Positions 1 through 41,444 of a stretch of DNA of 41,444 nt are shown in pieces. Position 1 is the stretch's first letter. Each line of letters starts with the position of its first letter. This DNA comes from Sterolibacterium sp. (GTDB taxonomy: Bacteria > Pseudomonadota > Gammaproteobacteria > Burkholderiales > Rhodocyclaceae). A program made the translations under genes and the position numbers. The DNA is taken from the NCBI GenBank assembly GCA_018062105.1, contig JAGOSV010000017.1, forward strand, positions 1 to 41,444, written 5' to 3'. The notes under the pieces were generated by a model. It was not told where the DNA came from. It did no database searches and saw only the letters and a program-made list of their open reading frames with translations.

Positions 1-774
1 GTGTCGTGGCATGCCACTGCAGCTGCACGCCATCCTGGCGCAGATGCTCACCAAACAGCACACGGCACATCAGGCTCTGGTCGGCAAAATCCCAATGGTG
101 CGCATGCTGCTCGTTGGCCTGCCCTACACCAGAAAGAAACCGCCCGCCCTTCAAGGATAGCCCCTGCCCCGGCCAGCGCGACTGAACCCAGGCTTCCTCG
201 ACCTCGACCTGATCGTCATTCAGCACCAGGCCGGCATAGCCCCGAAAATGCTCATTGACCGGCGCCGACAACATCACCTCCGTCCCGCCCAGGCTGAAGC
301 CACGACTGCTGCCCTCCAGCGGCGCGGCCAGAAAACCATATCCTGATGCTGTGGCCGTCTGTGGCCGCGAGACATACGCCCCTGCAACAACAGGCCAACC
401 TGCGGTGACCCTGCTGCCGCTGCGCCCGCCATCACGGCGCTACCGGCATGCCCTTCCCCATGACTGTGGTCATCTCCGTCATGGTCATGTCCATCATGGC
501 CATCATGGCCGACATGCTCATGGTCATCCTGCGCACGCCCCTCTGCCACGATGTCCGTTGTTACCACCAGCGGTACCATGCCTGCTGCTCCGGGCAATGC
601 CTCTCGCGCCTCGAGCTGCTGCAGACGTGCCTCGTACTCCTGTTGCAAGGCCGCCAGCTTGCGGGCAAATTCGACACGCAAGGCTTCCGTCCCGGTGCCG
701 GCGTGAGCAGTCGTCAAAGAACCGGGCAACAACGCCCATAGGGCGAGTGCTGCCCCAAGATCGATCCGTTTCAT
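1..774 (-). pseudogene. Frameshifted, 3'-partial His-rich outer-membrane receptor-like protein
   Basis: The gene starts at ATG 774 (MKRIDLGAALALWALLPG), a clear Sec signal peptide ending near AHA. A short coiled-coil-like stretch follows (RKLAALQQEYEARLQQLEA), then a metal-binding His/Asp-rich block (HDGHDGHDHDGDDHSHGEGH) and a beta-barrel start (QVGLLLQG). The frame breaks at about position 375–385, where one missing base after CGT/CG is enough to explain it. In the next frame the protein continues convincingly to the window edge (YVSRPQTATASGYGFLAAPL, then GFSLGGTEVMLSAPVNEHFR and NEQHAHHWDFADQSLMCRVL), with no stop. I recall this continuation as typical of zinc-regulated, TonB-receptor-like outer-membrane proteins. 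It is either a real pseudogene or a sequencing error. Neighbours 856–1968 share its strand. Family identity is from memory; the frameshift itself is read from the sequence. Confidence 0.7.
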
Positions 775-855
775 GAAATTTTCCTGAAAAAGTAGACACA
801 CAAATACACCGCGCCCGCCAACCGGCAGATGCACGGAGAACCTCCACCTTCACCT

Positions 856-1155
856 TCAGGAAAATTGCGGCGGTGCCTGGCTCAGATAGGCAAGGAAAGC
901 TACCGGGCGCACAGGCGCATCGGGCAAGGCGCAGTCATGGATCGCAAATGCCGTGACCCGTGCAGGCGCAGCCGGCGTGGCGGGCAGCGCGCTGCCGCTT
1001 TGCGCGTAAGCCGCACACCAGACACAAGCCGCCTCCGGCAATCCGGCCTGCCCATCAGCGGCACTCAGATGCCCCAGGGTGTGCCACAACGCACCCCACT
1101 GCATCACCACCAGCAACAGCCACAGCACCAGCGCCCGCCACATGGCCGGCTTCAT
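856..1155 (-). CDS. DUF2946-like small exported/membrane protein
   Basis: This is a protein of about 99 aa. It has an N-terminal hydrophobic segment (MWRALVLWLLLVVMQWGALW), then HTLGHLSAADGQ, a Cys pair context (EAACVWCAAYA) and an Ala/Pro-rich tail. The layout of signal anchor, His residues and a CxxC-like pair resembles DUF2946 proteins, which often lie beside copper or zinc genes. It sits between the His-rich receptor-like gene and the DoxX-like gene on the same strand, so a metal-related role is possible but not shown. The start is uncertain: ATG 1155 is chosen because it places the hydrophobic segment at the N-terminus, but the reading frame stays open to a GTG at 1224 and no clear ribosome binding site is visible for either. 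Confidence 0.5.
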   Translation of the reverse strand: MKPAMWRALVLWLLLVVMQWGALWHTLGHLSAADGQAGLPEAACVWCAAYAQSGSALPATPAAPARVTAFAIHDCALPDAPVRPVAFLAYLSQAPPQFS

Positions 1156-1225
1156 GCGCGACAGGGCGGCAGCTACCATCGCGGCGGCTGTCAAAGACCG
1201 GCCAGCAGACCTCACAGGATGCACA

Positions 1226-1693
1226 CTACCGCACCGCCCTCTTGCCTGTGCCCATCTGGGTGCTGAGGACGATGCACACCAGCAGCGCCGCCTGCAAGAA
1301 CAGCCGGGCCGTCAGGAACGAAGGGGAAATATCGGGGAAGCGCTGCGGATGCAGCCACATCTCGACATTGGCCGGCGTCACCGCCAGCGTCAGGAAAAAC
1401 AGGCCCAAACCAGCCATCTTGCGTGTCCGGCGGGAAAGCAGCAGCAAGGCTCCGGCAATTTCCAGAACCCCGCTGACATACACCACGACCACGGCCCGTG
1501 GCCAGGACAACCACGGCGGAACAATGCTGACAAAAAAATCGGTGGCCAGAAAGTGCCCCAGACCACCAAAGAAAAACCAGCCGAAAACGATGCTCACCCC
1601 CAGCCGACGCCACGGCACCGCCCGCCCCGTCCGTTCTGCCGGTAGCACAGGCTGGGTTGGTTTGGTGTCGTTGTCGTGTCTGGTGGGGAGCAT
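1226..1693 (-). CDS. DoxX-like four-helix integral membrane protein
   Basis: This 155-aa protein has a charged N-terminus followed by four hydrophobic helices, roughly residues 33–52, 65–88, 93–110 and 128–146. These include VSIVFGWFFFGGLGHF, VVVVYVSGVLEIAGALLLL and AGLGLFFLTLAVTPANVEMW. The G-x-L-E-x-x-G pattern in helix 2 and the N-x-x-M-W-x-H near helix 3 are typical of DoxX/DoxD-like proteins. The start at 1693 has a weak AAGG upstream. It is the middle gene of a same-strand run (1968 to 856). The family call is reasonable, but no reaction can be assigned. Confidence 0.72.
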   Translation of the reverse strand: MLPTRHDNDTKPTQPVLPAERTGRAVPWRRLGVSIVFGWFFFGGLGHFLATDFFVSIVPPWLSWPRAVVVVYVSGVLEIAGALLLLSRRTRKMAGLGLFFLTLAVTPANVEMWLHPQRFPDISPSFLTARLFLQAALLVCIVLSTQMGTGKRAVR

Positions 1694-1734
1694 GAAGCGT
1701 ACCTTGTGGAGTCGTTGCGCGAGCCGCGCACTGT

Positions 1735-1968
1735 TCAGGGGCGCCAGTAATTATTGGCGGCAGCAATGGTCTGAAAATTGATGGCGATGACCTGCGAAGC
1801 TGCTGTCAGACCAGCGGCATCCTCGGCATATTGCGGGCGTAGCTTCTGCAGCACGGAAACATCCGGCTGAGTATATTTAACGCCACGCCGGCTCAGGGTA
1901 ATGGCCAGCTCGAAGCCTGCCTGGGGCGTGTCGGTAATCAGTGTCGGCAACCATGTATCGCTCATCAT
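1735..1968 (-). CDS. Small conserved-looking hypothetical protein (77 aa)
   Basis: This 77-aa protein starts MMSDTWLPTLITD and has no membrane segment or signal peptide. A purine-rich AAGAAAGGAAG lies just upstream of two adjacent ATG codons (1968 and 1965), which supports this start rather than the longer frame. It lies 41 nt upstream of the DoxX-like gene on the same strand and may be the first gene of that run. I do not recognise the family. Confidence 0.5.
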   Translation of the reverse strand: MMSDTWLPTLITDTPQAGFELAITLSRRGVKYTQPDVSVLQKLRPQYAEDAAGLTAASQVIAINFQTIAAANNYWRP

Positions 1969-2154
1969 GCTTCCTTTCTTGCGTTGATCGTTTGCGAATG
2001 GATGAAGCCATCCTCCAGCCGTGCCAGGCAAGCTGCCCGCAACAGCAGCGTGCATTCTACCCGCGCAGCTTTACAGCCTCATTGCACAACAGGCAAACCA
2101 CAGCAAACCACCGTACCGATGCTTCATGAACAGCCCATCCGACGATTCATATAG

Positions 2155-2264
2155 GGAACCGCTGATTAAATCAAATCCGTTCGGTCTGAGCCTGTCGAAG
2201 CCATTGTTTTTAAAGGTAGTGCCCTTCGACAGGCTCAGGGCGAACGGAATAAATCAGTGTTTCC
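2155..2264. repeat. MITE-like palindromic repeat, copy 1 (110 bp)
   Basis: This element of about 110 bp has imperfect terminal inverted repeats (left GGAACCGCTGATTAAATCA, right end reading inward GGAAACACTGATTTATT). A long interior palindrome is built from CCTGTCGAAG and CTTCGACAGG arms flanked by CCGTTCG/CGAACGG. A second copy, in inverted orientation and the same length, lies at 33693–33802. It carries no coding capacity and fits a non-autonomous, MITE-like element. It sits between a small minus-strand gene and the hupB promoter. Confidence 0.8.
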
Positions 2265-2386
2265 ATAGCATAACAACCGGTCAAGCTGGTAAAAAAACCA
2301 TCCACTACCACGCTTTCTGCACGGCAACCATGGCGGCAACGGGTGAAAAAAATTTGCATTTAATCCGGATGAGCGCATGCAATCCG

Positions 2387-2416
2387 TTGTCAGACGCGTA
2401 AAAGCAGGGTTAGAAT
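2387..2416 (+). promoter_or_regulatory. Sigma-70-type promoter of hupB
   Basis: TTGTCA (2387–2392) matches the -35 consensus at 5/6 positions and TAGAAT (2411–2416) matches the -10 at 5/6, with an 18-bp spacer. Transcription would start near 2423, giving a 5' leader of about 78 nt before the hupB ATG at 2501. Confidence 0.6.
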
Positions 2417-2500
2417 CGCCGCGCCCCTATCTTGTTGGGCGCAGTCGCGTTACTTCTGACTGTCAGACAGCGCATTCAAATCACACCAAAGGGAAAATCC

Positions 2501-2800
2501 ATGAACAAGTCTGAACTCATCGAAGTTGCAGCAAAGGAAGCGGATATCAGCAAGGCAGCAGCCGGCAATGCACTGGATGCCATCCTGGCTGCGATCACCA
2601 AGGCTGTTGCCAAGGGTGACACGGTTACGTTGATCGGTTTTGGCACCTTCGGTTCTTCGAAGCGCGCCGCCCGCACCGGCCGTAACCCGCAGACCGGCAA
2701 GGAAATCAAGATCGCTGCCACCACCGTGCCGAAATTCAAGGCCGGTGCTGCCTTCAAGTCGGCCGTCGCTGGCAAGAAAAAAGCCGCAGCCAAGAAATAA
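2501..2800 (+). CDS. hupB: DNA-binding protein HU-beta
   Basis: This 99-aa HU/IHF-family protein starts at [20 protein letters not shown]. It contains the signature [20 protein letters not shown] (about residues 46–65, the base of the DNA-binding arms) and ends in a Lys/Ala-rich tail ([10 protein letters not shown]). A GGGAAAA sequence lies upstream, and the strong promoter at 2387–2416 supports this start over the longer open frame. HU bends DNA and compacts the nucleoid as a dimer. In many betaproteobacteria hupB precedes ppiD, as here. The Lys-Ala tail slightly extends the usual 90-aa HU. Confidence 0.96.
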
Positions 2801-2900
2801 TCCTGCCCAGGATGCCGCGTGGCGGGCCACCGGCCACCACGCGCCCCACACGCGCTGCGGGCGGTCACCGGACCACCTTCAGCGCGTGTGTTTTTATCCG

Positions 2901-2950
2901 CCACCATCTGTCACCATTCGCCACCATTCGCCACCATTCGCCACCATTCG
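2901..2950. repeat. Short tandem repeat, 10-bp unit
   Basis: There are five consecutive 10-bp units: CCACCATCTG (degenerate), TCACCATTCG, then three exact CCACCATTCG copies. The array lies in the roughly 330-bp non-coding interval between hupB and ppiD. No tRNA or terminator is evident in that interval. Confidence 0.9.
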
Positions 2951-3130
2951 CCCAGCCCTTTGTATCGCAGCGCACCTCAGGCCACCTCTCAGACCACCCC
3001 AGGCCTTGAGCACACGATCCACAGGCTGATGACAAAATCCGGTCTGGATGAACAGCCATCCGCACGCTGCCGATGCCTGCCCCATCCCCATCCGTATCCT
3101 TGCTCCTTGCTTTCACTCCGGTAGGTTCGC

Positions 3131-5032
3131 ATGTTCGATTATGTACAAAACAATCGCAGGGCCGTCCAGTTTTTTCTGGCGCTGATCATTCTGCCCTTTG
3201 CCTTTTTCGGCATCGAGTCCTTTGTCAATCAGTCCTCCGGCGACAACATCGTGGCCGAGGTTGGCTCGGCCCGGATCACGACCCAGGAATTGCAAACAGC
3301 CGTGCGCGAACGGCAAGACCAACTGCGCCAGCAGCTGGGCCGCGACTTTCCGGCGGCCATGCTGGACACCCCCGAGCTGCGGCGCGGAGTACTGGATACC
3401 CTGATCACCCAGCGCATGCTTTTGGAGTACGCCGCAAAAGCACACCTGATCGTCGGTGATGAGCAGATCGGCCACATCATCCGCAGCGCCCCGGAATTCC
3501 AGGACGAAGGCCAGTTCTCGCGTGCCCGTTACGACAGCTTTCTGGCCACTCAGGGCATGTCTCCCCAGCAATTCGAACATCAGCTGCGCCAGCGCATGTC
3601 CTGGCAGCAGATGCTCGGTAACATTCAGGAAAGCGTGCTGGGCACGGCACCTTCTGCCAATCTGTGGATCGCTGCCTTGCAGGAAACGCGTGAAGTCAGC
3701 GAAGCACGCCTGAAACCCGAGGATTTCATCGCCCAGGTCAAGCTGGCTCCGGATGCCGCAAAAAAATACTATGACGCCAACCTGAAATCCTTTGAGTCCC
3801 CGGCTCAGCTGCGTGCCGAATACCTGACCCTCAGCCCGCAAAACCTGGCCAGCCAGATCACTGTCAGCGATACCGAAATTGCCGACTGGTATCGCAGCCA
3901 TGCCGACCGCTTCCGGCAAGGCGAAGAACGTCGGGCCAGCCATATCCTGATCCTGGCCGACAAAAGTGCCGATGCCGCCACCCTCAAGGCTGCCCAGGAC
4001 AAGGCCGCCGGCCTGCTCGCCCAACTGCGCAAAAACCCGAAGGAATTTGACACACTTGCCCGCCAGTTTTCGCAAGACCCAGGCTCGGCCGCCAAAGGCG
4101 GCGACCTGGGCTGGTTTGCCCACGGCACGATGGTCAAGCCCTTTGAAGAAGCCGCCTTCACCCTCAAGACGGATGAGATCAGCGGTCTGGTTCGTTCCGA
4201 CTTCGGCTTTCACATCCTCCACCTGACCGGCATCAAGCCCGGCCATGAGCGCCCGCTGGCCGAAGTGCGCAACGAGATCAGCGACGAAATCAAGCGCGAA
4301 TCCGCCAACAAGAAATATGCCGAACAGGCCGAATCCTTTAGCAACATGGTCTATGAGCAGCCCGACAGCCTCAAGCCGGTAGTAGAAAAATTCCACCTGA
4401 CCCTGCAAGAAAGTCCCTGGCTGGGCAAGACTGGCGGAGAAGGCCCACTGGGCAACGCCAAGCTGCTGTCGGCCCTGTTCAGCGATGATGCCATCAAGAA
4501 CCAGCGCAATACCGAAGCCGTCGAGGTTGCGCCCAACACGCTGATCTCTGCCCGCGTCAAGGAATACAAGCCGGCCACCCAGCTGGCCTTCGACAGCGTC
4601 AAGGCCGCCATCGAACAACGTCTGGTGCGCGAGGAATCTACCCGTCTGGCCCAGAAGGAAGGCGAGAGCCGCCTTGGCCAGCTCCTCAAGGGCAGCGCCC
4701 TCGCCCTGAGCTGGGGCCCGTCCCATGCGGTGTCGCGTCTGGAAAAAACCGATCTGACGGCAGATGCCCTGCGAGCCATCTTCAAGGTGGACACAGGCAA
4801 GCTCCCGGGCTACGCCGGCGCCATCGCCAACGACGGCAGCTACGTCCTCTACCGGATCAACCAGGCCAAACCGGCGACCGCCACCGGCAATGACGAAAAC
4901 ATCAAGAAGCTGCGCGAAAACTATGCCCGCGCCATTGCCGAAGAAGAAATTGCCGCCTGGCTGGATGTCGTGCGCCAGAAATATCCCTCAACCATCCACC
5001 AGACCGTGCTGGACAGCAAGGACAAGCCCTGA
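3131..5032 (+). CDS. ppiD: Peptidyl-prolyl cis-trans isomerase/periplasmic chaperone PpiD
   Basis: This 633-aa protein has the PpiD plan. A short cytoplasmic N-terminus (MFDYVQNNRRAVQ) is followed by one transmembrane anchor at about 13–33 (FFLALIILPFAFFGIESF). A SurA-type N-terminal chaperone region covers about 38–190 and a parvulin domain about 260–365 (RRASHILILADK, then GGDLGWFAHGTMVKPFEEAA and SDFGFHILHLTGI). A second, degenerate parvulin-like C-terminal region follows. It is anchored in the inner membrane facing the periplasm and assists folding of outer-membrane and secreted proteins. The length matches the family (about 620–640). It lies downstream of hupB in the usual order. The 537-aa frame on the opposite strand is a shadow. 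Confidence 0.95.
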   Translation: MFDYVQNNRRAVQFFLALIILPFAFFGIESFVNQSSGDNIVAEVGSARITTQELQTAVRERQDQLRQQLGRDFPAAMLDTPELRRGVLDTLITQRMLLEYAAKAHLIVGDEQIGHIIRSAPEFQDEGQFSRARYDSFLATQGMSPQQFEHQLRQRMSWQQMLGNIQESVLGTAPSANLWIAALQETREVSEARLKPEDFIAQVKLAPDAAKKYYDANLKSFESPAQLRAEYLTLSPQNLASQITVSDTEIADWYRSHADRFRQGEERRASHILILADKSADAATLKAAQDKAAGLLAQLRKNPKEFDTLARQFSQDPGSAAKGGDLGWFAHGTMVKPFEEAAFTLKTDEISGLVRSDFGFHILHLTGIKPGHERPLAEVRNEISDEIKRESANKKYAEQAESFSNMVYEQPDSLKPVVEKFHLTLQESPWLGKTGGEGPLGNAKLLSALFSDDAIKNQRNTEAVEVAPNTLISARVKEYKPATQLAFDSVKAAIEQRLVREESTRLAQKEGESRLGQLLKGSALALSWGPSHAVSRLEKTDLTADALRAIFKVDTGKLPGYAGAIANDGSYVLYRINQAKPATATGNDENIKKLRENYARAIAEEEIAAWLDVVRQKYPSTIHQTVLDSKDKP

Positions 5033-5040
5033 GAATATTT

Positions 5041-5092
5041 CGCCAGCGACTCCTGCCTCCTGCACTGCGTTTTGGCAGCGGAATCGCTGGCG
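5041..5092. terminator. Hairpin between convergent ppiD and MFS gene
   Basis: CGCCAGCGA (5041–5049) pairs perfectly with TCGCTGGCG (5084–5092), and an inner CTGCC/GGCAG pair extends the stem. It lies 8 bp after the ppiD stop and before the end of the convergent MFS gene. No U-tract follows, so it may be a bidirectional stabilising hairpin rather than a classical intrinsic terminator. Confidence 0.4.
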
Positions 5093-5186
5093 GCTTCCAG
5101 CTTTCAGCTTTCCTCCGGCTTCAGCGCCGGCCGCCGCTGTCTCGCAGGCATGGACATAGGACAGGCATCGCATCCACCTGCCCCGC

Positions 5187-6581
5187 TCAGGGCGAGCTCG
5201 ATTCCACCCCTGCCCGAACCGCCCGTATCTCTTCCATCGCATCCAGATCCAGATGGGTTGATTCGCGGCAGAGCGTCAAAGCCACGAGCGTGAATACCCC
5301 CAGCAGCGATAGATAGATACCCACCGAGCCCGGGCCGTATCGCTGCGCCAGCCAGGCGGCAACAAACGGCGTCAACGCCGCCCCGAGGATGGACGACAGG
5401 TTGTAGGCGATGCCCGAACCGGTGTAGCGTGTCTGCGTCGGGAACAGCTCCGGCAATAAGGCCGACATGGGGCCGAAACTCAGGCCCATCAGCGACATGC
5501 CGATACACAGGAACACCAGCAGCCGGCCGGTATTGACCTGACTGCCCGTTCCCAGATGTTCCGGTGAAAGAAACTGGCCAAAGGCCAGGCCAAACAGCAT
5601 GATGGCCAGAGTGACGGTGCGCAGGAAATTACGCCGCCCGTAACGGTCGGCAAGATAGCCGGAGAGTGGAATGAACGCCGCAAAAAACAACACGGAAATC
5701 AGCTGCAGCACCAGAAAATCACGATAGCCGATACCCAGGAAGCCCAGCTCGACCTTGCCGATGGCATAGGACAGCATCCAGGTGGTCATCACATAGAACA
5801 CCCCGTAGGTGGTGACCATGATGAACATGCCAAGCAGGACTTCACGCAGGTTGTGCTGCAGAACATGCAGCAAGGGCAGACGCAGACGCTCTCCACGCTC
5901 GACCACCCGGGCAAACAGTGGTGTTTCCTGCAGCTTGACGCGCACATACAGCCCCAGCAGAACCATGCCAATCGACAGCAGGAAGGGCAGCCGCCAGCCC
6001 CACACCAGGAACATATCCTGATGGTTGGCACTGGTCGAGTCGTATTGAAAAAAGATGGTCAGTAGCAGGAAAAATCCATTGGCCAGGATGAAGCCAAAGG
6101 GTGCCCCCAGCTGCGGCCACATAGCGGCCTGGGCACGCTTGCCGTGTTCGGCATTTTCGGTTGCCAGCAGCGCGGCACCCGACCACTCGCCGCCCAGCCC
6201 CAACCCCTGACAAAAACGCAGCACCGCCAGCAACACCGGTGCCCACAGACCAATCTGCTGATAGGTGGGCAGTAAACCAATCAGGAAGGTGGCGATACCC
6301 ATCAACAACAACGAGCCGATCAGGGTCGCCTTGCGCCCCAGCCGGTCGCCGTAATGACCGAACAGCACCGAACCGATCGGCCGCGCCACGAAGGCCACAC
6401 CAAACGTCGCCATCGAGGCCAGTAGAGCTGCTCCGGCATCGCCGCTTGGAAAAAACAGCAGGGGAAACACCGATACGGCAGCCGTGGCGTAGATGTAGAA
6501 ATCGAAAAATTCGATAGTCGTGCCGATGAGGCTGGCAATGATGATGCGCCTCCGGTTGATGCGCTCCAATGGTGTGCTCAT
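5187..6581 (-). CDS. MFS transporter, metabolite:H+ symporter type
   Basis: This 464-aa protein has 12 predicted membrane spans. Features of the metabolite:H+ symporter branch of the major facilitator superfamily are visible: GTTIEFFDFYIYATAAVSVF at TM1, GHYGDRLGRKATLIGSLL in the TM2–3 loop, RFCQGLGLGGEWSGAALLAT in TM4, and a second DRYGRRNF loop motif. Relatives include ShiA, KgtP and ProP, which carry organic acids or compatible solutes into the cell. The substrate cannot be read from the sequence. The gene is convergent with ppiD and divergent from the SDR gene at 6716. The start at 6581 gives a short basic N-terminus before TM1. Confidence 0.9.
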   Translation of the reverse strand: MSTPLERINRRRIIIASLIGTTIEFFDFYIYATAAVSVFPLLFFPSGDAGAALLASMATFGVAFVARPIGSVLFGHYGDRLGRKATLIGSLLLMGIATFLIGLLPTYQQIGLWAPVLLAVLRFCQGLGLGGEWSGAALLATENAEHGKRAQAAMWPQLGAPFGFILANGFFLLLTIFFQYDSTSANHQDMFLVWGWRLPFLLSIGMVLLGLYVRVKLQETPLFARVVERGERLRLPLLHVLQHNLREVLLGMFIMVTTYGVFYVMTTWMLSYAIGKVELGFLGIGYRDFLVLQLISVLFFAAFIPLSGYLADRYGRRNFLRTVTLAIMLFGLAFGQFLSPEHLGTGSQVNTGRLLVFLCIGMSLMGLSFGPMSALLPELFPTQTRYTGSGIAYNLSSILGAALTPFVAAWLAQRYGPGSVGIYLSLLGVFTLVALTLCRESTHLDLDAMEEIRAVRAGVESSSP

Positions 6582-6715
6582 GTCATCCCGTTCTGTGTGA
6601 GACCCGACCGGCCGGCCAGATCCAGTCTGCTATTATCCTGCAGCCATTGGGATCACGCACGGCCTCTCCTGCGCCATTCTTTCTGCCCCCGATCACCTCA
6701 ATCACCATAATCGTC

Positions 6716-7489
6716 ATGACCACACTGTCCCGCTTTTCCGGCAAAACCGCCATCATCACCGGTGCCGCCTCCGGTATCGGCCGTGCCACCGTCGTGCGCC
6801 TGGTCAGTGAAGGGGCGCACGTTCTGGGCATCGACCTGAACGTATCAGGACTGAGCGAAACACAGCAGCAGGCGCAAGCAACAGCCGCGCACGGCGGTCG
6901 TGCCGACAGCGCCGTCGCCTCGGTTGCCGATGAAGCCGCCATCCAGCGGACCTTCAACGAATTCGTGACCCATAGTGGCAAACTCGATGTGCTGATCAAC
7001 ATGGCCGGCTTCCTGCGCTCCTCGCACACCACCGACACCTCTTTATCCAGCTTCCTCGAAATCCTCCATGTCAATCTCGTCGGCACCTTCCTGTGCTGCC
7101 GCGAAGCCCTGCCGCATCTATTGAAAACCCACGGCAACATCGTTAATGCGGCATCAACCTCAGCCTACTACGGACATCCATACATGGCCGGCTACTCTGC
7201 CAGCAAGGGAGGCGTCGCCTCGATGACCCACGCATTGGCCTGGGAATATCTGAAACAGGGGGTGCGCATCAATGCCGTTGCCCCCGGTGGCATCATGACC
7301 CCCCTGGTGGAAGGCACCCCAGCGGGTTTTCCGGACAATGTAGACCTGTCACTGTTCGGCCACCTGACACCGATGACACGTTTTGGCACTCCCGAAAATG
7401 TCGCCGGCGTCATCGCCATGCTGGCCTCGGAAGACGGTGCCCACATGACTGGCGAAATCGTCCGCATCGACGGCGGTGTGCATAGCTGA
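6716..7489 (+). CDS. Short-chain dehydrogenase/reductase
   Basis: This 257-aa classical SDR carries TGAASGIGRA (TGxxxGxG cofactor site, about 14–23), an acidic residue after beta-2 (GIDLN), NMAG (the NNAG equivalent), the catalytic Ser in NAASTSAYYG, YSASKGG (YxxxK) and the C-terminal RIDGG. The Asp at the end of beta-2 suggests NAD(H) preference. ATG 6716 is preferred over the longer frame because it places the Rossmann fold at the usual distance from the N-terminus. It probably oxidises or reduces a small alcohol or ketone; the substrate is unknown. It is convergent with the CDF transporter gene. Confidence 0.9.
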   Translation: MTTLSRFSGKTAIITGAASGIGRATVVRLVSEGAHVLGIDLNVSGLSETQQQAQATAAHGGRADSAVASVADEAAIQRTFNEFVTHSGKLDVLINMAGFLRSSHTTDTSLSSFLEILHVNLVGTFLCCREALPHLLKTHGNIVNAASTSAYYGHPYMAGYSASKGGVASMTHALAWEYLKQGVRINAVAPGGIMTPLVEGTPAGFPDNVDLSLFGHLTPMTRFGTPENVAGVIAMLASEDGAHMTGEIVRIDGGVHS

Positions 7490-7513
7490 GCGTAACCGCC
7501 CCCCCTGCCTGTC

Positions 7514-8431
7514 CTACACGACATGTTCTGACGCCAGCACACACGCTGCCGGAGCATCTGCCAGTTCGATCTGCAAGGTCACATGATGGATCGCAAAACG
7601 ATGTTCGATCTCGTGTGCCAGTTGATGCAGGAAGGCATCTCCTGGATGTCCGGCCGGGCAGACCAGGTGCGCGGTCAGGGCATTCTCCGTGGTGCTCATG
7701 CCCCAGATGTGCAAATCATGTACTTCGCGCACCCCTGGCTGGGCGGCCAGGAAAACCCGCACCCCGGCTGCATCGATGCCTGCAGGCACCGCCTGCACCG
7801 CCATGCGCACGGATTCGCGCAGCAGGCCCCAGGTGCTCCAGGTGATGGCCACCACCAGCAGCAGCGTCACCAGCGGATCCAGCCACAGCCAGCCGGTCGC
7901 CATGACCAGCGCCCCGGCCACGACGACACCCAATGACACTGCGGCATCGGCCAGCATGTGCAGGTAGGCTCCCCGCACATTGAGATCATGCTGGCTGCCG
8001 GACATGAACAGCCAGGCCGTCAAGCCGTTGATGAACACGCCGCAGGCGGCCACGGCCATCACTGTCCCCCCGGCCACCGGCTGGGGAGTGGCCAGGCGCT
8101 GCCAGGCTTCCCAGGCCAGCCCGCCCGTGACCAGCAACAGCAACAGGGCATTGATCAGGGCGGCGAAGATCGACGAACCACGCAAGCCATAGGTATAACG
8201 CTCGCTGGGCCGCCGCTGCGCCAGCCAGCTCCCCACCCAGGCCAACACCAAACTCAGCACATCGCTCAGGTTATGGGTCGCATCGGCCACCAGGGCCAGC
8301 GAATGCGCCACCATGCCAAAACCATATTCGAGCGCGACGAACAACGTATTGAGCACGATGCCCAACAGAAATGCCCGGCCGTAATCATCACGACCATGAG
8401 CGTGAACATGGTCGTGCCCTCCGCTACCCAT
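7514..8431 (-). CDS. CDF-family cation efflux protein (zinc/cadmium type)
   Basis: This 305-aa protein starts MGSGGHDHVHAHGRDD, a His-rich N-terminus. It has six membrane spans with the metal-site motifs HNLSD (from DATHNLSDVLSLVLAW, TM2) and HMLADAAVSLG (TM5), the HxxxD pair of zinc-transporting cation diffusion facilitators. The cytoplasmic C-terminal dimer domain follows (VHDLHIWGMSTTENALTAH). It is an inner-membrane Zn2+ or Cd2+/H+ antiporter of the ZitB/CzcD type. The longer open frame is rejected because its extra N-terminus is the antisense of thrC. It is the last gene of the minus-strand run behind thrC. Confidence 0.92.
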   Translation of the reverse strand: MGSGGHDHVHAHGRDDYGRAFLLGIVLNTLFVALEYGFGMVAHSLALVADATHNLSDVLSLVLAWVGSWLAQRRPSERYTYGLRGSSIFAALINALLLLLVTGGLAWEAWQRLATPQPVAGGTVMAVAACGVFINGLTAWLFMSGSQHDLNVRGAYLHMLADAAVSLGVVVAGALVMATGWLWLDPLVTLLLVVAITWSTWGLLRESVRMAVQAVPAGIDAAGVRVFLAAQPGVREVHDLHIWGMSTTENALTAHLVCPAGHPGDAFLHQLAHEIEHRFAIHHVTLQIELADAPAACVLASEHVV

Positions 8432-8447
8432 GTCTGCTCCTGGCCGC

Positions 8448-9887
8448 CTACGCTGCGTGCTGCTCGATATACGCCTTAATGGCGGCAGTCTGGGCCTCCA
8501 TGACCGTAAAGCGCTGCGGCAAGGCCTCGATACCCTGCATGGCCAGCGGACGCTCCGGGTCTCGCGCCAAGGCTTCCTGAATGGTGTCGGCAAACTTGCA
8601 GGCCTGCGCGGTTTCCAGACAGACCAGCGGCACCCCCGGCTCGCGCTGCTCCAGCGCCACCTTGAGGCCATCGGCCGTATGGGTGTCGATCATGACACCA
8701 AAAACCTGATGCACTTCGCGGATCATCGCCAGCCGGTCGGCGTGGCTGCTGCTGCCTGAAACAAAGCCGAATGCCTGAATGCGGGCAAAATGTGGCGTTC
8801 CGGCCAGGTCGAAAGAACCGCCGGCATCCACCTTGCTCCAGAGTTCGCGAACTGCTGCCGCGTCCCGGCCAACCAGGTCAAAGATGAAACGTTCAAAGTT
8901 CGAGGCCTTGGAAATGTCCATCGACGGGCTGCTGGTGTGGAAGGTTTGAGCCGTCCCGCGCGGGCGATACGTGCCGGTACGGAAAAACTCGTCGAGCACG
9001 TCATTTTCGTTGGTGGCGAGGATCAGCTTGCGGATGGGCAGCCCCATCATGCGGGCGATGTGACCGGCGCAGATATTGCCGAAATTGCCTGATGGCACAC
9101 TGAAGCTGACCTGCTCGTCATTGGATTTCGTTGCCGCAAAATAGCCCTTGAAGTAATACACGATCTGCGCAGCTACCCGCGCCCAGTTGATCGAATTGAC
9201 TGTGCCAATCTTGTGCTTTTCCTTGAAGGCGTGATCATTGCTAACGGCTTTGACCATGTCCTGACAATCATCGAACACACCCTTGACGGCGATGTTGTGG
9301 ATGTTGGCATCCTGCAAGGAAAACATCTGAGCCGTCTGGAAACGGCTCATCTTGCCGTGCGGCGAGAGCATGAATACGCGGATGCCACGCTTGCCGCGCA
9401 TCGCATACTCAGCCGACGAGCCGGTGTCGCCCGAAGTTGCCCCCAGGATGTTGAGCTCGACACCCGTCTTGCCCAGTGTGTATTCAAAGAGATTGCCGAG
9501 CAGCTGCATGGCCATGTCCTTGAAGGCCAGTGTCGGGCCGTTGGACAGTTCAAGGAGATGCAGGCCAGGCTCCAGGGTACGCAGTGGCGTGATCTGCGCG
9601 GCATTGGCCATATCCTCACCCGGGCGCGTATGGCAATACACGGCCGATGTGTAGGTGCGATCCACCAGGTTTTTCAGATCCGCTGCGGGAATATCGGTGA
9701 TGAATTTGCTCAGCACCTGATACGCCAGCTCGGCATAAGACAAAGAACGCCACGCCGCGAGCTCTGCCGGGGTGACCTGCGGATAGGACTCCGGCAGATA
9801 AAGGCCGCCATCCGGTGCCAGACCGGCGAGGAGAATATCCGTAAAGTTTTTGGCGGGTGAGTTGCCACGGGTGCTGAGGTAACGCAT
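8448..9887 (-). CDS. thrC: Threonine synthase
   Basis: This 479-aa PLP enzyme (fold type II, the long bacterial/fungal class) has the N-terminal YLSTRGNSPAKNFTDILLAG, the PLP-lysine motif NGPTLAFKDMAMQLLG, the phosphate loop GATSGDTGSSAEYA, and GNFGNICAGHIARMMGLPI further on. It converts O-phospho-L-homoserine to L-threonine. It lies 31 nt downstream of hom on the same strand, giving the usual hom–thrC order. Length and motifs match the family. Confidence 0.97.
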   Translation of the reverse strand: MRYLSTRGNSPAKNFTDILLAGLAPDGGLYLPESYPQVTPAELAAWRSLSYAELAYQVLSKFITDIPAADLKNLVDRTYTSAVYCHTRPGEDMANAAQITPLRTLEPGLHLLELSNGPTLAFKDMAMQLLGNLFEYTLGKTGVELNILGATSGDTGSSAEYAMRGKRGIRVFMLSPHGKMSRFQTAQMFSLQDANIHNIAVKGVFDDCQDMVKAVSNDHAFKEKHKIGTVNSINWARVAAQIVYYFKGYFAATKSNDEQVSFSVPSGNFGNICAGHIARMMGLPIRKLILATNENDVLDEFFRTGTYRPRGTAQTFHTSSPSMDISKASNFERFIFDLVGRDAAAVRELWSKVDAGGSFDLAGTPHFARIQAFGFVSGSSSHADRLAMIREVHQVFGVMIDTHTADGLKVALEQREPGVPLVCLETAQACKFADTIQEALARDPERPLAMQGIEALPQRFTVMEAQTAAIKAYIEQHAA

Positions 9888-9918
9888 GGGTATCTTTCGT
9901 CAGGCAGGCGGTAATGAA

Positions 9919-11232
9919 TTACTTGTCGAGCTCTTCCAGCCGCAGGCGGATCACTCCGCGCTTGACGACCGTGAGTGCCTCGATCTTGACGATGGCTGCC
10001 TCGATATTCTTCTCGCGCGTCTGGTGCGTCAGCATGATGATGTCGGTCTGCTGCTCACCTTCGCTCGGCTCACGCTGGATCATGGCCTCGATGGAAATGC
10101 CCTGATCGGCCAGGATGCGCGTGATGTCGGCCAGCACCCCGGGCTTGTCGGAGACAGCGAGGCGCAGATAGTAGCGGGTCTCGACCTCGGCCAGCGGCAG
10201 GATGGGGGTGTCCTGCACGGCATGTGGCTGAAAAGCGAGATGCGGCACACGATGCTCCGGGTCGGCCGTCTGCATGCGGGTGACATCGACGAGATCGGCA
10301 ATCACTGCCGAGGCCGTCGGCTCAGCACCTGCACCCTTGCCGTAATAAAGTGTTGCCCCCACTGCATCGCCCTGCACCAGCACAGCGTTCATCGCCCCTT
10401 CAACATTGGCAATCAGCCTTTTGGCCGGAATCAGGGTCGGATGCACACGCAACTCGATGCCCTCATCCTTGCGTTTGGTGATCCCCAGCAGCTTGATGCG
10501 GTAGCCGAGCTGTTCGGCGTATTTGATGTCATCGGCCTCCAGCCGGCTGATGCCCTCGACATGCGCCTTGTCGAATTGCATCGGAATGCCAAAGGCAATC
10601 GCCGCCATGATGGTCAGCTTGTGTGCGGCATCCACACCTTCGATATCGAAGGTTGGATCCGCTTCGGCATAACCCAGACGTTGCGCGTCCCGGAGCACGT
10701 CGGCAAAGGGCAGCCCCTTGTCGCGCATTTCGGACAGGATGAAATTGGTGGTGCCATTGATGATGCCGGCAATCCACTGGATGCGGTTGGCAGTCAGCCC
10801 TTCCCGCAACGCCTTGATGATGGGGATCCCGCCTGCCACGGCGGCTTCGAAGCCGATCATGACGTTCTTTGCCCGGGCTGCCGCAAAAATCTCGTTGCCA
10901 TGCTTGGCCAGCAGCGCCTTGTTGGCCGTCACGACATGCTTGCCGTTTTCGATGGCCTTCAGCACCAGCTCCCGGGCGATGCCGGTGCCGCCGATCAGTT
11001 CGATCACGACATCGACTTCCGGATCATTCACCACAGCAAACGCATCATCGGTCAGCCGTGCCTTGCCCTGGGTCACCTGGCTGGCCAGCTCAAGGTTCTT
11101 GTCGGCGACGACACTGATCTGGATCGGTCGTCCGGCACGTCGGGTGATTTCTTCCGCATTGCGCGTCAAAACCGTGTAGGTTCCGCCGCCAACCGTGCCA
11201 ATGCCAAGCAGTCCTGCGTTGATGGGTTTCAT
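9919..11232 (-). CDS. hom: Homoserine dehydrogenase
   Basis: This 437-aa protein has an N-terminal NAD(P)-binding fold (LLGIGTVGGGTYTVL), the nucleotide/substrate signature ELIGGTGIAR, and catalytic-domain segments TANKALLAKHGNEIF, GIINGTTNFILSEM and EADPTFDIEGVDAAHKL. The C-terminal ACT domain (AVSDKPGVLADITRILADQG) is expected to bind threonine for feedback control. It reduces aspartate semialdehyde to homoserine. It is followed directly by thrC and preceded, after 48 nt, by the aminotransferase gene. Confidence 0.97.
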   Translation of the reverse strand: MKPINAGLLGIGTVGGGTYTVLTRNAEEITRRAGRPIQISVVADKNLELASQVTQGKARLTDDAFAVVNDPEVDVVIELIGGTGIARELVLKAIENGKHVVTANKALLAKHGNEIFAAARAKNVMIGFEAAVAGGIPIIKALREGLTANRIQWIAGIINGTTNFILSEMRDKGLPFADVLRDAQRLGYAEADPTFDIEGVDAAHKLTIMAAIAFGIPMQFDKAHVEGISRLEADDIKYAEQLGYRIKLLGITKRKDEGIELRVHPTLIPAKRLIANVEGAMNAVLVQGDAVGATLYYGKGAGAEPTASAVIADLVDVTRMQTADPEHRVPHLAFQPHAVQDTPILPLAEVETRYYLRLAVSDKPGVLADITRILADQGISIEAMIQREPSEGEQQTDIIMLTHQTREKNIEAAIVKIEALTVVKRGVIRLRLEELDK

Positions 11233-11280
11233 AGATGATCAGTGATGGGTGATGAGGATGGGTAATGAATAAGGGATGAG

Positions 11281-12507
11281 TCAGGTTCCATGCCGCTTGC
11301 GGTAACCATCGAGGAAACGCGCCACACGATTGAGCGCCTCGGTCAGGTCATCGGTATTGGGCAGGAAGACGACGCGGAAATGATCCGGTGCCGGCCAGTT
11401 GAAACCACTGCCCTGCACCAGCAGCACACGCTCCTGCTCGAGCAGTTGCAGAATGAACTGCTGGTCGTCATTGATCGGGTAGACCTGCGGATCGAGGCGC
11501 GGGAACAGGTACATCGCCGCCTGTGGCTTGACACAGCTAACACCCGGCATGTCATTGAGCATGGACCAGGCCAGATCACGCTGACGACACAGACGGCCGG
11601 TCGGTGCAACCAGATCGTTGATGCTCTGATAGCCGCCCAATGCCGTCTGGATGCCGAACTGGGCCGGTACGTTGGCGCACAGCCGCATCGAGGACAACAT
11701 ATTGAGCCCTTCGATATAGTCCTGGGCATGACGCTTCTCGCCGGAGACAACCAGCCAGCCAGCACGGAAACCGGCAGCACGATAATTTTTCGACAGACCA
11801 TTGAAGGTGACGCACAGCACGTCCTCGGCCAGTGAAGCAATCGAGGTATGCGTTACGCCGTCATAGAGCACCTTGTCGTAAATCTCGTCGGCATAGATGA
11901 TGAGCTGATGCTGACGGGCAATCTCGACGATTTCCTTCAGCAGTTCGACCGGATACAGCGCCCCGGTCGGATTGTTTGGGTTGATGATGACGATGGCGCG
12001 GGTGCTGGAGGTGATCTTGCTGCGGATGTCGTCGAGATCGGGCAACCAGCCAGCCCCCTCATCGCACAGGTAATGACGCGCCTTGCCACCGGACAGGCTG
12101 ACAGCCGCCGTCCACAACGGATAGTCAGGGGTCGGCACCAGCACCTCATCGCCGGAATCGAGCAGCGCATTCATCGCCATGACGATGAGCTCGGACACGC
12201 CGTTGCCGATGTAGATATCCTCAACCTGCACGCCGGCAATCTTTTTCTCCTGCGTGTAGTGCATGATGGCCTTGCGTGCGGCAAACAGCCCCTTGGAATC
12301 GCTGTAGCCCGAAGCCTCGGGCAGATTCACGATGACATCCTGGATGATCTCTTCCGGAGCAATGAAGCCGAACGGCGCCGGGTTACCGATATTCAGCTTG
12401 ATGACACGATGGCCTTCTTCCTCCATCTGCCGTGCACGCGCCAGCACCGGCCCACGAATGTCGTAGCAGACATTGGCCAACTTGGCAGATTTCATCACGG
12501 GCTGCAT
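11281..12507 (-). CDS. alaA: Alanine-type PLP aminotransferase
   Basis: This 408-aa fold-type-I aminotransferase contains LNIGNPAPFGF near the N-terminus, GNGVSELI, VPTPDYPLW, IINPNNPTGALY, YADEIYDKVLY and the PLP-lysine segment FNGLSKNYRAAGFRAGW. These match AlaA/YfbQ-type glutamate–pyruvate aminotransferases. The start at ATG 12507 (MQPVMKSAKL) is supported by an AGGAAGG upstream; the longer frame adds an implausible Trp/Cys-rich stretch. It heads the alaA–hom–thrC run, a common betaproteobacterial arrangement. Confidence 0.93.
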   Translation of the reverse strand: MQPVMKSAKLANVCYDIRGPVLARARQMEEEGHRVIKLNIGNPAPFGFIAPEEIIQDVIVNLPEASGYSDSKGLFAARKAIMHYTQEKKIAGVQVEDIYIGNGVSELIVMAMNALLDSGDEVLVPTPDYPLWTAAVSLSGGKARHYLCDEGAGWLPDLDDIRSKITSSTRAIVIINPNNPTGALYPVELLKEIVEIARQHQLIIYADEIYDKVLYDGVTHTSIASLAEDVLCVTFNGLSKNYRAAGFRAGWLVVSGEKRHAQDYIEGLNMLSSMRLCANVPAQFGIQTALGGYQSINDLVAPTGRLCRQRDLAWSMLNDMPGVSCVKPQAAMYLFPRLDPQVYPINDDQQFILQLLEQERVLLVQGSGFNWPAPDHFRVVFLPNTDDLTEALNRVARFLDGYRKRHGT

Positions 12508-12599
12508 CAAAAACCATCCTTCCTGACAGAAAACACCCCTGCCCAAATCCCAAGGCAAGAAGCACCACAAAACCGCCGCAAGCCAGCAACGGCAAAGGA

Positions 12600-12605
12600 T
12601 ATAAT
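12600..12605 (+). promoter_or_regulatory. Candidate -10 element of the Mth938-like gene
   Basis: A perfect TATAAT lies 78 bp upstream of the Mth938-like start, in the divergent interval with alaA. No convincing -35 hexamer is present at the right distance, so this is tentative. Confidence 0.3.
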
Positions 12606-12683
12606 CTTACTCAAGCTGGCGTTTTGCCGCAAATGGGCAAATAGCTCAAATGGCTCAAATAAGGCTCCACCTTCCCCATCCCC

Positions 12684-13058
12684 ATGAAACTGCACCGCGA
12701 ACAGAACATTGGTCAGAACCTCATCACTGCCTGCGGTACAGATCACATCGACATCAACGGCCAGCGCCACAAAACCAGCCTGCTGGTTCTGCCACGGCAG
12801 CTGCATGAAGGATGGGGCAAAGCCGGATACCCGGCACTGACCCCCCAGGATTTCCACTGCATCATCGAGCTGGGCTGCGATCTCCTGCTGTTTGGCACGG
12901 GACGCCAGCAGCGCTTCCCGCCACCGGCACTGCTGCGCGACCTGATGGCTGCACGCATCGGTGTCGAGATCATGGATACCGCCGCAGCCTGTCGCACCTT
13001 CAACATTTTGGTAACAGAAGGCCGTAACGTCGCCGCTGCCCTGCTGATTGAATCATGA
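12684..13058 (+). CDS. Mth938 domain-containing protein (DUF498)
   Basis: This 124-aa protein has the compact Mth938/NDUFAF3-like fold. The core segments are AGYPALTPQDFHCIIELGCD, LLLFGTGRQQRFPPP and the C-terminal RTFNILVTEGRNVAAALLIE. The bacterial function is unsettled; the eukaryotic relative NDUFAF3 helps assemble respiratory complex I. The gene is divergent from alaA and overlaps the next gene by 4 nt (ATGA), so it is the first gene of an operon with the glycosyltransferase. Confidence 0.88.
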   Translation: MKLHREQNIGQNLITACGTDHIDINGQRHKTSLLVLPRQLHEGWGKAGYPALTPQDFHCIIELGCDLLLFGTGRQQRFPPPALLRDLMAARIGVEIMDTAAACRTFNILVTEGRNVAAALLIES

Positions 13059-14737
13059 AACTCTTTTCCTCGCGACACCTCTCGGGCACCTCGCTGGTAT
13101 TGCTCGTCGCTTGCCTGGCCGTGATCTGGTTCGGCACTCTCCACCAACGCAAATTGATCAACCCGGATGAAGGCCGCTATGCCGAAATCCCGCGCGAGAT
13201 GGTGGCCAGCGGCGACTGGCTGACCCCCCGTCTCAACGGCATCAAGTATTTTGAAAAACCGGCCCTGCAATACTGGACCACCGCCGTCGCCTACGAAGTT
13301 TTCGGCGAACATGAAGGCTCGGCCCGGCTGTGGAGCGCCCTGTGCGGTTTTCTCGGCATCCTCGCCACGGCCTTCACCGCCCGTCGGCTATGGGGTTTCG
13401 ATGCTGCCCTGGCCTCGGCCAGCGTCCTGGCCAGCAGCCTGCTGTGGGTCATGATCGGCCACGTCAATACCCTCGACATGGGGCTGAGCTTCTTCCTCTC
13501 CTCGGCCATTTTCTGCTTCATCCTGGCCCAGCACGACGAAACCGTCTCCCGGCCCGGGGCCACCCGCCGCTGGATGTTACTGGGCTGGCTGCTGCTGGCC
13601 CTGGCCATCCTCAGCAAGGGGCTGATCGGCATGGTGCTGCCGGCCGCCACCCTCGTTATCTACTCTCTCTGGCAACGCGACTTCAGCCTCTGGCGACGGC
13701 TGCACCTGCTGGCGGGTCTGGCCTTGCTGCTGGCCGTCACTGCCCCCTGGTTCATTGCCGTCTCACGAGCCAATCCGGAATTCGCCCACTTCTTTTTTAT
13801 CCACGAACACTTCGAACGCTTCCTCACCAAGGTGCATGGCCGCTACGAGCCTCCCTGGTACTTCATCCCCATCCTCATCGCCGGCATGCTGCCCTGGCTG
13901 ACCGGGCTGCTCACCGCCGCCCACAGCGGCCTGCAACAAGAGGCCGGACAACGCTTTCAGCCGCGCCGCTTCCTGCTGGTCTGGTGTCTCGTAGTCTTCG
14001 GCTTCTTTTCCACATCCGACTCCAAGCTGCCCTCCTACATCCTGCCACTATTTCCAGCACTGGCCCTGCTCATCGGCCTGCACCTGAGCGAACTCATCCA
14101 GCGCCGCCCCCAGGCACTGCTCTGGCATCTGCTGCCCGCGCTCATCATCGGCATCGCCGGTCTCTATTTCGCCCCGGAAGCCATGCGCCTGAGCAGCGAA
14201 CGCTCGCCGGCCACCCTTTATGCCGACTACATCCCTTGGCTGCGTACCGCCAGCGCCACCCTGCTGGCTTGCACCCTCGTAGCCCTGCTCTTCCTGCGCG
14301 GCCATAAGTCCCGCCCCTGCCCACGGGCCAGCCTGCTCGCCCTGGCTGCTGGCGGTCTATTATGTTCACTGCTCATCCTGCTCGGCCACAACAGCCTGGC
14401 CCCTTCGAATTCCTCTGCCATCATCGCTGCCAAAATCCGTGACCAGGTGCCGCCGGACGTCCCCTTCTTCAGCGTCAACACTTATGACCAGGGATTACAG
14501 TTCTACCTCAAACGCACCACGACCATGGTGAGCTATCAGGATGAACTGGGCTTTGGCATCGCACAGGAACCGGAAAAATTCCTCAAGAACCTGGATGCCT
14601 TCAAACAGGCCTGGAACACCGCCCCGCAAGCCTGGGCGCTACTCAACCCCGACACCTGGCAGCAGCTCGAAAAAGAGCATTTCCCCATGCAGCTCGTCGC
14701 CCGCGATCCACGCCGCGTCATCATCCGAAAGCCATGA
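13055..14737 (+). CDS. ArnT-like PMT-family glycosyltransferase
   Basis: This 560-aa polytopic membrane protein of the GT83/PMT-2 type shows the periplasmic catalytic-loop acidic motif NPDEGRYAEIPREMV (about 31–45). GDWLTPRLNGIKYFEKPALQ follows, which is characteristic of ArnT-like enzymes that use undecaprenyl-phosphate-linked sugars to modify lipid A. About 11–12 membrane helices follow, then a soluble C-terminal region (FFSVNTYDQGLQFYLKRTTT). It overlaps its neighbours on both sides by 4 nt. With the SMR-like and DegT-like genes next door, a role in lipid A or other envelope sugar modification is likely. The donor sugar is not determined. Confidence 0.87.
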   Translation: MKLFSSRHLSGTSLVLLVACLAVIWFGTLHQRKLINPDEGRYAEIPREMVASGDWLTPRLNGIKYFEKPALQYWTTAVAYEVFGEHEGSARLWSALCGFLGILATAFTARRLWGFDAALASASVLASSLLWVMIGHVNTLDMGLSFFLSSAIFCFILAQHDETVSRPGATRRWMLLGWLLLALAILSKGLIGMVLPAATLVIYSLWQRDFSLWRRLHLLAGLALLLAVTAPWFIAVSRANPEFAHFFFIHEHFERFLTKVHGRYEPPWYFIPILIAGMLPWLTGLLTAAHSGLQQEAGQRFQPRRFLLVWCLVVFGFFSTSDSKLPSYILPLFPALALLIGLHLSELIQRRPQALLWHLLPALIIGIAGLYFAPEAMRLSSERSPATLYADYIPWLRTASATLLACTLVALLFLRGHKSRPCPRASLLALAAGGLLCSLLILLGHNSLAPSNSSAIIAAKIRDQVPPDVPFFSVNTYDQGLQFYLKRTTTMVSYQDELGFGIAQEPEKFLKNLDAFKQAWNTAPQAWALLNPDTWQQLEKEHFPMQLVARDPRRVIIRKP

Positions 14738-15105
14738 ATCCTGTCGCCTTTGCCCTGATCCTCACCGGCGTACTGCTCAATGCCTGTGCCCAGTTGCTGC
14801 TCAAAGCCGGCACCAACGCCGTCGGCCACTTTGAATTCCACGCCAGCAACCTGCTTCCCGTCGGCCTGAAACTGGCCTTCCAGCCGTACATCATGGGCGG
14901 CATGGCCTGCTATGCCGTCAGCCTGGTGGTGTGGATCATGGCCCTGTCGCGCGTACCAGTCAGCATCGCCTATCCGATGCTGTCGATCGGCTACGTCCTC
15001 AATGCCTTCGTCGCCTGGCAGTGGTTTGGCGAGCCGCTGTCCGCACAAAAACTGCTCGGCATCGGCTTCATCGTGGCAGGCGTGTATGTCGTTGCCCGCT
15101 CATGA
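14734..15105 (+). CDS. SMR/EamA-like small membrane transporter (ArnE/ArnF-like)
   Basis: This 123-aa protein has four hydrophobic helices: FALILTGVLLNACAQLLLKA, YIMGGMACYAVSLVVWIMAL, SIAYPMLSIGYVLNAFVAW and LLGIGFIVAGVYVVARS. The NACAQLLLKAG motif in TM1 and the SIAYP motif in TM3 are typical of the small multidrug resistance fold and of ArnE/ArnF, the proposed flippase subunits for undecaprenyl-phosphate aminoarabinose. It overlaps the glycosyltransferase gene by 4 nt, which fits delivery of the lipid-linked sugar to it. ArnE/F act as a pair and only one gene is present here, so a homodimer is possible. Confidence 0.82.
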   Translation: MNPVAFALILTGVLLNACAQLLLKAGTNAVGHFEFHASNLLPVGLKLAFQPYIMGGMACYAVSLVVWIMALSRVPVSIAYPMLSIGYVLNAFVAWQWFGEPLSAQKLLGIGFIVAGVYVVARS

Positions 15106-15145
15106 ACCCGACGACATAGCGACGACATAGCGAAAGAAACAAAGC

Positions 15146-16291
15146 ATGAAGCGCGAAGAATTCCTGCCATTCACCCGTCCCACGATCGACGAAGACACCA
15201 TCGCCGATGTCGCAGCAGTGCTGCGTTCCGGCTGGCTGACCAGCGGCCCCCGGGTCAAAGCGTTCGAAGAAGCACTATCAACCTATTGCGCCGGCCGCCC
15301 GGTGCGGGCGTTCAGCTCGGGCACGGCAACCCTGGAAACCGCCCTGCGCCTGGCCGGCATCGGCCCGGGGGATGAAGTCATCACCAGCCCGCTGACCTGG
15401 GTAGCCACGGCCAACGTGATCCTTGCCGTCGGTGCCAGCCCCGTTTTCGTCGACATCGACCCACGCACCCGCAATATCGACCCCGAACGTATCGCCGCCG
15501 CCATCACCCCAAAAACCCGCGCCCTGATACCCGTCGACCTGGCCGGTCTACCCGTAGATCGCACACAATTGGCCGCTCTCGTCCGACAGCACAGCCTGCG
15601 TATTATCGAGGATGCCGCCCAGTCCTTCGGTGCCACATGGAACGGCCAGCCCATTGGCCAATCTTTCTTCGAAGATCGCGATTTCGTTTCCTTCAGCTTT
15701 CACGCCAACAAGAACCTCACCACCGGCGAAGGCGGCGCCCTGGTATTACCGGCAGACATCGACCCTGCCCTGTGCGAACGCCTGCGCCTGCAAGGCGTGC
15801 ACCGTTTCCCGGACGGCGGCATGGATGTCGACGTCCCCGGTGGCAAGGCCAACCTGACGGACATCGCCGCCACCATCGGCCTGGGACAACTGAAGCGCCT
15901 CGCCGAATTCACCGCCCGGCGACGGCTACTGGCACGCCACTACTTCACCTGCCTCGACCGCGAATGGTGCTGCAAACGAGGCTGCGAGCTGCCCCCCGAA
16001 GACCACGACCAAAGCAACTGGCACATGTTCCAGATCCTGCTGCCTCGCGGCACCGACCGTGGCAGCTTCATTGCCGCCATGAAAGAGCACAACATCGGCA
16101 TCGGCGTGCACTACCCGGCCCTGCACCTGTTCTCGCTCTACCGCCAACAAGGCTTCAAACCCGGCGACTTCCCACACGCCGAAGACGTCGGCACCCGCAC
16201 CGTCACCCTGCCCCTCTTCCCGGCCATGAGCCTTGCCGACGTGGAATACGTCTGCCATGCGCTCAAGGCCGTGCTTGCCAATACCCGCTGA
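15146..16291 (+). CDS. DegT/DnrJ/EryC1/StrS aminotransferase (ArnB-like)
   Basis: This 381-aa sugar aminotransferase contains PFTRPTIDEDTIADVAAVLR, SGWLTSGPRVKAFEEAL, SSGTATLETALRLAGIGPGD, SPLTWVATANVIL, the IIEDAAQSFGA segment and the PLP-lysine motif FHANKNLTTGEGG. The substrate is probably a UDP-4-keto sugar, by analogy with ArnB. It lies 40 nt after the SMR-like gene and is preceded by AAAGAAAC and a duplicated 11-bp CGACGACATAG. It completes a three-gene envelope-sugar set, but no arnA, arnC or arnD homologue is in the window. The accessory island begins just after it. Confidence 0.88.
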   Translation: MKREEFLPFTRPTIDEDTIADVAAVLRSGWLTSGPRVKAFEEALSTYCAGRPVRAFSSGTATLETALRLAGIGPGDEVITSPLTWVATANVILAVGASPVFVDIDPRTRNIDPERIAAAITPKTRALIPVDLAGLPVDRTQLAALVRQHSLRIIEDAAQSFGATWNGQPIGQSFFEDRDFVSFSFHANKNLTTGEGGALVLPADIDPALCERLRLQGVHRFPDGGMDVDVPGGKANLTDIAATIGLGQLKRLAEFTARRRLLARHYFTCLDREWCCKRGCELPPEDHDQSNWHMFQILLPRGTDRGSFIAAMKEHNIGIGVHYPALHLFSLYRQQGFKPGDFPHAEDVGTRTVTLPLFPAMSLADVEYVCHALKAVLANTR

Positions 16292-16385
16292 GCGCCCTCC
16301 CCCCGCAGCGCGCAGCGACAGCGCTTCCCCGAAACAGAGGGAACTCCCCCGGCTGCGCGCCGAGAACATCCCCACAATCACCGCA

Positions 16386-18437
16386 CTACAACGGCAACAC
16401 CCCGGCCTCAACCATCTGTCTTGCATCGCCCAGGGCGGCTTGTTCCAGCTGGCTGCGTTGCCTTGCCTGCGCCAGCAGGGTGTCACCTTCCATCAAACCG
16501 TGCGATTGACAGATCGGCAGCAGTTCATGAATGACCTGTTCACGCTGGGTCTGGAACTTCGTCAGCATGCGGATGGCTTTTTCGCGCTGGCCGGCAAGCC
16601 CGAGAAACATGGCACTTTCCAGCAGGTAATGCGCCATTTCCAGACTGTTGATGGCGGTATCGAAGCGGGTTCTTGAGACCACATTGGCATCCGCCAGATG
16701 CAGGAACGCCAGAATGAAGCCCCAGGGGCCGGGATCGTTGTGATGAAGGCGATTCTCTGCGCGCGCGGCCCAATCCTTCAACAGACGCATGGCCTGTGCT
16801 TCATGCGTGGCCCAGGCGCAGGCGGCCAGGGCACGCAACAGATAATCGGTACTCGCCTTGGATTGCACCGGCTTTTCGGTCGGAGTTCCTTGCAACAAGC
16901 GCAGGACTTCATCCGCCAGCCCGTCTGTTTCATCGCGGAGCCCGTCGTCTTTCCACAGTTCCCAGGCACAGTGATAAAGCAGTGCGGCCAGTTCGCGCTG
17001 ACCATCACCGGCTTTGGGTTGCCTGCGCTTTTTGCGTAACGCGTTGCACCCGCTGGTAATTTTCCCTTGCCGTGCAAACACTCGCGATTGCCAGTCCAGA
17101 CGCTTGAACTCGGCACTGCTTGACTCTTCAGCCGTCGGATAACGACAAAAACCATGCCGTTCGATCGCGCTGGCTGCGGCATCCGGCAGGTCCATGTCGA
17201 TCAACAGATTGGCCAGACTCCCCCAGAAAACGGCAGCTTGCGGCGTATCACTGTGCAGGGGTTTCAAACCCCTGGCCAGATGGCACGCCATTTCGGCATA
17301 GCGGCCAAACCGTCGCGCAGCACTGGCGAGGGCATGACAAGCCTGCGGGCTATCCGGCTCGATCAGTTTCTGCTGCAGCACGGCCATACGCTCATGGTCG
17401 TGTTTTTCGGCCAGCCAAAGTAGCTGCGGCCCCAGATGCTGACGGGTAATGTCCCAGGTTTGCGGTGCATCAAAGATCGCGCAGGCTTGTGCAAATGCCT
17501 CGGCACAGGTTTCGTCACCCAGTTCGGGAGCCGACCTGTGAGGACGGGCATCATGCGCGAGCGTCCAGCTCAGGTGATTCCAGACCGCAGAGGGCGAGCC
17601 ATCCAGATTCACCTCGCCACACAGGGACAGACTACGCGCATCACCTTCTGCCAGCGATGGACAAGTGGCCAGCCAGTGCGCCAGCTCGCCCTGTTTTTCC
17701 GGGAACTCCCGCCGCCATGTAGCCCAACTTCGGACGAAACTGCTCATCGCCGGTGCAGACAAATCGCCCCTGGCAACAACCACGGTGCGACAACCCTGCT
17801 GCAACAGATCGTCGGCCAGTCGGTGCATGGCCCCTTCCACGTTACAGGCGAGCAGCCAGACCCGCGCCGGCATGGGCTGCACACGGGGCAACTGAAAAGG
17901 CTGTCCAGCCTTGTCGTGCAAGCCATCAACGCGACCATGGGCCACGATGAACAGCTCTTCCAGTACCGGCAATTCCTTCGCCAAACCACTATGGCGGCAT
18001 GGCTTGAGCTGTCCACTTCTGAACTCCGCCTGCAATTCGCGCAGAAAATCGTATTCCGCTTCCGGAAACAAATTGAGCAGGCCGGCTGACTGTATTGATG
18101 ACAGGGATCGCGCAGACGGCAGAGGATCGCTCCAGGCCGCACGACGTACGATCAGGAATTGCTGGGCCAGCGGCTTGCCTGCCAGATGGAGCGTTTCCCA
18201 GGGCAGGCTCAGCCAATCCTCCGGCAGGGAAGACTCCAGCAGCAACAAGGGGCGCGATTGACCCGGCACACCGCATTGAGCAAGCTGCGGCAGGAATTCC
18301 TCAAGCCGCTGCACCTGCGGCGGCAGGGGCGGCAGGGGCAGTTGCAGATGCACCGACGGCGTCAGCAGATGCAGCGTGTTGCCGCATTCTCCGGAAACCG
18401 TATGGAGGGCAACGAAGTCCGCCCGGTTATCCATCAT
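16386..18437 (-). CDS. CHAT-domain protease with helical (TPR-like) C-terminus
   Basis: In this 683-aa protein, residues 60–265 look like a caspase-like CHAT domain. The entry segment is LPEDWLSLPWETLHLAGKPL, the catalytic His is in ELFIVAHGRVDG (His167), and the catalytic Cys is in ARVWLLACNVEGAMHRLAD (Cys198). QQGCRTVVVARGDLSAP follows. Residues from about 300 to the end are all-helical and Ala/Leu-rich with TPR-like periodicity (e.g. AVFWGSLANLLIDMDLPDAA). CHAT proteases cleave partner proteins when triggered. It is the last gene of a four-gene operon and overlaps the upstream gene by 4 nt (ATGA), so it is probably made in step with it. The upstream 401-aa protein and the sigma-like protein are the natural substrate or partner candidates (inference). 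The role could be defence, stress or programmed cell death. Confidence 0.75.
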   Translation of the reverse strand: MMDNRADFVALHTVSGECGNTLHLLTPSVHLQLPLPPLPPQVQRLEEFLPQLAQCGVPGQSRPLLLLESSLPEDWLSLPWETLHLAGKPLAQQFLIVRRAAWSDPLPSARSLSSIQSAGLLNLFPEAEYDFLRELQAEFRSGQLKPCRHSGLAKELPVLEELFIVAHGRVDGLHDKAGQPFQLPRVQPMPARVWLLACNVEGAMHRLADDLLQQGCRTVVVARGDLSAPAMSSFVRSWATWRREFPEKQGELAHWLATCPSLAEGDARSLSLCGEVNLDGSPSAVWNHLSWTLAHDARPHRSAPELGDETCAEAFAQACAIFDAPQTWDITRQHLGPQLLWLAEKHDHERMAVLQQKLIEPDSPQACHALASAARRFGRYAEMACHLARGLKPLHSDTPQAAVFWGSLANLLIDMDLPDAAASAIERHGFCRYPTAEESSSAEFKRLDWQSRVFARQGKITSGCNALRKKRRQPKAGDGQRELAALLYHCAWELWKDDGLRDETDGLADEVLRLLQGTPTEKPVQSKASTDYLLRALAACAWATHEAQAMRLLKDWAARAENRLHHNDPGPWGFILAFLHLADANVVSRTRFDTAINSLEMAHYLLESAMFLGLAGQREKAIRMLTKFQTQREQVIHELLPICQSHGLMEGDTLLAQARQRSQLEQAALGDARQMVEAGVLPL

Positions 18438-19639
18438 GGACGGGGATTCAGCTCCAGCCTCAGCGTCTGGCTGTCGGTAGCCGACAGCACCAATGCCGTG
18501 CTGCCCTCATCCCAGCTCAACAGCACCTTCTGACCCGGGGGCAGCGAATGGCTTTCTTCCACCAGTTCCCCACGCATGACCTGAACGGTAATGGCCTGCT
18601 GACCGATCGCGCTGACCTCCATGCGGCCATAGCGTTTAGCGTCGTAATCCTCCAGACGCAGGCGTGCCAGGTCTGGCCAGAGCAAATCCGGCACTTCGTC
18701 GCCGGATTCTGCCGACGTCGAATCGCGCATGGCCACGGCGACCTGCGGTTGCGGCCAAAGCTGCGCCAGTTGCCGCGCTGCACTATCCATCAGCTGACGC
18801 AGAAAACTGCCGCGCACACCCTGCGGTACAGTCGCCAGCGCACGCAAGGCCAGCCGCGCTGGTTCGCGCACGGCTTCGGCCGCCTCGAAATAGATGGACT
18901 GATAACGATGACGCGGGTCGTTCTTGCCACCCAGCGGGCTGCCGGTCACCACCTGCAAGCCTCCCAGAGTAGAACGCATCGCCACCCGCCCCGGCCAGGG
19001 TGCGATGTCGGTGGGGGCCTCCGTACTGACGAACTCCGCTGCCAGCGCACGAACCGCCTGCAGTGCGGCGGGAGGAAGTACCCCCACCACGCGGTTTGCC
19101 ATGGGCAGATAAATCCGCACCGGGTTCCAAAGCTGCACCATCCCAGCTTCCGGATCAAATTGCGCTTCATCCTCCTGCAAAACGGCATCCCACCAGCTTG
19201 CATAATCCGTCTCACCAGCAACCAGCCAGCCGTGCCAGAGGGTTTCTTCTTCAGCCGGCGCATCCAGCAGGACATGAAGAGGTGACGTCAGTACCGCATC
19301 CAGAGCCTCGGGCTGCGGTGTCACAATCTGCGTCACCCGCACAATCTGCCCGGCTGCCGGAGTTTTTTCCGCAGCCAGCGGCAGCGCAGCCACCCGCTGA
19401 CGGATCAACGCCTTCAAATGTGCTGGCATGGGCAGCGGCTCGGCTACGGCCTGCACTTCTGCTGCAGAAGAAGACTGCAAATCCTGATATCTCGCCCACT
19501 CGGGCGACTCGCGCACCGACGCTGCAATGGCCGCACTCGTCTGACCCCGTTCGACGGCCTGGATCAGACCCTCGGAAATACCAAGATGGCGTCGCTCGAT
19601 CTCCTCGAGGGCGGGGTGTAAAAAAATGGATGGTTTCAT
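18434..19639 (-). CDS. Unknown 401-aa protein between sigma-like and CHAT genes
   Basis: I do not recognise a family. The start is ATG 19639 (MKPSIFLHPALEEIERRHLG), which overlaps the upstream stop as ATGA; the longer frame extends into that gene. The N-terminal 90 residues are helical and resemble in size an anti-sigma interaction region. The central part contains two repeated Trp-rich stretches (LWHGWLVAGETDYASWWDAV, MVQLWNPVRIYLPMANRVVG). The C-terminus is beta-rich (YGRMEVSAIGQQAITVQVMR, VLLSWDEGSTALVLSATDSQ). No signal peptide or membrane span is visible. Position and coupling suggest it acts with the sigma-like and CHAT proteins, perhaps as an inhibitor or protease substrate. That is inference only. 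Confidence 0.6.
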   Translation of the reverse strand: MKPSIFLHPALEEIERRHLGISEGLIQAVERGQTSAAIAASVRESPEWARYQDLQSSSAAEVQAVAEPLPMPAHLKALIRQRVAALPLAAEKTPAAGQIVRVTQIVTPQPEALDAVLTSPLHVLLDAPAEEETLWHGWLVAGETDYASWWDAVLQEDEAQFDPEAGMVQLWNPVRIYLPMANRVVGVLPPAALQAVRALAAEFVSTEAPTDIAPWPGRVAMRSTLGGLQVVTGSPLGGKNDPRHRYQSIYFEAAEAVREPARLALRALATVPQGVRGSFLRQLMDSAARQLAQLWPQPQVAVAMRDSTSAESGDEVPDLLWPDLARLRLEDYDAKRYGRMEVSAIGQQAITVQVMRGELVEESHSLPPGQKVLLSWDEGSTALVLSATDSQTLRLELNPRP

Positions 19640-20412
19640 TGGAGGCACTCCTGTTGTTCTGCCCAAGTCAACGCCTCCAGACAGAGAATTTTCAAAATAC
19701 CGTGAATCACATGCACATTTTCCGGGAGAATCTCGACTCCCAGGGAGCGCACCCAGCGGCCCAGCAAGGTCCCATCAAAGCCCCGGTAATCCGGCTCGCG
19801 CCAGTTGAAGCCGAGCTGCTTCACCTTATAGGCATAAGACTTGATGCCATACTGCTGCGCGAGCGCACTCATCGGCACCGCCTGCTGCGCATCGGGGCAA
19901 TAAGAATACGCCACCGACAGACGCACCCAGTCCTCGCTCCCCTCTAGCCAGCGTCCCGCAGAAGCCGCCACCGCATCATGCTGCAGGCCCGATTCACGCA
20001 TGGCCTCATCGATCAGAGAAGACGAGGAAAGCAAGGACGCCCCCTGTTCGATGATGGAGGTTGCCTCGTCTTCCGCGCCATCACCACGATCCAGAAGATG
20101 CTCCGCCTGCTCGAAAGAGCCCCGTCGCGTCTGGGAATCCAGCTTGTCTTCCAGAAATCTCCGGTAGAAAAGAGACAATGCACCGGCATGGTGACACTGA
20201 CTGGCCAGATCAAAACGAAGAACCTTCTCGCTGAAATACTCATGGACGTAATCTTCATGTTCACCGGGCAGGCTCGCCAGTATCCTGGGTTTGTTCGCCT
20301 TCAACACACCGGTGACGATCTCGTAGAGGCGCGTCCATTCCGCCTCGTTCAATTCACTGCGCCGTGCCCACAGATCGCACAGCTGCGCATCGAGTTGTTG
20401 ATCAATTTTCAT
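19636..20412 (-). CDS. Sigma-70/ECF-like regulatory protein
   Basis: This 258-aa protein has residues 50–100 that resemble sigma region 2: EDYVHEYFSEKVLRFDLASQ followed by ALSLFYRRFLEDKLDSQTRR, the pattern of a region 2.1–2.4 helix ending in basic residues. Residues 180–215 form a possible helix-turn-helix (VPMSALAQQYGIKSYAYKVK, then QLGFNWREPDYRGFDGTLLG) where region 4 would lie. The similarity is distant and the protein is longer than a usual ECF factor. It sits 2 nt after the MazF-like gene and overlaps the next gene by 4 nt. A sigma factor coupled to a protease operon is the most interesting reading; a non-sigma helical DNA-binding protein is the main alternative. Confidence 0.5.
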   Translation of the reverse strand: MKIDQQLDAQLCDLWARRSELNEAEWTRLYEIVTGVLKANKPRILASLPGEHEDYVHEYFSEKVLRFDLASQCHHAGALSLFYRRFLEDKLDSQTRRGSFEQAEHLLDRGDGAEDEATSIIEQGASLLSSSSLIDEAMRESGLQHDAVAASAGRWLEGSEDWVRLSVAYSYCPDAQQAVPMSALAQQYGIKSYAYKVKQLGFNWREPDYRGFDGTLLGRWVRSLGVEILPENVHVIHGILKILCLEALTWAEQQECLQ

Positions 20413-20414
20413 AT

Positions 20415-20816
20415 TCAGTACCGTGACTTGAGCCAGTTGAGCAGCTCGATGCGATGCGGTTGAGCAATCATACCGATCGCTTTCTTCTGCAGCGATGCTG
20501 GATCAATGAGTTCATAGCGGTAATAGGCAAGACTGTGTGGCTTGTCCTTGACTTGATTTACCCAAGTCACTCGCTGCTTTTCATCCAGATCGAAGAATTC
20601 TGCCGAACCATGCTGATCACGGGTAGTGCAGGGCAATACCACCAAGCGTTCACCATGCCGTTTTATGGCCACAACCGGGCGCGATGGTTTGGGTAGCTTG
20701 CGGTTGCTGCCGAACATCAGTGCGCCTTGGGGACAAACGTAAACAAAGCCGTCGGCCACGCCGGCCTCTTTGACTGAATCGGGCAAATCGGGGGTCTTGT
20801 TGCCGGGTCTGAACAT
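20415..20816 (-). CDS. Small MazF/PemK-like protein heading the sigma/CHAT operon
   Basis: In this 133-aa protein the central RPVVAIKRHGERLVVLPCTT, followed by RDQHGSAEFFDLDE, resembles the beta-barrel core of MazF/PemK-type proteins. RVTWVNQVKDKPHSLAYYRY and a C-terminal helix come next. The resemblance is weak and the toxin catalytic residues cannot be verified. AAGGAG eight bases before ATG 20816 supports this start. It is the first gene of the four-gene minus-strand operon and is divergent from the 63-aa gene. It could be a toxin, or a binding module of the operon. Confidence 0.55.
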   Translation of the reverse strand: MFRPGNKTPDLPDSVKEAGVADGFVYVCPQGALMFGSNRKLPKPSRPVVAIKRHGERLVVLPCTTRDQHGSAEFFDLDEKQRVTWVNQVKDKPHSLAYYRYELIDPASLQKKAIGMIAQPHRIELLNWLKSRY

Positions 20817-20966
20817 CGGCGGAGCTCCTTGTGAATACAGGGTTTCTGAATGAAAGAATTCTGCCAGAAAAAAGTTTTATGTTTTTTTTCAAAACTCGCT
20901 CGTCTGAGGTGTTGCATGGGTGAAGGCAACACATTCTGCTCACAACTCACAAGAAAGGAAGTCATC

Positions 20967-21158
20967 ATGACCATCGAAAAAGCGATTGCCCTGGGCCTTA
21001 CCGGCGAAAAACTCTCCCGCGAAATCACCGTGGACGAACTGGCGAACCAATCATTCAGCATCGAGCGCATTGCCCTGGCCTACCACGAACCCGCCCTATG
21101 GGAGCGCACCACCCTGAATGACCGTGCCCTGATCATGCTGGCCAGAGCAAACGAATGA
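20967..21158 (+). CDS. Small hypothetical protein (63 aa)
   Basis: This 63-aa soluble protein starts MTIEKAIALGLTGEKLSREI with AAGGAAG upstream, and it ends ALIMLARANE. No family is recognised. Its stop codon overlaps an ATG (GAATGA) that begins a copy of the first ten codons of the 324-aa gene at 22394. This suggests the two genes were once translationally coupled neighbours, before the Fic cassette separated them. Confidence 0.55.
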   Translation: MTIEKAIALGLTGEKLSREITVDELANQSFSIERIALAYHEPALWERTTLNDRALIMLARANE

Positions 21159-21180
21159 ACACCCACACCCAATTCACCGC
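21153..21180 (+). repeat. 28-bp direct repeat, left copy flanking Fic cassette
   Basis: The 28 bases beginning GAATGAACACCC and ending AATTCACCGC are identical to 22392–22419. This copy contains the start of the 324-aa gene (MNTHTQFTA) followed within two codons by a stop, so it is a dead gene start. Confidence 0.92.
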
Positions 21181-21187
21181 ACCCTGA

Positions 21188-22003
21188 TTACGACGCCAAT
21201 CCGCTACCGTGGCGACGGCCTTCCTCTGGCGGCGGCAAGAATGTCGCGGCATCCGGGTGACACTGGGCAAGGAAGACCATCATCTCGGTGGAGTCTTTCG
21301 AGAGATAGAAGCGAACCATCTTCTCGTTGAATTCCTGCACCTTCGCGGCGGGTACACTGATCGCGTCGATGCCGTGCGACATCAGTACCCCGTTCATCAT
21401 GAAACGTGACGTGCGCTTATTCCCGTCGAAGAAGAACTGCTGCAAGGCCCCAAACAGAAAGAAGGCAATGGCTTGCTCAAACGGTTCGCACTCCTGCAAG
21501 GCAGCCACACCCTCGCGGAACACCCGGTTCAACTCGGGCGCACCAGGCAGGGTCCGCCGCGGTGTATAGCGACCACATTCACCCAGCCCCACATCCGGCG
21601 TGTAATTTGTCTCCTGGCCTTCACCACGGAACACTCCCCATTCCAGAGCTTCCTTGCGAGCAACAATACCGTTCAGCTCCGTGAATACTGGCTTGGAGAG
21701 TTCAAACTGACTGCCCTTGACCATCGCCAACAGACGCTTGGAGCTTTCGGCCAGATTCAGGATTTGCTCCTGATCGGAAATCCGCCTTCCGCCGATCGTC
21801 ACGCCATCCAGCAGCGTTTTGACTTCCGGAAAAGTGAAGGGATTGCCCTCGAGCACTGAAGCGTCCCACACAAACTCCGGCAGCATCTTATGGAATCGGA
21901 AACAGACACGTTCCAACGAATGAGAAGGTACGGAAGTCGGTACTGCCGACCTGTCCCATCGGAATCCAAGCGCATCAAACAGAGTCACGTTGTCGCACCT
22001 CAT
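21188..22003 (-). CDS. Fic-domain protein with catalytic His replaced by Gln
   Basis: This 271-aa Fic-fold protein has an inhibitory-helix-like motif near the N-terminus (DASVLEGNPFTFPEV, resembling the S/T-x-x-x-E-G-N pattern) and then Fic helices. The active-site loop is QQFFFDGNKRTSRFMMNGVL, where the usual HxFxDGNxR has Gln in place of His. The rest of the loop (Phe, Asp-Gly-Asn, Arg) is kept. The C-terminus (GIDAISVPAAKVQEFNEKMV) is characteristic of a subgroup in which I recall the His being naturally absent. Fic enzymes usually transfer AMP to target proteins. Without His, either this activity is lost or another chemistry is used. It lies alone, opposite to its neighbours, in a cassette bounded by a 28-bp direct repeat. 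Confidence 0.82.
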   Translation of the reverse strand: MRCDNVTLFDALGFRWDRSAVPTSVPSHSLERVCFRFHKMLPEFVWDASVLEGNPFTFPEVKTLLDGVTIGGRRISDQEQILNLAESSKRLLAMVKGSQFELSKPVFTELNGIVARKEALEWGVFRGEGQETNYTPDVGLGECGRYTPRRTLPGAPELNRVFREGVAALQECEPFEQAIAFFLFGALQQFFFDGNKRTSRFMMNGVLMSHGIDAISVPAAKVQEFNEKMVRFYLSKDSTEMMVFLAQCHPDAATFLPPPEEGRRHGSGLAS

Positions 22004-22391
22004 CAGTCATTGAACACGGCCAAGTGTTTGCCGCCACCACACCGCTCAACCCCATTGCAATCGACGCAAAAGCATGTCGCGCAAACGCGGCAAACTCATC
22101 ACCCAACCTCGCCTGATAACTTCAGCCGAAACTAGCCGCTCATTCGGATGAGAAGCGAAATACCGTTCCGTTCGCCAGCCTGTCACTGTACAGTGAAGTA
22201 ACAAGGTTCAAAACACCGTTTTCCGATTTTATGATGACGCGACGCGCCTTGGTTCGTCGCTGTCTCGTCTCGTCACTGATTCATCATTGGCACCCACTTT
22301 GGCATCCACACGCTTTTACGGATTATCAAAATTCCATGGGTTTTTCAAAAAGCCATCCGCTTGTGGCGTTGAACGGATACCCCAGGAGGAA
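22004..22391. other. Non-coding interval upstream of Fic and of the 324-aa gene
   Basis: No convincing gene is present in these roughly 390 bp. The segment is divergent between the Fic gene and the 324-aa gene, so promoters for both should lie here. The right end carries a strong ribosome binding site (AGGAGG, 22384–22389) for the gene at 22394. No RNA gene or clear terminator was recognised. Confidence 0.5.
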
Positions 22392-22419
22392 GAATGAACA
22401 CCCACACCCAATTCACCGC
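22392..22419 (+). repeat. 28-bp direct repeat, right copy flanking Fic cassette
   Basis: Identical to 21153–21180. This copy forms the functional start of the 324-aa gene (ATG 22394), preceded by AGGAGG. Confidence 0.92.
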
Positions 22420-23368
22420 GCCACAAATCCTGAACACCCAGCGGCTAAACCAGTTGCAGGAAGAATTGCGCTTTGCCCTGGGGCGCACCGATTCCGCCGA
22501 ACTGCGTGAATGGGCGCAGGCGTCCGCCCAAAGAACAGCCACTCTGGCGATGCGACGCATCAGCGGGCTGGCCAGGTTTGTCTGGCAAGTGGGCCAAAGC
22601 GGCTGGAAAGAACTGGCCGATCTCATGCGGGCGATGAATGATGGCCAGGGCAGCCGCCATCTGGGCAACCGTACCGCAGCAGCCATTGATGGCTCGCTGG
22701 ATTTCATGCGTCTGGCGGCCAATGTATTGAACCACCTCACCCGCGCCCTGATAGACCGGCCCGCCGAAACCGCACCCCAGGTTCTGGCGGCCTTTCTCGG
22801 CTTCTATGCCGGCTCCGGTGGGCTGGATGGTGATGGCGGCATCCCCGACCTCGATCTTCTTGCCGGCATCGACGCCCACCGCTCCATCCTGACCCACTCC
22901 ATCCTGGCCGGCATCGTGGCCGAAAGCCTCCTGCTGGCCACAGTGGATCTGGCTGGCCGGATTCATGGCAAGCTACCGCACCACCGCGACCCGCTCTGGG
23001 ATCAACTGGCCAAACACGCCAGCCCTGCCATGCACAACCTCATCACAGGCACCAGCAGCGGCATCGCCTATCACCTGCTCGTAGATGCCTGGATACAACC
23101 CGCCCCCTACCACGACCTGCCTTTCACCATGCCCATGGAATCACACCAGACCCTCATGGGGGCCAATGCCGCGGCCGAAGGATTACATGCAGGCAGACGG
23201 ATGGGCGATGCCATCAAGGGCATGAAACCCTTCACCGTAGAGCATGAGCAGCCACCGAAAAACACCACGGGGCAGCAGATTGTCGAAGGCATCGGCGGGC
23301 TGTTTGATGATGCGCTGGAAAGTGCCCGCTCTGCAGCAGACTGGCTGAAGCGGCAATGGCGTGGCTGA
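22394..23368 (+). CDS. Unknown 324-aa protein with His-rich conserved core
   Basis: The family is unknown to me. The N-terminal 130 residues are helical. The core at about 145–265 contains [54 protein letters not shown]-like helices and [20 protein letters not shown]. Its several His and Asp residues, including HRSxxTHS and HxLVDAW, are reminiscent of membrane-associated metal hydrolases. Residues 185–205 are moderately hydrophobic. The C-terminus is amphipathic and basic ([12 protein letters not shown]). The start is fixed by AGGAGG upstream. It lies upstream of ssb on the same strand with a 235-nt gap. Confidence 0.6.
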
Positions 23369-23603
23369 AGCATGCCGCTGGATCATGTCGGGAAATTTCA
23401 AAATCCGCCCACGGCCGTCGTTGAACGGACAGAGTCTGTCGCAGACTGCCACTCACCTTCACCCACCTTCACTCACCTTCATACGGCTGATCGCGCATCG
23501 AACCCATACCAAAGACAGGAACCCAGCCCCATCCCGCCATCCCGCCATCCCGTCGAAACTGACGAATTCCTTTCATATCATCCGAAACGCACTGGAGCAC
23601 ATC

Positions 23604-24068
23604 ATGGCCTCTGTAAATAAAGTCATCCTGGTTGGCAATCTCGGCAAAGACCCGGAAATCCGCTACACCCAGTCGGGCGAGCCCATCGCCACCCTCGCCG
23701 TCGCCACCCGTGACCAATGGAAAGACAAGGCCAGCGGCGAAAAAAAGGAATCAACCGAATGGCACCGGGTCAGCCTGTTCCGCAAACAGGCCGAAATCGC
23801 CGAGCAGTACATGAAAAAAGGCAGCCAGATCTACATCGAAGGCTCACTCAAAACCCGAAAATGGCAAGACCGCAATGGCCAGGAACGCAGCACCACTGAA
23901 ATCGTGGCCAGCCATGTCACCCTCCTCGGCCGGCGACAGGACAACGCCGCTCCTGATGAGCCCATGCCTGCAGAACCCGCGCAATATGCAAACCCCGAGC
24001 CTTCCACTCACACAATCGATGAAGCCTCGGCTACTTCATGGCAGAACGACGAATATCCCCCGTTCTGA
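23604..24068 (+). CDS. ssb: Single-stranded DNA-binding protein
   Basis: In this 154-aa protein, residues 1–105 form the SSB OB-fold: [54 protein letters not shown] and [21 protein letters not shown] disordered linker and the acidic C-terminal tip DEYPPF follow, a variant of the usual DDIPF partner-binding tip. ATG 23604 is the start that begins the domain exactly. SSB binds single-stranded DNA as a tetramer and recruits repair and replication proteins. Lying just before a helicase gene, this may be an island copy rather than the chromosomal housekeeping copy. Confidence 0.95.
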
Positions 24069-24195
24069 ACCAGGATGGAGCGAACGCATCGCAGGCAACG
24101 CAACCCGCGCCAGCTTATGCAATACTCATGGCGATACTTATGGTTTTGTGTCAAACAACTACCAGGCGGATGCCTGCCCAAGGAATGCCCAAACC

Positions 24196-26349
24196 ATGTC
24201 GATGACGCTAACCGAAGAACAGAACCACGCACTGGAAGCCATCCGTGCCTTCATGCTGGACGAAACCCGTGATGCCTTCATCCTGCGAGGCAGCGCAGGT
24301 ACCGGCAAGACCACGCTGATTGCCCGCCTGGTCGATGCCCTCGAGGAAATGAACAAGACCTATGCTCTGCTGGCCCCCACTGGCCGGGCGGCGCGCATCT
24401 TGGGCAGCAAGATAAAAGGCAGAACCCCGGCAACCACAATCCACGCCTGCATTTATCTCCTGGATAAATTCATCGTCGTGGAAGAAGCATCAAGTGCCAA
24501 TGATCCCGGCATAAGAATGATCTTTCCGTGCAGAAAAGATGAATCTCTACTCTCCCTGTTGATCGTCGATGAATCCTCCATGGTCGGCGACAAGGAAATC
24601 CAGGGGGATGTCATCCGCTTTGGCAGCGGCAGGCTGCTGCATGACCTGATCCAGTATGCCCGTTCGAACCGCCCCGGCCACAACGAGGCCCCGCTGATCA
24701 AACTATTATTCGTCGGCGACCCGGCGCAGCTCCCCCCCATTGGCGAAAACGACTCGCCTGCGCTGTCTGACGACTATCTGAGCAAGACCTACGGTCTGCA
24801 GGTAGACAGTTTTGACCTCACCACCGTCATGCGTCAGGCCAAAGGCAACCACATTCTTGACCGCGCCACCGAGCTGCGCGGCACCCTGCTGAAAAACTGC
24901 TTCAACACCTTTTCACTGCAACCCTACGGACAGGACATCGAAAAAGTCACCCCCAACCAGGCCATCAGCCAGATCGTACAAAACCTGAAAGACCAACGGC
25001 AGCCCAGTGTCGCCATTGTGCATTCCAACAAAGCGGCACTGGAATACAACCGCAGCATCCGCGACCATCTATGGGGGGATGCCAACCTGCCGATACAGAT
25101 CGGCGATATCTTGCTGATCAATCGCAACAACCATGTCCAAGGCTTCAACAACGGAGACCTGGTCAGAGTGACAGCCGTTGCACAAACGCCAGAGCAGAGC
25201 TACGAAGCACTCAAAGGCCAGAAAGAACGGGTGCTGCTCTCCTTTCGCAAACTCACTGTGGCCTATCGCGAAGCCAATGGAGAAGTCACACGCAAACCCG
25301 TCCTGGTGCTGGAAAACCTGCTGAACTCACCCGAGCGCGAAATACAACCACTGGAACAACGTGCCCTGCTGGTTCATTTCCGCAAGCGGCACTCAGGACT
25401 CGATCCAAAATCCAACGAATTCCGCCAGACCATCAAGGACGACCCATACTTCAACGCGCTACAGGTCAAATACGGCTATGCCATGACCTGCCACAAGGCC
25501 CAGGGTGGAGAATGGGACACGGCCATCGTGGACTTTTCTTCCATGAGCGGCGGCCGGAACAACGAAAATTTCTTTCGCTGGGCCTATACCGCCATCACCC
25601 GCGCTTCCCGGTGCCTCATGGTCGTCAGCCCGCCGGAGTTCAGCCCGACCAGTGGCATCAACTGGAGCAACAGCAAGGGAAATGAACCGACGACTTCGGA
25701 CACACTCTCACCCCAACCTGCCCTTGAAGAATTACAGGCCGATGCAGACTGGCAACGCTACTACTTCACGCCGGAAATGGCCCCCCTCATGCACCTGCAC
25801 CAGCGACTGCGCAGCGTCTGGGGTATGCAAGACATTGCGGTGGAACAATTACAACACCTCCAATACTGCGAACGCTACACCTTGACGCGCCACGACTGCC
25901 GCGCTGTGGTGCAGTACTGGTACAACGGCAAATACAAGCCCAGCCGGGCAAACGCCGTACCAGGTGCCGGATTCGACCCCCAACTCGCCAATGACGCCTT
26001 GCTTTCCCTTCAGTCCCTCATCAACACCCCGGATGCAACACAGCCGACAAACGGTGCGCAATCCCCCCTGCAGAAGAGCCCGCCTGAAGACCCGTTCATA
26101 GCCGGCTTCCTGGCCCAGATCGATGCCGCGCTCACCGGCACAGGTATCCAGCGTACAGCGCACAAATCCATGCCCTACCGTCTGCGTGTGCAACTCGCCG
26201 ATGCAACTCGACGCGCAGAGATCGACTTCTCCTACAACGGCAAGCAGCAATGGACTTCGGCACTGGAAGTCGGCGGGCTGGGCAGCAGCCGCGGGCTGCT
26301 CGAAGAAATCAAGCATCGGATGGACGGACAAGGAGATCAGCCGCAATGA
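24196..26349 (+). CDS. RecD-like superfamily 1 ATP-dependent DNA helicase
   Basis: This protein has 717 aa from ATG 24196 (MSMTLTEEQNHALEAIRAF). Motif I is RGSAGTGKTT (31–40), motif Ia is LLAPTGRAARIL, motif II is LLIVDESSMV, motif III is LLFVGDPAQLPPIG, and the late motifs are YGYAMTCHKAQGGEWDTAIV and FFRWAYTAITRASRCLMVV. This is the RecD/TraA/Pif1-like 1B layout with a UvrD-C2 end. A C-terminal extension of about 190 residues has no recognised helicase motif. The longer frame is rejected because it runs antisense-like through the ssb 3' end. It overlaps the TPR/OB-like gene by 4 nt (ATGA), so the two are a functional pair. A role in DNA repair or phage defence is inference. Confidence 0.88.
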   Translation: MSMTLTEEQNHALEAIRAFMLDETRDAFILRGSAGTGKTTLIARLVDALEEMNKTYALLAPTGRAARILGSKIKGRTPATTIHACIYLLDKFIVVEEASSANDPGIRMIFPCRKDESLLSLLIVDESSMVGDKEIQGDVIRFGSGRLLHDLIQYARSNRPGHNEAPLIKLLFVGDPAQLPPIGENDSPALSDDYLSKTYGLQVDSFDLTTVMRQAKGNHILDRATELRGTLLKNCFNTFSLQPYGQDIEKVTPNQAISQIVQNLKDQRQPSVAIVHSNKAALEYNRSIRDHLWGDANLPIQIGDILLINRNNHVQGFNNGDLVRVTAVAQTPEQSYEALKGQKERVLLSFRKLTVAYREANGEVTRKPVLVLENLLNSPEREIQPLEQRALLVHFRKRHSGLDPKSNEFRQTIKDDPYFNALQVKYGYAMTCHKAQGGEWDTAIVDFSSMSGGRNNENFFRWAYTAITRASRCLMVVSPPEFSPTSGINWSNSKGNEPTTSDTLSPQPALEELQADADWQRYYFTPEMAPLMHLHQRLRSVWGMQDIAVEQLQHLQYCERYTLTRHDCRAVVQYWYNGKYKPSRANAVPGAGFDPQLANDALLSLQSLINTPDATQPTNGAQSPLQKSPPEDPFIAGFLAQIDAALTGTGIQRTAHKSMPYRLRVQLADATRRAEIDFSYNGKQQWTSALEVGGLGSSRGLLEEIKHRMDGQGDQPQ

Positions 26350-27782
26350 GCTCGAAGGAAATCTTTGAACTACGCAAAAGCGGAAAAACAGAAGAAGCCC
26401 TTGCTCTGGCCCGGGCCAAACATGCCGAGCATGCCGATGACCTATGGTTCCAGCGTGCCTATGGCTGGGCCTTGTTTGACCAGATCAAAAAACTGGTTAC
26501 CGAACATGAAGCCAACAAACTTTCCATCGGTGCGCTGAACACCCGACTGACCCCACTCATGCGCGAATTCGCTCACATGGCGAGCCACTTGCGCGGTGAC
26601 CTGGTTTTTTCACAACTCCTGCGCCAGGCCGGCAAGGTCGCAAAAGTCTGGCACGACTTCCTCAAGTTCGCGCGCTGGGCCGGCATCGACGACTTTTCCG
26701 AGGAAGACAAAAAACCCTACGTCACGGACGATGGCAAAAAGCTGGACAGTCTGCAAAAAAGCTTCATCCGCGCCATCTGCCGCGAAACGGCCAGCCACGC
26801 CGCCCTTCCCGATGCCGACCCCAAACTGCTCGACTGGGGAAAGGACATCCTCAACAAGGCCCTGGCACAAAACCCCAACGACCAATGGCTCAATTATTAC
26901 CAGAGCAAGCTGCACCTCGCACAAGGCAAGGCCGACGACGCAATTCAAAGTCTCATACCGATATTGCGCCGTCAGCCCCGTGCCGCCTGGCCCTGGGCAC
27001 AACTGGGCGAAATCCTTGCCCCAACCCGCCCACAGGACGCCCTGACCTGCCTGGCCCACGCCACCCAGCTCGCCCGTGAAGAACAGGAAGTCGGCCGCGT
27101 TCGCATCCACCTGGCACAACTCCTAACCAGGGCCGGTCGCCACAACGAAGCTGCCGAGCAAACCCGCCTGGCCCTGCAGTACCGCGAAACCAATGGCTAC
27201 AAGCTTCCCGCCGAGCTGCAACAGCTACTGGACAGCAACGAATACCAGCAGGCAGTAGCCAACAACGCCTTGCAGCCTCTGCCCAAAATGCAGAAAGCCG
27301 CCCAAACCCTGCTGGAAGAACTGGACCCGCGCAAACTGAACTACACCACCGGCGTCATCGACCACATCAACACCGCCAAATCACTCAGCTTCGTTGCCAC
27401 CGGCCACAACAGCGGCATCCCCCTGTCGCACCGGAAATTTTCCAAGGTGGCCAAGCTCCCTCCGGGCACCCTGGTCGATATCGGTCAAGCCGAAGCCGAT
27501 GGCCCGGCCGAAGACTGGCGGCTATCTGCGGCAAAAGCACTGCCGGATCTTTGTGAAAACTTCAGCGGCAACCTCGAACGCCATCAAGGCAAGGACTTTG
27601 CCTTCATCAACATCGGTGAAACCAGGATTTTTGTCCCACCAGAGCTGGCAGCCGATTTCTCCACCGACAAGCACCACCCAGTCACCTGCATCGCCATCAA
27701 GCGCACCGACAAGCAAGGGCGGACCGGCTGGCGTTGCGTCCGTCTGATCAACGTGGATGACGCCACCCGGCAAAGCCCCTGA
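26346..27782 (+). CDS. TPR protein with OB/cold-shock-like C-terminus, partner of the helicase
   Basis: This protein has 478 aa from ATG 26346 (MSSKEIFELRKSGKTEEALA). The N-terminal region is helical with a TPR-like first pair (EALALARAKHAEHADDLWFQ). A clearer TPR solenoid covers about 180–300 (NPNDQWLNYYQSKLHLAQGK and WPWAQLGEILAPTRPQDALT). The last 130 residues are beta-rich; GVIDHINTAKSLSFVATGHN and DFAFINIGETRIFVPPELA recall S1/CSD-type OB folds. A combination of helicase with TPR plus S1/CSD-like domains has been described for TOTE-type conflict systems; I note this resemblance from memory without certainty. The 4-nt overlap with the helicase gene indicates a shared job. Confidence 0.65.
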   Translation: MSSKEIFELRKSGKTEEALALARAKHAEHADDLWFQRAYGWALFDQIKKLVTEHEANKLSIGALNTRLTPLMREFAHMASHLRGDLVFSQLLRQAGKVAKVWHDFLKFARWAGIDDFSEEDKKPYVTDDGKKLDSLQKSFIRAICRETASHAALPDADPKLLDWGKDILNKALAQNPNDQWLNYYQSKLHLAQGKADDAIQSLIPILRRQPRAAWPWAQLGEILAPTRPQDALTCLAHATQLAREEQEVGRVRIHLAQLLTRAGRHNEAAEQTRLALQYRETNGYKLPAELQQLLDSNEYQQAVANNALQPLPKMQKAAQTLLEELDPRKLNYTTGVIDHINTAKSLSFVATGHNSGIPLSHRKFSKVAKLPPGTLVDIGQAEADGPAEDWRLSAAKALPDLCENFSGNLERHQGKDFAFINIGETRIFVPPELAADFSTDKHHPVTCIAIKRTDKQGRTGWRCVRLINVDDATRQSP

Positions 27783-27786
27783 AGCA

Positions 27787-28098
27787 TCACACCATCTTGA
27801 TGATCAGCCGCTTGCCACAGGCATGTGCATACTTCCGTAGCGTAGCGAAAGAAGGGGAATGGCTTTCGCTACGCATCGAGGCTTCCAGCCGAGAGATGGC
27901 ACTTTTAGTCGTACCCATGCGGGCGGCAACTTCCTCCTGGGTCAGCCCCGCTTCCTTGCGCGCCAGCAATAGTTCGCTGATCGCGGTGTATTCCTCTTCC
28001 AAGCCCTCCCAGGCCGCCTTGAAACCAGGCCGTTGCATGGCGCGAGCAAGCTCCACTTTGCCATCCAGAGGAATTGGATTGTAGCCATCATTATCCAT
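27787..28098 (-). CDS. XRE-type antitoxin (HigA-like)
   Basis: In this 103-aa protein the helix-turn-helix lies in the second half: LLLARKEAGLTQEEVAARMG, then TTKSAISRLEASM, and it ends in a short tail (YAHACGKRLIIKMV). This is the Cro/CI-type fold found in HigA-like antitoxins. The start at 28098 overlaps the end of the toxin gene by 8 nt, and toxin-before-antitoxin order is typical of higBA. It should neutralise the toxin and repress the shared promoter upstream of 28426. Confidence 0.88.
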   Translation of the reverse strand: MDNDGYNPIPLDGKVELARAMQRPGFKAAWEGLEEEYTAISELLLARKEAGLTQEEVAARMGTTKSAISRLEASMRSESHSPSFATLRKYAHACGKRLIIKMV

Positions 28099-28426
28099 GT
28101 CTAATCTCCTTGAGCCGCTTGCGGGCAGTTTTGAGTTCATGGGCCGGTGTTTCCGGCGTTTTCTTGATAAAACTATGCAAGATGACAATCTGGCGACCGA
28201 CCATGGTGCAGTAAAAGGCTCGACCAATACCTTCGCCCCCTTCGCCACCCCTACAGCGCAGCTCGAACAAGCCTTCACCCATCGCACGCGAGTGAGGTAA
28301 GCGAAGATCGGCACCGTGATCCTCCATGAGACTCACCAAGCGCAGAAAATCGGCGTAAATACCCACTGGCCATTCAGTAATTTCACGTTGGACACGCTCG
28401 TTGAAGTAATGGACCGACCAGTTCAT
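28091..28426 (-). CDS. RelE/HigB-type mRNA interferase toxin
   Basis: This 111-aa protein belongs to the phage-derived Gp49/HigB-like branch of the RelE superfamily: FNERVQREITEWPVGIYADF, GLFELRCRGGEGGEGIGRAF, then RQIVILHSFIKKTPETPAHE. The ELR...R...Y/F...ILH.F.KK..KTP pattern is diagnostic. The C-terminus (TARKRLKEIRHG) is basic. It is expected to cleave mRNA on the ribosome. It is paired with the XRE antitoxin downstream. The pair separates the helicase/TPR genes from the CRISPR adaptation genes. Confidence 0.9.
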   Translation of the reverse strand: MNWSVHYFNERVQREITEWPVGIYADFLRLVSLMEDHGADLRLPHSRAMGEGLFELRCRGGEGGEGIGRAFYCTMVGRQIVILHSFIKKTPETPAHELKTARKRLKEIRHG

Positions 28427-28719
28427 GGCCGAATGTTAGCCTTTACGCTAACTTTCGGCAAACCAGGCAAGGAAGATGTGGTCATCACCGCGGCGGATCT
28501 GCCGAAGGCAAAGCGGGCAGAGAACAAACAAGGAAAACAGGAAAAATAGGGATAGTGACCACTACGCCCGCCCATGAAGGACAAACAGCGTGTCAACCCG
28601 GTTTCAGATTGAAAATCCCCCAGTCTTCGTCGTTGCATGATTGAGGACCGCTCACTCAGTACCTCGACTAAAGGGTTAAAGCAGCGTACTGAAGCCAACC
28701 GCCGACACGGAGCTCTGCC

Positions 28720-29031
28720 ATGGACGACGCCACCCAAGGAATCCCCCCTTCGCCCAGCACCCGCCCCCTGCTGGTCAGTTACGACATCTCCGACGACAAG
28801 CGGCGCAACCGTCTGCACCGGCTGCTCAGTGCCTATGGCGAGCCCATGCACGAATCCGTCTTTCTCTGCTGGCTCAATCCGCAACAACAACAACGACTAC
28901 AAATCGAGCTAGACCACTTTTCCGCCAAAGAACACCCCGGCGAAGAACGTATTGCCTGCATCGAAGCCCGCCCAACCGGCCCCCTGGCCAATGCCAACGG
29001 CCAGACCACAGAAGACTGGATAATCTCATGA
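28720..29031 (+). CDS. cas2: CRISPR-associated endonuclease Cas2
   Basis: This 103-aa protein has a short extra N-terminus (about 14 residues) before the ferredoxin-like fold: RPLLVSYDISDDKRRNRLHR with the Asp at beta-1 (Asp22), then AYGEPMHESVFLCWLNPQQQ. It forms a complex with Cas1 during spacer integration. The gene overlaps cas1 by 4 nt (ATGA), so the two are coupled. The order cas2–cas1 is less common than cas1–cas2. Confidence 0.92.
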   Translation: MDDATQGIPPSPSTRPLLVSYDISDDKRRNRLHRLLSAYGEPMHESVFLCWLNPQQQQRLQIELDHFSAKEHPGEERIACIEARPTGPLANANGQTTEDWIIS

Positions 29032-29999
29032 CCCAATGCCTCTATATCGACCGGCACGGCACCCGCATCGGCCATGTCCACGGCCGCCTGACCCTCCAGG
29101 CACCCGAAGGCGAAGAACAAAGCCTGCCCAGTGCCCAGATCGAACAGATCATCATCCTCGGCCAGACCCATTTCACCCACACCGCCATCAGCGGGCTGCT
29201 CAAATCCGGCATCCCGGTCATCTTCTCCAGCCACCACGGCGGCTACCGGGGCAGCCTCACAAGCAGCGGCGGCTACCAGATCCAGCGGCGCATCGCCCAA
29301 TACGACGCCATGCGGCAAAGTGCGGACTGCGTCCTGCTCGCCCGCGAACTCATCAAAGCCAAGCTGCGAGGCCATGCCCGGCTACTGCAACGCTGGAACC
29401 TCCAGCCCGCCAAAGAAATTCTCACCGCCCTGATGGCCTGCCGCCACTGCGACGAACTCAATGCCTTACGCGGCTACGAAGGGCTGGGCGCGCGCGGGTT
29501 TTTCGCCGGGCTAAGAACACACTTGGCCGACAGCCCATTCCCCTTCCAGGAAAGACGCCGTCGGCCACCGCCAGACCCCGCCAACGCCCTGCTCTCCCTT
29601 GGCTACACCCTGCTAGGCAACGAAATCGAAGTCGGCCTGCAAGCCTGCGGGCTGGACCCGGCGGGCGGCTTTCTCCATCCACCAGAAAACGGCCGTCCCA
29701 CGCTCATCATGGACCTGGTCGAACCCATGCGCCCCCTGGTTGACCGATTCTGCGCCCGACTGCTTCGCAACGAACTCAGCCCCGAAGATTTCGAACAGCA
29801 AGTCGAACGCTGCCAGCTCAGAGACGGCCAGCGCGGCAAAGTCTATCGCGCCTGGGAAACCCTGCTGGACAGCCAAACCCGCTGGCGCGGAGAGAGTACC
29901 ACCTGGCGGCGGCTCATACACCTCCAACCCCGCGAACTCGCCCGCTGGCTGGACGGACAAATTCAACAGCCCCGCTTCTGGTATCTTGACGCACCCTGA
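29028..29999 (+). CDS. cas1: CRISPR-associated integrase Cas1
   Basis: This 323-aa protein has the N-terminal beta domain TQCLYIDRHGTRIGHVHGRL, PSAQIEQIIILGQ and GIPVIFSSHHGGYRGSL. The helical catalytic domain carries the expected metal ligands: Glu151 (NALRGYEGLGARGFF), His217 (GGFLHPPENGRP) and Asp229/Glu232 (LIMDLVEPMRPL). It integrates prespacers at the leader–repeat boundary. A leader copy and degenerate repeat directly follow it. No reverse transcriptase is fused, so acquisition from DNA is expected. Confidence 0.97.
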   Translation: MTQCLYIDRHGTRIGHVHGRLTLQAPEGEEQSLPSAQIEQIIILGQTHFTHTAISGLLKSGIPVIFSSHHGGYRGSLTSSGGYQIQRRIAQYDAMRQSADCVLLARELIKAKLRGHARLLQRWNLQPAKEILTALMACRHCDELNALRGYEGLGARGFFAGLRTHLADSPFPFQERRRRPPPDPANALLSLGYTLLGNEIEVGLQACGLDPAGGFLHPPENGRPTLIMDLVEPMRPLVDRFCARLLRNELSPEDFEQQVERCQLRDGQRGKVYRAWETLLDSQTRWRGESTTWRRLIHLQPRELARWLDGQIQQPRFWYLDAP

Positions 30000-30043
30000 G
30001 AAAAGAATGCTAAACTGCCCCGCACGCTGTAGAAGCACCATGT

Positions 30044-30228
30044 TCTTTGACAATCAAGCCGTTAGCAGCAAAACCTCGAAAGAAGGTTATCGCCGCAAAC
30101 CCATGCTGTTGATTCATTGGCAGAAAATTTTTTCTGTCCATGCCGCTCGGATATCCGGAGCTTTTTGTCACCCCCTTTGCCGTCCACGCCTTCCCAGCCC
30201 TTATCCCACAAGGCTTCCCAAGGCCAGA
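30044..30228 (+). promoter_or_regulatory. CRISPR leader, duplicated copy (A)
   Basis: About 185 bp, close to identical to the leader at 41029–41214. It shares TTGACA (30047–30052), AAACCTCGAAAGAAGG, TTGATTCATTGGCAGAAAAT and the last 90 bases up to the repeat. The -10 position reads CAAAAC here against TAAAAC in the other copy, so this promoter may be weaker. It lies just after cas1 and in front of a degenerate repeat. Confidence 0.82.
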
Positions 30229-30266
30229 GTCCGGACGGCCCGCCCGCTGATAGGGGCTTTGTGCAC
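30229..30266 (+). CRISPR. Vestigial first repeat of a decayed array
   Basis: This 38-bp sequence matches the active 36-bp repeat for the first 26 bases, then has one extra G and an extra C (GGGGCTTTGTGCAC against GGGCTTTGTGAC). It follows leader copy A at exactly the position of a first repeat. No regular repeat–spacer succession follows; the next 120 bp (30267–30384) look like remnants of a mobile element (GGGGTCAGGTCTTGCAATCA). Confidence 0.8.
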
Positions 30267-30384
30267 GGGGTCAGGTCTTGCAATCACGCAACCCAAGCAA
30301 GAGGCGGCAGAACGCTTGCACATCAAGCTACGACTATGCTCGGACGTAAGACTGACCCGTTTTATGCAGTATTGAGTCTTTCGC

Positions 30385-30503
30385 GTCATTGCGGGCTCGA
30401 CCCGCAATCTTTCGCACGCAGCTCGCAATCTTTCGTCCGTGGGTTGTAGGGGCGAAACATCTTTCGCCCAGGGTTGGAGATTGCGGGTCAAGCCCGCAAT
30501 GAC
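30385..30503. repeat. REPIN-like element (two inverted REP sequences)
   Basis: The 26-bp left arm (GTCATTGCGGGCTCGACCCG...) and right arm (30478–30503) are inverted copies with one mismatch. Each arm is itself a GC-rich palindrome. The interior carries another hairpin (GGGCGAAA/TTTCGCCC). This is the REPIN plan, spread by REP-associated Y1 transposases, none of which is in the window. A lone partial REP lies at 31579–31594. Confidence 0.78.
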
Positions 30504-30520
30504 AAGGCATGGTGGTCGGG

Positions 30521-30556
30521 GGCCAGGCAGCCCGCCCGCTGATGAGGCTTGTGGTC
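30521..30556 (+). CRISPR. Second degenerate repeat of the decayed array
   Basis: Aligned with the 36-bp repeat, 26 of 36 positions match, including an uninterrupted CCCGCCCGCTGAT core. It lies 255 bp after the first vestigial repeat in the same orientation. The REPIN element falls between them, which suggests an array broken by repeat insertion. Confidence 0.5.
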
Positions 30557-30609
30557 GCAAAGGCGGGCTTGCCTGTACAGACAGGCGCATTTGCGGCAAG
30601 CCTGGGTTT

Positions 30610-31406
<797 letters not shown>

Positions 31407-31496
31407 TCACTTCCATTTCATCCGTTGAACGGGTTGAGTATAGCAATCCACACTCCGTAGCGACAACGTCATTACGCACCCCTCTAATGAAACGGG

Positions 31497-31574
31497 AATG
31501 AAACGGGGACAGACCACGGCTTTTATCCCCTACCTCTTCCGAAGCCACCTGCATTGAGCGCAGCGTTTAGTCTT
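31497..31574 (+). repeat. 78-bp direct repeat, copy 1
   Basis: Starts AATGAAACGGGGACAGACCA and ends in GAGCGCAGCG plus TTTAGTCTT. It matches 32521–32598 with a few substitutions and single-base gaps. The GGGACAGACCACG core is a type of sequence seen near Y1-transposase elements. The two copies bracket the DinJ-like and HicAB genes. Confidence 0.82.
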
Positions 31575-31812
31575 TCGCGTCATTGCGGGCTCGATGTGCG
31601 CAAGCAATCTCATCGGCCTCGGCCATCGCTGTGCGCGTTTCCGCATTCGGCACACGCAGCGCGAACGGCAGTTCCTTGTCGGCGACGACACGGGCCAGGA
31701 ACACGCGGACCGCTTCGGAGACGGTCAGACCCATCGAGGCCAGCGTTTCCGCAGCCCGCACCTTGACATTCTCGTCCACGCGGACATGAACCATGGTAGT
31801 GGCAGCAGCCAT
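31567..31812 (-). CDS. Orphan RelB/DinJ-family antitoxin, C-terminus replaced by REP
   Basis: This 81-aa protein has the ribbon-helix-helix part MVHVRVDENVKVRAAETLAS, MGLTVSEAVRVFLARVV and LPFALRVPNAETRTAMAEAD, typical of DinJ. The usual C-terminus and the downstream YafQ/RelE toxin are missing. The last residues (IACAHRARNDAKD) are encoded by a REP-like sequence (31579–31594) and by the 78-bp repeat end. The gene is probably a truncated remnant of a toxin–antitoxin pair. ATG 31812 begins the domain. Confidence 0.75.
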   Translation of the reverse strand: MAAATTMVHVRVDENVKVRAAETLASMGLTVSEAVRVFLARVVADKELPFALRVPNAETRTAMAEADEIACAHRARNDAKD

Positions 31813-31893
31813 GACGGCCTCCTGTTGCGATTGATTGAGATACTTTGATGCCGTCCGGGTGCAATCGCAAAGCGGCACAGGGCAGTCGCGACT

Positions 31894-32283
31894 TCAGCCT
31901 TCCCGCATTTCCCGTTCGGCTGCTTTGGCGAGAAATCCGGAACGGCTTAGGTGGTGGGCCTTGGCATAGTTGTCGATACGGGCCACCAGGTGTCCAGGCA
32001 AAGAAATGTTGAGACGCACGGGCTGGTTACGAATCCTGGTCAGGTCGATTTCGACCAGCATCCAATACCCCCCTTTGAAGCGCTCATCAGTGATCCAGTT
32101 TTCCGGTGCCGACGGAGTGGGTATCTCGATATCCTCGCCCTCAAAATGCACCTCAACCGCCTCTTGAGCCATGCGAGGCAGATCGGCCAGATCGTCCGCT
32201 GCCGAAAAGCAACCGGGAAAGTCAGGAAACGTCATTCCGTAAGCACTGCCTTCGTCCTTGTGCACATAGACCGGGTACAACAT
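31894..32283 (-). CDS. hicB: HicB antitoxin
   Basis: This antitoxin has about 129 aa. The N-terminal HicB fold is YPVYVHKDEGSAYGMTFPDF and PGCFSAADDLADLPRMAQEA. The C-terminal ribbon-helix-helix (VRLNISLPGHLVARIDNYAK, AHHLSRSGFLAKAAEREM) binds DNA. ATG 32283 is preferred because GGAGGTG lies five bases before it; a GTG at 32289 is the alternative. It is coupled to hicA with a 2-nt gap, toxin first. Confidence 0.93.
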   Translation of the reverse strand: MLYPVYVHKDEGSAYGMTFPDFPGCFSAADDLADLPRMAQEAVEVHFEGEDIEIPTPSAPENWITDERFKGGYWMLVEIDLTRIRNQPVRLNISLPGHLVARIDNYAKAHHLSRSGFLAKAAEREMREG

Positions 32284-32285
32284 AG

Positions 32286-32474
32286 TCACCTCCAGTTCCA
32301 GCCGGCTTGACGGTAGATGTTGCGCAGCGTACCGATAGCCATATCTTTGCGCGGGTGCGGCACCACCACATGGCCGGGATAGACAGGATGCTTGAATTTC
32401 AAGTGGCCACCTTTGCCACCCACATGCTGCCAGCCCTCGGATTCCAGTCGTTTAATGATATCCGCACTTTTCAT
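32286..32474 (-). CDS. hicA: HicA mRNA interferase toxin
   Basis: This 62-aa protein has the double-stranded-RNA-binding-like fold of HicA: MKSADIIKRLESEGWQHVGG, KGGHLKFKHPVYPGHVVVPH (catalytic His in GGHLKF), then PRKDMAIGTLRNIYRQAGW. ATG 32474 is chosen; the longer frame adds an unusual MVCIVTQ. It cleaves mRNA when free of HicB. It lies immediately inside the second 78-bp repeat. Confidence 0.93.
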   Translation of the reverse strand: MKSADIIKRLESEGWQHVGGKGGHLKFKHPVYPGHVVVPHPRKDMAIGTLRNIYRQAGWNWR

Positions 32475-32520
32475 TTGTGTAACTATACACACCATGATTG
32501 GCCCGTCAATAAGACCAAAG

Positions 32521-32598
32521 AATGAAACGGGGCCAGACCACGGCTTTTATCCCCTGCTACTTCCGAAGCTCACCTGCATTGAGCGCAGCGTTAGTCTT
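32521..32598 (+). repeat. 78-bp direct repeat, copy 2
   Basis: Second copy of the sequence at 31497–31574, same orientation. The 125 bp that follow (32599–32723) show no gene and should hold the cas6 promoter. Confidence 0.82.
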
Positions 32599-32723
32599 CC
32601 GACATCCTGCGTCTGCTGTGCATTCATTCACGCGGACTGGCATATTGGTATGGTATGTTTCGACATTCTTCGATGTCATTCAAGCCGTTTTGAAAATCAC
32701 GGAACTTCCGGCGTTGACCGGGC

Positions 32724-33668
32724 ATGATGTTTCTTCACGACAAGCCGATGCCCCCCTCCTCTCCACACTGCTCCCCGCACCGCTGGCATGGTCTTGAGCT
32801 GCATGGCCTGACCCTGCATTTCGCCGGTGCGACGGGTCGGGCTTCGTCGCGCGGCTTTCCTGGGGAAATCTGGCGCGGTCTGCTGGGGCAAGCACTTTCC
32901 CGGGCGGTCTGTTCCTATCCCCATGCCAACTGTCACAACTGCGTTCTGCTTTCGGGGTGCGCCTATCCTGCCCTGTTCAAACCGCTGGATGCCACCCGCC
33001 TGCCGCCCTTCTGGCCACATGGCTGGCAGGCAGCCGACCGGGGCTGGCATGTCGGCTTGCGCTGGCTGGGCAAGCAGGATTACGCCCTCTCGCAATGGCT
33101 ATCCGCCCTCGCCCGCCCATCCACCCGCGGAGAAAAATCGACGGAGCAGCACTTTCTGGGCGCCCCCGTCCGGCTCGAAAAGGCCAGCCATGCCCTGACC
33201 GGCGAAACACTCTGGACCCCCCATCGACAGTGGCAAAACCTCCCGCAACCCTTGCCACTGCCAGCCCCGCTGCCGGAAGAAGCCGCCACCCAGGGTTGCC
33301 GCGTCCGCTTCCTCACACCGCTAGTCAGCAAACATGAGGGCGACCCGCTTTACGGTGCTTTGCATACCCGTGTACAACGTCTGGTGCAGGCCCATGGCGA
33401 TGGCCAGACCTTGTCACGCCCTGACCGCCCCTGGCAATGCCGGGTGCTCGGGCAACAGCCGCTGAAAAAACAACTCGCTCGCCGCCCGCTGCAAGGCACG
33501 CTGTGGGAAGTCGCGCTCACCGACATCGCCCCCGAAGCCCTGACCCTACTGACTGTCGGGCAAGAACTGCACGCCGGCGGGCAAACCACTTCCGGTTGCG
33601 GTCAATACCAACTGCTTCCCCTGGCCGCGACCACGGAGAAAACCGGCACGACATCGACATCGTATTGA
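32724..33668 (+). CDS. cas6: CRISPR pre-crRNA endoribonuclease Cas6
   Basis: This 314-aa RAMP-fold protein belongs to the Cas6 branch with an N-terminal Cys cluster: GFPGEIWRGLLGQALSRAVC, then CHNCVLLSGCAYPALFKP (Cys63, 70, 73, 79). The C-terminal glycine-rich loop lies in GQELHAGGQTTSGCGQYQLL near residue 290. It is expected to cut the repeat transcript into crRNAs for the type III complex. The exact start is unsure: ATG 32724, its neighbour 32727, or 32748. It lies upstream of the effector operon but is separated from it by a MITE-like insertion. Confidence 0.82.
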   Translation: MMFLHDKPMPPSSPHCSPHRWHGLELHGLTLHFAGATGRASSRGFPGEIWRGLLGQALSRAVCSYPHANCHNCVLLSGCAYPALFKPLDATRLPPFWPHGWQAADRGWHVGLRWLGKQDYALSQWLSALARPSTRGEKSTEQHFLGAPVRLEKASHALTGETLWTPHRQWQNLPQPLPLPAPLPEEAATQGCRVRFLTPLVSKHEGDPLYGALHTRVQRLVQAHGDGQTLSRPDRPWQCRVLGQQPLKKQLARRPLQGTLWEVALTDIAPEALTLLTVGQELHAGGQTTSGCGQYQLLPLAATTEKTGTTSTSY

Positions 33669-33692
33669 CATGACAAACAGAATTTTTGTTAA

Positions 33693-33802
33693 GAAAACAC
33701 TGAGTTATTCCGTTCGCCCTGAGCTTGTCGAAGGGCACTACCTTTACAAACAAGGGCTTCGACAGGCTCAGCCCGAACGGATCTGATTTAATCAGCGTCT
33801 CC
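33693..33802. repeat. MITE-like palindromic repeat, copy 2 (110 bp)
   Basis: Inverted copy of the element at 2155–2264, same length, with matching terminal inverted repeats (right end inward GGAGACGCTGATTAAATCAG). It lies in the 186-bp gap between cas6 and cmr1 and may affect their co-transcription. Confidence 0.82.
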
Positions 33803-33854
33803 TTAAAAACCCCACTCACCCCAATACCCGACCTGATACAGGGAGCCACTTGAA

Positions 33855-34916
33855 ATGAACGCACCCGTGACACTGGAACAGCTACAGCACCCCGACAAAC
33901 AAGGATTACGCCTGCGTCTGCGTACCCTGACCCCGCTCTACACCGGCGGCATCGGCCAGCAGGGTGAGCAGCTTCACCCCTCCAATCTGCTCGGTGGCTT
34001 GCGCCACATGAGTTGCATGGTCGCCCGCACGCTTGGCGTGGCTGATTTTGAAAGCCAGGTCTGGGGGACAACAGGCCAGGCCAAACAGATCGGGCTGCAC
34101 TGGGACACCCGCCAGCTCAAGCCCGTTTCCCTGCCCGACAAGATCGACCTGCCCCGCAGACCCGATGGCAAACAGTCCCGCTGGTATTTCAACACGGCGC
34201 ATGTAGGCGAGCTGGGCCTGAGCCTCACCCGCCGCGGCATCAGCGATCTGCACTGGCAAATTCTACGGATCGCCCTGGCCATCCAGATCCGCCACGGCAG
34301 CTTTGGTTCCAAGGACCAATTCGGCCTGGGTGTGCTGGAACGGGTAGAGGGCCAATCTTTTGCCACACCGCTGGATGTCAATGCCCAATGGGAAAAAGCC
34401 AACCTTGACGAAGCCTCCGGCAAGCTCAACCTCTTGCGCACCTGCTTCATCAAGGTCGGCTTCCGCCACGCCCCGGGCGGGCCAAGGCAACAAAAACTCG
34501 ACCGGACCACCGCGCTCAAACTCGGCCTGGCCACCCGCGCCACCCTGCGCAACGCCCTGCGTGCCAGGGATAGCGACCCGCAAGCCGAAAAAGACCGGCT
34601 GACGCTCCTTCGCCACCGCATGCTGGGCGAGCTGAACAAGCACGGCAGTGCCATCAACGTCTCTGCCGCCTATGGCGAGGATGATGCCCCTGAACTGCGT
34701 ATTGCCATCCTGCTCAAGTCGGAAGGACGGGACGCGGAAAAGGATAAAGATGAGCGCAATGAGATCATAAAAAGACTGGTAAACAGCCTTGGGCAGGTCA
34801 ATGATCTGATCGACACCACCGGCTACAAATACGACAAAAGCGAACGGGAATACGGCGGCACTCACGCCAAGGACAAGGCCGCCTGGCTCAACACACTGGC
34901 AGGAGTCGCTCCATGA
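33855..34916 (+). CDS. cmr1: Type III RAMP protein, Cmr1-like (Cas7 group)
   Basis: This protein has 353 aa. The first RAMP strand and loop (LRLRTLTPLYTGGIGQQGEQ, then LHPSNLLGGLRHMSCMVAR) is the Cmr1 signature (TPxxxGG followed by R/S-x-x-GxLRW-like). GSFGSKDQFGLGVLERVEGQ at about 150–170 is the glycine-rich loop. A second, charged half ends in a basic, coil-rich region (RDAEKDKDERNEIIKRLVNS). Cmr1 caps the effector complex and helps capture target RNA. GGGAG lies eight bases before ATG 33855. It overlaps cmr6 by 4 nt (ATGA) and leads the effector operon. Confidence 0.82.
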   Translation: MNAPVTLEQLQHPDKQGLRLRLRTLTPLYTGGIGQQGEQLHPSNLLGGLRHMSCMVARTLGVADFESQVWGTTGQAKQIGLHWDTRQLKPVSLPDKIDLPRRPDGKQSRWYFNTAHVGELGLSLTRRGISDLHWQILRIALAIQIRHGSFGSKDQFGLGVLERVEGQSFATPLDVNAQWEKANLDEASGKLNLLRTCFIKVGFRHAPGGPRQQKLDRTTALKLGLATRATLRNALRARDSDPQAEKDRLTLLRHRMLGELNKHGSAINVSAAYGEDDAPELRIAILLKSEGRDAEKDKDERNEIIKRLVNSLGQVNDLIDTTGYKYDKSEREYGGTHAKDKAAWLNTLAGVAP

Positions 34917-35971
34917 GCATGCACAACAATTTTGAACTGCTGGCCGAAGAACGCCAGAACATCGAATCCACCGGACTGGATGCCGCCAAATGGAGCTGGC
35001 AGGCCCATGCTTCGCACCTGCGGCGCGGCGTGGAAAAAAGCGAGGACCTCACCCCCCGGCGCAGCGAGTTCCTCATCCGGCACGCCATGGAGCTCGAAGG
35101 CATCAGCCTGCAGGATGCCCTGAAGGAAACGAAAAAAGCCAAGGGCAAGGCCAAAGTCCTGCCCTGCCCGACCCGCGAGCTGGAACGTGCCGGCCTGCTC
35201 GATGCCGCGGTCGATGTCGCACACCTGCCGGCCTACTCGGCAGCGGTCACGCTCCGGTTTCAGCTTCTCAGCCCTTTGCTGACGCGCGACGACGACCCCT
35301 TCTATCTCTTCGACAACCCGGCGCGCAAGGACCACATCTACGGCGCACCCTTTCTCGCTGCCGCCTCGGTCAAGGGACTGGCCGCCGATGCCGTGCAACG
35401 CGGCTTTCCGCTGGAACAGGAATGGAAAACCCTGGGTAAAAATGACCAGGAACGCACCACCCGCTACCGCCGCCAGCAAGCCCTTGCCCGGCGGCTGTTT
35501 GGGCTTGCCAGCGATGCCGACGAATTCGACAGCGAAGCCGGGCGGCTGCATTTCTCGCCGGTCTGGTTCTCCAGCATCCAGTATCTGGTGCTGAATCCGA
35601 TGAAAAACGATAACAGTGGTATCGGCACGCAGCCGCTGCAATTCGAAGCCATCGCCCCGGTCGATGAAAAAGGCCGCCCCTGTCAGGCCGAAGTCCGCCT
35701 GTTCTATTTCAACCCCGCCGGTGCGAAAGAGTCCGACCTCACCACGGCGGCCAATGACCTCGCCTGTCTCATCGCCGCGCTGGCGGCCTGGTGGCCCGCG
35801 CTTGGCCTGGGCGCCAAACGGCTGGCCGGTTACGGCGCGCTGGTGCCGACCGCCGCCGAATGCAGCGCGAAAGACTGGCCCGGCGTCACGCAACCCCTGA
35901 AGTTTTCCGGTGATGACAGCTGGCAGACGCTGGCGAAAAAAATCGCCACGATTGCGAAAGGCAAGGCATGA
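34913..35971 (+). CDS. cmr6: Type III RAMP protein, Cmr6-like (Cas7 group)
   Basis: This protein has 352 aa. A helical, charged N-terminal extension of about 95 residues (NFELLAEERQNIESTGLDAA, ISLQDALKETKKAKGKAKV) precedes the RAMP fold: AVTLRFQLLSPLLTRDDDPF, then HIYGAPFLAAASVKGLAADA (the PxxxGxSxKGxxR-like loop). The glycine-rich end is LGAKRLAGYGALVPT. It overlaps cmr1 and cas10 by 4 nt each. By position and motifs it is the Cmr6-type backbone subunit; the N-terminal extension is unusual for Cmr6. Confidence 0.78.
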   Translation: MSMHNNFELLAEERQNIESTGLDAAKWSWQAHASHLRRGVEKSEDLTPRRSEFLIRHAMELEGISLQDALKETKKAKGKAKVLPCPTRELERAGLLDAAVDVAHLPAYSAAVTLRFQLLSPLLTRDDDPFYLFDNPARKDHIYGAPFLAAASVKGLAADAVQRGFPLEQEWKTLGKNDQERTTRYRRQQALARRLFGLASDADEFDSEAGRLHFSPVWFSSIQYLVLNPMKNDNSGIGTQPLQFEAIAPVDEKGRPCQAEVRLFYFNPAGAKESDLTTAANDLACLIAALAAWWPALGLGAKRLAGYGALVPTAAECSAKDWPGVTQPLKFSGDDSWQTLAKKIATIAKGKA

Positions 35972-38889
35972 GCATCCTCGACCCCCAAGCACGCAACCTG
36001 TTGCTGGCCTGCGAAATGGCAGGCTATCTGCACGATCTGGGCAAGCTCCATCCCGGCTTTGCCCGCGAGAAACTGGACGGTGAAACCGCCATCAAAGAAG
36101 CTGCCAACCGGCCTTCAACAGGCATTGGTGAACCCCACGGGCGCATTCTTGAAGAAGGGCGCACCTATCCCGAAGCCAGCGAGCTTGCCGGTAACGCGAA
36201 CCTGGCCGCCTTGCTCACGCTGCTCAAGGACGATCCCGCCTGGTCCGCCGCCCTCGCCCTGCCAGAAAAACAGGTTCATCCCGAAACCATCCAGGCCAAA
36301 GGGCTGGGCGTGGCCCTGCGCCAGCATCACGCCCAGAAAAAATTCCCTGAAACGGAGTTATCCCTCCTGGGCGACATTTATTCTTTCGCCGCCGACCTCC
36401 GCGACTCCGCCTTCGACAAAGCATCGGGTGGCGCGAAAGAAGTCGCGCAGCACGCCCGCTCAGCCGAGATCATCGACGCCTTCGGCCACAAGCGCGCAGA
36501 CTATTCCGCCGCGGCCCTGCAAGCCCTTTGGCAAAAAGCGATTCCCCAGCTTCATGCCCTGCTCAGTGCAACAACTGCAACAGCCAACCTGCCCAGAACC
36601 CGCCAACAACTGCTGGAAGCACTCAAGCCTCTGCTCACCCACGCGCTGGGCGAAACCCGCCGCCCGACACACGACGTCACCCTCCACCACCACGCCCTCG
36701 CCACCGCCAGCTTCCTCAAGGCCGCCGTGGCCGAAGCCCTGCTGCGACAGGACTTCACCCGCTGGCAGGATGAAAAAGGGCTGTTCAACCCCTCCCGCAT
36801 GGGGCAGATACGCTTCCGTCTGCTCGGCATCCGTTGGGACTGGGCTACCCTCACCCGTGGCATGCTTTCTGCCGCCGCACTCGTCAGCCTTTCGGGCCGC
36901 CGCCGCGAAGCCGTGGAAAACCTGCGCGAACTCTTTGAACGCGAAGAAGCCCTGGGCAACCTGATCTACGAAGACGACGACGGCGTGCTGATCCTCCTGC
37001 CCGGCCTCCATGAAGCCGATAGCAATGGCCAGGACAACCCGTCCGCCAGCGAACAAGTCTTTGCCGAAAAAATCCTCGAGCCGCTTGAAGCCCGCATCCT
37101 CGCCGCCCTCCACCCGCTGGGAACGGGCACGCCGGTCACGCTGTGCTGGTCGCAGCCGACGCTCTACCTCACCGACTACGCCGATGCCCTGGGCGTGACC
37201 GAACACAGCCGTCGCCGCGCCTTGCAAGTCGGCGTCGACACCCTACGGCAGCTATGGGACGCCGCCAACGCCAGCGGCCAGCTCATGCAGATCTGCCCGC
37301 AATGCGGCCTGCGCCCGGCGGCCACGCGCGAATTCTCGCTTACTGAAAGCAGCCTGCGAAACCAGGAACTCTGCGACGAATGTGCCCAGCTTTCCGATCT
37401 GGAGGCCAAGCGCAGCCGGGGCCGCCACCTTGCCGATGAATTCGGTTTTCGCACCCACAGTTTCAACATCACCGACCTCGCCCGTCAGGGCGGCAGCAGC
37501 CGCATCGCGCTCATCGCCGTCGGCGTAGACACCACCCAGATTGCCGATGGCCGCAGCTTCCTCACCCAACTGGCACGGCCCGTCGAGCTCATCAAGGAAG
37601 CCGCAACCGCCGGCATCCAGGACGCCAATGGGCTGGGCGACTGGTTCCAGTCCCTGCTCAGCGATCTGGAAAAAGGCCTCACCATCCCGGACGACCGCGC
37701 CAAACTGGCCCGTGATCTGCTGGGCGATGGCTACTGGCTCAAAGAAAGCGATGGCCGCGCCGCCTGCCCGCTGGAAGTCGCCCGCCTCTTTTTCCTGCGC
37801 GAATCGGCCAACCTGCCCGCGCCGTGGCAACTCGCCCGTCACGATGGCGACCGCCTTGCCCTCTTTGCCCTGCGCAAGCACGCCTCCCCCGCCCGGCTGC
37901 AACGCCTTTGGAGCAACCTGCGCGAACTCTGGCGCAATCTGGCGCAAACCATCGCCACCGACCTGCAAGACAACCTCATCCCGCTCAGCCTGGATGCCCG
38001 GGGCCTGCGCCTTGCCGTCGCCGCCAGCGATGCCGACAGCGTCATCCGCCACATTCACGCCACCCAAAGCCAGATGTTCAGCAAGCTGCGCGGCGGGCTG
38101 GCCCTGCACGTCTCCTGCGTCGTCACCACCGCCGGCTTCCCGCTGTATCTCTCGCTCGACGCCCTGGGTCGCATGGAACGGCGCATTGCACAAACCCCGC
38201 ACCAAACCTGGCGGCTGGAATCCCTCCAGCAGGGCAAAGCCCAAAGCCAGCTCGTCTGGCAAACTCCGCAAGGCGTCGTCCGCTGGAACATCGACACCAC
38301 CACCGCCGACCCGGACAAGCCCGACCAATGGCACAGCCATTTCATCCTCAGCCAGCGGGCCGGCCAGACCCTGCAAGGCCCGGTGCGGCTCGTCCATGTC
38401 AGCCGTCTGAAAGCGGGCGACGAAGTGCTGATTCCGCCCTCCACCTTCGATTTCATGACCCTCGAAGGCTCAGGCCGCCGCCACCAGCTCGCCTACACCC
38501 GCCAAGGCGAAGAGCTGCGCCGTCCGCACTGGGTCATGGGCGCGGCAGGCCGCCCGCCCCTGCTGCTCGACACCTACGAAGACTTCGCCGCCCTGCTCAA
38601 GACCGCCGGCTGGGACACCGGCAAAGCCAAGCGGCTGATGGGCGAGATGGTCGAAACCTACGAAAAATGGGTACGCGACACCCCCGCCGCCCTGCGCGAC
38701 ACGGGCCGCAAAGCCTGGCATGCTCATCTGCACAACATGTTGCAACGCTACGCCGGAGCCGCCGGTGAGCAAGGCCGGCAACGACTCTTCCACGCCATCG
38801 ACGATGGCCGTTTCTTCGACGCCATCGAATGGCTCACCTTCATTGGCAAAACTTCCAACCCCTCTTCCACCCGCGAGGTTCGTACATGA
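35968..38889 (+). CDS. cas10: Cas10, III-C type: HD kept, cyclase motif absent
   Basis: This is a 973-aa Cas10. The N-terminal HD nuclease signature is LHDLGKLHPGF (His22-Asp23), with HH at 120–121 and HHHALATASF (240–249) as further likely ligands. A Palm1-like region follows (LLGIRWDWATL; LIYEDDDGVLILLPGL at 332–347), then a zinc ribbon CPQC (443–446) with CDEC (469–472). The Palm2-like region (SRIALIAVGVDTTQIADGRS) and a C-terminal helical domain complete it. The GGDD cyclase motif is absent from the whole protein; its positional equivalent seems to be D676-A-R-G. Loss of GGDD is a hallmark of subtype III-C. It should sense target RNA and cut DNA with the HD domain but not make cyclic oligoadenylate. 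It overlaps both neighbours by 4 nt (ATGA). Confidence 0.9.
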   Translation: MSILDPQARNLLLACEMAGYLHDLGKLHPGFAREKLDGETAIKEAANRPSTGIGEPHGRILEEGRTYPEASELAGNANLAALLTLLKDDPAWSAALALPEKQVHPETIQAKGLGVALRQHHAQKKFPETELSLLGDIYSFAADLRDSAFDKASGGAKEVAQHARSAEIIDAFGHKRADYSAAALQALWQKAIPQLHALLSATTATANLPRTRQQLLEALKPLLTHALGETRRPTHDVTLHHHALATASFLKAAVAEALLRQDFTRWQDEKGLFNPSRMGQIRFRLLGIRWDWATLTRGMLSAAALVSLSGRRREAVENLRELFEREEALGNLIYEDDDGVLILLPGLHEADSNGQDNPSASEQVFAEKILEPLEARILAALHPLGTGTPVTLCWSQPTLYLTDYADALGVTEHSRRRALQVGVDTLRQLWDAANASGQLMQICPQCGLRPAATREFSLTESSLRNQELCDECAQLSDLEAKRSRGRHLADEFGFRTHSFNITDLARQGGSSRIALIAVGVDTTQIADGRSFLTQLARPVELIKEAATAGIQDANGLGDWFQSLLSDLEKGLTIPDDRAKLARDLLGDGYWLKESDGRAACPLEVARLFFLRESANLPAPWQLARHDGDRLALFALRKHASPARLQRLWSNLRELWRNLAQTIATDLQDNLIPLSLDARGLRLAVAASDADSVIRHIHATQSQMFSKLRGGLALHVSCVVTTAGFPLYLSLDALGRMERRIAQTPHQTWRLESLQQGKAQSQLVWQTPQGVVRWNIDTTTADPDKPDQWHSHFILSQRAGQTLQGPVRLVHVSRLKAGDEVLIPPSTFDFMTLEGSGRRHQLAYTRQGEELRRPHWVMGAAGRPPLLLDTYEDFAALLKTAGWDTGKAKRLMGEMVETYEKWVRDTPAALRDTGRKAWHAHLHNMLQRYAGAAGEQGRQRLFHAIDDGRFFDAIEWLTFIGKTSNPSSTREVRT

Positions 38890-39782
38890 AAACGCATCCC
38901 CTCTACCTTTACGCCCTGGACCCCACCCACATCGGAGCAGGCGGCTACCGCATGGGCCGTGTTGACATGACTATCCTGCGCGATGCCGGCACCCAGCTAC
39001 CCAAGGTTCCCGGCTCCTCCATCAACGGAGCCACCCGCTCGGCAGCGATTTACTCCCTGCCCGAAGCCGAACGCAAGCTGGCCATGGCCTACGCCCGCGC
39101 CACGCTCGACAAAAAGAACAAGCAACACCCCCACAAAGGCGCGGAAGACCCGATCGCCCGCATCTTCGGCTACGCCGAAGGCGACAGCGACGGCAGCTCA
39201 CGCATCGGTGCCGTCTCCTTCCGCGATGCCGAAGTCCTCGCCTTCCCCGTCCCCACCATGCTGGGGCCACGCTGGATCACCACCGCCCACCTGCTCGAAA
39301 GTGCCGGCTGCAGCAAAGTCCCCCGGCCCGCCAGCGAAGAACAAGTGTTTGTGCAAGCCGGCAGCAGTGCCGCCAAACGCCTCAACCTTGGCTGGCTGCT
39401 GCTCGAAACCGAAAGCAAACCCCTGCCCTTCCCCGAAACCGGCAACACCCTGCCCGTGTTCGAACACATCAAGGAACGGCTGGTTGTCGTGCACGACAAC
39501 CTCTTTCCCGCGCTCGTCAACGCCAATCTCGAAACCCGCACCTCGGTCTCCATCGACTTCGAAACCGGGGCCGGGGCCGACGGCGCGCTATTCACCTACG
39601 AAGCCACACCGCGCGGCACCCTGTTCCGTGGCCAGGTCGATTTCGACGACGGCCGCTTCCCCGAGCTTGCCCCCCAAGCCCTGCCGCTCATCGAAAAAGC
39701 CCTGGGTCTGGCCTGCACCCTCGGGCTGGGGGCCATGACCACGCGCGGCTTTGGCCGCATGCAATACGCCCTGATCAAGTGA
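38886..39782 (+). CDS. cmr4: Type III backbone RAMP protein Cmr4 (Cas7)
   Basis: In this 298-aa protein, YLYALDPTHIGAGGYRMGRV is followed by Asp27 in GRVDMTILRDAG, the position of the RNA-cleaving Asp of Cmr4. PKVPGSSINGATRSAA is the pipGSSxKGxxR loop, and the glycine-rich end is LGLGAMTTRGFGRMQY. Cmr4 forms the repeating backbone on the crRNA, and each copy cuts target RNA at 6-nt steps. The start at 38886 overlaps the cas10 stop. The kept Asp means RNA cleavage is probably retained even though the Cas10 cyclase motif is lost. Confidence 0.92.
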   Translation: MKTHPLYLYALDPTHIGAGGYRMGRVDMTILRDAGTQLPKVPGSSINGATRSAAIYSLPEAERKLAMAYARATLDKKNKQHPHKGAEDPIARIFGYAEGDSDGSSRIGAVSFRDAEVLAFPVPTMLGPRWITTAHLLESAGCSKVPRPASEEQVFVQAGSSAAKRLNLGWLLLETESKPLPFPETGNTLPVFEHIKERLVVVHDNLFPALVNANLETRTSVSIDFETGAGADGALFTYEATPRGTLFRGQVDFDDGRFPELAPQALPLIEKALGLACTLGLGAMTTRGFGRMQYALIK

Positions 39783-39792
39783 GGAACCCGCC

Positions 39793-40209
39793 ATGTTGAA
39801 TCTCGAACCGCTTGCCGCCCTCGCCGCCAACGAAATGGCAGGCCACGACCCGGCTGCCGCCAACCAGGCGGAAAACATGATCACCAAATCGCTGGCCATC
39901 CTGGCCGAACAAGGCCTCTACGCCTTCGGCCTCTTCCTTGCCAGCCGCAAACGCAAGGAAGACCAGACCCACGCCATGCAGATCAACGCCGAAGCGCGCC
40001 GCCTGCTGAAATCCACCCGCCTGGCCAGCGAGGAACAACTGCGCGCACCCTCGGTTCCGGATTTCTACCGCAGCCTCAGCAAGCCCCAGGGCAACGAAAC
40101 ACCCGCCGAAGCCCTGCGCCGCATGCTGCTCACCAAACAACTGCTGGAAACCACGCTCACCTATGGCCGTTACGCTGCAAAAGCCCTGAAAACAGGAAAC
40201 GCCACATGA
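39793..40209 (+). CDS. cmr5: Small subunit Cmr5 (Cas11)
   Basis: This 138-aa all-helical protein contains the Cmr5-type helix NMITKSLAILAEQGLYAFGL, then AMQINAEARRLLKSTRLASE and PAEALRRMLLTKQLLETTLT. Cmr5 copies line the effector complex and help bind the target strand. GTGAGGAA lies upstream of ATG 39793. It overlaps cmr3 by 4 nt. Confidence 0.85.
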   Translation: MLNLEPLAALAANEMAGHDPAAANQAENMITKSLAILAEQGLYAFGLFLASRKRKEDQTHAMQINAEARRLLKSTRLASEEQLRAPSVPDFYRSLSKPQGNETPAEALRRMLLTKQLLETTLTYGRYAAKALKTGNAT

Positions 40210-40970
40210 AACACTTTGCCAGCTACCACCTCGAACTGCGCTCGGCACTTCATCTAGGCAGTCGCCGTGCCGGCATCGTCGCGCAGACCCACCGCCACGC
40301 CCCCGGCCACCTCTTCAGCCATGCGCTCGCCGCCGCGGCCGGCGCGCAGCGCGGCACCACACCGGAAGTCTTTGCCCAGACGCTCGAAGAAATCCGCCAA
40401 CGCTTCCGCTTCGGCCCCGCCTTCTTCATGGAAGGCGAGCGCAGGCTCGATGATGACGAAGTCGAACAAAGGCTGATCTCCAGCAGCCACCATGTCACCC
40501 TCGACCCCGGCCAGCGTTGCGCCGTAGAAAGCGCGCTGTTTGAAATCGAATGTCTCAACGCACCGCGCGGCATCCAGCTTGCCGGAGGCGTATGGCTGGC
40601 CGACGACGACCGGCTGGACGGCGAACCCTTGCAAGCCTGGCTCTCCCGCATCCGCCTCGGGGGCGAGCTCAAGACCGGCTTTGGCCGCGTCGCCTGCTGC
40701 CACTGGCAGGCCGATGCCAAGCACTACCCCGGCATCGGCCCCGCCAGCCCCGCCGGCGTCCTGCGCCAGCAAGGCGAGCTCCTTCCCGGTGCCGCGGTAG
40801 ACGGCGTGGAACACAGCCCCCTCCTCCCCTGGCTAGGCCGTCGCCACGACCCCCGACTCGGTTTTGGACGACAGCTTTCCAAAGCCACCCTCATCCGCAT
40901 GAACGGCCGCGCCAGCGCAAACGGACCCTACCTGCCCGACCCGGACGGCTGCTGGCAAGCCGCCCGCTAG
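40206..40970 (+). CDS. cmr3: Cas5-like RAMP protein, Cmr3-like, last gene of the operon
   Basis: This 254-aa protein begins YHLELRSALHLGSRRAGIVA and ends with a glycine-rich loop (IRLGGELKTGFGRVACCHWQ at about 145–165) and a basic tail. A second glycine-rich segment is PRLGFGRQLSKATLIRM. It is shorter than usual Cmr3 proteins (about 300–400) but sits in the III-C position of the Cas5 subunit that holds the 5' handle of the crRNA. A short divergent RAMP of another group is the alternative. The gene is followed by 58 bp and then leader copy B. Confidence 0.75.
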   Translation: MKHFASYHLELRSALHLGSRRAGIVAQTHRHAPGHLFSHALAAAAGAQRGTTPEVFAQTLEEIRQRFRFGPAFFMEGERRLDDDEVEQRLISSSHHVTLDPGQRCAVESALFEIECLNAPRGIQLAGGVWLADDDRLDGEPLQAWLSRIRLGGELKTGFGRVACCHWQADAKHYPGIGPASPAGVLRQQGELLPGAAVDGVEHSPLLPWLGRRHDPRLGFGRQLSKATLIRMNGRASANGPYLPDPDGCWQAAR

Positions 40971-41028
40971 ACAACCGCCGCACACTTTGCAAAAATCACC
41001 CCCCGGCCAGCCGCAAAATGGCCATTGC

Positions 41029-41214
41029 TCTTTGACAATCAGGAAGATACCGGTAAAACCTCGAAAGAAGGTTATCGCCGCAAACCCATGCCGTTGATTC
41101 ATTGGCAGAAAATTTTTTTCAGTCCATGCCGTTCGGATATCCGGAGCTTTTTGTCACCCCCTTTGCCGTCCACGCCTTCCCAGCCCTTGTCCCACAAGGC
41201 TTCCCAAGGCCAGA
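41029..41214 (+). promoter_or_regulatory. CRISPR leader of the active array (B)
   Basis: This AT-richer segment directly precedes the first repeat. TTGACA (41032–41037) with a 16-bp spacer to TAAAAC (41054–41059) is a likely sigma-70 promoter for the array. The segment from AAACCTCGAAAG to CAAGGCCAGA is almost identical to copy A at 30044–30228. The runs of T at 41110–41118 could serve as a protein-binding or bending site for integration. Confidence 0.82.
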
Positions 41215-41444
41215 GTCCGGACGGCCCGCCCGCTGATAGGGCTTTGTGACAAAGTCTGAGCTGCCCGTCAAGGGCTTCAACCCCTCTATTGGTCCGGACG
41301 GCCCGCCCGCTGATAGGGCTTTGTGACTCAACACACTCGCCATCTTTGAGTGTGTTAAATTTTTCAAGAGTCCGGACGGCCCGCCCGCTGATAGGGCTTT
41401 GTGACCCAACCTCTGTTGAAGAGGGGCAAATTCCCGTTTATTTA
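41215..41444 (+). CRISPR. CRISPR array (first three repeats, runs off window)
   Basis: Three exact 36-bp repeats lie at 41215–41250, 41292–41327 and 41370–41405. Each begins GTCCGGACGGCCCGCCCGCT and ends CTTTGTGAC; the first eight bases are a palindrome, and a GCCC/GGGC pair could form a short stem. Spacer 1 is 41 bp (41251–41291), spacer 2 is 42 bp (41328–41369), and spacer 3 is partial (41406–41444). Exact repeats and the adjacent leader indicate an active leader-proximal end. The array continues beyond the window. Confidence 0.97.

What the first reader, a model, noticed from the sequence alone, without database searches (positions are those of the whole stretch)
16386..20816. Four-gene operon coupling a sigma-like protein, an unknown protein and a CHAT protease
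The sigma-like gene, the 401-aa gene and the CHAT gene are joined by ATGA overlaps, and the MazF-like gene ends 2 nt before the sigma-like gene, so all four are likely co-regulated. The parts list (protease with helical repeats, sigma-like factor, unknown middle protein) recalls the type III-E Craspase output, where a TPR-CHAT protease cuts a protein that holds a sigma factor. Here it stands free of any gRAMP. It could be a self-contained protease-to-transcription switch that is not yet described.
Basis: partly seen in the sequence, partly recalled or inferred. Interest (0 to 1): 0.8.

Follow-up and report, generated by a model that had tools for sequence, protein, structure and literature searches.

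The report
Protease-controlled sigma-like gene switch
Four tightly packed bacterial genes, conserved in several distant relatives, probably form a switch in which a caspase-like protease frees a gene-activating protein from its inhibitor; a sister form of the same gene pair appears anchored in the membrane and is often paired with an exported caspase.

Summary
The operon is real: MazF-like, sigma-like ("sig"), 401-aa partner ("mid") and CHAT-like genes lie head to tail (2-nt gap, then two ATGA overlaps). None is recognised by Pfam, NCBIfam, PADLOC or PHROGs. Sig, whole or in part, lies directly upstream of mid in 13 of the 14 mid loci found; the last contig begins inside mid. Five loci, window included, carry the CHAT-like gene after mid; a sixth contig ends there. 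New here: in a sister clade of 8 mid loci mid has a predicted membrane helix, and 5 carry a Peptidase_C14 caspase with an export-like N-terminus. Partner topology and protease location thus differ together, across one split of the tree. I read this as a sigma/anti-sigma-type pair controlled by a caspase-clan protease, in an envelope and a cytoplasmic form (the window). Shown: operon, conservation, co-variation. Inferred: sigma function (sub-threshold profile evidence, controls mixed), anti-sigma role, cleavage. Craspase homology is not supported; a like mechanism is possible. The CHAT label rests on motifs, and the MazF label is unsupported. The operon borders a defence island with type III cas genes.

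The parts
20415..20816 (-). First gene, 'MazF-like', 133 aa; role unknown
   Evidence: ORF; homologue in the same place in L027 (E 1.9e-31); an in-frame remnant resembling its C-terminus precedes sig in Ca. Accumulibacter aalborgensis (read by eye). No match in Pfam, NCBIfam and PADLOC that supports the name, none in PHROGs; one PDB chain at E 0.86, unrelated
19636..20412 (-). sig: 258-aa sigma-like protein
   Evidence: ORF; 16-member family alignment with invariant W15, R18, L21, S192, L200-G201, T215, G218, W220; sub-threshold sigma models in other family members
20119..20259 (-). sigma-region-2-like stretch of sig (residues 52-98)
   Evidence: Aligned in register with ECF sigma region 2 by hhalign; score not significant by itself, and a reversed profile scored as high
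19804..19974 (-). sigma-region-4-like helix-turn-helix stretch of sig (residues 147-203)
   Evidence: hhalign alignment to region 4 of six sigmas, score 29.6 against 19.4 for the reversed profile; family motif SYHYKAKKLGIT
19678..19779 (-). Conserved C-terminal extension of sig (residues 212-245)
   Evidence: T215, G218, W220, L243 invariant
18434..19639 (-). mid: 401-aa partner, proposed anti-sigma and protease substrate; soluble in this form
   Evidence: ORF; 10-member alignment; no membrane-like segment
18863..19357 (-). Conserved core of mid (residues 95-259), shared by soluble and membrane forms
   Evidence: of 27 invariant columns all but L7 and P72 lie here
18452..18688 (-). Beta-sandwich, probably Ig-like, at the C-terminus of mid (residues 318-396)
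   Evidence: Only part of the model with block pLDDT above 70: 76-91 over residues 321-390; weak Foldseek matches, none at E<=0.001, best 2.2e-3, designed immunoglobulin folds from 4.7e-3
16386..18437 (-). CHAT-like protease, 683 aa
   Evidence: ORF; relatives in L026, L028, L029, L030
17523..18437 (-). CHAT-like domain (residues 1-305)
   Evidence: W80-E81, H167 and C198 invariant in 5 of 5; the CHAT label rests on recalled motif order; Pfam CHAT does not score
17937..17939 (-). Codon of His167, proposed catalytic
   Evidence: Sequence and invariance
17844..17846 (-). Codon of Cys198, proposed catalytic
   Evidence: Sequence and invariance
16386..17522 (-). Helical-repeat part of the CHAT-like protein (residues 306-683)
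   Evidence: Family profile matches designed-repeat and TPR-type chains at E 0.0018 to 0.43

Best explanation
A self-contained proteolytic transcription switch. Sig is a highly divergent sigma-70-family protein (regions 2 and 4 plus a family-specific C-terminal tail). Mid binds and silences it like an anti-sigma factor, using the N-terminal and core parts shared by all mid proteins. A caspase-clan protease encoded next to mid cleaves mid's variable C-terminal part when triggered, releasing sig to redirect RNA polymerase. Two forms exist. In the envelope form mid has one membrane helix and an exported Peptidase_C14 caspase is often encoded beside it. In the cytoplasmic form (the window) mid is soluble with an Ig-like C-terminal domain, and the protease is a cytoplasmic CHAT-like enzyme whose helical repeats would receive the signal. 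Shown: operon, conservation, co-variation of mid topology with protease type, invariant His/Cys. Inferred: sigma activity, mid-sig binding, cleavage, signal, target genes.
For: Sig, whole or in part, lies immediately upstream of mid in 13 of 14 loci that hold mid; 5 of the 13 are partial (contig edge in L020, L021, L026, L029; internal deletion in L028). In the 14th, L030, the contig begins inside mid. The CHAT-like gene follows mid in 5 of 6 soluble loci (window, L026, L028, L029, L030); L027 ends after mid. Five of the 8 membrane-type loci have a Peptidase_C14 caspase downstream on the same strand (E 1.6e-8 to 7.1e-36) with GH and D[A/T]C residues; with the starts I chose, all 5 begin with a hydrophobic stretch and 4 of 5 overlap mid by 1-13 nt. 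The CHAT-like profile finds nothing in the 8 membrane-type loci. Mid tree: CHAT-linked rows lie on one side of a 100/100 branch. Membrane-like segment in 8 of 8 sister-clade mids, 0 of 6 in the CHAT clade. Prodomain-like PF22148 in 3 of 10 mids, best E 4.4e-7. Sigma: of 3 NCBIfam families hit at E<=10 by 16 sig members two are sigma models (PRK12512 0.0041 in 1 member, TIGR02937 best 0.1 in 2). hhalign against 6 sigmas of the window's genome scores 29.6; 100 of 100 block shuffles score lower (max 24.9), as does the reversed profile (19.4).
Against: No sigma hit for the window's own protein in Pfam or NCBIfam. The best NCBIfam match of the sig family is not a sigma model but aroma_sacti_dom (0.0013, 2 members). 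AlphaFold model of sig poor (mean pLDDT 56.6), no sigma in Foldseek. Against 15 ECF sigmas the reversed sig profile scored as high as the real one (23.4 versus 22.3). The rank enrichment of sigma factors (AUC 0.78) was reached by 11 of 60 shuffled profiles, so it does not count. Pfam CHAT does not score on any of 5 proteins at E<=0.1, and a CHAT model built here ranks them 25th to 134th of 309. Three membrane-type loci (2 in G177, 1 in G491) have no caspase in the stretch held; L022's caspase gene lies 3.2 kb from mid. The co-variation rests on one split in the mid tree. Charge bias around the helix is weak, so the N-inside orientation is unproven. Seven sig loci have no mid, so sig can do without it.
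Confidence: 0.5

Rival explanations
1. Defence effector module: the CHAT-like protease is itself the killing effector (alone or with the MazF-like protein) and sig/mid only sense infection and switch the operon on; mid is not a protease substrate.
For: Patchy distribution: mid in 8 of 398 genomes including the window's own, none in 3 same-genus genomes. Neighbouring defence genes: TOTE/PDC-M16 helicase and type III cas genes. Decayed copy in Ca. A. aalborgensis.
Against: The defence island is seen only at the window; I recognised no cas genes by eye among the ORFs listed around the relatives, without a profile search. PADLOC has no model for the four genes. The membrane-type sister loci look like envelope signalling.
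Confidence: 0.25
2. Sig is not a sigma factor but another helical adaptor or DNA-binding protein; sig, mid and protease form a signalling complex without an RNA-polymerase step.
For: No sigma match in Pfam and none below E 0.004 in NCBIfam for any member; best NCBIfam match is a non-sigma family; poor model with no sigma match; reversed control against 15 ECF sigmas and shuffle control of the rank test equalled the real profile.
Against: Two of three NCBIfam families reached by the family are sigma models; collinear region 2 and region 4 alignment; score against the window genome's own sigmas above 100 of 100 shuffles and above the reversed profile.
Confidence: 0.2
3. Coincidental operon of unrelated genes kept together by chance or shared mobility.
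For: The families are small and patchy.
Against: Sig-mid adjacency in 13 of 14 loci, a protease gene after mid in 10 of 14, reading frames kept while sequences fell to 24-57% identity with the window's.
Confidence: 0.03

Closest known systems
Type III-E CRISPR Craspase output (Csx29 - Csx30 - CASP-sigma)
   Same: A caspase-clan CHAT protease with helical repeats encoded with a sigma factor and an intermediate protein that binds and inhibits the sigma and is cleaved (passages of PMC10028731)
   Different: No gRAMP/Cas7-11 or guide seen here; CHAT domain first and repeats second (reverse of Csx29); no significant sequence match to PDB chains of that system; sister form is in the envelope
CalpL/CalpT/CalpS of type III CRISPR
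   Same: Protease, anti-sigma substrate and ECF sigma acting together (passages of PMC11417357)
   Different: Protease there is Lon with a SAVED sensor for cA4; neither was recognised in the four proteins
ECF54 sigma group with CHAT, subtilase or carboxypeptidase genes nearby
   Same: Sigma gene near a CHAT-domain gene, proposed proteolytic control (passage of PMC8999054)
   Different: That proposal concerns control without an anti-sigma factor; here a dedicated partner gene stands between sig and protease, and sig is not recognised by sigma models above threshold
EACC2/caspase conflict systems with an ECF sigma gene
   Same: Caspase, repeat proteins and ECF sigma in one neighbourhood (passages of PMC8195603)
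   Different: No Pfam domain of those systems was seen in the four proteins; EACC2 may have no model there
RseA/DegS-type membrane anti-sigma control (recalled; also named in passages of PMC10028731)
   Same: Membrane partner with an exported protease in the sister form
   Different: Protease is Peptidase_C14, not DegS; partner has no known anti-sigma domain; window form is soluble

Membership tests
Sigma-70 / ECF sigma factor | Thresholded match to sigma region 2 and region 4 models | tested here: not met
   None in Pfam or NCBIfam for the window protein; sub-threshold matches in other members only
Sigma-70 / ECF sigma factor | Sigma fold | tested here: inconclusive
   Model mean pLDDT 56.6 from 3 sequences; Foldseek without sigma hits; profile-profile evidence mixed
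Sigma-70 / ECF sigma factor | Binds core RNA polymerase and promoters | not testable with these tools
   Needs an experiment
CHAT protease (PF12770) | Catalytic His and Cys in order | tested here: met
   H167 and C198 invariant in 5 of 5; that they are the catalytic pair is inferred
CHAT protease (PF12770) | Match to the CHAT profile | tested here: not met
   No Pfam CHAT match at E<=0.1 in 5 members; CHAT model built here from 28 domains does not rank them high
Type III-E Craspase | gRAMP/Cas7-11 gene next to the protease | tested here: not met
   Largest ORF printed for the window is 973 aa, against well over 1,000 aa for gRAMP (recalled); no gRAMP profile was searched; cas proteins given to PADLOC match Cmr/III-C models
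Type III-E Craspase | Homology to Csx29, Csx30 or CASP-sigma | tested here: not met
   No such chain among matches in profile searches of PDB sequences
Anti-sigma factor | Gene directly downstream of and coupled to the sigma gene | tested here: met
   13 of 14 loci, taking sig as the sigma; the 14th contig begins inside mid
Anti-sigma factor | Known anti-sigma domain, or membrane anchoring in the family | tested here: inconclusive
   No known anti-sigma domain in 10 mids; membrane-like segment in 8 of 14 mids, none in the window's clade
Anti-sigma factor | Binds and inhibits the sigma | not testable with these tools
   Needs an experiment
MazF/PemK toxin | Profile or sequence match | tested here: not met
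   No MazF or PemK match in Pfam, NCBIfam, PADLOC, PHROGs or PDB sequences

The most novel reading that the evidence does not exclude
A previously unnamed family of caspase-clan-controlled transcription switches in which one sigma/anti-sigma-type pair is wired either to an exported caspase through a membrane partner or to a cytoplasmic CHAT-like protease through a soluble partner. That would make caspase-type proteolysis of a sigma inhibitor a general bacterial signalling mode, of which the CRISPR-linked Craspase is a special case or a parallel invention.
Probability: 0.4. Interest if true: 0.78.

Novelty: new variant of a known kind. Interest (0 to 1): 0.6.

Why it matters
The natural substrates of most bacterial caspase and CHAT proteases are, to my knowledge (recalled), unknown. 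Here the protease gene follows one conserved partner gene in 10 of 14 loci, so a likely substrate is named and the test is direct. If right, it would extend the Craspase and Calp logic (a protease frees a sigma factor) beyond CRISPR and into the cell envelope. It also gives a natural experiment: partner topology and protease location differ together between two clades.

Tried and rejected
Rank enrichment of sigma factors by the sig profile looked strong (AUC 0.78, P 4e-6) but failed its control: 11 of 60 shuffled profiles did as well and the reversed profile gave 0.72. It is not used as evidence.

The matching test for CHAT (AUC 0.74) is confounded by protein length, had no shuffle control and is not used; a CHAT model built from 28 domains did not rank the family high.

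AlphaFold models of sig (3 sequences) and mid (6 sequences) were poor except for the C-terminus of mid; Foldseek gave no sigma match and only weak beta-sandwich matches for mid.

No relative of mid was found in viral contigs by the two peptide patterns, nor in plasmids by tblastn. A shared upstream word of 8-14 bases was looked for in the 200 nt before the MazF-like gene of the window and of L027: none.

A weak resemblance of sig's C-terminal tail to a caspase small subunit (E 1.1 and 1.7) is below significance.

In one search, 15 of the 30 fetched sigma loci passed my length filter. The six-sigma set came from the window's own genome. The first search for mid near the solo sig loci used a thinned ORF list that dropped real mids, so it was repeated on 415 ORFs of at least 80 aa. 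Caspase start codons were chosen by me among in-frame starts for an export-like N-terminus (in L035 it is the first start of the ORF), so the overlap lengths and the export reading depend on that choice.

Literature: searches returned no paper that I could see describing this gene set; for most papers only the listing and the start of the abstract were seen, and passages for PMC8195603, PMC8999054, PMC10028731 and PMC11417357. The primary ECF classification paper is not held.
Full report
Observation. The four minus-strand ORFs and their junctions are as described: MazF-like 20415-20816, sig 19636-20412, mid 18434-19639, CHAT-like 16386-18437, with a 2-nt gap and two 4-nt ATGA overlaps. Pfam and NCBIfam give only matches below their cut-offs, PADLOC none at E<=1 and PHROGs none at E<=0.1 for any of the four. 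PDB sequence searches with sig, mid and the MazF-like protein give nothing relevant.

Distribution. Counts include the window's own genome. Sig: 3 of 150 genomes and, with a profile, 4 of 300 of the order. Mid: 8 of 398 relatives, 3 of 399 of the order, 2 of 398 of the phylum (the other one, G578, is also). None of the three same-genus genomes G001-G003 has a match to sig or mid. The genome-contig scan with mid gave five loci: Ca. Accumulibacter vicinus (L026), Ca. A. aalborgensis (L028), Hydrogenophilus thiooxidans (L029), and two MAG contigs labelled Alphaproteobacteria (L027) and Acidobacteria (L030), whose mids are near-identical. That makes 14 mid loci with the eight below.

CHAT form. 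The CHAT-like gene follows mid in 5 of 6 loci of this clade: window, L026, L028, L029, L030; in L027 the contig ends after mid. L027 also keeps the MazF-like gene (E 1.9e-31) and the 4-nt sig/mid overlap. L026 begins about 100 nt before mid and there holds the C-terminal end of sig, again with an ATGA junction. In L029 only a C-terminal fragment of sig is left at the contig edge, with a stop codon seven codons from the edge, and a gap of 65 nt to mid. The A. aalborgensis copy is decayed: sig lost its C-terminal part in what looks like a deletion running into mid, mid is frame-broken, and the CHAT-like ORF stops early. His167 and Cys198 are invariant in all five CHAT-like proteins, as are W80-E81. 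The CHAT label rests on this motif order, which I recognise from memory; the Pfam CHAT model does not score on any of the five at E<=0.1 and a CHAT model built here ranks them low. The C-terminal part weakly matches helical repeat proteins of TPR type.

Envelope form. The values nearly touch (1.49 against 1.44), so the consistent position matters more than the number. Three of 10 mids match a fervidolysin-type prodomain (the call does not say which three; the window is not one). Five of the eight loci have a Peptidase_C14 caspase on the same strand downstream with GH and D[A/T]C residues. With the start codons that I chose, all five have a hydrophobic N-terminus, and the gene overlaps mid in 4 of 5 (13 nt in L024 and L025, 1 nt in L023, 4 nt in L035); in L022 it lies 3.2 kb further on, after a CHASE2 protein. 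The two G177 loci and the G491 locus hold no caspase-like ORF: a profile of the five caspases found nothing better than E 0.57 among their 111 ORFs, but the stretches held are only 7.7-9.6 kb. No CHAT-like relative was found in the eight loci. In the mid tree the five CHAT-linked rows lie on one side of a branch with 100/100 support, with L027 among them. Membrane helix plus exported caspase on one side, no helix plus a CHAT-like protein without a hydrophobic N-terminus on the other, is what is expected if mid and protease must share a compartment. It is one evolutionary split, so it counts once.

Is sig a sigma factor? For: of three NCBIfam families reached at E<=10 by 16 sig members, two are sigma models (PRK12512 at 0.0041 in one member; TIGR02937 at best 0.1 in two), though the best match is a third, non-sigma family (aroma_sacti_dom, 0.0013). 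hhalign puts sig in register with regions 2 and 4 of 15 ECF sigmas; that score (22.3) is above 100 of 100 block shuffles at each of two block sizes but below the reversed profile (23.4). Against six sigmas of the window's genome it scores 29.6, with a shuffle maximum of 24.9 in 100 and 19.4 for the reversed profile. Against: no sigma match in Pfam for any member and no sigma match at all for the window protein; poor AlphaFold model and no sigma in Foldseek; the rank-enrichment result was shown by its own control to be uninformative. I hold sigma identity at about 0.65-0.7.

Mechanism. Sig and mid behave genetically as a pair seen from mid: sig, whole or partial, stands directly upstream in 13 of 14 mid loci, and the 14th contig begins inside mid. 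Seen from sig the link is looser: seven sig loci hold no mid-like and no caspase-like ORF among 415. Mid occurs in a membrane version in the sister clade, and a caspase-clan protease gene follows it in 10 of 14. The simplest reading is that mid is an anti-sigma-type inhibitor and the substrate of the adjacent protease. The variable C-terminal domain (Ig-like in the window; prodomain-like in some relatives) would be the part recognised or cut. What activates the CHAT-like enzyme, which genes sig controls, and what the MazF-like protein does are open.

Comparison. It would work like the Craspase output (Csx29, Csx30, CASP-sigma; passages of PMC10028731) and CalpL/T/S (passages of PMC11417357), but is not shown to belong to either: no gRAMP-sized gene, no SAVED or Lon recognised, no sequence relation found, reversed domain order. 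ECF54 sigmas with CHAT genes nearby (passage of PMC8999054) and caspase/EACC2 loci with ECF sigma genes (passages of PMC8195603) show that sigma and caspase-type genes have been linked in print; I saw no description of this gene set in searches.

Context. The operon borders a defence island: a Fic-like gene (Pfam Fic just under its cut-off), a TOTE/PDC-M16 helicase, Cas1, Cas6, Cmr1, a Cas10 matching III-C models best, Cmr4, Cmr3 and three CRISPR-like repeats. I recognised no cas genes by eye in the fetched flanks of the relatives, without a profile search, so a functional link to CRISPR is not shown. In G578 the sig-mid-caspase set lies among genes that I recognise by eye as type VI secretion.

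Noticed in passing
window 29028-41444: Type III-B/C CRISPR locus: Cas1, Cas6, Cmr1, Cas10 (III-C models best), Cmr4, Cmr3, and three 41-nt CRISPR-like repeats at 41215-41410.
   Followed up: partly
window 23875-26349: Helicase with two matched stretches of the TOTE TATA-binding-like domain, matching candidate defence family PDC-M16A at E 2e-283.
   Followed up: no
window 21188-22003: Fic-like protein just under the Pfam cut-off, matching phrog_11900 at E 1e-45.
   Followed up: no
L004-L007, L049-L051: Sig homologues without mid or caspase in 7 loci, five on Caballeronia or Paraburkholderia plasmids; next to TOMM genes (L004), a histidine kinase and a response regulator (L007; by eye L049, L050), or genes that look like type VI secretion (L051).
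   Followed up: partly
L035 7017-10945: Sig, membrane mid and an exported caspase inside what looks by eye like a type VI secretion gene cluster.
   Followed up: partly
window 19678-19779 (sig residues 212-245): C-terminal tail of the sig family twice gives a caspase small subunit (3sip_B) in PDB profile searches, at E 1.1 and 1.7; probably chance.
   Followed up: no
L036, L037, L038 (window's genome): Three ordinary CHAT proteins elsewhere in the same genome; the one in L037 is followed by a protein that looks by eye like a CHASE2-adenylate cyclase.
   Followed up: no
L008 9973-13352: Decaying copy of the operon in Ca. Accumulibacter aalborgensis, with deletion, broken frame and truncated CHAT-like ORF.
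   Followed up: partly
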